From positions 1 through 36,575 of the forward strand of contig JANYAH010000266.1 of the NCBI GenBank assembly GCA_025361425.1: a DNA stretch of 36,575 nucleotides, given 5' to 3'. Position numbers and translations under genes: made by a program. Below, in pieces: positions 1 to 36,575 of the stretch; positions within the stretch are counted from its first letter, which is position 1, and every line of letters starts with the position of its first letter. The notes under the pieces were generated by a model, which was not told where the DNA came from, searched no databases, and saw only the letters and a list, made by a program, of their open reading frames with translations. This DNA comes from Candidatus Solibacter sp. Lineage in GTDB: Bacteria; Acidobacteriota; Terriglobia; Bryobacterales; Bryobacteraceae.

Positions 1-2
1 CG

Positions 3-146
3 CCCTACGATGACACGAAGTACGAACTCGCCTTGAAAACCCGCAACGGGGCTCCGGCGCAGCCGAAAACATCGGGTCGTTTCGAGCTGCCGATCCGGTG
101 GACTTCCTGTGGAAGCTTTCAAAAACTCGCTCTGAAAAACGGATAA
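3..146 (+). CDS. C-terminal fragment of an unidentified protein
   Basis: An open frame enters from the left edge and stops at TAA 144-146, leaving 47 residues. The first half has the G/C-rich third positions usual in this window; the last part is more A-rich. It contains no motif I recognise, so no function is offered. It could be the true end of a gene or a frame that happens to be open, since the other two forward frames stop within the first 36 bases. The gene upstream in the genome would decide. Confidence 0.35.
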   Translation, partial: PYDDTKYELALKTRNGAPAQPKTSGRFELPIRWTSCGSFQKLALKNG

Positions 147-192
147 AAAACCAAAGAGACCCTTGACTAGACCCCTCAGATGTCTGGTCCGC

Positions 193-212
193 GCGGGACG
201 CCCCCGTCCCGC
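193..212. repeat. Perfect hairpin with GCGGGACG arms
   Basis: GCGGGACG (193-200), loop CCCC, CGTCCCGC (205-212): an exact 8-bp stem. No T-run follows on either strand, so it is not a textbook intrinsic terminator. Similar GGGAC/GTCCC arms recur at 10371-10393, which suggests a dispersed repeat type. Confidence 0.55.
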
Positions 213-297
213 AGCCGGAACAGCGGGATCGGTATCTTGCAGGGCGCGAGCAATCCGCCCCACGATTAATGCAAGTCCACAGAACCGGGAATAATAA

Positions 298-355
298 GGG
301 GCAGACGAAAGCGCCTGCCCTTGGGTACCAACGTGGGACAGACGCTTCGTCTGTC
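298..355. repeat. Two adjacent related hairpins (GCAGACG / GACAGACG type)
   Basis: GGGCAG (299-304) pairs with CTGCCC (315-320) around a loop containing ACGAAAGCGC. Seventeen bases later GACAGACG (337-344) pairs perfectly with CGTCTGTC (348-355) around CTT. The two units look like diverged copies of one element (core cAGACG-aa/ctt-CGTCTg). A related stem, AGACAGGC/GCCTGTCT, lies at 18078-18099. Confidence 0.5.
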
Positions 356-443
356 AGCCTGGCGATCTCAGCGAGTTTTTCACAGCTCCTGACCGTCCCC
401 GGCTCTGATCGGAGCCCAGCTCGTCAGGCAGCCGTTGCCACTT

Positions 444-2507
444 TCAGCGGACCGGCACCAGCCGTATGGCGCTACCGCCGCCCACCCCCAGCTTCAACTT
501 CAACACCGTCTGGGCATTCACGCGACGCTTTTCGAAAACCGAGTCTTTCGGCTCCGCCCCCGCGTTGGGTCCGTCGGCGTAGATCTCCGCATCGTAGGCC
601 CCGCTCCCTAGAAAGCTCAGCGGCACATCGAGCTCGCGCGCATCCCAGTCCGTGATGCTGCCGACGAACCATTCGGCGCCGCGGCGCCGCGCCATCGTGA
701 TGTACTTCGGCGGCACGCCGTTGAGCACGCGGGTCTCATCCCAGCTCGCCGGAACAGCCTTGAGGAACTCGGTTTCTTTCTGCCCATCGTAGGCATCTGG
801 CGAATCCGACACCATCTGCAACTCGCTTTCGAAGACCACAAACAACGCCGTGTGATGCGCGCGCGTGCCCATCACCATGGGCGCCCTGTTGCGGGGCACA
901 AAGTTCTCCCGCGTCACGTTGTCGAACCCGCCGGGCGTGTAGTCCATAGGCCCCGCCAGCATGCGGGTAAACGCGAGCATCACGTCGTGCGTGGGCGTAA
1001 CTCGCGCGCTCCACTTGTTGTACTCCGCGCCCATTACCCCCTCACGCGTCAACACGTTCGGGTAGGTGCGTCTCATCCCGTCCGGCTTGAACGCGCCGTG
1101 GAAGTCCAGCATAAGGTGGTGTTCGGCGGCTTTCTTGGCAGTTGTCCGGTACCAGTTCACCATCCATTGGTCCGTGCGGTCCATGAAGTCGATCTTCACG
1201 CCGGCGATGCCCCATTTTTCGAACTGCGCGAAAGCAGCGTCCATCTGGTCGTTCATCTCCCGGAAGTGGGCCCATAGCCAGAGCCGGACATTTTTTGACT
1301 TCGCATACTCCACCAGCATCGGGATATCGATGGCCGGGGTCGACTTGGTAAGGTCCGCGCGGCGCCGGGAAGGCCCTGCCGAACCGGGCAGCGCAGGCGA
1401 GCTGGCCGACCAGCCGGCATCAATCAGCATGTACTCGAATTTGTTGCGCGCCGAAAAGTCGATGTAATACTTCATGGTCTCGTTGTTCTTACCCGGCTTC
1501 GCAACGCCCTTGGCCTGGCTGCCGTTCCACCAGTCCCAGGGGGTCTTGCCAGCTTTGACCCAGGAAGTGTCTCCGATCGCGCTGGGCGGATTTAAATTGA
1601 CCACCATGTTCGATTCCACCAGCCGGCCCGGTTGGTCCGCGATCATCAACACGCGCCAGGCCGATCTCACCGGAGTTTGCGCGATCACCGACACCTGCAA
1701 CGCGTCCGCCTTAGGGTCGAAGGAGGGGGCGGTGTCCGCGGAGGTGTTCACGTCCTCAACGCGGGGCGCCAGCCGGGCCGCCAGCGTCCGGTCGCCCGAA
1801 GCGGTAACGAAGAGGTTCGAATAGTCCTCAATGTCGGCTTCCGTCAAACCCACCCAGGCGATTCCAGGCACTTGCACGAGAACCGGAAGGTTGACGAGGT
1901 ACTCGGGATGCAAGCCGCTGATCGCCAGTTGGTGATAATCATCTTCGTTGCTGGTCTGGAAGCCGCGCGAGATGAGAGAAAAAGTGTTGGCATCCTTCGC
2001 GAAACGGAACTGCGTGGACTCGTTCAGGATGCGCAGTTCCTTCACCGAAGGCTGCTCGGGCACGACGTAGCGGAACGCCACCCCGTCATCGTAAGCGCGC
2101 GCTTCCATCACCAGGCGCCGGCCGTTCGCCGCCGTCTCCACCGTCTGCACCGTGACACCGTTGTAGCGATTGCGTATCGGGTTCGCCTTGCCTTGCACCG
2201 ACGTCCAGGTCTGGTCCTGGCTGGATGCCTGCGACGACTCTATCCGGATCGCCGGCCCGAGCGCGGGCGAGCCCTCAATTGCGAGCCCGAGATTCGACCA
2301 CTCGAGCACCGGTTGACCGCGAAAAGCCACCCGATACGCCAGTTGCCCGCCTGCCGCCTGCACAGACTGACCACGCACCGTGGCGATTGAGATTTCAATG
2401 GCCCCGTCCGGCGATTTGAGGACCACCGGTCCTGTTTGCGCCGCGGCCGTAAACACGGCCACCAATACGAGCCCGAGAATTTTAAAAAGTTTTAGATTGG
2501 AAAGCAT
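444..2507 (-). CDS. Secreted glycoside hydrolase family 97 alpha-glycosidase
   Basis: This is a 687-residue GH97 enzyme (SusB/alpha-galactosidase family), which hydrolyses alpha-linked glucosides or galactosides outside the cytoplasm. I start at ATG 2507 rather than the longer frame (2579) because it gives a clean signal peptide (MLSNLKLFKILGLVL...AAAQ) and has AAGGA four bases upstream. After it come the N-terminal beta-sandwich (through about residue 300), the (beta/alpha)8 barrel (WWNG, LIDAGWS, GVKIDFMDR) and a C-terminal all-beta domain. D440 in KIDF and E495 in GAEYNKW are 55 residues apart, matching from memory the nucleophile/acid spacing of the retaining alpha-galactosidase-type members rather than the inverting, calcium-dependent SusB type. 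E489 is another candidate acid. It is divergent from the receptor at 2690, fitting a glycan-use unit. Family call firm; substrate uncertain. Confidence 0.9.
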   Translation of the reverse strand: MLSNLKLFKILGLVLVAVFTAAAQTGPVVLKSPDGAIEISIATVRGQSVQAAGGQLAYRVAFRGQPVLEWSNLGLAIEGSPALGPAIRIESSQASSQDQTWTSVQGKANPIRNRYNGVTVQTVETAANGRRLVMEARAYDDGVAFRYVVPEQPSVKELRILNESTQFRFAKDANTFSLISRGFQTSNEDDYHQLAISGLHPEYLVNLPVLVQVPGIAWVGLTEADIEDYSNLFVTASGDRTLAARLAPRVEDVNTSADTAPSFDPKADALQVSVIAQTPVRSAWRVLMIADQPGRLVESNMVVNLNPPSAIGDTSWVKAGKTPWDWWNGSQAKGVAKPGKNNETMKYYIDFSARNKFEYMLIDAGWSASSPALPGSAGPSRRRADLTKSTPAIDIPMLVEYAKSKNVRLWLWAHFREMNDQMDAAFAQFEKWGIAGVKIDFMDRTDQWMVNWYRTTAKKAAEHHLMLDFHGAFKPDGMRRTYPNVLTREGVMGAEYNKWSARVTPTHDVMLAFTRMLAGPMDYTPGGFDNVTRENFVPRNRAPMVMGTRAHHTALFVVFESELQMVSDSPDAYDGQKETEFLKAVPASWDETRVLNGVPPKYITMARRRGAEWFVGSITDWDARELDVPLSFLGSGAYDAEIYADGPNAGAEPKDSVFEKRRVNAQTVLKLKLGVGGGSAIRLVPVR

Positions 2508-2689
2508 GTTGTCCTTAAGGCTACTACAATGCTTTACACAAGTAACCGGAAACGGCGGTCCCGGAGACCGGCGCTGCACTCACGTTTTCCCCTTTATTGT
2601 TAAGAAGTTTCAATTTATTTTGAGTGTGGAACGTGACATCGGTGGGGGTAACATTCCGGCCGTGGCCTGCGCCTTCCAGTAAGCAACTC

Positions 2690-5600
2690 ATGGTACTCAA
2701 TCGAATCTACACTTATCTCGGGCGGCTCTTGGCTGTCTGGATTGCCGTCGCCGCCCTGATGGCCGCGGAGCACCACGGCACCATCAAATCCGGCGGACTC
2801 CCCGTCCCCGGCGCATCGGTTACCGCCACTAAAGGCGACAAGAAACTAGCCACCACCACCGATGAGAACGGCCGGTATGCGTTCGCCGACCTGGCCGACG
2901 GTGCGTGGATGATCGAGGTCGAGATGCTGGGCTTCGCGAAGCTCTCCAATGAGGTCGGGATCGCCTTCAACGCGCCCGCGCCGGAATGGAATCTCAAGTT
3001 CCTGTCGATGAGCGCCATCACCGCGGTTGCGCCGGCAACACCGGCTCCTGTCGCAACCCAAACGCCAACAGCAGCGGTAGCCGCGCCGAAACCGGCACCC
3101 AACGGCAGCGCCACACGCGGTCAACAGGCGAATGCCGGACTCGGCCAGAACGGCGCCAACGGGCGGCCTTCGCTCCTGCCAGCCAACGGCTTCCAACGCG
3201 TGGACGTGAACTCCTCGGGCGATCTGGCGCCGGCGCCGGAAACCGGAATGGCGGCCAGCGAGATGGCCGACTTGAGCAACAGCGCGGACCCCTCGTTGCT
3301 GGTCAGCGGCAGCGTCAGCCGCGGACTGGATATGCCGCAGGGGAACGATTGGTTCGGCGGCCCGGGCGGGCGAATGGACGGCACGGGCGGTGGCGCCGAA
3401 GGCATGAACGGCATGAACGGCGCGATGGGCATGAACGCCCCCGGCGGTGACGGCGCCGGCGCCGGCGGCCCCCAGATGGGCGGACGCGGTGGTCCGGCCG
3501 GCGGCCGTGGTGGTCCCGGCGGCGGGTTCGGTGGCGGCGGATTCGGCGGCCGTGGCGGTGGCGGTCCCGGCGGTGGACGCGGCGCCGATGGCGGCGGACG
3601 CGGCGGCCCCATGGGCCGCGCCGGCGTGACGTCATTCGGCAACGGGCGTAGGGACCGGCGCATGCAGTACAACGGCAACGCTGCCTTCACCCTGGACAAT
3701 TCCGCTCTGGACGCGCAAAGCTATTCCATCAACGGCCAGAATACCGCCAAGCCCGCCTATGCCAAAGGGCGCGGTAGCTTCATGTTCGGCGGACCTTTGA
3801 AGATCCCGAAATTGCTCGACGGACAGAAGGGCACCTTCACCCTCAACTACCAGTTGGCACGCTCGCGCAACGGCACCACGACCACGCAGACCATGCCCAC
3901 TCTGTTGGAACGTACGGGAGATTTTTCGCAGTCCGTTGGCGCGCAGGGTCCGGTGACCATTTTCGATCCCCTGACCGGCAGTCCGTTCCCCGGCAACATG
4001 ATCCCGGCCAACCGCATCAATCCGGTGTCGCTGGGCTTGCTCAAGTACTATCCGAACCCCAATGCCCCGGGCTATAAGCAGAATTATCAGGCGCCCATCA
4101 CGACGGTGAACAACAGCGACAACCTGAATTCGCGTCTCAACCAGACCATCTCCAAGAAGAACCGGTTAAGCGGAGGAATCGGCTACATGGGCAGCAATAA
4201 CACCACGCCCAACCTCTTCAATTTCGTGGACACCGGCACCGGGCGCAACATCACGGCGAACGTGAGTTGGGGCCACAACTTCACCTCTCGCGTAATCAAC
4301 AATCTGCGCTATAACTTCAGCCGCTCGCGCAGCCTCTCCTCGCCATTCTTCGCGAATAGGGAGAACGTGGCCGCGGCGCTTGGCATCACCGGTACCTCGC
4401 AGGCCCCTCAGAACTGGGGCCCGCCCAGCCTTTCCTTCACCAACTACGCCGGACTCAGCGACGGCGCCGCTTCGCTCACGCGCAACCAAACCAGCGGGGT
4501 CGGCGAGAGCCTTATCTGGGTCAAGGGCGTACACAACATGACTTTCGGCGTGGACTACCGCCGCCAGCAGATCAACCGTGCCAGCGACCCGAACGCGCGC
4601 GGCCAATTCACCTTTACCGGTGCCAGCACCGCCGACCTCGTCAACGGCATAGCCTCCACGGGAACGGGTTTCGATTTCGCCAGTTTCCTGATCGGCCGGC
4701 CCGACACCAGTTCCTTGCGCTATGGCAACAGCAACCTCTATTTCCGCACTGCCAATTACGACGTCTACATGACCGATGACTGGCGCTTGAGCCAGAAGTT
4801 CTCCCTCAACTTCGGCGTCCGCTGGGACTACGCAACCCCGATCACCGAGTTGTATAACCGGCTGGTGAATCTGGACGTGGCGCCGGGATATGCGGCTATC
4901 GCGCAAGTGCAGCCCGGACAATCCGGACCCTACTCGGGCGCGCTGCCAGCCTCGCTGGTCAAACCGGATAAAAACAATATCTCTCCGCGCATCGGTTTCG
5001 CCTGGCGGCCCATTCCCAAGAAGTCCATGGTGGTACGCGGCGGTTACGGCACCTATTACAACAGCTCGGTGTACAACACCATCGCCAACAATATGGCGCA
5101 GCAGCCGCCGTTTGCCCAGTCTTTCAATGTAGCCACTTCCTCGCTGCCGCTAAATGTGCCCTTGACCCAATACTTCTCCTATATTGCGGGACAGAATCAG
5201 CTCACCAACACCTACGCCATTGACCCCAACTATCGCATCGGCTACGCGCAGATGTGGCAGATCTCCGTACAGCAGGATTTGGGTCACTCGCTGGTCGGTA
5301 CCTTCACTTATAACGGCACCAAAGGTACGGGATTGGACCAGACCATCCTACCCAATTCAGCGCCTTCCGGTGCCAAGGCCAACGGACTCCCCTCCGGTTA
5401 TCTCTACGAGCAGTCCAATGGAAATTCCATTTACCATGGCGCCACCTTCCAATTGATGCGGCGCTTCCGCAACGGCGTCTCGGCCAACGCCAACTATACC
5501 TACTCCAAGGCCATCGACAACGCGGTGCAAGCGCAGAACTACCTCGATACCTCGGCCGAGCGCGCGCGTTCGAGCAGCAGCCGGCCACACGTATTGAACT

Positions 5601-6118
5601 TGAACTGGCAGTACAGCACGGCCGTGGGCCGGGGCGGCGGCATGCTGATCAACGGATGGAAGGGCGCCTTGCTGAAAGACTGGACGCTCACCAACTCCAT
5701 CGGCGTAGGCAGCGGAATGCCGTTGACGCCCACAGTGGGCGGCGTGCGCTCTACCACCACGGGTACCGGCATCACCGGCAGCCTGCGCGCCGACGCCACC
5801 GGGTTGCCGGTCAACGCCGCACTCGCGGGCCAGCCGTTCAACTACCTGGCCTTCGCCATTCCGGCGGCCGGCCAGTGGGGCAACGCCGGCCGCAATACCA
5901 TCACCGGGCCCATGCAATTTAGCCTGAATGGCGGTCTCAGCCGCACCTTCCGGCTGACCGAGCGCAGGAGCGTCGATCTGCGCTTCGACGCGGCCAACGC
6001 ACTCAACCATGTCACATTCCGCAGCTTCAACACCACCATCGGCAGCAACAACCTGGGGCTGCTTTCCAATCCGAGCAACATGCGCAGCTTGACGGCCACC
6101 CTGCGTTTCCGCTTCTAA
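2690..6118 (+). CDS. TonB-dependent receptor with carboxypeptidase-regulatory-like domain and Gly-rich linker
   Basis: An outer-membrane receptor of 1142 residues of the large acidobacterial Oar-like type. I start at ATG 2690, which gives a signal peptide (MVLNRIYTYLGRLL...ALMAAE); the longer frame to 2624 has no such peptide. A CarboxypepD_reg-like beta-sandwich follows (about residues 25-105, with GLPVPGASVTATKGD), then a Pro/Ala-rich stretch, a Gly/Arg/Met-rich stretch (about 219-317) and the barrel. The barrel segments QNTAKPAYAKGRGSF, FGGPLKIPKLLDG, ERTGDFSQS and FDPLTG are typical of this group. The last residues are LRFRF, a standard beta-signal with terminal Phe. The usual plug motifs (LPLNGRN, a plug strand before the barrel) are not visible where the Gly-rich region sits. 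Divergent from GH97 and 53 bp before the VWFA gene. Ligand unknown, possibly an oligosaccharide. Confidence 0.85.
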   Translation: MVLNRIYTYLGRLLAVWIAVAALMAAEHHGTIKSGGLPVPGASVTATKGDKKLATTTDENGRYAFADLADGAWMIEVEMLGFAKLSNEVGIAFNAPAPEWNLKFLSMSAITAVAPATPAPVATQTPTAAVAAPKPAPNGSATRGQQANAGLGQNGANGRPSLLPANGFQRVDVNSSGDLAPAPETGMAASEMADLSNSADPSLLVSGSVSRGLDMPQGNDWFGGPGGRMDGTGGGAEGMNGMNGAMGMNAPGGDGAGAGGPQMGGRGGPAGGRGGPGGGFGGGGFGGRGGGGPGGGRGADGGGRGGPMGRAGVTSFGNGRRDRRMQYNGNAAFTLDNSALDAQSYSINGQNTAKPAYAKGRGSFMFGGPLKIPKLLDGQKGTFTLNYQLARSRNGTTTTQTMPTLLERTGDFSQSVGAQGPVTIFDPLTGSPFPGNMIPANRINPVSLGLLKYYPNPNAPGYKQNYQAPITTVNNSDNLNSRLNQTISKKNRLSGGIGYMGSNNTTPNLFNFVDTGTGRNITANVSWGHNFTSRVINNLRYNFSRSRSLSSPFFANRENVAAALGITGTSQAPQNWGPPSLSFTNYAGLSDGAASLTRNQTSGVGESLIWVKGVHNMTFGVDYRRQQINRASDPNARGQFTFTGASTADLVNGIASTGTGFDFASFLIGRPDTSSLRYGNSNLYFRTANYDVYMTDDWRLSQKFSLNFGVRWDYATPITELYNRLVNLDVAPGYAAIAQVQPGQSGPYSGALPASLVKPDKNNISPRIGFAWRPIPKKSMVVRGGYGTYYNSSVYNTIANNMAQQPPFAQSFNVATSSLPLNVPLTQYFSYIAGQNQLTNTYAIDPNYRIGYAQMWQISVQQDLGHSLVGTFTYNGTKGTGLDQTILPNSAPSGAKANGLPSGYLYEQSNGNSIYHGATFQLMRRFRNGVSANANYTYSKAIDNAVQAQNYLDTSAERARSSSSRPHVLNLNWQYSTAVGRGGGMLINGWKGALLKDWTLTNSIGVGSGMPLTPTVGGVRSTTTGTGITGSLRADATGLPVNAALAGQPFNYLAFAIPAAGQWGNAGRNTITGPMQFSLNGGLSRTFRLTERRSVDLRFDAANALNHVTFRSFNTTIGSNNLGLLSNPSNMRSLTATLRFRF
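3346..3640 (+). repeat. Low-complexity GGC-rich tract coding Gly/Arg/Met-rich linker
   Basis: Within the receptor gene the DNA becomes a degenerate array of GGCGGN units coding FGG, RGG, GGP and MNG-type short repeats, about 98 residues. There is no exact period, so it looks like drifted slippage-prone sequence. It separates the regulatory-like domain from the barrel. Confidence 0.8.
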
Positions 6119-6171
6119 AGGCCGGGCGGGCCGCAACCCGCCCCCTGTGACCGAAGGAAAGAATCTAGATT

Positions 6172-8349
6172 ATGCGCGCGATTATCGCCACACTTTTGAG
6201 CGGGCTGCTGGTAGTTTCGGCGCAGCCTCCACAGACGCAACAAGCTACCCAACCGGCAGCGCCCGCCCCGCCCGCTTCGTCCAAGAGCATCGTCAAATTC
6301 GGCGCTACCACCCAGTTGGTGGTCGTCGATGTCACCGTCAACGACAAGAGCGGAAACCCCATCAAAGGTCTCAAGCCGGCCGATTTCAACATCACCGAAG
6401 ACGGCAAGAAACAGGACATCAAGATCTTCACCTATCAGGAACTGGAAGAGACCGCGACCGTTCCGGAACCGGTGCCCGCCAGACCGCCCACGCCCACGCC
6501 CAAGGCTCCGGACGCACCCCCAACCGTGGCTCTCCCGGTGGTGAAATCTGTCACCGCAAGCCAGATTGCGCCCGCCAAACCCGGCGAAGTGAAATATAAA
6601 GATCGGCGCCTGCTGGTGATGTTCTTCGACATGACGAGCATGCCGATTCAGGACCAGATCCGCGCGCAGACGGCGGCCCAGAAGTTCCTCAAGACCCAGA
6701 TGACGCCCTCGGACCTGATGGCCGTCATGACGTTTTCCAGCGACCTGAAGGTGCTGCAGGATTTCACCGACGATCGCGACGCCCTGGCCAAGGTGTTCAA
6801 GGGCCTGACCCTCGGCGAGGGCAGCGATCTCGCGGTGGACGGTTCCACCGGCGCCGATAACGAGGAAGACACCGGCGCGGCGTACACCGCCGACGATACC
6901 GAATTCAATATCTTCAATACGGACCGCAAACTCGCGGCGCTCGAATCGGCGGCGCGTATGCTCGGCGCACTTCCCGAAAAAAAGGCACTCGTCTATTTCG
7001 CCAGCGGCGTCAGCAAGACCGGCGTGGACAACGAAGCCCAATTGCGCGGGACCATCAACGCGGCCATCCGCAACAACGTCGCCTTCTTCCCCATCGACGC
7101 CCGCGGCCTGGTGGCCACGGCGCCTTTGGGCGACGCCACCAAGGCGTCAGCAGGCGGCGGCGGGATGTACTCCGGCAGTTCGGCGCGCTCGCAGCAATCC
7201 AGTTCCCAGAGGTCGCAGGACACGCTCTACACGCTGGCCGCGGACACTGGCGGCAAGGCGCTGCTGGACAACAACGATCTCGGATTGGGAATCGTGCAGG
7301 CGCAGAAGGAAATCTCCAGTTATTACATCCTGGGCTACTATAGCGCCAACGACAAGCTGGACGGCCATTACCGGCGCATTAAATTGCAGCCGGCCGCGCT
7401 ACTTCAGGCGAAAATCGGCAAGCTCGACTACCGGCAGGGCTACTTCGCCGGCAAGGAATTCGGCAAATTCAACTCTACGGACAAGGAACGCCAGTTGCAG
7501 GAAGCGCTCATGCTGGGCGACCCGATGACGGACCTTTCCGTGGCCCTCGAAGTGGACTACTTCCGGATGGCGCGCGACCGCTATTTCGTGCCCGTCACGG
7601 TGAAAATCCCAGGCTCCGAATTGGAACTGGCGCACGGTAAGGGCGTAGAGAGCACCAAGCTCGATTTCATCGGCGAAGTGCGCGATTCCAAGGGCGCGGT
7701 GCAAGGCAACGTCCGCGACTATCAAGAGATCAAGCTGAGGGGCGAAACCTTGGGCCAACTCTCCAAGCGCACACTGGCGTACGACACGGGCTTCACTCTG
7801 CCGCCGGGCAGCTACACCCTGAAATTCCTCACGCGCGAAAACGAAACCGGCAAGATGGGAACCTTTGAAACCAAGTTCGTGGTTCCGGATCTGACGACGC
7901 AGGTGAAGTATCTGCCCATTTCGAGCGTGGTGCTGAGCAATCAGCGGCAGAATCTCAGCACGGCGCTGGCGACGGCGGAGAAAGATAAAAAGCTGCTCGC
8001 CCAGAACCCGTTGGTGCAGGACAACCAGAAACTGGTGCCCAGCGTAACGCGCGTATTCAAGCAGGGACAGGAGATGTTCGTGTTCCTACAAGCCTACCAG
8101 CCCGACGCGCAGACCACGCAACCGCTGGTAGCCAGCGTGAGCTTCTATCGCGGCAAAGTGAAGGCCTTCGAAACCGCCCCGCTACAGATCACCGAAGGGC
8201 TGGACGCTAAGACCAAAGCCCTCCCCATACGCTTCAGCGTGCCGCTGGGTAAATTGCAGCCCGGCCGCTATACCTGCCAGGTAAGCGTGCTGGATCCCCA
8301 GGCACAGAAATTCGCCTTCTGGCGCGCCCCCATCGTCATGGTGCCGTAA
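6172..8349 (+). CDS. Acidobacteria-type VWFA-related secreted protein
   Basis: This 725-residue protein matches the VWFA-related acidobacterial family (the group described by TIGR03436). A signal peptide (MRAIIATLLSGLLVVSA) is followed by a Pro/Ala/Gln linker and then a beta-domain with VVVDVTVNDKSGNPIKGLKPADFNITEDGK, the family hallmark. The von Willebrand A domain runs from about residue 145 to 400. Where a canonical MIDAS has DxSxS, this protein has D153-M-T-S-M, so metal binding may be changed. The C-terminal half (400-725) is beta-rich with no motif I know. GAAGGAAAG lies about 12 bases before the ATG. The short spacing after the receptor gene suggests co-transcription, and the protein may work at the cell surface with that receptor. 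Family call firm; molecular role unknown. Confidence 0.85.
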   Translation: MRAIIATLLSGLLVVSAQPPQTQQATQPAAPAPPASSKSIVKFGATTQLVVVDVTVNDKSGNPIKGLKPADFNITEDGKKQDIKIFTYQELEETATVPEPVPARPPTPTPKAPDAPPTVALPVVKSVTASQIAPAKPGEVKYKDRRLLVMFFDMTSMPIQDQIRAQTAAQKFLKTQMTPSDLMAVMTFSSDLKVLQDFTDDRDALAKVFKGLTLGEGSDLAVDGSTGADNEEDTGAAYTADDTEFNIFNTDRKLAALESAARMLGALPEKKALVYFASGVSKTGVDNEAQLRGTINAAIRNNVAFFPIDARGLVATAPLGDATKASAGGGGMYSGSSARSQQSSSQRSQDTLYTLAADTGGKALLDNNDLGLGIVQAQKEISSYYILGYYSANDKLDGHYRRIKLQPAALLQAKIGKLDYRQGYFAGKEFGKFNSTDKERQLQEALMLGDPMTDLSVALEVDYFRMARDRYFVPVTVKIPGSELELAHGKGVESTKLDFIGEVRDSKGAVQGNVRDYQEIKLRGETLGQLSKRTLAYDTGFTLPPGSYTLKFLTRENETGKMGTFETKFVVPDLTTQVKYLPISSVVLSNQRQNLSTALATAEKDKKLLAQNPLVQDNQKLVPSVTRVFKQGQEMFVFLQAYQPDAQTTQPLVASVSFYRGKVKAFETAPLQITEGLDAKTKALPIRFSVPLGKLQPGRYTCQVSVLDPQAQKFAFWRAPIVMVP

Positions 8350-8383
8350 CATCTACTGAGAAAGGGATCTCTACCCGACGCAC

Positions 8384-10060
8384 TCAATATCGGCCTTTGG
8401 ATTCCTCGCTGGCTTGCGGGGGCGCCTGCGCGGGCACTTCGACCGGCCTCTGTAAGATTCGCAGACCGGTCTTACTATCGTGGAACGTGAGCGGCTCTAA
8501 CGGAGCGCGCACAACCTCGAGCTCCCGGAAGATGTTTGCCACCGCCAAGTCGAGCCCTCGACTTCCACCTGTGATTCCATCGAGCGCCTCCACATAATGC
8601 TGGGTGGCGTGCGCCAGAGCCCGCACAACGGCGGGATTCGGGTTGGGGCGGTTCTCGTCCTCAACCAATTGGTGCGCCAGTAACTTTACCGTCTGAGTGA
8701 CGACGCCAAGCTCCTTGATGTTGCACGCCGCCACGTCGCGGCTCCACGCCCCCGACATGGCGTATCGACGTGTGAGCATTGTAGCCTTATCGGTGACAGA
8801 GGTCGGGATATCGCCACCAACGAGTGACTCCACGGCGCTCAGCGAGATCGTGAGGGTTCCATTGCCGGGAAAGGCCTGGTTGAAGATGTTTAGCGTGCTT
8901 GTGAATCCGGAAGAGCTAATTAGATACTTCACGGGTAGGTTCACCATCACGGCAGGCTCACCGATACCGGGCACCGTGTCCGTGACGATCATCGGCACAG
9001 TGGTAAATTGCGGGGTGTTCGCGTTGTTTAAGACAACGCCGTTGAACGCCCACTTGAATGTCGGCCGCGCGAAGCCCACCGCCCCACCGGACAGCGTGAG
9101 TTGAGAGGATACGTTTACGTTGTGGTAGAAGTAAATGTTTGGTGGGCACATTGGACCCGGCTGCAGCTTGATTGATAGCGCCTCAAGGTCCTGCACGGCC
9201 TTCAACTCGGCTTCGGAGGGGCTGAAGCTGACGCTGCGCTGCTTGCGATCCCGTAGGGGAAACAAGTTGTCGCGAACCGGGACGAATGGCTGACCCGTCG
9301 GTAGGTGCGCTTGCAGCAGGTCGGTGAACTCTTTATACGCTGACGCTCCTGGTCGGCCGGTCAGCGTCGATAACACACTGGCCAATGACTTCTTGTTGAT
9401 CCCGGGAATCGCGAGGACTTGAATGTTCCCGGCAGCGGCGACTATCTGCTCGAACGAGAACCCAAGTTGGTAGCGCAGGTAGTTGAGGAACAGCACCGCG
9501 CACCCATAAGACAGTGGGTTACGGTCATTTTCTTCGCTATTAGTTATGAAGTCTGGGCGCGATCCCTTCAGCCAGGCACTAATGCGGGGTCCTGAACCCG
9601 TGCCGTAGTATCCCGTCGGATGGAGCGTCTCCGCGGCCAGTATCGACAAGCCCTCCCCCATGCTGTTGCCCCTATCCCAGGCGCTCACGCTGAACTCCAT
9701 CAGGATTTCGGCCAGCTCCGCCACAAAGAGCATCCGCGCCATCTCGTCGCGTAAGGTCGCGCTGGCCGTGCCGCCCGGCGGCGCGTACGTGCCGTTGATT
9801 TCCATTTGTGACGACTGGGAAGTGGTGTAACCGGTGTTACTCGCGCCCCCCAAGTGCTTGCCCGCCGAGACGAGCACCATAATTCCGAATGGACTGTTGT
9901 CGAAGTTGCAGGAGAACCACCCTTCGAGCGCCTTGAGATCGTTTTCGCAGCTGTCGCTAATGGCTTTCGCGCGCGCTACCGTATCGGCGTCATCTGCTCC
10001 CGTCATAATTAGGAAGTGTCTCGACAACACCCATCCAGACTCAATCGCTATGTCAGGCAT
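8384..10060 (-). CDS. Unknown protein; N-terminal half resembles a degenerate zinc-metallopeptidase domain
   Basis: Predicted length is 558 residues. I choose ATG 10060 (MPDIAIESGW) because AGGAG lies five bases upstream; a start at 10084 lacks this. There is no signal peptide. The N-terminal half has the order seen in peptidase-MA-like gluzincins: SRHFLIMTG strand, a helix/strand core, a helix DEMARMLFVAELAEILMEF where HExxH would be expected, then GNSMGEGLSILAAE in the place of the NEGLA motif. The two histidines are absent (AELAE), so zinc hydrolysis as usual is unlikely. GCAVLFLNYLRYQLGFSF is another marked segment. The second half is beta-rich (CPPNIYFYHNVNVSS to about residue 430) followed by helices. 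Base composition is visibly more A/T-rich than in neighbouring genes. It converges on the VWFA gene with 34 bp between stops. Gene call good; fold an inference. Confidence 0.75.
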   Translation of the reverse strand: MPDIAIESGWVLSRHFLIMTGADDADTVARAKAISDSCENDLKALEGWFSCNFDNSPFGIMVLVSAGKHLGGASNTGYTTSQSSQMEINGTYAPPGGTASATLRDEMARMLFVAELAEILMEFSVSAWDRGNSMGEGLSILAAETLHPTGYYGTGSGPRISAWLKGSRPDFITNSEENDRNPLSYGCAVLFLNYLRYQLGFSFEQIVAAAGNIQVLAIPGINKKSLASVLSTLTGRPGASAYKEFTDLLQAHLPTGQPFVPVRDNLFPLRDRKQRSVSFSPSEAELKAVQDLEALSIKLQPGPMCPPNIYFYHNVNVSSQLTLSGGAVGFARPTFKWAFNGVVLNNANTPQFTTVPMIVTDTVPGIGEPAVMVNLPVKYLISSSGFTSTLNIFNQAFPGNGTLTISLSAVESLVGGDIPTSVTDKATMLTRRYAMSGAWSRDVAACNIKELGVVTQTVKLLAHQLVEDENRPNPNPAVVRALAHATQHYVEALDGITGGSRGLDLAVANIFRELEVVRAPLEPLTFHDSKTGLRILQRPVEVPAQAPPQASEESKGRY

Positions 10061-10502
10061 CGCATCTCCTTCAACGTGGGTCAACTGCCAACTGGAGGGC
10101 GGTCAACAATTCGCGAACATCGGACTTTGGAGTTTCCGTGCCGGAATCCAGCATGGCTCGGAACGCGTTACACTCCGACAAACACAGCCAGGAATATATC
10201 AAACCTTACGTGGGCTGTCTGTGCGATTCTGAACATTCCACATAAGACATCGCTCGACGACGAGTTTGTCTATGTCACGCCTGAGGCGCGGCGCGCCAGA
10301 CCCGCTGTACTTAGAAACCACGCAACAATAACTTTCCAGGCACCGACGTGACGCAGCCTCTCAGTCTTCCGCGTCCCCCGCTCTGCGGGACGCCCTTTGG
10401 AGCACGTCTGGCAAGCATCCCGATGAGTCGGGACGCGGCCGGCACGGGTGCCGGCGCCTCATAGCCGACGCAGCCGATGTGAAGTTCTTATTGCGTGGTT
10501 GC
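10061..10502. other. Intergenic region between the 50-aa and 558-aa genes; no gene seen
   Basis: About 440 bases. Plus-strand frames here (for example 10016-10351) overlap the 558-aa gene start and have low-complexity, non-family translations, so I do not call them. The part nearest the 50-aa gene holds three consecutive hairpins (10371-10455). The rest (10061-10370) is AT-richer and presumably carries the leader and promoter of the 558-aa gene; TATATT on the minus strand near 10200 is a possible -10, without a convincing -35. Confidence 0.5.
10371..10455 (-). terminator. Cluster of three hairpins downstream of the unknown operon
   Basis: GCGTCCC (10371-10377) pairs with GGGACGC (10387-10393), extended inside by GC/GC with a two-base bulge. 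TCCCGA (10418-10423) pairs with TCGGGA (10428-10433). GCCGGCAC (10438-10445) pairs exactly with GTGCCGGC (10448-10455). Three stems in 85 bases after the minus-strand stop at 10503 would make a strong transcript end or RNA-stabilising structure. No clear T-run is present, so Rho-independent termination is only an inference; a dispersed repeat cluster is the alternative. Confidence 0.45.
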
Positions 10503-10655
10503 TTAGTGCGTCGTAAAGGCACGGGGAGCCCGCCACCGTCGGCGATAAGCTGCGATCGAGGCAAGAATTAAGACAGGAATCGCCACGAGAATGAGCTCCG
10601 CTGCGCCAGAGCCCGCGTCGGGAGAAAAGCCGAAGATGCGTTCGATGAAATCCAT
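10503..10655 (-). CDS. Small single-pass membrane protein (50 aa)
   Basis: A short frame starts at ATG 10655, eight bases after the TGA of the 422-aa gene, with AGGTGAG overlapping that stop as a ribosome site, and ends at TAA 10503-10505. The 50 residues split neatly into an acidic/amphipathic N-terminus (MDFIERIFGFSPDAGSG), one hydrophobic helix (about residues 18-37, ELILVAIPVLILASIAAY) and a strongly basic tail (RRRWRAPR), predicting N-out/C-in topology by the positive-inside rule. Spacing, ribosome site and this layout make a real gene likely. It is the third gene of the tightly packed block starting at 13021. Function unknown; it may be a small partner of the two larger membrane proteins. 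Confidence 0.65.
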   Translation of the reverse strand: MDFIERIFGFSPDAGSGAAELILVAIPVLILASIAAYRRRWRAPRAFTTH

Positions 10656-10663
10656 AGCTCACC

Positions 10664-11932
10664 TCACTTGATTGGGTTGTTGTGTGAATCGTCTGGCTCA
10701 CAGCCGTCGATCTCCGGATGCAGGACCCACTGGTGTTCCGGAGCGCCTTGATTGTCGGCAACTGCCTGCTGCTCGGGTGTCAGCGGATGGACGCCGGGGA
10801 CGTCGACGTGCGGCACCTCGGACAACCGCTCGCACCACCGCTTTTGGTAAGCGCGGAACCCGAGCACGTCGGTGGGCACGTCGTAGCTGTTCACTTTTTG
10901 AACGATGCGCGTGGCATGCACTTCGCTCCATCCACTGTGCCCACCGTCGTAGGCCCAGCGCCCTCGCACAACCACCCAGTCCTTGCTGGCGACGTGTCCG
11001 CCGCCGACCACGGCATCCGTGTCGGCGCCGCCCTTGGCCGCGGCCCATGCGATGCCCACCGCGATCAACGCCAGCGGCGCGAAGATGGTCTGGAGCACGG
11101 TGCAGAGCGCCCGGGTGAACCAGTTGCTCTTGCACCATTTGCCACCAAAGGAGAACGCCTCAATGGCGTCCAGCATGTCGCGAATACGGGTGCCTTCGAA
11201 CTCACAGTGCAACACCGGCACCGGGAACCGTTTCGGATGCTGGACGGCGTTCTTCGGGTCCAGGACGTAATCAGACCACTGCTTCTTCTGGTCCGGGCCC
11301 ACAATGCCGAACCACCCGTAGTCGCGTCCGATAATTTCGGTCCAGGCATGATATTCGCCGCTGTCGACGCCGATCATTGTGCGGAAGTATCCCGTGCCCT
11401 TCAGGTCGCCCTCCGCAGCCACGGGCGGGGGGAGTTCGCGGTGGAGCAAGTCGCCCTGAGGCTGGGTGGTCGCCGCCGCGATGATGTAGTTCTTGTCCTT
11501 CACCGCGTCGGGAAACGCTGCTGTGCTCAGCCCGACGTTGTTCGACGCGAAGCCGCGCATGTTGAAGGGCGCGAGGATGACGTTCATCCCGTAGTCGTTG
11601 TCGACGTCTGCGATCGGGTTCTTGTCCTCGCCGACGTCCTCTGTGTCCGCGACTTCGCCGATCGCGCAGATCGTGTTACCCGCGTCCCCGCAGTTGCAAT
11701 CCGCCGACGTACGGTGCAGGCAGATGAGCTTGCCATTGAGCATGAAGTCCAGCACATAGCGCAAGAGCTGTACGAGCGACGCAATGGCGATCAACGCGCC
11801 GATTCCCGCGGAGAAGAGGGCCGCGATGCCGCCAACCACGGTCAGGGCGCCGAGCGTCGCCAGGATCGCCGTGCTTGGTGTGGAGAAATCGGCGGCTTCG
11901 ACGCACGTTGTGTATTGAGGTCCTTCGGACAT
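10664..11932 (-). CDS. Unknown membrane protein with Cys-rich segment (422 aa)
   Basis: I do not recognise a named family. A long hydrophobic stretch, residues about 20-66, probably forms two membrane helices. A Cys-rich loop with C71, C79, C81 and C89 (LICLHRTSADCNC ... CAIGEV) comes right after. A mixed alpha/beta region (120-260) includes PVLHCEFEGTRIRDMLDAIEAF, then a second hydrophobic helix spans about 275-299 (CTVLQTIFAPLALIAVGIAW). The C-terminal soluble part holds VVRGRWAYDGGHSGWSEVHATRIVQK, a striking W/H-rich motif. AGGGAG overlaps the stop of the upstream gene and sits five bases before ATG 11932, so the two genes are almost certainly co-translated. The 50-aa gene follows after eight bases. 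The Cys cluster could bind metal or form disulfides. Function not assigned. Confidence 0.8.
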   Translation of the reverse strand: MSEGPQYTTCVEAADFSTPSTAILATLGALTVVGGIAALFSAGIGALIAIASLVQLLRYVLDFMLNGKLICLHRTSADCNCGDAGNTICAIGEVADTEDVGEDKNPIADVDNDYGMNVILAPFNMRGFASNNVGLSTAAFPDAVKDKNYIIAAATTQPQGDLLHRELPPPVAAEGDLKGTGYFRTMIGVDSGEYHAWTEIIGRDYGWFGIVGPDQKKQWSDYVLDPKNAVQHPKRFPVPVLHCEFEGTRIRDMLDAIEAFSFGGKWCKSNWFTRALCTVLQTIFAPLALIAVGIAWAAAKGGADTDAVVGGGHVASKDWVVVRGRWAYDGGHSGWSEVHATRIVQKVNSYDVPTDVLGFRAYQKRWCERLSEVPHVDVPGVHPLTPEQQAVADNQGAPEHQWVLHPEIDGCEPDDSHNNPIK

Positions 11933-11941
11933 AGTGGCTCC

Positions 11942-13021
11942 CTAGCTGTGAACGTAAAGCGTGACGCCGCCGACCAGGTCGGCCCCGTCGAGGGCGTTGA
12001 CGTTGATGGGTTGTGTTCCGACGAAACCGTCAGTGGCCGTAATCTTGACTGACACGTCTCGCTGCTCCCCGGCGGCCAGGGTCAACTCACGTCCGCCGGC
12101 AACGTCCACCATCCAGCCCAGAGGTACGGGGTGCAACGCTGTACGATGGCGCGCGTACGGGTCGCGCGTGTCGCCGGCGAGATCGCCGTTGCCGGCCGGC
12201 CGCTTCTCCGGGCAACGGGTCTTGCGAGGGATCGCGTAGGAATCGGCGCGCAGCGCCAGCGTTCGTGGACGCGCCGACGTGTTACGCACCGGAAAGGTGA
12301 ACGTCGCGTTCGGCGAGTTCAACTTCTTCACGTCGACGTTTTCCTGCCCGAGGTTGTTGAGCGGGTTGGCGTCGTCGATCCAGTTGAGTTCCACCTGGAT
12401 GCAGTAATGTCCGGCCGGCGGCGTGGTCCAGGGCATTCGCGCCTCGGCGGGCCCCAGGGGTGAGCCCTTTACCGCGACGTCCACGTAGGTCTCGCCGATG
12501 TAGTTTCGGACGGTGCCCGCGCCGAAGCTGAGATAGTAGAACCGGACGAGCACATTGACGGCTGGCGCATCCGTGGATCCGTTCCACACTGTCGCCCTGA
12601 TTTCGTACGGCGTGCTCGGCGTCAGCGCGTGCGAAGCCACGCCGGCGCCTCCGCCATCGAACAGATGGATGTCGGGGTTGTCCCACGTGATCGCGATGCC
12701 CTTCGACATCAAGTAGAATTGGCTGTAGATCATCGGGTCGGGTCGCTTGTAGGTGCGCGGCGGTATGTCGATGCCGCGCGACGAAGGATGTCCCTCGGAC
12801 CCCGATCCCTTCGGGGCCGCGCCTACCTTCCAGCAGAGCTTGCGAAGCAGACCCTGCGCAAGTCGCATTCCACCCAACAGGCCGAGCAGGACGAGTGCGC
12901 CGAGATACAGGAGGAACAGGCCCCAGAGCCATGCGCGCAGCAGGTACAACAACACCAGCAGGGCCACCGCCAGGGCGATCAGCCAAGCCGGACGGTTCTT
13001 GAGACCGCAAATCAGCTTCAT
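11942..13021 (-). CDS. Membrane-anchored Ig/CARDB-like protein (359 aa)
   Basis: The N-terminus carries two membrane helices (about residues 12-29 and 32-50, very Leu/Trp-rich), then a short Gly/Ser linker and two beta-sandwich-like domains. The first, about 95-235, has the CARDB-type pattern: DPMIYSQ start, PYEIRATVWNGSTDAPAVNVLVRFY, and a conserved-looking NWIDDANPLNNLGQENVDV end. The second (about 240-359) has TFPVRNTSARPRTLALRADSY and LAAGEQRDVSVKITATDG, as in NPCBM/Ig-like C-terminal sandwiches. It looks like a surface or periplasm-facing adhesion/scaffold protein with both helices as anchor. It is first in the minus-strand block; GGGGTGTGGG precedes ATG 13021. The family is not one I can name beyond CARDB-like. 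Confidence 0.75.
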   Translation of the reverse strand: MKLICGLKNRPAWLIALAVALLVLLYLLRAWLWGLFLLYLGALVLLGLLGGMRLAQGLLRKLCWKVGAAPKGSGSEGHPSSRGIDIPPRTYKRPDPMIYSQFYLMSKGIAITWDNPDIHLFDGGGAGVASHALTPSTPYEIRATVWNGSTDAPAVNVLVRFYYLSFGAGTVRNYIGETYVDVAVKGSPLGPAEARMPWTTPPAGHYCIQVELNWIDDANPLNNLGQENVDVKKLNSPNATFTFPVRNTSARPRTLALRADSYAIPRKTRCPEKRPAGNGDLAGDTRDPYARHRTALHPVPLGWMVDVAGGRELTLAAGEQRDVSVKITATDGFVGTQPINVNALDGADLVGGVTLYVHS

Positions 13022-13372
13022 CCCACACCCCCTCGCCTATCGCCACGTTCACTCCACTCCCCGTTACGAGTGCACCCCGCGGGAATGCCCTAACTCCGAT
13101 GAAAGCAGCGACCTTCGCGTAACCTATCTTATGAGCCTTTCTTCCTCTTTGCAACCGCAATCTTGCATGGTTTGCAGGCCGGGAACTGCCTTCGCTTCCG
13201 CATGTATGTTTCCGGTGGATTCCCTCGGTACAACACCACCTTGTTAGCGCATCGTCACCGGCAGTTGGAACATCAGGCCCAACCGTGCCGGCCCGCCGCG
13301 CCGAACTGCCCGTGTAGTTGGTTGGAAAGCTCCTCGCGGCCCCAGGTGTCACGTTGTTATACTGGAATTTCC
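13022..13372. other. Divergent intergenic region upstream of gltX and the unknown block
   Basis: About 350 bases between two divergently read genes. It is AT-richer than the flanks and must hold promoters for both directions. I see a good extended -10 for gltX (separate entry) but no convincing -35/-10 pair for the minus-strand block. No small gene with a credible ribosome site was found. Confidence 0.55.
13355..13363 (+). promoter_or_regulatory. Extended -10 promoter of gltX
   Basis: TGTTATACT at 13355-13363 is an extended -10 (TGn followed by TATACT, one mismatch from consensus), with no obvious -35 at 17 bp. It ends nine bases before the gltX ATG, which would give a 5' leader of only about two to four bases. 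gltX also lacks a clear Shine-Dalgarno, consistent with near-leaderless translation. Confidence 0.45.
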
Positions 13373-14791
13373 ATGCCTAGAGTTCGTTTTGCTCCTTCTC
13401 CCACTGGATTTCTGCACATCGGGAGCGCCCGCACCTACATCTTTAACTGGCTATATGCCCGCCATAACGGCGGCACGATGATCCTGCGGATTGACGATAC
13501 CGACGTCGGCCGCAACACCGACGCCTCCCTGACCTCCATCTTCGAAGGCCTCCGCTGGCTCGGCCTCGGCTGGGACGAGGAGTATAAACAGTCCGACCGC
13601 CTCGCTCTGCATCGCAGCGTGGCGCAGGCGATTTTCGAGAAAGATCTCGCCTACCGCGATTTCACGGCCGCGCAGAGCGGCGATAGCGAGAAATCCGGCG
13701 CCCAGGGGACCTGGCTGTTCAATGCCGGCATGCGCCAACTTTCGCGCGAACAGAGCGACCGCCGTGCCGCCGCCGGCGAGCCGTTCGCCCTGCGCTTCCG
13801 CGTGCCCCACGACCGCATCGGCCACGTGCAATTCTCCGATGCCGTCTACGGCGATCAGGCTAAGGCCTACGCCGATATCGAAGATTTTGCTCTCTTGCGC
13901 AGCGACGGCATGCCGACCTATCACCTGGCCAACTGCGCCGACGATGCCGACCTCCGCATCACCCACATCATCCGCGGCCAGGAGCACCTCTCTAACGCCT
14001 TCAAGCACAAGCTGATATTTGACGCGGTGGGCGCCGAATCACCCACCTTCGCGCACCTGCCGCTGCTCATGGCGCCGGACGGGATGAAGCTCTCCAAGCG
14101 CGTCCACGGCCCCGTGGTCTCTGTGACCACCTATCGCGATGCCGGTTTCCTGCCACAGGCGTTCATCAATTTCCTGTGCCTTCTCGGCTGGTCCCCCAAG
14201 AACGATCGCGAGAAATTGTCGCGCCAGGAGACCGTGGATCTCTTCACTTTGGAAGGCATCAATCGAGCCAACGCCGTGGTCAACTTTACCGAAGAGGACC
14301 CGTTCGACGCCAAGGCGCTATGGCTGAATGCCGAGCACATCCGTTCCCTGCCCCCAAACGAACTGGCCCGCGAGTTGCTGCCGTTCGCGCCGGCCGATCT
14401 GGAAACACTCCGCAAGATCGCCCCGCTGATTCAGGAGCGCATAAAGCTTTTGCGCGACGTGCGGAGCGTGGCCGACTTTTTCTTCGCCGGGCAACTGCCG
14501 CCCTACGATAGCGCCGAGTTGATTCCCAAGAAGGGCGACGCGGCGATGGCGAAGACCGTCCTACTGAAGGCACGCGAGGTGTTGGCCACCGCCGATTTTT
14601 CGCACGACGGCTTGGACGCGGCGCTCCGCGCGGCCAGCGTCTCACTCGGCATCAAGGCAGGGCAAATGTTTGAGCCCGTCCGCGTGGCGGTCTGCGGCCG
14701 CAAAACCGCGCCCCCGCTATTCGGCACCATGGAAGTGCTGGGCCGCGATACCTGCGTGACGCGCATCGCCCAGGCCATCGAAAAGCTATAG
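13373..14791 (+). CDS. gltX: Glutamyl-tRNA synthetase
   Basis: Class I aminoacyl-tRNA synthetase of 472 residues, the usual bacterial GluRS length, charging tRNA-Glu in the cytosol. [17 protein letters not shown] at the N-terminus contains the HIGH-type motif H15-I-G-S, and the KMSKS-type loop is K239-L-S-K-R within [32 protein letters not shown] and the [11 protein letters not shown] segment are strong GluRS signatures, and the C-terminal anticodon-binding helical domain is complete. ATG 13373 is chosen because it begins exactly at the conserved [12 protein letters not shown]; the frame is open further upstream only by chance. glnS follows after six bases, so the pair is an operon. Whether this GluRS is discriminating cannot be told from sequence alone, but the presence of GlnRS makes that likely. 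Confidence 0.97.
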
Positions 14792-14797
14792 GAAATT

Positions 14798-16504
14798 ATG
14801 ACCACGCCAAACCCAGAGCCGGCAAGCGGCCCCTCCAATTTCGTTCGCGACATCATTCTGGATGACCTGAAGACCAACAAGTATCGGGGACGCGTACACA
14901 CGCGCTTCCCGCCGGAACCGAACGGCTATCTCCACATCGGCCACGCCAAATCCATCTGCCTGAATTTCGGCCTCGCGGCCGAGTTCGGCGGCAAAACCAA
15001 CCTGCGCTTCGACGACACCAATCCGTCCAAGGAAGAGACCGAATACGTCGATTCCATCATCGACAACGTCCACTGGCTGGGCTTCGATTGGCAAGACCGC
15101 CTGTTCTACGCCTCGGACTACTTCGGCCAGTTGTATGAGTGGGCGGTGCAACTGATCCAGGCCGGCAAGGCGTATGTCTGCGACCTCACCGCCGACGAAA
15201 TCCGCCAGTACCGCGGCACCCCGAGCGAGCCCGGCAAGGAAAGCCCCTACCGCAACCGCGGCATCGAAGAAAGTCTCGACCTCTTCGCCCGCATGAAGGC
15301 CGGCAAATTCCTCGATGGCACTCGCACCCTCCGCGCCAAAATCGATATGGCGTCGCCCAACTTCAACATGCGCGACCCCATCATGTACCGCATCCTCCAC
15401 GCCGAGCATCACCGCACCGGCAATGAGTGGTGCATCTACCCGATGTACGACTACGCCCACGGGCAGAGCGATTCCATCGAAGGCATCACCCACTCCATCT
15501 GTACACTGGAGTTTGAAGACCACCGCCCGCTCTACGATTGGTACGTCGAAGCCCTCGGCATCTATCATCCGCGGCAGATTGAGTTCGACCGCCTCAACCT
15601 GACCTATACCCTGCTCAGCAAGCGCAAGTTACTGACCCTGGTGCAGGAGGGCCACGTGCGCGGCTGGGATGATCCGCGCATGCCCACCCTCTCCGGCATA
15701 CGGAGACGCGGCTACACACCCGAGGCGTTGCGGAATTTCTGCGCGTCCATCGGGCTTTCCAAGACGACTGGCTCCATCGAACTCGGCCGTCTGGAATACT
15801 TCGTCCGCGAAGACCTGAACAAAAGCGCGCCTCGCGTGATGGCGGTGTTGCGCCCCCTCAAAGTCATCATTGACAACTACCCCGAGGGGCAAGTTGAAGA
15901 GATGGACGCAATCAACAACCCCGAAGACGCCGGCGCCGGCACGCGAAAAGTGCCCTTCTCCAAGGTGCTCTTCATTGAGCGCGAAGATTTCCGCGAGGAT
16001 CCGCCCAAGGAGTTTTTCCGCCTGTCTCCGGGGCGCGAAGTGCGCCTGCGCTACGGCTACTTCATCAAGTGTACGGGCGTCGTCAAGAACGCTTCGGGCG
16101 AGATCGCCGAAGTGCATTGCACCTACGACCCGGCCACCCGCGGGGGCAACGCGCCGGACGGGCGTAAGGTGAAGGCCACCATCCACTGGGTCTCCGCCGG
16201 CCAAGCGGTTTCCGGAGAAGTCCGCATGTACTCCAACCTCTTCCTCAAAGAAGACCCGGGCCAAGTCGAAGAAGGCCAGGATTTCACCGCAAACCTGAAT
16301 CCGAAATCGCTCGAAGTGCTGGTGGAGTGCAAGCTGGAACCCGAATTGGCAAATGCCGCTCCCGGCACCCGCTACCAGTTCGAGCGCCTGGGATACTTCT
16401 GCGTGGATGCCGATGCGGCGCCGGGCAAGCCGGTCTTCAACCGCACCGTGACCCTCAAAGACGCGTGGGCCAAAATCGAGAAACGGGGCAAGCAGCCGAA
16501 ATGA
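14798..16504 (+). CDS. glnS: Glutaminyl-tRNA synthetase
   Basis: Class I GlnRS of 568 residues that charges tRNA-Gln directly. The catalytic half shows [18 protein letters not shown] (HIGH motif at H46-I-G-H) and the KMSKS-type motif LLSKR at residues 272-276. [25 protein letters not shown]-like segments and [23 protein letters not shown] are GlnRS hallmarks. The two C-terminal beta-barrels that read the anticodon (about 340-560) are intact ([33 protein letters not shown]). The start lies six bases after gltX. The stop TGA overlaps the ATG of the carbamoyltransferase (ATGA), indicating translational coupling. Direct glutaminylation in bacteria usually means the GatCAB route is not needed for Gln. 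Confidence 0.97.
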
Positions 16505-18078
16505 TCATCCTAGGAATCGGCGGGCTACTCGGCGACGCCGCCGCCGCGGTACTCAAGGACGGCGAACTGGTTGCCGCGGTGGAGGAATCCAAGCTGGTCC
16601 GTCGCCGCACCCACTGGGGCGGCCTCGACGAAATGCCGGAGCACGCCATCGCTACCTGCCTCCAACTGGCGGGCGCGCAACCGGAGCAGGTGGATGCCGT
16701 GGCGGTGGTGCGTCCCGTTCCGGAAGCGGGCTTTCACCTCAAACTGCGGGCGCAGTTTCCCAACTCCCGCATCATCGTGGTGGAGCACCACACGGCGCAC
16801 GCGGCGTCCGCCTACTATCCCTCGCCCTTTCAAGAGGCCACAGTGCTGACCTTGGATCGCAGCGGCGATTTCCGCTGCGGATCGCGTTGGCAGGCGCGCG
16901 GCGCCCATCTCTCGCTGGAGCATGAGCAGTATTCTCCCGATTCCATCGGCGACTTGTACGGGCGGGTCTGCGAACTCCTCGACTTGGAGGCCAACGTCGA
17001 TGAGCATAAGGTCCAGTGGCGATCCGTCTCGGGAGACAGCCGCTACAAGAGTCTGTTCCTGGAGATTCTGAACGTCTCTGAAGCGGGTCCCCGGCTGGAC
17101 CGCGGCTTCTTCAGCACGGAGCGCTTGACCCACGGTGGTTTCGGCGCGCGATTCTTCGAACGCCTCGGCCTGCCCGATGGAGCCGCCCTCCCGGAGGCGC
17201 TACGCGCCGATGTGGCCGCCGGCCTGCAGCACGCCGTGGAAGACGCCGTGATCCTCATGGCCGGTAAAGGCGAGAACCTGTGCCTGGCGGGCGGACTCGG
17301 ATTGAATGCCCTGCTGGTCTCGGCGCTGGAGAATCGCTCCGGCTACAAGAACGTATTCGTGCAGCCCGTGGCGGGCAATGCCGGCACGGCCGTCGGCGCG
17401 GTATTGGAAGCCTGGCACGGCGTGTACGGGCGACAGCAGCGCGTCGCTATGAACACCTTAAGCCTCGGCCCCACCTTCACCGCCGCCGACATCAAGCAGG
17501 TGTTGGAAAACTGCAAGCTCCGCTTCCACTATCTGGTCACCACCGATGAAGTCGTCGAGAGCGCGGTGGCGCAACTCAACGACAACAAGATTGTCGCCTG
17601 GATGCAGGGCCGCATGGAGTTCGGTTCACGCGCACTCGGCAACCGCAGCATTCTGGCGTCGCCCCTCAACCCCTATTCCACCGAGAACCTCAACATCTTT
17701 ATCAAACATCGCGAGCCCTTCCGCAAGTTCGCGGCCTCGGTGCCGGCGGAGCTGTGCGCCGAGTATTTCGAAGTGGGCCCCAACGCGCGCTACCTGGCCA
17801 CCGTGGGACGCGTCAAGCCGGCCCATCGCGAGACGTTCGCCGCGGCAACCCTGGCCGGCGACTTGGTGCGCGTGCACACCGTCGATCGCGAGGAGAATCC
17901 GCTCTACTGGAAACTCCTGCACGCCGCCGGCAAGGCCACCGGACTGCCGGTGCTCTACAACACGTCGTTCAACCTCTTCGGCGAGCCCCTGGTCTGCACC
18001 CCGCGCGATGCCGTCCGCAGCTTCTACTCGTCGGGCATCGAAGCCATGTTCGTAGGCAATTTCTTCCTGCAAAAGTAA
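16501..18078 (+). CDS. Carbamoyltransferase of the NodU/CmcH/TobZ family
   Basis: Predicted length is 525 residues, typical for the family. The enzyme makes carbamoyl-AMP from carbamoyl phosphate and ATP and moves the carbamoyl to a hydroxyl. The N-terminal Kae1-like domain begins [21 protein letters not shown] and contains [15 protein letters not shown] (metal-binding His residues), LTLDRSGD and [23 protein letters not shown] and NAGTAVGA follow. The C-terminal YrdC-like domain has [38 protein letters not shown] and [20 protein letters not shown] replaces the more common GPRALG. ATG 16501 overlaps the glnS stop (ATGA) and starts exactly at the family N-terminus. No antibiotic or nodulation-factor genes are nearby, so the acceptor is unknown. 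Confidence 0.9.
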
Positions 18079-18099
18079 GACAGGCCTCTCAGCCTGTCT
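18078..18099. terminator. Bidirectional hairpin between convergent genes
   Basis: AGACAGGC (18078-18085) and GCCTGTCT (18092-18099) form a perfect 8-bp stem around CTCTCA. It directly follows the TAA of the carbamoyltransferase and precedes the S9 peptidase stop at 18107, as expected for a shared terminator. It also resembles the GACAG-type hairpins at 298-355, so it may be a dispersed repeat used as terminator. Confidence 0.55.
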
Positions 18100-18106
18100 C
18101 ACTTAC

Positions 18107-20146
18107 TTACTTAATATACTTGGCGTACCAAGCCAGGTACCGCTCGATGCGATCTTTCTGATAGCTGGGACGCGAGATCCCGTGAAACTGCGCGGGATAC
18201 ACCACTAACTGCGTCGGGATGCCGAGGCTGCGCAGCGCCTGATACATCTGCTCGCCCCCCACCAGCGGGACGTTGAAATCCTTCTCCCCGCCCAGAAACA
18301 GCGTGGGCGTCTTGATCTGGTCCGCGTGCAGGAACGGGTACGAAATGCGAATCCACGGATCCAGCCCGACCTTCCAGGGCGGACCGATCTCTTCGTCGTA
18401 CTGCATGATGTACTGGTCCACGCCGTAGAGCCCGAGAGGAAACGCCGTGCCCGCCCCGCTGGTCGCCGCTTTGAAGCGTTGATCTTTGGCGATGATGGCA
18501 TCCGTAAGAATGCCGCCGTAGCTCCAGCCGCCCACACCCAAACGGTCGGGATCGGCCAGGCCGATAGAGAGCACATGGTCGACGGCCGCCTGTAGATCGA
18601 GCACTTCCTTGTTGCCCCAATCGGCGGAAATCGCCGTCTGGTATTTTTCACCCCGACCCGAGCTGCCGCGATAGTTCACCGCCACCACCACATAACCGTT
18701 GGCGGCGAAAATCTGACGCTCGAAGTTGAACGCGTGCGCGTCCTGGCCGTTGGGTCCGCCATGAATGCGCAGCAGCGTGGGATATCGTTTGCCGGCCACA
18801 TAATCCGGCGGCTTGACGATCAGCCCGTGGACTTCGTTGCCGTCCTTGGCCCGGCAACTGAACTCTTCGGTGACGCCCAGATTGAATTCGGCGAGGACGC
18901 CGTCGTTGTGGTGCGTAAGCACGCGCAGTTCGCGATTCTCCAGGGCGTGGACCTCGGCGGACTTGCTGTCGTTGGCGGCGAGCACACTCAGTCGGCCATC
19001 TTTTCCCTGGTCCATGGAGGAGATCGCGATGGGCCCGCGGATGAGGCGCTGCACCTCGCCGCCGTCGGCGGGAATCCGCGCCGCGTATTCGGAGGCATCG
19101 TCACTCACCAGGAATATAATTCCCGCGCCATCCGGCGTGAAACGCGGTGCGGAGACGCCGCGATCGAGTTTATCGGTAAGAATTTTCGGCTCGCCGCCGG
19201 ACACCGCGACCACCGCCAGACGGTTCATGTTGTACGCGCCCAGCTTCGCCCCTGAACTCTGCAAGTACGTCAGCTTCGCGCCATCCGGACTCCACTCGGG
19301 GCGCCCGCGCGAGGCGGATCCGCGCACGCCGTCGTAGTGCGTGATCTCGCGCGGTGTGGCGCCCGCCCGCGCTTCCATCACGAAGACGTTCGTCGTGTTG
19401 TAGCGCTCGGCGTCTTTCCCCGAACGGCCCATGAACGCGATCCACTTGCCGTCGGCAGACCAGGAGGGGGTTGCCGCTTCGAGGCTGGCCTCGGTGAGGG
19501 CCTCGGCTTTCTTGCTCGCGACATCGAACAGATACAGTCGAGCGGCGGCCTGCGTCAGATAGCCCTGAATGTCCTGTTTAAACTTGTAGCGGTCGATCAC
19601 GATTGGCTTGGGCGCCTTGGCCGGCGCGCCCGCCGGCGCGGCTGCGGCCGGCCGATCGTCGTCGGAGGGGTCGTTGGGGTCGCGGTCCGCCATCACCAGC
19701 AGGAGCTGTCTCGCATCGGGCGACCAATCGTAGGACGTGAGGCGGCCCTTGACATCGGTGAACTGCTGCGCCTCTCCGCCGTTGCGATCCAGCAGCCAGA
19801 CCTGGTTGCCTTTGGCCTTCCCGGGACGGCTGGAAAGAAACGAAAGCCAACGCCCGTCGGGGCTCCAGCGCGGCGAGCTTTCATTCTCCGTGCTGCTGGT
19901 CATGCGCAGGTGCTGCTTGCCGTCCCAACTGGCGATCCAGACATCGGTATCGCTCTTATCGGCGGCGCCATCGACCGTGCTGACGGTGTAGGCCACCCAC
20001 TTTCCGTCGGGCGAGATCTGGGCATCCCGCACATCGTGGAAGCGGTGCATGTCTTCGAGCTTCAGCGCGCGGCGCGCGGGCTGGGAAAAAAGGAGAGATG
20101 CCGGGAGCAACACCGCGGCCACGCAAAGAGCCTTGTATCGAATCAT
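18107..20146 (-). CDS. Secreted S9-family serine peptidase (acylaminoacyl/dipeptidyl peptidase-like)
   Basis: Predicted length is 679 residues. A signal peptide (MIRYKALCVAAVLLPASLLFSQ) is followed by a beta-propeller with repeated SPDGKWVAY, SPDGRWLSF and SPDGAKLTY blades (about residues 30-410), then the alpha/beta-hydrolase domain. The catalytic triad is visible: S542 in GGWSYGG, D623 in GGEKDFNVP and H655 in QFHGISR. The oxyanion region RIHGGPNGQ is also present. It cleaves short peptides, removing N-terminal dipeptides or acylated residues, probably in the periplasm as a scavenging enzyme. No Shine-Dalgarno stands out; minus-strand TGTTAGACT (20165-20157) ends ten bases before the ATG, nearly the same context as gltX. 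Monocistronic by layout: it converges with the carbamoyltransferase and lies 33 bp after ybaK. Confidence 0.92.
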   Translation of the reverse strand: MIRYKALCVAAVLLPASLLFSQPARRALKLEDMHRFHDVRDAQISPDGKWVAYTVSTVDGAADKSDTDVWIASWDGKQHLRMTSSTENESSPRWSPDGRWLSFLSSRPGKAKGNQVWLLDRNGGEAQQFTDVKGRLTSYDWSPDARQLLLVMADRDPNDPSDDDRPAAAAPAGAPAKAPKPIVIDRYKFKQDIQGYLTQAAARLYLFDVASKKAEALTEASLEAATPSWSADGKWIAFMGRSGKDAERYNTTNVFVMEARAGATPREITHYDGVRGSASRGRPEWSPDGAKLTYLQSSGAKLGAYNMNRLAVVAVSGGEPKILTDKLDRGVSAPRFTPDGAGIIFLVSDDASEYAARIPADGGEVQRLIRGPIAISSMDQGKDGRLSVLAANDSKSAEVHALENRELRVLTHHNDGVLAEFNLGVTEEFSCRAKDGNEVHGLIVKPPDYVAGKRYPTLLRIHGGPNGQDAHAFNFERQIFAANGYVVVAVNYRGSSGRGEKYQTAISADWGNKEVLDLQAAVDHVLSIGLADPDRLGVGGWSYGGILTDAIIAKDQRFKAATSGAGTAFPLGLYGVDQYIMQYDEEIGPPWKVGLDPWIRISYPFLHADQIKTPTLFLGGEKDFNVPLVGGEQMYQALRSLGIPTQLVVYPAQFHGISRPSYQKDRIERYLAWYAKYIK

Positions 20147-20156
20147 GGAAACTTCG

Positions 20157-20165
20157 AGTCTAACA
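20157..20165 (-). promoter_or_regulatory. Putative extended -10 of the S9 peptidase gene
   Basis: Read on the minus strand, TGTTAGACT is TGn plus TAGACT, ten bases before the ATG at 20146. The surrounding string TTGTTAGACTCGAAGTTTCC closely resembles TTGTTATACTGGAATTTCC before gltX, supporting a shared promoter/start arrangement with a very short leader. Confidence 0.35.
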
Positions 20166-20179
20166 ACATTGGGAGGAAC

Positions 20180-20671
20180 TCAAGTCCGGGCAATCGGGCA
20201 GCGCTGCGCTTCCACCACGCGCGCCAAATCGTCCGGCGCGAGAATCAACTGGCACCCGCGGACACCGGCGCTCACCGAAATCTCATCCCACAGATCGGCC
20301 GTCTCCTCCAGGTACAGCGGATAAGGCTTCTTCACGCCCACCGGAGACACGCCGCCGCGAATGTAGCCCGTCAGACCGAGGACCTCTTTTACGGCGACCA
20401 GTTCCACCTTCTTGTTCCCGCTGGCCGCGGCCAGAGCTTTCAAATCTAGTTCCGCATTGGCCGGAATGCATGCCATCAACACGCCGGAGCGGTCGCCGCG
20501 CACCACCAGGGTCTTGAAGACCTGCTCGGGGGGCATGCCGATTTTCTCCGCCACGCTGGGCGCGCTCAGGTCGTTCTCATCCACCGCGTATTCGCGCAGT
20601 TGGTAGTGAATGCCCGCGGCATCCAGAATGCGCGCCGCGTTGGTCTTGACGGACGATTCCTTCCTGGCCAT
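20180..20671 (-). CDS. ybaK: YbaK/EbsC-type Cys-tRNA(Pro) deacylase
   Basis: A 163-residue single-domain editing enzyme that hydrolyses misacylated Cys-tRNA(Pro). ATG 20671 ([21 protein letters not shown]) matches the family N-terminus; the longer frame to 20995 is antisense-like reading through modC and is rejected. The YbaK fold is shown by [31 protein letters not shown] read in parts, [26 protein letters not shown], and KPYPLYLEE. The conserved [11 protein letters not shown] loop is the family signature. It starts five bases after the modC stop, so it is the last gene of the receptor-mod operon even though its job (translation quality control) is unrelated. Confidence is high for the family and moderate for the exact tRNA specificity. 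Confidence 0.92.
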
Positions 20672-20676
20672 CAACT

Positions 20677-21774
20677 TTATTGTAGGGCCGGACGCTCCGG
20701 TGGCACCACGGACGTGTGAACCGCCAGGTGGACCGACGTCGCTTTGACCACGGCGGACACGTGCTCGCCCTCGCGCAGCGCCAGTTCCCCGGCGGATTGC
20801 GCGGTGACCATCGCCACCAGCGGAAAACCGCAATCCAGTTCCACACGCGCCAGCGCGCCTTCCGGAATCACCGCGCGCACGCGTCCCGCCAGCCGGTTGC
20901 GCGCACTCGATAACTGATCCATCTCGCGCGTGAGCGCGACGTCCTCGGCGCGGATGCACGCGAAGACCGCCCCGGTCTCGCCGGAATCCACGCACTGTAT
21001 CCGCGCGCCGCCAACCTGCAAGCTGAGCAGCCCGGATTCGCGGCCCACAATTTCAGCCGCCAGCACGTTCTCTACGCCCACCGATTCCGCCACCTGGAGA
21101 TCGGCCGGCCGGCGGAACACCTCCTGTACGGGCCCGGTCTGGCGGATGCGCCCCTCCACCATCACCGCCATCCAATCGCCGAGCGCCACGGCCTCCATGC
21201 GGTCGTGCGTGACAACGATGCTGGGAACGCCACAGGCGAGCAGCATACGCCGCAGTTCGTGGCGCGTGCGAGAGCGGGTGGGCGCATCCAGCGCGGAGAG
21301 CGGTTCATCAAGCAGCAGCAGTTCGGGTTGAGCCGCCAGCGCGCGCGCCAGGGCAACGCGCTGTTGCTGCCCGCCGGAAATCGCGCGCGGCTTGCTGGCG
21401 GCAAGTTCCGCCAGGCCGAACGTGTCCAGCAGCTTGCGGGCGGTCTCGCGGGACGCGGCGTAGGCAACGTTCTCCGCCACCGTCAGATGCGGGAATAGCG
21501 CGTAGTCCTGAAACAAAAATCCGGCCCGGCGTTGCTGCGGTGGCAGATGAATGGCGCGCGCGGCATCGAACCACGGGCGCTGGCGAAATACGATGGATCC
21601 GGCATCGGGCCGCTCCAACCCGGCCAACATTCGCAGCAACGTGGTCTTGCCCGAGCCCGAGGGACCGAAGAGCACCGTGACCGGCGCCTGGCGGAGCGGA
21701 ATACGCAGGTCCGCCTCCACTTCGAAGGCCTTCGACAGCCGCTTGCGGCACTGGCAAATCAGTTGATCGGCCAT
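20677..21774 (-). CDS. modC: Molybdate ABC transporter ATP-binding protein
   Basis: A 365-residue ATPase that powers molybdate import through ModB. Walker A GPSGSGKT is at residues 37-44, the Q-loop Gln near 89, signature ISGGQQQRV at 132-140, Walker B LLLLDE at 152-157 and the switch His at 190. The C-terminal part (about 295-365, [20 protein letters not shown]...) is a TOBE/mop-type domain that binds oxyanion. ATG 21774 ([11 protein letters not shown]) overlaps the end of modB by 16 bases. The frame stays open upstream through modB to 22428, but that extension is the out-of-frame shadow of modB. The length and single mop-like domain fit ModC; sulfate or tungstate transporters are alternatives, made less likely by the ModA/ModB neighbours. 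Confidence 0.92.
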
Positions 21775-22433
21775 ACCGCCCAGATGCGCCGCTGCAACGC
21801 ATAGGTGAGTGCCAGCACCGTGAAGGAGACGCACAGGAGGAATAGCGAAGTGGCCGACGCCGCGGCGTAATTCAGCGCCTGCACGGAATCGTAGATGGAA
21901 ATTGAAACTGTGCGCGTGACGCCAGAGATGTTGCCGCCCACCATCAGCACCACCCCAAACTCGCCCAGCGTGTGGGCGAAGCTGAGGATGGCTCCGGTGG
22001 CGATGCCCGGCAATGAGAGCGGCACGATGACGCGGCGGAAGGTGGCGGCGCGCGACACGCCCAGACACCAGGAAGCCTCGAGGAGTTTGCGGTCCACGCC
22101 GGCAAATGCGGCGGCTACCGGTTGCACGGTAAACGGAAAGCTGTACAGCACGCTGGCCAGTAGAAGGCCCTGGAAGGAGAACGGCAGCATGCCGCCGGTG
22201 AGCTTCGCGTAGAGCGCGCCCAGCGGGCTGCGCGGACCCATGGCCAGCAGCAGGTAGAAACCGAGCACCGTCGGCGGCAGCACCAGGGGCAGCGCCACCA
22301 GCGCTTCCACCAGGAACTTCCATCGCCGTGGGGAAAACGTCAGCCAATAGGCGATAGGCAGACCGAGAGCCAACAGAATCGCCGTGGTGGAAACCGCCAG
22401 TCGTACGCTCAGCCAGATTGCCTGCCAATCCAT
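21759..22433 (-). CDS. modB: Molybdate ABC transporter permease
   Basis: A 224-residue inner-membrane channel with about five helices (AIWLSVRLAVSTTAILLAL, LVALPLVLPPTVLGFYLLLA and so on). PLVLPPTVLGFYLL near residue 50 and the cytoplasmic EAA loop EASWCLGVSRAATFRRVIVPLSLPGI, read in parts, are clear ModB signatures; the loop contacts ModC. SFAHTLGEFGVVLMVGGN is another ModB-type segment. Only one base separates its ATG from the modA stop (TGAtATG), and its end overlaps modC by 16 bases, so modABC is translationally coupled. Confidence 0.94.
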   Translation of the reverse strand: MDWQAIWLSVRLAVSTTAILLALGLPIAYWLTFSPRRWKFLVEALVALPLVLPPTVLGFYLLLAMGPRSPLGALYAKLTGGMLPFSFQGLLLASVLYSFPFTVQPVAAAFAGVDRKLLEASWCLGVSRAATFRRVIVPLSLPGIATGAILSFAHTLGEFGVVLMVGGNISGVTRTVSISIYDSVQALNYAAASATSLFLLCVSFTVLALTYALQRRIWAVWPIN

Positions 22434-22434
22434 A

Positions 22435-23208
22435 TCACTCTCCCGGTACGAAGAAACCGTACTGTTTTAAGATGCGCCGTCCCCCGGCGGAAAGCAGAAA
22501 CGCGCGGAAATTGCGAGCCGCCTTGGAATCGTTCAGTATGATGCCGCCCTGCTCCATGCGCGGATAGGCGTCCAGCGGAACTTCCCAGTAGCGCCCGCGA
22601 CCACGCAGGGGAGGGGCCAGCGCGAGAGACAGCGCGACAATGCCGGCGTCGGCGGCGCCGCTTTCCACAAACTGAAGCGCCTGCGCCACGTTCTCGCCCA
22701 GCACCAGTTTCACCTCCACGCTCTGGTACAGCCCCAGGCTGCGCAACGCGGCCTGCGCGGCGCGGCCGTATGGCGCATGTTGAGGGTTGGCGATGGCGAC
22801 GTGCTTCACCGAGGGCTGGCGCAGCGCCGTCGCCGGGTCGAGCCGAGAAGCCGCCCGCACCCACACCACCAGGCGGCCCATCGCGTAGGTGAATACCGAA
22901 TTCCCCGCCCCGGCGCCAGCGGCTGCCAGTTTGCGCGGGTACTCCACGTCGGCGGAGAGAAATACGTCGAAGGGCGCGCGATTGCCGATTTGCGCAAAGA
23001 AGTTGCCGGAGGAACCATAGGCAATCTGCAATTCGACGGCTGGGTCGACGGCGCGAAACTGCCGCGCGATTTCCGGCATCGCGAAATTCAAGTCCGCGGC
23101 GGCGGCGACAATTATTTTTTGCGAAGCCGGTCGCGGGGCGCATGCCGCGGAGAGAAGGGCAAGCACCAGCAACGTCCGGGTTGTGCCCCGACGCAGGCGC
23201 AACCTCAT
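22435..23208 (-). CDS. modA: Molybdate-binding periplasmic protein
   Basis: A 257-residue solute-binding protein delivering molybdate (or tungstate) to ModBC. The N-terminus MRLRLRRGTTRTLLVLALLSAACA is a signal peptide, possibly lipoprotein-type, with Cys after LSAA (Ser at -3 is unusual). The mature part starts KIIVAAAADLNFAMPEIARQF, the ModA pattern in which the oxyanion is bound by residues of the first loop. YGSSGNFFAQI, FDVFLSADVEYPRKL, and NPQHAPYGRAAQAAL are further family marks. ATG 23208 lies five bases after the stop of the TonB-dependent receptor, and an upstream in-frame extension to 23670 is receptor shadow. Sequence alone does not separate molybdate from tungstate. Confidence 0.93.
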   Translation of the reverse strand: MRLRLRRGTTRTLLVLALLSAACAPRPASQKIIVAAAADLNFAMPEIARQFRAVDPAVELQIAYGSSGNFFAQIGNRAPFDVFLSADVEYPRKLAAAGAGAGNSVFTYAMGRLVVWVRAASRLDPATALRQPSVKHVAIANPQHAPYGRAAQAALRSLGLYQSVEVKLVLGENVAQALQFVESGAADAGIVALSLALAPPLRGRGRYWEVPLDAYPRMEQGGIILNDSKAARNFRAFLLSAGGRRILKQYGFFVPGE

Positions 23209-23213
23209 GCCAC

Positions 23214-26200
23214 TCAAAACTTCACCCGCAGTGCAAGCTCGAAGACTCTGGGATCGCCGGCCTGCGTGATGCTGCCGAACGCCGGGGCGCCGAAACTGCC
23301 GTTCGGCTGGGCGAGCGGCGGCGTGTTGCTCACGTTGAAGGCCTCGGCGCGGACCTCGGCGCCCACGTGATCGCTTAGGCGAAACAGCTTGCCGACCATC
23401 AGGTCCGCGGACTGATATCCCGGCCCACGCACCGGGTTCCGCGAGGCATTTCCGATACTGAACTGACCGGCACCGGTGAAGGCCCCGGTATCGAAGTAGT
23501 GCGCGGTGGAGCGCTGCGACGCCGGCAGCTTTGGGTTTGCCACGAGGAACGGACGCTGGATGCCGAAGCCGAACGCGGCGTTGTAATTGGTGGCCTGCGT
23601 CACCGTCACCGGCATCCCCGATTGCGCCCTGACGATGCCGCCGATCTCCCACCCGCGCCCGAGTTGCCACACGAACCCCGTCGCCATCACGTGCGGGATG
23701 CTGCCAGCGGATTCATCTTTCTCCAAACGCCGATTGTAACTATTGGCCGCCTGGTAGTTCGCCACCGGCCCGGTCAACAACGCCGAGTTGAATACCGAGC
23801 CCGCGTCGTCGATCAGCTTGGAAACCGTATACGACGCGGTCCAGGTAAAGCCGTGCGCCAAGCGCCGCTCCAGGTGCGCCTGGAACGAATGGTATGTCGA
23901 GTTCCCCACGTTGTTGCGGTAGAGCGCTACGGTAGTGAATTCGGGAAAGCGGCGCAACAACTGCTGCCGCGCGACGTTTGGCGCCCCCAGGGAGGACGTC
24001 GCCGGAATCTGCCCGTAGTAAGGGTTGGTGACCGAATCAGTGAGTTGCGTGCCCATCGCCAGCAGTGGCACCGGCAGTTGATTGAGGTTGGTGTCCGGCA
24101 CGCCGAGCCGCGTCAACTTACTGCCCGCATAGCCCAGCGAAACGGCCCAGTTCGCGCCCATGGTTTTTTGCAAGGTGAGATTCCACTGCTGCGCGTATCC
24201 CGAGCCCTGATTCCGCTCGACGCCGAAGACGCCCTGCCCCAGGCCCGAATCGGGACCCGGCGGCGTTATCCGTACGGAAGGCCCCTGCGAGAGTTGGAAC
24301 GCCGGAGTAAGATTATCGAGCGAACTTTGCGTAGCCGTCTGAATGAACGGAAACATCGGCGCGGTGAACGGCGTGGTGATGCCCGACTGCTCGATCCATA
24401 CGAGTCCATAGCCCGCGCGGATGGTGAAGGTATCGCGGATGCTGTACGCAAGCGCGGCCCGCGGTCCGAAATTGTGCTTCTCCAGGTTGCGTGCGGTGTC
24501 GGGAAAATCGAGTTTGCGTGTGCCCAGGTTGAACACCGCCACCTGACGGTCGGCTTCCGTGGATGGGAAATTGAGCGTGTAGCGCAGGCCCAGATTGAGC
24601 GTCAGGCCAGCGGTGACGCGGAAATCGTCCTGCACGAAAGCTTCCGCGACAAGCGCGCGCGGACGCAGTGTGCGCTGCTGGGCGTCCAGCGAAAAATTCT
24701 GCACCGCGCCCAGCAGAAACGAGGCGAAACCGTTGCCGGTGAGTGCCGCGGTGAATTGGAAATCGCCAGTAGGGTTGGGCGGCTGGAGCGCGTCGAGACG
24801 CTGCCGTCGCAGATCGACGCCCAACTTCAAACTGTGCGCGCCGCGGGTGGACGCATAATTGTCGAGCAGTTGCGTGACGGAACTGGTGGCCGTGCCGTTC
24901 GATGCACCGGGCGGTCCGAGCTGTTGAAATCCAGCGACCTCAAACACGGGGAGCACGCCGGCAAATAAGCTGGCCGGGATATTGGGTATTCCGGTCAGCG
25001 ACTGCATGGGCTGAGCGGTATCCAGCGCGTTGACGCGAAAGCCGCGGCGGGTCCAGCCGAAGCGCAGTTGATTGACCGCCGCCGGCGACACCGTCCAGGT
25101 GTGCTCGGCGGTCACTCCATCGGCGCGGGTCAGGGTGTTGGCGTTGGTGGCTGTGGTTAGATTGCCGCTGCCATCGGGCAGGGGCGTCATGGGACGCGCA
25201 TCGTCGCGCAGGAAAGAATAGCGCCCAAAGAAGCGGTGCGCGGTCCAACGGCGATCCAGGCGGGCATCGAATTGATCGGCCCGGCCGGTGTCGGCGCCGC
25301 TGCGGGAATAGTTGTTGGCGGCGGCTTCGGCGCTGGTCGAAGTGAAGACGTTGGGCGCGGGATAGCGGCTCAGCAGGCGCACCGCGGCGGCATCGAAGCG
25401 CGCCGGCGGAATGGTGCGGTTTGGGAACGGAATGCGCGCCGCGCCGGTGGCCGGGTCCGTGATGGCGCTTGCCAACACCCCCTGCCGCTCAAGGCTGGTG
25501 GGCACGGTGCTGAAACGCGTCACGCCGGTGTCGAGGCGCGCGCCCTGGTAGTCCACGAAGAAGAAGGTGCGATTGCGCTTCAGCGGACCGCCCAACACCC
25601 CGCCATAGAGATTGCGCCGGAAGCGCGGCTTAGTACCGGCGGTGGCGAACAGGTTGCGGGCGTTCAGCGCCTCGTTGCGGAAGAACTCCAACAGCGTCCC
25701 GTGCCATTGGTTGCTCCCAGATTTGGTGGCGACCTGGATGACGCCGCCGTTCGAGCGTCCATACTCGGCGGAGTAGCTGTTGGTTTGCACGCGGAATTCG
25801 GCGATCGAATCCAGCACAGGGTAGTAAGCGACTTGCCCCGGTTCGGGTTGCAGCACGCTGACGCCATCGTAAAGGTACTCGCTGGTGCGCGGGCGGCTGC
25901 CGTTGATGCGCGGCAGAAACTGCCCCGGCGGCAGCATGACACCCGGCGCCAAAGCGATCAGCGGGATGAAGTTGCGGCCGTCCAGCGGGAGCGTGCCGGT
26001 GGAATGGCCGTCGATGGCGAATCCCAAGGCGCCGCTCGCGGTCTGCAGCATCGGAGCCGAGGCGGTCACGTCGACGGACTCATTCACATCGCCAAGTGTG
26101 AGGTTCAAGTCGGCGGCCACACGGTCCGCCACATGCAGTTCGATGCCGGTCCGTTGCAGCGTCCGGAAGCCGGCCTTGCGCACGGTCACGCTGTACGCTC

Positions 26201-26459
26201 CCGGGAGCAGCGCCGCAAAGTGGTACTCGCCACGGTCGCCGGTGAGGGTCGCTTGGCGAAGGCCGGTGCTGGCTTCGCGCAATTCGGCGCTAGCGCCCAC
26301 CACCGCCAGTCCCGCGGGGTCGCGCACCGTGCCGAAGAGCTCGCCTCGTCCTGCTTGCGCCTTGGCCGGCTGGGCGCAAGCCAGCAGGAAAACGGCCAGC
26401 CAGGAGTGGTACTGTATAAACGACGATGTCACTCTTAAAAGACAATACCACGCCGGCAC
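23214..26459 (-). CDS. TonB-dependent receptor, first gene of the mod operon
   Basis: A full acidobacterial Oar-like outer-membrane receptor of about 1081 residues. A signal peptide (FLLACAQPAKAQ end) is followed by the carboxypeptidase-regulatory-like domain (GTVRDPAGLAVVGASAELREA, GEYHFAALLPGAYSVTVRKAGF), then a normal plug (GTLPLDGRNFIPLIALAPG, YLYDGVSVLQPEPGQ, NGGVIQVATKSGSNQWHG) and the barrel ending ELALRVKF. No ATG starts the frame: GTG at 26459 gives an Arg in the signal n-region, while GTG at 26432 gives a shorter, uncharged n-region and less overlap with the divergent gene. The choice is open. The stop is five bases before modA, so they share a transcript. By position I infer transport of molybdate or a molybdate-binding chelate; the protein sequence itself does not prove a ligand. 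Confidence 0.88.
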   Translation of the reverse strand: MPAWYCLLRVTSSFIQYHSWLAVFLLACAQPAKAQAGRGELFGTVRDPAGLAVVGASAELREASTGLRQATLTGDRGEYHFAALLPGAYSVTVRKAGFRTLQRTGIELHVADRVAADLNLTLGDVNESVDVTASAPMLQTASGALGFAIDGHSTGTLPLDGRNFIPLIALAPGVMLPPGQFLPRINGSRPRTSEYLYDGVSVLQPEPGQVAYYPVLDSIAEFRVQTNSYSAEYGRSNGGVIQVATKSGSNQWHGTLLEFFRNEALNARNLFATAGTKPRFRRNLYGGVLGGPLKRNRTFFFVDYQGARLDTGVTRFSTVPTSLERQGVLASAITDPATGAARIPFPNRTIPPARFDAAAVRLLSRYPAPNVFTSTSAEAAANNYSRSGADTGRADQFDARLDRRWTAHRFFGRYSFLRDDARPMTPLPDGSGNLTTATNANTLTRADGVTAEHTWTVSPAAVNQLRFGWTRRGFRVNALDTAQPMQSLTGIPNIPASLFAGVLPVFEVAGFQQLGPPGASNGTATSSVTQLLDNYASTRGAHSLKLGVDLRRQRLDALQPPNPTGDFQFTAALTGNGFASFLLGAVQNFSLDAQQRTLRPRALVAEAFVQDDFRVTAGLTLNLGLRYTLNFPSTEADRQVAVFNLGTRKLDFPDTARNLEKHNFGPRAALAYSIRDTFTIRAGYGLVWIEQSGITTPFTAPMFPFIQTATQSSLDNLTPAFQLSQGPSVRITPPGPDSGLGQGVFGVERNQGSGYAQQWNLTLQKTMGANWAVSLGYAGSKLTRLGVPDTNLNQLPVPLLAMGTQLTDSVTNPYYGQIPATSSLGAPNVARQQLLRRFPEFTTVALYRNNVGNSTYHSFQAHLERRLAHGFTWTASYTVSKLIDDAGSVFNSALLTGPVANYQAANSYNRRLEKDESAGSIPHVMATGFVWQLGRGWEIGGIVRAQSGMPVTVTQATNYNAAFGFGIQRPFLVANPKLPASQRSTAHYFDTGAFTGAGQFSIGNASRNPVRGPGYQSADLMVGKLFRLSDHVGAEVRAEAFNVSNTPPLAQPNGSFGAPAFGSITQAGDPRVFELALRVKF
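26408..26449. promoter_or_regulatory. Overlapping divergent start region with TATAAA and an imperfect inverted repeat
   Basis: GGTACTGT (26408-26415) and ACAATACC (26442-26449) are an inverted repeat with one mismatch, flanking the starts of both the regulator and the receptor. TATAAA (26415-26420) lies five bases before the regulator ATG at 26426 and could be its -10, giving a leaderless mRNA. The arrangement fits an operator for the regulator acting on itself and on the mod operon, but the repeat is short and could be chance. Confidence 0.3.
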
Positions 26460-27547
26460 CCCGCGTCGAGAGCCACCTCTCCAAACTACGCAAGCGGCGG
26501 GGTATCGCCGTCGCGGAACTGGCGCGCGCCGCCGGCATCGGCCGTCAGACCATTTATGCGATGGAAGCCGGCGACTACATCCCTAATACGGCGGTCGCGC
26601 TCAAGCTGGCACGCCTGTTGGAGACCACGGTGGAGGAACTCTTTCGGCTGGAGCCGGATGCCCCCGCCGCGACGCCGGACACACGGGCGGAACTGATCGG
26701 CGGGGGCGACCGGTTCCCCGGCACGCAGCTGGAACTCTGCCGGGTGGGTGGCCGGTTGGTGGGGGTACCGGGCGTCCCGGTGCCGTGGCACCTGGCGCGG
26801 ACCGACGGCTTGCTGGTGGATCCGGTGCGCAGCACGGTGCAACTGCTCTGCGAAGAGACCGCGAGCCGCGTACTCATCGCGGGCTGCGACCCGGCCACCA
26901 GCGTGCTCGCCCGTCACTTGGAGCGCGCCCATGCCGGGCTGGTCAGTGCGCCGGTGAACAGTTCCGCCGCCCTCGGCTTGCTCAAAAACGGCCTGGTGCA
27001 CGTGGCCGGCACACACCTGCAAAGCGGCACCGCTGGCGCAGAGGCGCCGGCCGCGCAGTTTCCGAAAGACCAGACCGCGGTCTTCGCCTTCGCCATTTGG
27101 GAGCAGGGTCTGGCGGTGGCCCGCGGGAATCCCAAACGGATTCGCGCGGTGGAGCACCTGGCTCGCCGCGGGGTGCGGTTGGCCAATCGGGAGAAGGGTT
27201 CGGGGAGCCGGCAATTGCTGGACGCACAGTTGAAAGCGGCGGGCATCGCCGGGCGGCGGGTCACCGGATACCACGATGCCCCGGCGGCCGGCCACCTGGC
27301 CGCGGCATGGCGGGTCTATACGGGGCTGGCCGATTGCTGTATCGCGACCGGTTCCGCCGCGCGCGCCTTCGGCCTGGATTTCATCGCGCTCTCTAGCGAA
27401 CGCTACGACCTGGTAATCCGGCGCGAGTATCTGGATCTCGCCCCAATCCAACGCCTGCTCGATACCCTGTGCCAGGCGGCCCTGCGGCGCGAACTGGAGA
27501 CTTTGTGCGCCTACGATACCCGCGAAACCGGACAGCGAGTGGCCTGA
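26426..27547 (+). CDS. HTH (XRE-type) regulator fused to a periplasmic-binding-like domain; probable molybdate-responsive regulator
   Basis: Predicted length is 373 residues. An N-terminal Cro/CI-type helix-turn-helix (about residues 15-70: SKLRKRRGIAVAELARAAGIGRQTIYAMEAGDY read in parts, LKLARLLETTVEELFRLE) is joined to a type 2 periplasmic-binding-like domain (about 110-350). The latter has LIAGCDPATSVLARHLE, FAIWEQGLAVARGNPKRI, LANREKGSGSRQLLDAQL and AWRVYTGLADCCIATGSAARAFGLDFIAL, the COG1910-type domain found in proteins linked to molybdate/tungstate and molybdopterin genes. The GSGSRQLLD segment is a ligand-loop hallmark of this family. It is divergent from the receptor-modABC operon and its start lies inside the receptor's N-terminal codons. 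I infer that it senses the anion or cofactor and controls that operon; DNA target unknown. Confidence 0.85.
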   Translation: MSLLKDNTTPAPRVESHLSKLRKRRGIAVAELARAAGIGRQTIYAMEAGDYIPNTAVALKLARLLETTVEELFRLEPDAPAATPDTRAELIGGGDRFPGTQLELCRVGGRLVGVPGVPVPWHLARTDGLLVDPVRSTVQLLCEETASRVLIAGCDPATSVLARHLERAHAGLVSAPVNSSAALGLLKNGLVHVAGTHLQSGTAGAEAPAAQFPKDQTAVFAFAIWEQGLAVARGNPKRIRAVEHLARRGVRLANREKGSGSRQLLDAQLKAAGIAGRRVTGYHDAPAAGHLAAAWRVYTGLADCCIATGSAARAFGLDFIALSSERYDLVIRREYLDLAPIQRLLDTLCQAALRRELETLCAYDTRETGQRVA

Positions 27548-27549
27548 CC

Positions 27550-27577
27550 GTGGCGGAGCCAGCGGCGATGCCGCCAC
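27550..27577 (+). terminator. Hairpin after the regulator gene
   Basis: GTGGCGG (27550-27556) pairs exactly with CCGCCAC (27571-27577), with inner GC-rich bases that can extend or compete in pairing. It begins two bases after the regulator's TGA and is followed by GTCTTATCC, only weakly T-rich. A terminator role is plausible from position. Confidence 0.45.
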
Positions 27578-27605
27578 CGTCTTATCCGCCCGCCCGCGGC
27601 GCCCG

Positions 27606-27614
27606 TGCTAAGAT
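27606..27614 (+). promoter_or_regulatory. Extended -10 upstream of the TPR-protein gene
   Basis: TGCTAAGAT is TGn plus TAAGAT, 30 bases before the GTG start at 27645. No -35 is evident, as often tolerated with an extended -10. It would give a leader of roughly 25 bases carrying the GAGGT ribosome site. Confidence 0.35.
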
Positions 27615-27644
27615 AAAGCTTCCAAGAATTAGCCTGAGGTTTTC

Positions 27645-28340
27645 GTGTCCAGAATCACGCGCAAGGAATTAAAATCCGATAAGTTCGCCCTCGAAGTGGG
27701 CCTTGGCATCTCGTTCTTTGAGCATCACAAGAGCGAGGCCGTCAAATATGGCGCGATTGCGATCGGCGTGATCGTGCTCATCTTCGGCTACACCTACTAC
27801 CAGCGGGGACAGCACAGCACGCGGCAGCAGGCGCTGGCGACTGCGATCCGGGTTCAGGAAGCGCCGGTTGGCCAATCCGGCAACGGCGGCTTGGCCTTCC
27901 CCACGCAGGAAGCCAAGGATCAGGAAACCGTCCGCGTCTTTGCTGAGCTCGAAACCAAGTACTCGGGCAGCGCGGAGGGCGAAATCGCTCAGTATTATTT
28001 GGGCTCGATCAAGGCCGACCAGGGGAAACTGGCCGAAGCCGAGAAGCTGTTTCAGGCGGTGGCGCAGAAGGGCGATGAAAAATACGCGTCGCTCGCCAAA
28101 CTCTCCCTGGTGCAAATCTTCTTCGCCGACGGCCGTGCGGACCAGGGCGAAAAAATGCTGCGCGATCTAATCGCGAACCCCACTATTTTCGTCTCCTCCG
28201 AACAGGCCACCATCACGCTGGCTCGCTTCCTGGCCCCGAAAAAGCCCGCCGAGGCACGCAAGTTGCTGGAACCCTTGCGCAACCGGGTAGGCAACGTGGG
28301 ACAGGTGGCGCTTACGCTGCTGGCCGAAATTCCACAGTAG
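27645..28340 (+). CDS. Membrane-anchored TPR protein, YfgM-like
   Basis: Predicted length is 231 residues starting at GTG 27645, with GAGGT five bases upstream. A charged cytoplasmic N-terminus (SRITRKELKSDKFALEVG) leads into one membrane helix (about residues 36-52, YGAIAIGVIVLIFGYTYY). The outside domain (about 85-231) consists of helical hairpins of TPR type: EIAQYYLGSIKADQGKLAEAEKLFQ, YASLAKLSLVQIFFADGRADQGEKML, ATITLARFLAPKKPAEARKLLEPL (read in parts). This is the layout of YfgM/TPR_21 proteins, which associate with the Sec translocon and envelope chaperones in enterobacteria. Its role here is inferred only from that likeness. The dGTPase-like gene follows after 12 bases, indicating an operon. 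Confidence 0.8.
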   Translation: MSRITRKELKSDKFALEVGLGISFFEHHKSEAVKYGAIAIGVIVLIFGYTYYQRGQHSTRQQALATAIRVQEAPVGQSGNGGLAFPTQEAKDQETVRVFAELETKYSGSAEGEIAQYYLGSIKADQGKLAEAEKLFQAVAQKGDEKYASLAKLSLVQIFFADGRADQGEKMLRDLIANPTIFVSSEQATITLARFLAPKKPAEARKLLEPLRNRVGNVGQVALTLLAEIPQ

Positions 28341-28352
28341 CCACCGCTTTTC

Positions 28353-29489
28353 ATGCTCGCGCAGTTGCGATTTTCGGTAGAGCGAAGCCGGGGGCGGCGA
28401 TACCCCGAACCCGAACACCCTTACCGTAACGCTTTCCAGCGCGACCGCGACCGAGTGATTCATTCTCGTGCGTTCCGCCGCCTGGAGGCCAAGACCCAGG
28501 TTTTCACTCCCGGCCTCTCCGACCATTTCCGCAACCGCCTCACCCACACCATCGAAGTCGCGCAGATCGCGCGCACCCTGGCCAACGTCCTGCGACTGGA
28601 CGAAGATCTCACCGAAGCCCTGGCGCTGGCCCACGATATCGGGCATCCTCCATTCGCCCATGCCGGAGAGGAGGCGCTCAACCGCGAAATGGAGCGTTTC
28701 GGCGAGCGATTCGACCACAACCTGCACGCCCTGCGGATCGTCGAAAGCTTCGAACAGCGCTACGCCCGCTTCCCCGGACTGAATCTGAGCTTTGAAGTTC
28801 GCGAAGGCATCGTCAAACACTCCCACGATTTCGGCGCCGGCGAGAGCGCCCAATTGGACACCTACCTGCCCGGACTGCGTCCGCCTCTGGAAGCGCAACT
28901 GATCGACCCCGCCGACGAGGTGGCGTACAATACCGCCGACCTCGACGACGCCTGGTCCGCCGGCATCATCGCCGCCGAAGACGTCGCCGAAGCCGTGCCC
29001 CAGTACCGTGAAATCCACGAAACGGTGGAAAATCAGTTCCCCGGCGCCACGCAGCGCGAGCGCTTCCACGAAGCGCTCCGCCAGTTGATCGACCTGCTGG
29101 TCTCCGGCCTCATCGAAGGCACGGTGACCGCCGCCGAAGCCAGCGGCGCGGCGGGTTTCGAGGAGGTGCGCGTTCACCCCGCGCGCCTGGCCCAATTCAC
29201 CCCTGAAGCCGGCGAAACCAGCCGCGCGCTCAAGCGGTTCCTGTACACCCGGGTTTACGCCTCAGATGCCCTGGGCAGCGACCGGCGGATCTCCATGGCG
29301 CACATCGCCGAACTGTTTCGCTTCTTCCTCGCCCGCCCAGATCGCCTGCCCCAGCCGTATGCTCTGCAGGCGCTTGACGAACCGGCGCACCGCGTGGTTT
29401 GCGATTACATCGCCGGCATGACCGACGGGTTCTTTCATCGCACCTATGAACTGATGCTGGGACCCGCGGCTAATCCTCAGCTTTCGTGA
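28353..29489 (+). CDS. dGTP triphosphohydrolase-like HD-domain protein
   Basis: A 378-residue member of the deoxyguanosinetriphosphate triphosphohydrolase-like group, which cleaves dNTPs to nucleoside plus triphosphate in the cytosol. The N-terminal signature RNAFQRDRDRVIHSRAFRRLEAKTQVF, seen in parts, is present. The HD metal site is complete: H65 in RLTHTIEV, H94-D95 in LAHDIGHPPFAH and D196 in YNTADLDDA. The length fits the shorter type 2 subgroup rather than the roughly 500-residue enterobacterial Dgt. It sits 12 bases after the TPR gene. Its last 20 bases overlap a small convergent gene (29470-29622). Family sure; preference among dNTPs unknown. Confidence 0.92.
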   Translation: MLAQLRFSVERSRGRRYPEPEHPYRNAFQRDRDRVIHSRAFRRLEAKTQVFTPGLSDHFRNRLTHTIEVAQIARTLANVLRLDEDLTEALALAHDIGHPPFAHAGEEALNREMERFGERFDHNLHALRIVESFEQRYARFPGLNLSFEVREGIVKHSHDFGAGESAQLDTYLPGLRPPLEAQLIDPADEVAYNTADLDDAWSAGIIAAEDVAEAVPQYREIHETVENQFPGATQRERFHEALRQLIDLLVSGLIEGTVTAAEASGAAGFEEVRVHPARLAQFTPEAGETSRALKRFLYTRVYASDALGSDRRISMAHIAELFRFFLARPDRLPQPYALQALDEPAHRVVCDYIAGMTDGFFHRTYELMLGPAANPQLS

Positions 29490-29622
29490 AGTTGGTCAGT
29501 TCCGCCTCCCGTACCCCATAGAATTTCATGATCTGCCGGCAGATTTCGCGCGCCAGGCGGTCGGGCTGCTCGTCCCGGTCGTGCTCCACTTCGACTTTGA
29601 AAAATAGATTGGTCCGGATCAT
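29470..29622 (-). CDS. Small conserved-looking soluble protein (50 aa)
   Basis: A short minus-strand frame from ATG 29622 to TAG 29470-29472 with G/C-rich third positions like its neighbours. The translation begins MIRTNLFFKVEVEHDRDEQP, followed by an amphipathic helix (DRLAREICRQIMKFYGV) and a polar tail, a compact strand-helix arrangement. I have the impression of similar short acidobacterial proteins, but this is memory, not a search. AGGAGG directly abuts the ATG with no spacer, which is unusual and may mean that transcription starts so close that the motif is coincidental, or that the true start is elsewhere. It overlaps the dGTPase-like gene end by 20 bases and lies only 20 bases from the divergent Cys-rich gene. 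Confidence 0.6.
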   Translation of the reverse strand: MIRTNLFFKVEVEHDRDEQPDRLAREICRQIMKFYGVREAELTNFTKAED

Positions 29623-29630
29623 CCTCCTTC

Positions 29631-29636
29631 TATACT
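29631..29636 (+). promoter_or_regulatory. TATACT -10 of the Cys-rich protein gene
   Basis: TATACT ends six bases before ATG 29643, placing the expected transcription start at or next to the A of the ATG. AAGGA between them is too close to serve as a normal ribosome site. The reverse complement AGTATA also lies in position to act for the divergent 50-aa gene, so the 20-base gap may serve both. Confidence 0.4.
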
Positions 29637-29642
29637 AAGGAA

Positions 29643-30281
29643 ATGGAGTGCGCAATTTGTCAGACCCGTCGTCCGCGCCGTTTCTGTCCGGGCGTGCGCG
29701 GCGATATTTGCTCCTTGTGTTGCGGCACCGAACGCGAGGTCACGGTGGCGTGCCCGCTGGATTGCGAATTCCTACGCGAGGGGCGCAGGCACGAGAAGGC
29801 GCCGGCACCAGACATCGCCGCATTCCCCAACCGCGACATTGAGATTCCCGAGACGCTGCTGCGCGCCAACGAGCCACTGCTCACCTTTCTCTCCCTCACC
29901 ATTTTCCACACCGCCATGCAGGTTCCGGGGGTGGCCGATGGCGATGTCCTGGAGGCGCTGGACGGCCTCGTCCGCACCTACCGTACCCTCGAAAGCGGCG
30001 TCTATTACGAGAGCCGCCCCAACAACCCGCTGGCAGGCTCAATCTTCGCGGCGGTGCAGGGTGCGCTCGCCGAATACCGGAGCAGCGAGCAGCAGGAACT
30101 CGGCATGACGAAGACGCGCGATGCCGACGTCCTCGGCCTGCTGGTCTTCCTGCAACACTTCGCCCTGTATCGCGTCAACGGACGGCGCCGCGGCCGCGCC
30201 TTTCTCGACGCGCTACGCGAGTTTCACCCTCCGGCACCGGAACCGTCCGGACCTTCGCCGTCCTCCGTGATTCTGCGCTGA
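29643..30281 (+). CDS. Unknown protein with N-terminal Cys-rich zinc-binding-type domain
   Basis: Predicted length is 212 residues. The first 45 hold eight cysteines: C3, C6, C15, C23, C26, C27, C37 and C41, in the order CAIC...FCPG...ICSLCCGTEREV...CPLDC. This looks like a zinc ribbon or treble clef. The rest is helical (ETLLRANEPLLTFLSLTIFHTAMQV; DVLGLLVFLQHFALYRV) with no known motif and no signal or membrane segment, so it is probably cytosolic. Such Cys-rich proteins are often nucleic-acid or protein binders, but I assign no function. Its 3' end overlaps the end of fliM by 58 bases in convergent orientation. Confidence 0.75.
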   Translation: MECAICQTRRPRRFCPGVRGDICSLCCGTEREVTVACPLDCEFLREGRRHEKAPAPDIAAFPNRDIEIPETLLRANEPLLTFLSLTIFHTAMQVPGVADGDVLEALDGLVRTYRTLESGVYYESRPNNPLAGSIFAAVQGALAEYRSSEQQELGMTKTRDADVLGLLVFLQHFALYRVNGRRRGRAFLDALREFHPPAPEPSGPSPSSVILR

Positions 30282-31228
30282 CTCGGTGTCGGCCGCGCCA
30301 GTTCCACCAGACAGGCGCGCTTCTTCCCGGTGCTCACCACTTGCCCGGTGAACTTGTGGGCGCCGTTTACGGTCAGCTCGATGGGCCGACCCACGGGAAA
30401 ATCGAAAATCAAAAGGTGGCCTTCGCGCAGCTCCAGCAGATCGCGCACGGTGAGTGTCGGCCCCTCCATGCGCGCCTCTAGCCGAAGCGTGGCCTGGCGG
30501 AGCACGCGCAGCACGCGGCGCTGCTCCGCCTCGCTGGCATGCGTCTTGCGCACCGACCATTGCTGGTCGAACTTCTGGCGCATCATCCTGATGACGATCG
30601 AGGGCATGGCAATGTTCATCATCCCCACCGCATCTCCGATGCGCACCTCGATGCCGACCGAGACCACGGCTTCGTTGGGCGCCATTAGGTGCAGCAACTG
30701 CGGCTCCGTCTCCATGCTTTCGATGGTAAATTCCACAGTGGTGACGGCTTTCCATGCCTCACGCAGATCCTGCAGAATTATACGAAACAGCCCGTCCAGC
30801 AGGCGCTGCTCGATTTCCGTGAGGTCGCGCTGAATCGTCGTCGAGCTCTTTCCGGTACCGCCCAGGAGCATCTCGAGGATGGGAAACACCAGGCTGGGGT
30901 TCAGTTCCAGCGCGCCGCTGCCATCGTACGGGTTGAGGCCGAGAGAAACGATACAGGTGGGCGAGGGCAGCCCATCTAGGAATTCGGCGTACGATAACTG
31001 CTCCACGCTCACCAGGTTGACCGTCAAATAGGAGCGTAGATAGGCAGAGAGGCTCGAAACCAGATTGCGCACAAACGTGTCGTGCAGCAGGTGGATGGCA
31101 CGCACCTGGGATTTCGGGATACGGTCCGGACGGCGAAAATCGAACTTCACCGCGGGGGCTTCGCGTTTGCGGCCCTGCAGATTCTGAAACGCTGCGTCGA
31201 TTTCCTGCTGCGATAGCTGTCTGCTCAT
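30224..31228 (-). CDS. fliM: Flagellar motor switch protein FliM
   Basis: A 334-residue C-ring protein that binds phospho-CheY and sets rotation direction. The N-terminal CheY-binding peptide is LSQQEIDAAFQNL (EIDALL-type), followed by a short linker and the CheC-like middle domain (about 40-240: HDTFVRNLVSSLSAYLRSYL, LNPYDGSGALELNPSLVFPILEMLLGG, LTEIEQRLLDGL, in parts). A C-terminal SpoA domain (about 255-325, LTVRDLLELREGHLLIFDF, VGRPIELTVNG, HKFTGQVVSTG) ends it. AGGAG lies nine bases upstream of ATG 31228. It is divergent from the cheY-led operon, so the switch and its signal source share a 165-base control region. fliN and fliG are not in the window. Confidence 0.95.
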   Translation of the reverse strand: MSRQLSQQEIDAAFQNLQGRKREAPAVKFDFRRPDRIPKSQVRAIHLLHDTFVRNLVSSLSAYLRSYLTVNLVSVEQLSYAEFLDGLPSPTCIVSLGLNPYDGSGALELNPSLVFPILEMLLGGTGKSSTTIQRDLTEIEQRLLDGLFRIILQDLREAWKAVTTVEFTIESMETEPQLLHLMAPNEAVVSVGIEVRIGDAVGMMNIAMPSIVIRMMRQKFDQQWSVRKTHASEAEQRRVLRVLRQATLRLEARMEGPTLTVRDLLELREGHLLIFDFPVGRPIELTVNGAHKFTGQVVSTGKKRACLVELARPTPSQRRITEDGEGPDGSGAGG

Positions 31229-31347
31229 ACTCCGGGCTCCTGGAACACCAATCGGCGGCGCGCCGGAAAACCTTTAGGCGCACCCCGCCGGTGCCCGCCC
31301 AGCCAGATTTCTTACGGCGTCTACAATTTTTTCTGCCCTCCGTTCTA

Positions 31348-31366
31348 ATGAAAACCCGGTTTTCAT
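31348..31366. promoter_or_regulatory. Perfect 19-base palindrome between fliM and cheY
   Basis: ATGAAAACCCGGTTTTCAT: 8-base arms exact around CCG. It lies 27 bases before the cheY ATG and 119 bases before fliM, in the only gap between the motor and chemotaxis genes. It could be an operator for a dimeric regulator or a hairpin in the cheY leader. No T-run follows on the plus strand suitable for attenuation. Confidence 0.4.
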
Positions 31367-31393
31367 CCGATGAATACCTTTGTAAGGAGGCAC

Positions 31394-31783
31394 ATGGATT
31401 CCGACGTATTGGTTGTGGATGATTCCGCGGCGATCCGCAAAATTCTGACGCGGGTGCTCCGCCAGACTGGCTTGGCGATTCAGACGATCCACGAGGCTGG
31501 CGATGGCCAGGACGCCCTGGCGCTGATGGCACAGCATCGAATCGATCTCGTCCTGAGCGACATCAACATGCCGAAGATGGACGGTCTACAGTTATTGGCC
31601 TCCCTGAAGGCATCCCCTCAATGGCGCAACATACCGGTCGTGATGATCACCACCGAAGGCGGCGAAACCAAGGTCGCCGAAGCCGTCAAGCTCGGGGCCG
31701 CCGGTTACGTCCGCAAGCCGTTCACGGCCGATCAAATCAAGGAGAAGCTGGTGGGAATTCTGGAGCCAGCCGCGACTTTATGA
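31394..31783 (+). CDS. cheY: Chemotaxis response regulator CheY
   Basis: A 129-residue stand-alone receiver domain, the CheY length. ATG 31394 is chosen because AAGGAGG sits four bases upstream and the protein then begins MDSDVLVVDDSAAIRK; the frame's earlier ATG (31370) lacks a ribosome site. Active-site residues: acidic pair D9/D10, phospho-acceptor D56 in LVLSDINMPKMDG, T86 or T87 in VVMITTEGG and K108 in YVRKPF. It has no output domain, so it signals by docking to FliM, encoded divergently next door. Its TGA overlaps the ATG of the cheX-like gene. Confidence 0.94.
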   Translation: MDSDVLVVDDSAAIRKILTRVLRQTGLAIQTIHEAGDGQDALALMAQHRIDLVLSDINMPKMDGLQLLASLKASPQWRNIPVVMITTEGGETKVAEAVKLGAAGYVRKPFTADQIKEKLVGILEPAATL

Positions 31784-32307
31784 ACCTTCACAACGCGATT
31801 GTCGAATCCCTCATCCGTTCAACCGCCGAGGTCTTCTCGACCATGCTCGGTAGCAAATTGTCCAGCGGCGAAACAATGATTGACACGACCACTTCTGAGC
31901 CCACCGACGGCGTAGTCTCGTTCATTGGCATCGCCGGAAGCTGGGCTGGCACCGGAAGCCTGACGTGCTCACCGGCGATGGCCTGCCGTATCTGTGCGGC
32001 AATGCTCATGACCGAGGCTCCGTCCGTCAATGAAGACGTGCTCGATGCCGTAGCCGAACTCACCAACATGATTATTGGCAGCGTCAAAACCGATCTCGAA
32101 AGCGAACTCGGCCCGCTCGGCCTGAGCATTCCCACGGTCGTCTTCGGGCGCAATTTCAAGACCCGGAGCGCCGGTACGGCCGAGTGGATCTACGTCCGTT
32201 TCCTTTGGGACGAAGATTCGCTGCTCATCAAGATGTGCCTGGCGCCCAGCGAAAAAACCCACGCCATCCATCACGGGGCGAATCCAATGTGCGCGCTGGA
32301 GATTTGA
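31780..32307 (+). CDS. cheX: CheX-like chemotaxis phosphatase
   Basis: Predicted length is 175 residues. ATG 31780 overlaps the cheY stop (ATGA), so the two are translationally coupled. The CheC/CheX/FliY phosphatase motif ExxN is E93-L-T-N96 within VAELTNMIIGSVKTDLE, placed on the expected long helix. One such motif, a GVVSFIGIAGSWAGTGSLTCS strand pair (read in parts) and the size fit CheX (dimeric, one site) rather than the two-site CheC. It would dephosphorylate CheY-P and end the signal. The longer frame from 31621 is cheY shadow. The family is recognised by the motif and location, so the name is good but not certain. Confidence 0.8.
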   Translation: MNLHNAIVESLIRSTAEVFSTMLGSKLSSGETMIDTTTSEPTDGVVSFIGIAGSWAGTGSLTCSPAMACRICAAMLMTEAPSVNEDVLDAVAELTNMIIGSVKTDLESELGPLGLSIPTVVFGRNFKTRSAGTAEWIYVRFLWDEDSLLIKMCLAPSEKTHAIHHGANPMCALEI

Positions 32308-32330
32308 AACTTGTTTCCCTGGAGCAATCT

Positions 32331-32846
32331 ATGTCGACGACGATGACTGTGAACGATGCCGCCACCACGCATTCCGATGCGCGCGCCGGCAAATACCTCA
32401 CCTTCCAACTCTCCAACGAGGAGTTCGGCATCCGCGTCCTGAAAGTGCGCGAAATCATGGGCATCCAAGAGATCACCGCCGTACCCCAAACGCCGGCCCA
32501 CATCAAGGGAGTGATCAACCTGCGGGGCAAGGTCGTCCCCGTGATTGATCTGCGCCTCAAGTTCGGCTTGGTAGCGGCCGAATACACACAGCGCACCTGC
32601 ATCATCGTGACCCAGGTTTTGGGAGCGTCCGGCGCAGTCCTCATGGGGATTGTGGTGGATGGCGTCTCCGAGGTCCTCACCCTCGCCGGTTCCGAGATCG
32701 AAGACACCCCGGATTTCGGCGAGGAGTACTCCGGCGGCTACCTGCTCGGCATGGCAAAGGTTAAGGGCAAGGTCAAGATTCTGCTGGATATCGAGCGCGT
32801 CTTGTCTACTCAGGACTTGCACAACTTGGACTCGATGTTGCGGTGA
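32331..32846 (+). CDS. cheW: Chemotaxis coupling protein CheW
   Basis: A 171-residue SH3-like scaffold linking receptors to CheA. ATG 32331 has GGAG seven bases upstream and gives [14 protein letters not shown], a short polar lead, before the CheW domain. Landmarks: [56 protein letters not shown] (read in parts) and [13 protein letters not shown]. These are the conserved CheW strands and the receptor/CheA contact loop ([13 protein letters not shown]). The frame is open upstream over cheX but without a start. It ends with [20 protein letters not shown]. Confidence 0.95.
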
Positions 32847-32872
32847 CGCTACATCAAGAGAAGAACATTTAT

Positions 32873-34513
32873 ATGAAAAGAGACCGTCTTACCTTCGGTG
32901 CCAAGATCAACGGCACTTTTATCGCGCTTGCGGCAGTACTGGCATTAACCGCCTGGTTCGGGTTTCATACCGTGAGCACCCTTCAGGCGTTGCTGGAAAA
33001 CGCCACCGGAAAGACTGCCCGGAAACTCGAGTTAGCTGGAATGCTGGACACCGCCGGGGCGAACATGGCGGCTGGTCAGCGGGGCGCAATCCTTTACACT
33101 TATGCCAAGGAGGCCAACGAGGCCAGCGAGGCAAGGACACTTTTTCGCCAGAACTCTGCCGCATTCCGCAAAGCGCTTAGCGAAATTACCCCGCTCCTCG
33201 TCACGGAGGAAGGCAGGCAGCTCGCGGTCCACATGGATGCCGGCGTGGCGCTGTGGCTTTCCGCCTACGTGGAATTGGAACGTCTGGTGGATACCGGCGA
33301 TACCGATGGCGCCACCAAACTGCTGTTCTTCAAGATCAAGCCGCAGTATGTGGCGCTCGGACAAGACTGCGCCAAACTGATAGAAATCCAAAACCGGCTG
33401 ATCAAGGCGGACCGCGAGGCGGCGGCGGATCAGGTATCGACAAACCGTTGGATCATGCTACTCCTGCTCGCCCTCGGAGCGGTCGTAACGGTAGTGGCGC
33501 TGGGAATTGTGCGGGGCGTGAACTCGACGCTGCGCCAGTCGGCCACAGAGCTCATGGAAGGCTCCCGCCAGGTAGCCGCGGCGGCCGGACAAGTCGCTTC
33601 CGCCAGCCAGTCGCTGGCGCAGGGGACGTCGGAGCAGGCCGCAACGCTTGAAGAGACGTCTTCTTCTACCACGGAAATCACTTCGATCACCCGCCGCAAT
33701 GCGGAGAATACGCGCACCGTGTCGGGACTGATGACTGAGACCGCCCAACGCGTGGCGGATGCCAACCACAATCTGGAAGAGATGGTCCAATCCATGAAAG
33801 AAATCAACACATCCAGCGAAAAGATCTCCAAGATCATTCGCGTGATCGACGAAATCGCTTTTCAGACCAACATCCTGGCGCTGAATGCGGCCGTGGAAGC
33901 CGCCCGGGCCGGAGAAGCCGGGATGGGTTTTGCCGTGGTCGCCGACGAAGTGCGCAATCTGGCGCATCGCAGCGCTCAGGCCGCGCAAGATACGGCTGCC
34001 CTGATTGAGGAATCCATTGCCAAATCCGACGAGGGCAACAAGAAACTGCAACTGGTGGCCGGTTCCATCCAACAAGTCACGGGCAGCGCGACCCAGGTGA
34101 AGGTGCTGGTGGACGAAATCGATGTAGGCAGCCAGGAGCAATCGCGCGGCATCGAACAAATTGCCACGGCGGTGACCCAGATGGAGGCGGTGACGCAACG
34201 CAGCGCCGCCAGCGCCGAGGAAAGCGCCGCCGCCAGCGAGGAACTGGCCGCGCAAGCGCAGGCTCTCTACGACATCGTGGAGCGGGTGCGCAAACTGGTG
34301 GGCGGCAGCAACCGAACTCCGGCGCGGGAGAAAGGGACACGCCGCTCCCCGGCTCCGCTTGCGTCCGCTTCCTCCCACGCGAACAACCTCTCGGCCTTGG
34401 GCCACTCCTTACAGAAGGCTGGCCACACGAAGGTGGTTGCGCCGGCGGCGATGGCGGGCCGGTCGCCCGCGCGGGACACGTTTCCTCTGGATGACACCGA
34501 AAACAACTTCTAA
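32873..34513 (+). CDS. Methyl-accepting chemotaxis protein without a clear HAMP domain
   Basis: Predicted length is 546 residues from ATG 32873 ([11 protein letters not shown]); an upstream GTG at 32843 overlaps cheW and gives no better N-terminus. TM1 spans about residues 14-36 ([17 protein letters not shown]), TM2 about 192-213 ([21 protein letters not shown]), with an all-helical periplasmic domain of 4-helix-bundle type between them. The signalling hairpin tip [23 protein letters not shown] and [18 protein letters not shown] are standard. After TM2 the chain goes almost directly ([20 protein letters not shown]) into the coiled coil, with no room for the roughly 50-residue HAMP. There is no C-terminal NWETF-like tether; it ends DTENNF. 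It sits between cheW and cheA, so it is probably the cognate receptor of this pathway; ligand unknown. Confidence 0.93.
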
Positions 34514-34524
34514 GAGGTCTCACT

Positions 34525-36575
34525 GTGAACCAGCCTGGCGAGTTACGGCAACAAATTGAAGACATGGCTCTCCAGCTAGTCGTCGGAGAACCGGAGGACA
34601 GTGCCAACGCATCCGCCTGGATGCCCGCGCTAGAGAAGATCGCGGCTGCGGCGGCCCGTGAGCATGCCGATTCGGTGGTCAGCGCCGCCGCTGTTCTAGG
34701 GGACGCGCTCCGGGCTCTGGCACAGTCCTCTTCGGACGACCCCTTCACGGTCTCCTCCGTGTTGCAGGAAGGCGTGGCAAACCTCCAGAAGGCTCTGCAA
34801 GCGCCCGCACGGGCGATTCCCTCGCAGGACATACCGCTTGCCTTGGACCCGGAGCTGATGTCGGATTTTATCGTCGAAAGCCGCGAGCACCTGGTTAACA
34901 TCGAGTCCCAGGTGCTCACCCTGGAACGCGAGCCCTTCGATAGCGAGGCATTGAACGCGGTTTTTCGGGGCTTCCACACCATCAAGGGACTTGCCGGCTT
35001 TCTGGAGCTGTGGGAGGTCCAGAAACTCGCCCACGAAGTGGAAACCGTCCTGGACCGGGCTCGCAATTCCCAATGGACCATCAACCCGGCGGGCATCGAC
35101 GTTATCCTGGCGAGCGCCGATTATCTGCGCCGCTGGCTGGTCCACATGGATGCGGTTCTGCATGATGCAGCGTCCGAAGCGCCGGCGCGCGACGAGGCCC
35201 TGCTCGCCAGAATCATGCGGCTCAGTTCGGAACCGGGCGAGCCCGAATCCGCCGGGCTTGCCGCCCTGGCGTCCGTAGTGTCCCTCGACGTCGCGGTGTC
35301 CACCCATAAGGAAGAGCCGGCGGCAAACCCGCCTGCACCGGCCACCCCAATGGCCGTGGGGACCGGCGAAAAAGCCGACGAGCCGGTGGCGAACCAGGCC
35401 GCGGCGGCCGCCCCGGCGGCCAGCCGCCGCCAGGAGGCGATGGCGGTCAAAGTCGACACCGCCAAGCTGGATCACCTGGTCGATATGGCCGGTGAAATGG
35501 TGATCGCCGAATCGCTGGTGCGCCACGATCAGGAGTTGGCGGCTCTCAAGAATCCGCTCCTCCTCCGCAAGATCGCCCACCTGACACGCATCACAGTTGA
35601 CTTGCAGAAGACCGCCATGGCGATGCGGCTGGTCCCCATCGGCCCGCTCTTCCGCCGTATGGCGCGTCTCGTCCGCGACCTCTCCCGCCAATTCGGCAAA
35701 CAGGTGGAGATGGAGACCCAGGGAGACGAGATCGAGCTCGACCGCAACATCGTCGAGGAGTTGGCCGATCCGTTGATGCACATGGTGCGCAACGCCCTTG
35801 ACCACGGCATCGAAGCTCCGGCCGAACGCCAGGCAGCCGGCAAGCCGGGGGCGGCGCGGTTACTCCTCAAAGCGGTTCACCAGGCGGGCCAGGTGGTAAT
35901 CGAAATCACCGACGATGGCCGCGGATTGAATCGCAAAAAGATCATCGAAAAGGCCACTCAAAAAGGCCTGATCGCCTCGGCGGACGGTCTCAGCGACAAT
36001 GAAATCTACAATCTCATCTTCCAGCCCGGCTTCAGCACCGCGGCGCAGGTAACCAATGTCTCCGGCCGCGGCGTGGGCATGGACGTGGTGCGCCGCCACA
36101 TTGAGAAGCTGCGCGGGCGCATCGAGATCCGCTCCACGGTGGGGGCGGGCGCTACTTTTCTGCTGAAACTGCCGCTCACTCTGGCCATTATCGAGGGGCT
36201 GGTGGTGGGCGTCGGGAAAGAGCGCTACATTGTGCCGATCTTTGCGATACGCGAGATGTTTCGTCCCACTGCCGAGACCATCTGGACCGTGCAGCAGCGC
36301 GCCGAGATGGCGCTGGTGCGCGGAGCGTTGTTGCCGGTGGTGCGGCTTTACCGGATCTTCCACGTGCAGCCCAAAAGCGAAGATCCGCTGGCCGGGGTGC
36401 TAGTGGTCGCCGAAGTCGAAGGACAGCGCTTCTGCGTCCTGGTGGATGAACTGATCGGCAAGCAGGAGGTGGTCATCAAGACCCTGGGCGAAACCTTCAA
36501 GAATGTGACCGGCGTGGCCGGCGGCGCCATTTTGGGCGATGGCCGCGTCGGACTCATCCTGGATCTCGACCGGAT
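34525..36575 (+). CDS. cheA: Chemotaxis histidine kinase CheA (3' end beyond window)
   Basis: The first 683 residues of CheA, still open at the window edge. It starts at GTG 34525, with AGAGGT upstream and 11 bases after the receptor gene. Residues 1-100 are a helical, Ala-rich segment without a phospho-His motif. The HPt (P1) follows at about 112-215, with H151 in FRGFHTIKGLAGFLE. A Pro/Ala linker precedes the P3 dimerisation helices (from about 306, VKVDTAKLDHLVDMAGEMV). The kinase domain shows HMVRNALDHG (N-box, H419 to G428), DDGRG (463-467) and GRGVGMD (514-520), then a CheW-like P5 (LTLAIIEGLVVGVG on). No P2 CheY-binding domain is obvious in the linker. It autophosphorylates and passes phosphate to CheY. 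Confidence 0.94.
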   Translation, partial: MNQPGELRQQIEDMALQLVVGEPEDSANASAWMPALEKIAAAAAREHADSVVSAAAVLGDALRALAQSSSDDPFTVSSVLQEGVANLQKALQAPARAIPSQDIPLALDPELMSDFIVESREHLVNIESQVLTLEREPFDSEALNAVFRGFHTIKGLAGFLELWEVQKLAHEVETVLDRARNSQWTINPAGIDVILASADYLRRWLVHMDAVLHDAASEAPARDEALLARIMRLSSEPGEPESAGLAALASVVSLDVAVSTHKEEPAANPPAPATPMAVGTGEKADEPVANQAAAAAPAASRRQEAMAVKVDTAKLDHLVDMAGEMVIAESLVRHDQELAALKNPLLLRKIAHLTRITVDLQKTAMAMRLVPIGPLFRRMARLVRDLSRQFGKQVEMETQGDEIELDRNIVEELADPLMHMVRNALDHGIEAPAERQAAGKPGAARLLLKAVHQAGQVVIEITDDGRGLNRKKIIEKATQKGLIASADGLSDNEIYNLIFQPGFSTAAQVTNVSGRGVGMDVVRRHIEKLRGRIEIRSTVGAGATFLLKLPLTLAIIEGLVVGVGKERYIVPIFAIREMFRPTAETIWTVQQRAEMALVRGALLPVVRLYRIFHVQPKSEDPLAGVLVVAEVEGQRFCVLVDELIGKQEVVIKTLGETFKNVTGVAGGAILGDGRVGLILDLDR

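Follow-up and report, generated by a model that had tools for sequence, protein, structure and literature searches.

Organization of the locus

The window, i.e., the whole stretch of 36,575 nucleotides that was analysed, harbors a VWFA-domain gene of acidobacterial type (positions 6172–8349, plus strand; TIGR03436, 4.7e-81) and, 5,023 bp downstream of it, the gene gltX (13373–14791, plus strand; TIGR00464, 7.5e-116), whose conserved TATACT-N9-ATG start is intact. Four open reading frames (ORFs) between these two genes were confirmed, all of them on the minus strand, namely gene A (11942–13021, 359 aa), gene B (10664–11932, 422 aa), an ORF of 50 aa (10503–10655), and gene C (8384–10060/10084, 558 aa). 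The first three are separated by gaps of 9 bp and 8 bp, and purine-rich ribosome sites, judged by eye, overlap the stops of the preceding ORFs. In these respects, the locus agreed with a first-pass annotation made from the sequence, which had described the same spacing and had placed the block between the VWFA gene and gltX.

That annotation had named no family for the four proteins, and indeed none of them reached a curated Pfam or NCBIfam cut-off. In these two databases no ORF of the block matched an integrase or transposase, searches against PDB sequences gave nothing relevant, and there was no match below 0.1 in PHROGs and none at E ≤ 1 in PADLOC. A phage or defence origin of the block was rejected, since neither of the latter two collections gave a match below 0.1.

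Genes A and B form a pair

Gene A displays a hydrophobic N-terminal stretch (residues 9–55). It had been called Ig/CARDB-like at first; no CARDB match was found with Pfam, and what holds of this description is a weak resemblance of the C-terminal part to beta-sandwich domains of the NPCBM-associated/NEW3 (PF10633) and Fn3-like (PF06280) types. The best Pfam matches, fn3_5 (0.081) and NPCBM_assoc (0.13), with 12.9–14.1 bits, lie below the cut-off, and the homologue described below comes closer (NPCBM_assoc, 9.5e-5, 23.0 bits against a cut-off of 24.4). Gene A differs from these domains in that it stays below every curated cut-off, carries the N-terminal hydrophobic stretch, and adjoins a multi-pass partner. 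This partner, gene B, is a multi-pass membrane protein by hydropathy with the motifs LHCE(F/I)EG, GRWxYDxxHSGWxExH, and WVLHPxxDGC. Single-sequence structure prediction of gene B gave no usable structure (mean pLDDT 37.3).

Homologues of both genes were identified in G478, a genome of another genus of the same family, where they lie adjacent on contig C295, in the same order and on the same strand with a gap of 3 bp. The homologue of gene A is 48% identical over the aligned part, and that of gene B, directly following it, was matched with an E value of 8.7e-13 and 29% identity over the full alignment. Among 237 family-level genomes, gene B was found in two, i.e., the genome of the window and G478, and the same two were the only ones with a full-length gene A, the 19 further matches being partial (E ≥ 8.6e-7). 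Adjacency, order, and strand of the pair thus recur in one independent genome; since this is the sole recurrence, located on a contig of 3,238 bp in an assembly with 8% contamination and 93% completeness, the pair rests on a single independent case. Neither genes A and B nor their homologues were found in the plasmids searched, nor gene A in the viral contigs, nor gene B in the GTDB contigs, viral contigs, and phages.

As both proteins carry hydrophobic stretches, A and B would form one membrane complex, and the spacing of these stretches suggests that their soluble parts probably face the same side of the membrane. In such a complex, the end of A that resembles a beta-sandwich would serve as a docking module, while the Asp, His, Glu, and Cys residues of B common to both known sequences would form its working site for binding a metal or a ligand. 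In its most specific form, this reading would make A and B a so far undescribed two-part membrane system that moved between bacteria as a pair, in which LHCE(F/I)EG and GRWxYDxxHSGWxExH of B would constitute a site next to the membrane that depends on a metal or binds a ligand, and A would recruit its partner through the beta-sandwich part; we consider this specific form unlikely.

Gene C belongs to a separate, scattered family

The protein encoded by gene C has no predicted membrane segment. It possesses an N-terminal domain with the motif order xExxE...GEGLS, followed by a C-terminal part that varies within the family. Homologues were detected on seven Bradyrhizobium plasmids and sporadically in genomes of the window's phylum, and matches were obtained in 8 of the 237 family genomes, the genome of the window included and G478 not. 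Another search matched 11 of 396 before two candidates were dropped, which are left out of the gene C counts: G096 (L013/L028; 2e-5) was rejected as a xylulokinase-type ORF with FGGY domains, as assigned from its sequence, and G123 (L014) as a doubtful partial match. Both also match the C-terminal part of gene C weakly. No gene C was found in phages, GTDB contigs, or viral contigs, the GTDB and viral scans reaching sequences with one of a few back-translated patterns.

The alignments were prepared without the near-copies L005, L015, L016, and L017, and of the matches among the 237 family genomes, those in G458, G470, and G627 were left aside. The resulting site table comprises 16 sequences, still including near-identical pairs, and leaves aside a fragment from G625 (L133), which matches the domain profile at 2.7e-19. 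Most members are 26–35% identical to the protein of the window. Gluzincins (clan MA) are characterized by the pattern HExxH...Glu. Gene C resembles them in a helix-like stretch with xExxE, followed by GEGLS and then GCxxLFLxYLxxQL, but it differs in that histidine occupies neither the first nor the last position of HExxH in any of the 16 aligned members (0/16 each), so that the zinc motif is missing. The acidic positions are largely kept, namely Glu 115 in 14, Glu 118 in 15, and Glu 136, the candidate for the third ligand, in 15 of the 16, and GEGLS is exact in 13.

AlphaFold2 without an alignment yielded no usable structure for gene C (mean pLDDT 36.1), and its domain profile matched no metallopeptidase chain among PDB sequences and gave no consistent peptidase match in Pfam. 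Therefore, the likeness to peptidases is one of motif only: the earlier label of a pseudo-peptidase gene fits the motif order and finds no counterpart in either database. Inactive relatives of gluzincins, or pseudopeptidases, are a known group that has been reviewed (PMC11266112). By motif order, gene C would correspond to a metallopeptidase domain minus both HExxH histidines, fused to variable C-terminal parts. Since both histidines appear to be lost, the sequence makes a binding or scaffold protein more likely than a protease. An active metallo-enzyme, in which a carboxylate site composed of xExxE and the Glu of GEGLS replaces HExxH, could explain why three acidic positions persist in 14, 15, and 15 of 16 mostly divergent members; yet L025 and L027 have lost residues of the site and neither structure prediction nor the PDB profile search revealed a fold, which leaves this alternative unlikely.

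A dispersed inverted repeat lies between gene C and the other genes

The gap between gene C and the other genes, which had been described as hairpin-rich, does contain hairpins, but they belong to an inverted repeat of some 200 bp (10309–10507) that is dispersed widely over the genome. It is bounded by 26-nt terminal inverted repeats (10309–10334 and 10482–10507), whose arms are 85% complementary. Within the genome, 45 matches were counted at no fewer than 34 places, spread over 31 contigs, the copy of the window included and many of them partial; as scoring covered 40 of the 51 first-look candidates, this count is a lower bound, and one further match (C317, the 46th) was excluded because it lies outside the repeat. 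A known regulatory RNA was rejected, since no Rfam match was obtained in the gap or the repeat and the dispersed repeat accounts for the gap.

MITE and REP elements are classes of dispersed repeats. The present repeat resembles these types in its size, its 26-nt terminal inverted repeats, and its many dispersed and often partial copies; it thus displays the combination of terminal inverted repeats and numerous copies expected of a MITE. It differs from them in that no target-site duplication was seen and no transposase could be tied to it: by eye, no flanking bases in common were evident in the copy of the window and in L069, L073, L076, and L077, in all of which both arms are visible, and the fetched flanks (up to 1.5 kb) of the two Y1 transposase genes of the genome carry no repeat arms. 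The repeat was not found in plasmids, nor was it seen in samples of two congeners, G004 (282 kb) and G001 (170 kb), which are too small to show its absence there.

The 50-aa ORF ends within the repeat, which contains its stop codon. This ORF had been taken as a gene for a TM peptide, and an ORF with one hydrophobic stretch is present; the position of its stop speaks against this assignment, as does the other genome with the pair (L082), where A and B are followed by no small hydrophobic ORF of this kind, so that the 50-aa ORF may not be a real gene. The repeat would have landed at, or already have marked, the seam between the A-B part and gene C, thereby ending the 50-aa ORF.

Absence of the block in congeners and composition

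Genes A, B, and C were detected in none of eight congeners. The region upstream of gltX could be read in five of them (all except G008, whose gltX is broken up between contigs, and G002 and G005, which gave no gltX match at 1e-60). In three of these five (G001, G003, and G006), gltX directly follows the VWFA gene and the block is absent, while the other two (G004 and G007) display different neighbours, again without the block. The spacing between the VWFA gene and gltX amounts to 48 bp in G001 and 93 bp in G006. Based on blastn/tblastn of the window against the congener stretches, positions 8986 and 8991 of G001 correspond to 8348 and 13328 of the window, which delimits an extra interval of about 4.98 kb (8350–13327). 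No target-site duplication or repeat of more than 8 bp common to the block ends was found.

As a reference for composition, 155 genes on 20 contigs of this genome were sampled. In GC content and codon use, genes A and B fall in line with these host genes (52nd and 61st percentile of the codon score, respectively) and gene C differs somewhat (17th percentile). With a GC content of 58.8% against 62.5 ± 2.8% in host genes, gene C is AT-richer, as had been stated, but only mildly so (9.7th percentile). The host-like GC content and codon use of A and B thus do not point to a recent foreign origin, and on an old acquisition codon use is neutral, speaking neither for nor against it.

Origin of the block

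Overall, the block is genuine and appears to be an additional insertion. The first-pass annotation had proposed an acquired module, and its acquisition gained support from the VWFA–gltX adjacency in three of five congeners and from the three larger genes being undetected in all eight; far from being universal and syntenic in the lineage, the block was not detected in any congener compared. Our preferred reading, to which we give a probability of roughly 60%, is a composite, lineage-specific insert in which the A-B pair encodes one membrane complex, gene C is probably a separate arrival, and the repeat lies at the seam. Accommodated between the VWFA gene and the promoter region of gltX, this small insert would have entered after the species split from the sampled congeners.

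The alternative of an ancestral block, in which the pair and perhaps gene C were present in the family ancestor and then lost almost everywhere, is in line with the host-like codon use, with the A and B homologues in another genus of the family, and with gene C matches, some of them weak, in five genera including that of the window. It demands, on the other side, loss in all eight congeners, loss of gene B from 235 of the 237 genomes of the family, and losses that left the flanks adjacent in G001, G003, and G006, which makes it unlikely. We consider a misjoined or contaminant block far less probable still: the assembly consists of 377 contigs with 3% contamination and the window is one entire contig of 36.6 kb, but both junctions lie between intact genes, the composition agrees with the host, and the repeat of the block is present at 33 or more further places of the same assembly.

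As regards the common purpose at the membrane suggested for all four genes, the idea is supported for the 359/422-aa pair, adjacent in one other genome, and not for gene C and the 50-aa ORF; the four genes probably do not make up a single module. The location of all four genes on the same strand within one extra interval and the recurrence of A and B as a pair would suit a single acquired module in which the 558-aa protein acts as a soluble partner of A and B. This is nevertheless improbable, because gene C was not detected in G478, the only other pair-bearing genome (93% complete; one case), and because its relatives occur without A or B where their surroundings were examined, i.e., on two of the seven Bradyrhizobium plasmids and in other stretches. 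Two weak candidates near such relatives were rejected, namely an ORF of L023 as a gene B match (E 0.029), which we take to be a beta-galactosidase, and L022 as a gene A match (E 0.033), a short low-scoring stretch. Furthermore, about 440 bp with the dispersed repeat lie between gene C and the other genes, a promoter-like site precedes gene C, although the two such sites found compare with 1.6 expected by chance, and its composition is somewhat unlike that of A and B. A recurring pair next to a gene of a separate family thus looks more like a mixed insert than a single machine. Annotation as one four-gene operon is not advisable, given that the hairpins are part of a repeat dispersed over the genome and that gene C occurs without A and B.

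Read as a composite insert, the block would be a clean example of genes without a known family acquired next to housekeeping genes, both neighbours remaining intact. Two protein groups that reach the cut-off of no curated model in Pfam or NCBIfam, the A-B pair and the xExxE/GEGLS N-terminal domain, have become recognisable. In Solibacter usitatus Ellin6076, an acidobacterium with a large genome, genes gained by horizontal transfer and many short repeats have been described (PMC3174227). The present block does not appear in the part of that description considered here, and no mobility gene was found in it; in common with Ellin6076, the genome of the window would combine gene gain with short repeats.

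Absence of the VWFA-gltX interval in three congeners

The window represents one entire contig out of 377 in a genome of 5.32 Mb. Between a VWFA gene (6172-8349, plus strand; acidobacterial VWFA model TIGR03436) and gltX (plus strand, ATG at 13373), four ORFs were found on the minus strand, namely gene A (359 aa, 13021-11942), gene B (422 aa, 11932-10664), a 50-aa ORF (10655-10503), and gene C, which ends at 8384 and encodes 558 aa if started at the ATG of position 10060, or 566 aa with the TTG of position 10084 as start. Spacing is 9 bp between A and B and 8 bp between B and the 50-aa ORF, and the purine-rich ribosome sites, as read by eye, overlap the preceding stops. From the match of its VWFA gene to the acidobacterial model, the organism is taken to be an acidobacterium. 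None of the four proteins reached a curated Pfam or NCBIfam cut-off, no mobility family in these databases was matched, and searches against PHROGs (E < 0.1) and PADLOC (E<=1) resulted in no hits. A narrow literature search by title or abstract opening revealed no description of these genes.

At E<=1e-60, gltX was found in 10 of 13 genomes (that of the window and 12 relatives), and its surroundings were retrieved from eight relatives, five of them congeners. Three congeners (G001, G003, and G006) have the orthologues of VWFA and gltX side by side and lack the interval: nucleotide alignments pass from window position 8348 to 13328 over 8986 to 8991 only in G001, from 8344 to 13329 over 1591 to 1649 in G003, and from 8348 to 13354 over 10513 to 10589 in G006. 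The VWFA stop and the gltX ATG are 5,023 bp apart in the window, against 48 bp in G001 and 93 bp in G006, while the VWFA stop of G003 lies at another place than in the window. Congeners G004 and G007 harbor different sequence upstream of gltX and thus do not show the junction; in G008 gltX is divided between contigs, and no match to it at E<=1e-60 came from G002 or G005. Genes A, B, and C were detected in none of the eight congeners (completeness 79-99%). The acquisition proposed in the first-pass annotation was thereby borne out, and the block is a real, lineage-specific insert, which is probably composite.

Neither a duplicated target site nor a shared end repeat of more than 8 bp was found at the block ends. 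Compared to a sample of 155 genes from 20 contigs of the same genome, the codon scores of A, B, and C lie at the 52nd, 61st, and 17th percentile, respectively, and the composition of the block offers no indication of recent foreign origin. Both the gain of genes and an abundance of short repeats are reported for the genome of Solibacter usitatus (PMC3174227), in keeping with the setting of the block.

Next to the right flank, a TATACT box lies just 9 bases 5' of the gltX ATG (13358-13375). This spacing is kept in all six genomes compared (the window, G001, G003, G004, G006, and G007), which suggests a leaderless or nearly leaderless gltX transcript.

Genes A and B as a recurring pair

Gene B went undetected in the 60 relatives, the 395 other genomes of the phylum, and the plasmids, phages, and viral contigs searched, as well as in GTDB contigs within the search patterns used. 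Among 237 family genomes, it had one relative besides itself (E 8.7e-13), in G478, a genome of another genus. There, a contig of 3,238 bp carries an A homologue with 48% identity, truncated at its 5' end by the contig edge, and the B homologue, which follows on that strand after 3 bp and shows 29% identity across the full alignment and 33% across residues 240-414. A profile of gene A revealed full-length matches in the same 237 genomes only in the window's genome and G478; 19 others gave partial matches only (E >= 8.6e-7), mostly to ORFs of about 800 aa. As a single sequence, gene A had no match in the 60 relatives; among 296 genomes of the phylum, it matched 42 others at a loose E<=0.1, in each case partially (best 1.2e-5). 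Both genes co-occur in two of the two genomes with either at full length, so that A and B, as first suggested, belong together as a recurring pair, though in few genomes, of which G478 has a listed contamination of 8% and carries the pair on a short contig. Downstream of the pair in G478, small hydrophobic ORFs were not detected.

Based on hydrophobic stretches in the hydropathy profiles of A (N-terminal, residues 9-55) and B (20-65 and 274-301), both would be membrane proteins that probably form one complex. The two B proteins have H242, C243, E244, and E246, D329, H332, E337, and H339, as well as H405, D409, and C411 in common; they are candidate residues of a metal or ligand site, but two sequences do not suffice to prove constraint.

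Gene C belongs to a different family

Among 236 other family genomes, 7 had matches to gene C (4 of the 7 examined). In the phylum, 10 of 395 further genomes did so as well, and two of these (G096 and G123) were dropped as false or doubtful. Hypothetical proteins on seven Bradyrhizobium plasmids also matched, at about 27% identity across 84% and with a best E of 1e-31. G478 was not among the genomes with matches, and no convincing relative of A or B was found near the gene C relatives on the fetched stretches (L002, L003, L020-L029, and L130-L133); the best scores there, E 0.029 (B) and 0.033 (A), were rejected. Gene C represents a family different from A-B with a separate occurrence. The evidence as a whole, drawn from few genomes, argues against a single purpose that takes in gene C, the 50-aa ORF, and the hairpin-rich gap. 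The seven plasmids came from Acmispon strigosus-associated samples, and both plasmids inspected (L002 and L003) carried an adenylate/guanylate cyclase gene near the gene C relative.

Family members have in common an N-terminal domain roughly 270 residues long, followed by variable C-terminal parts; some (L022, L024, and L132) reach 1,055-1,068 aa with extra domains. One member (L023:8825-11110) revealed a Tachylectin domain (PF14517, E 2.8e-65), a match assigned to L023 from repeated sequence, and had no evident signal peptide by eye. A HHCIVAQIA or HHCLVAEIA stretch in the long members resembles, by eye, GHYCIQVELN of gene A.

In an alignment of 16 sequences, near-identical pairs among them, no member had a histidine at either HExxH position of the A-E-L-A-E motif (114-118), while Glu 115, Glu 118, and Glu 136 were conserved in 14, 15, and 15 members, respectively. 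By motif order alone, this pattern recalls a gluzincin that may have lost its zinc histidines; Pfam and PDB profile searches gave no support for this likeness, and a single-sequence structure model was useless (pLDDT 36.1). Hydropathy indicated no membrane segment. A role in binding or as a scaffold would be more likely for the gene C protein than protease activity; inactive metallopeptidases with roles of this kind are reviewed in PMC11266112.

A dispersed repeat in the gap

The hairpin-rich gap upstream of gene C, previously taken as part of the module, turned out to contain a dispersed repeat (10309-10507) with 26-nt inverted arms, 85% complementary. A DNA search of the own genome with 10085-10502 resulted in 46 matches, one of which falls outside the repeat and was left out. 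The other 45 merge into at least 34 places on 31 contigs, the window's included, a lower bound since many matches are partial and scoring covered 40 of the 51 first-look candidates. Copies have the arms in common and vary in the middle, and five copies with both arms visible displayed no evident flanking duplication. The 50-aa ORF terminates within the right arm, its stop codon lying at 10503-10505. The repeat was unseen in 282 kb of G004 and 170 kb of G001, which says little, as 34 places per 5.3 Mb lead to only one or two expected in each. Two Y1-type transposase genes were present in the window's genome; the repeat arms were missing from the flanks fetched.

Other genes of the window

Upstream of the VWFA gene, a GH97 glycosidase adjoins a protein that combines a carboxypeptidase-regulatory-like domain with an outer-membrane barrel (444-2579 and 2624-6118). 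At 21759-27547, a molybdate transporter permease was identified, with another outer-membrane barrel protein, the second of the window, and an HTH protein bearing a PBP-like domain nearby.
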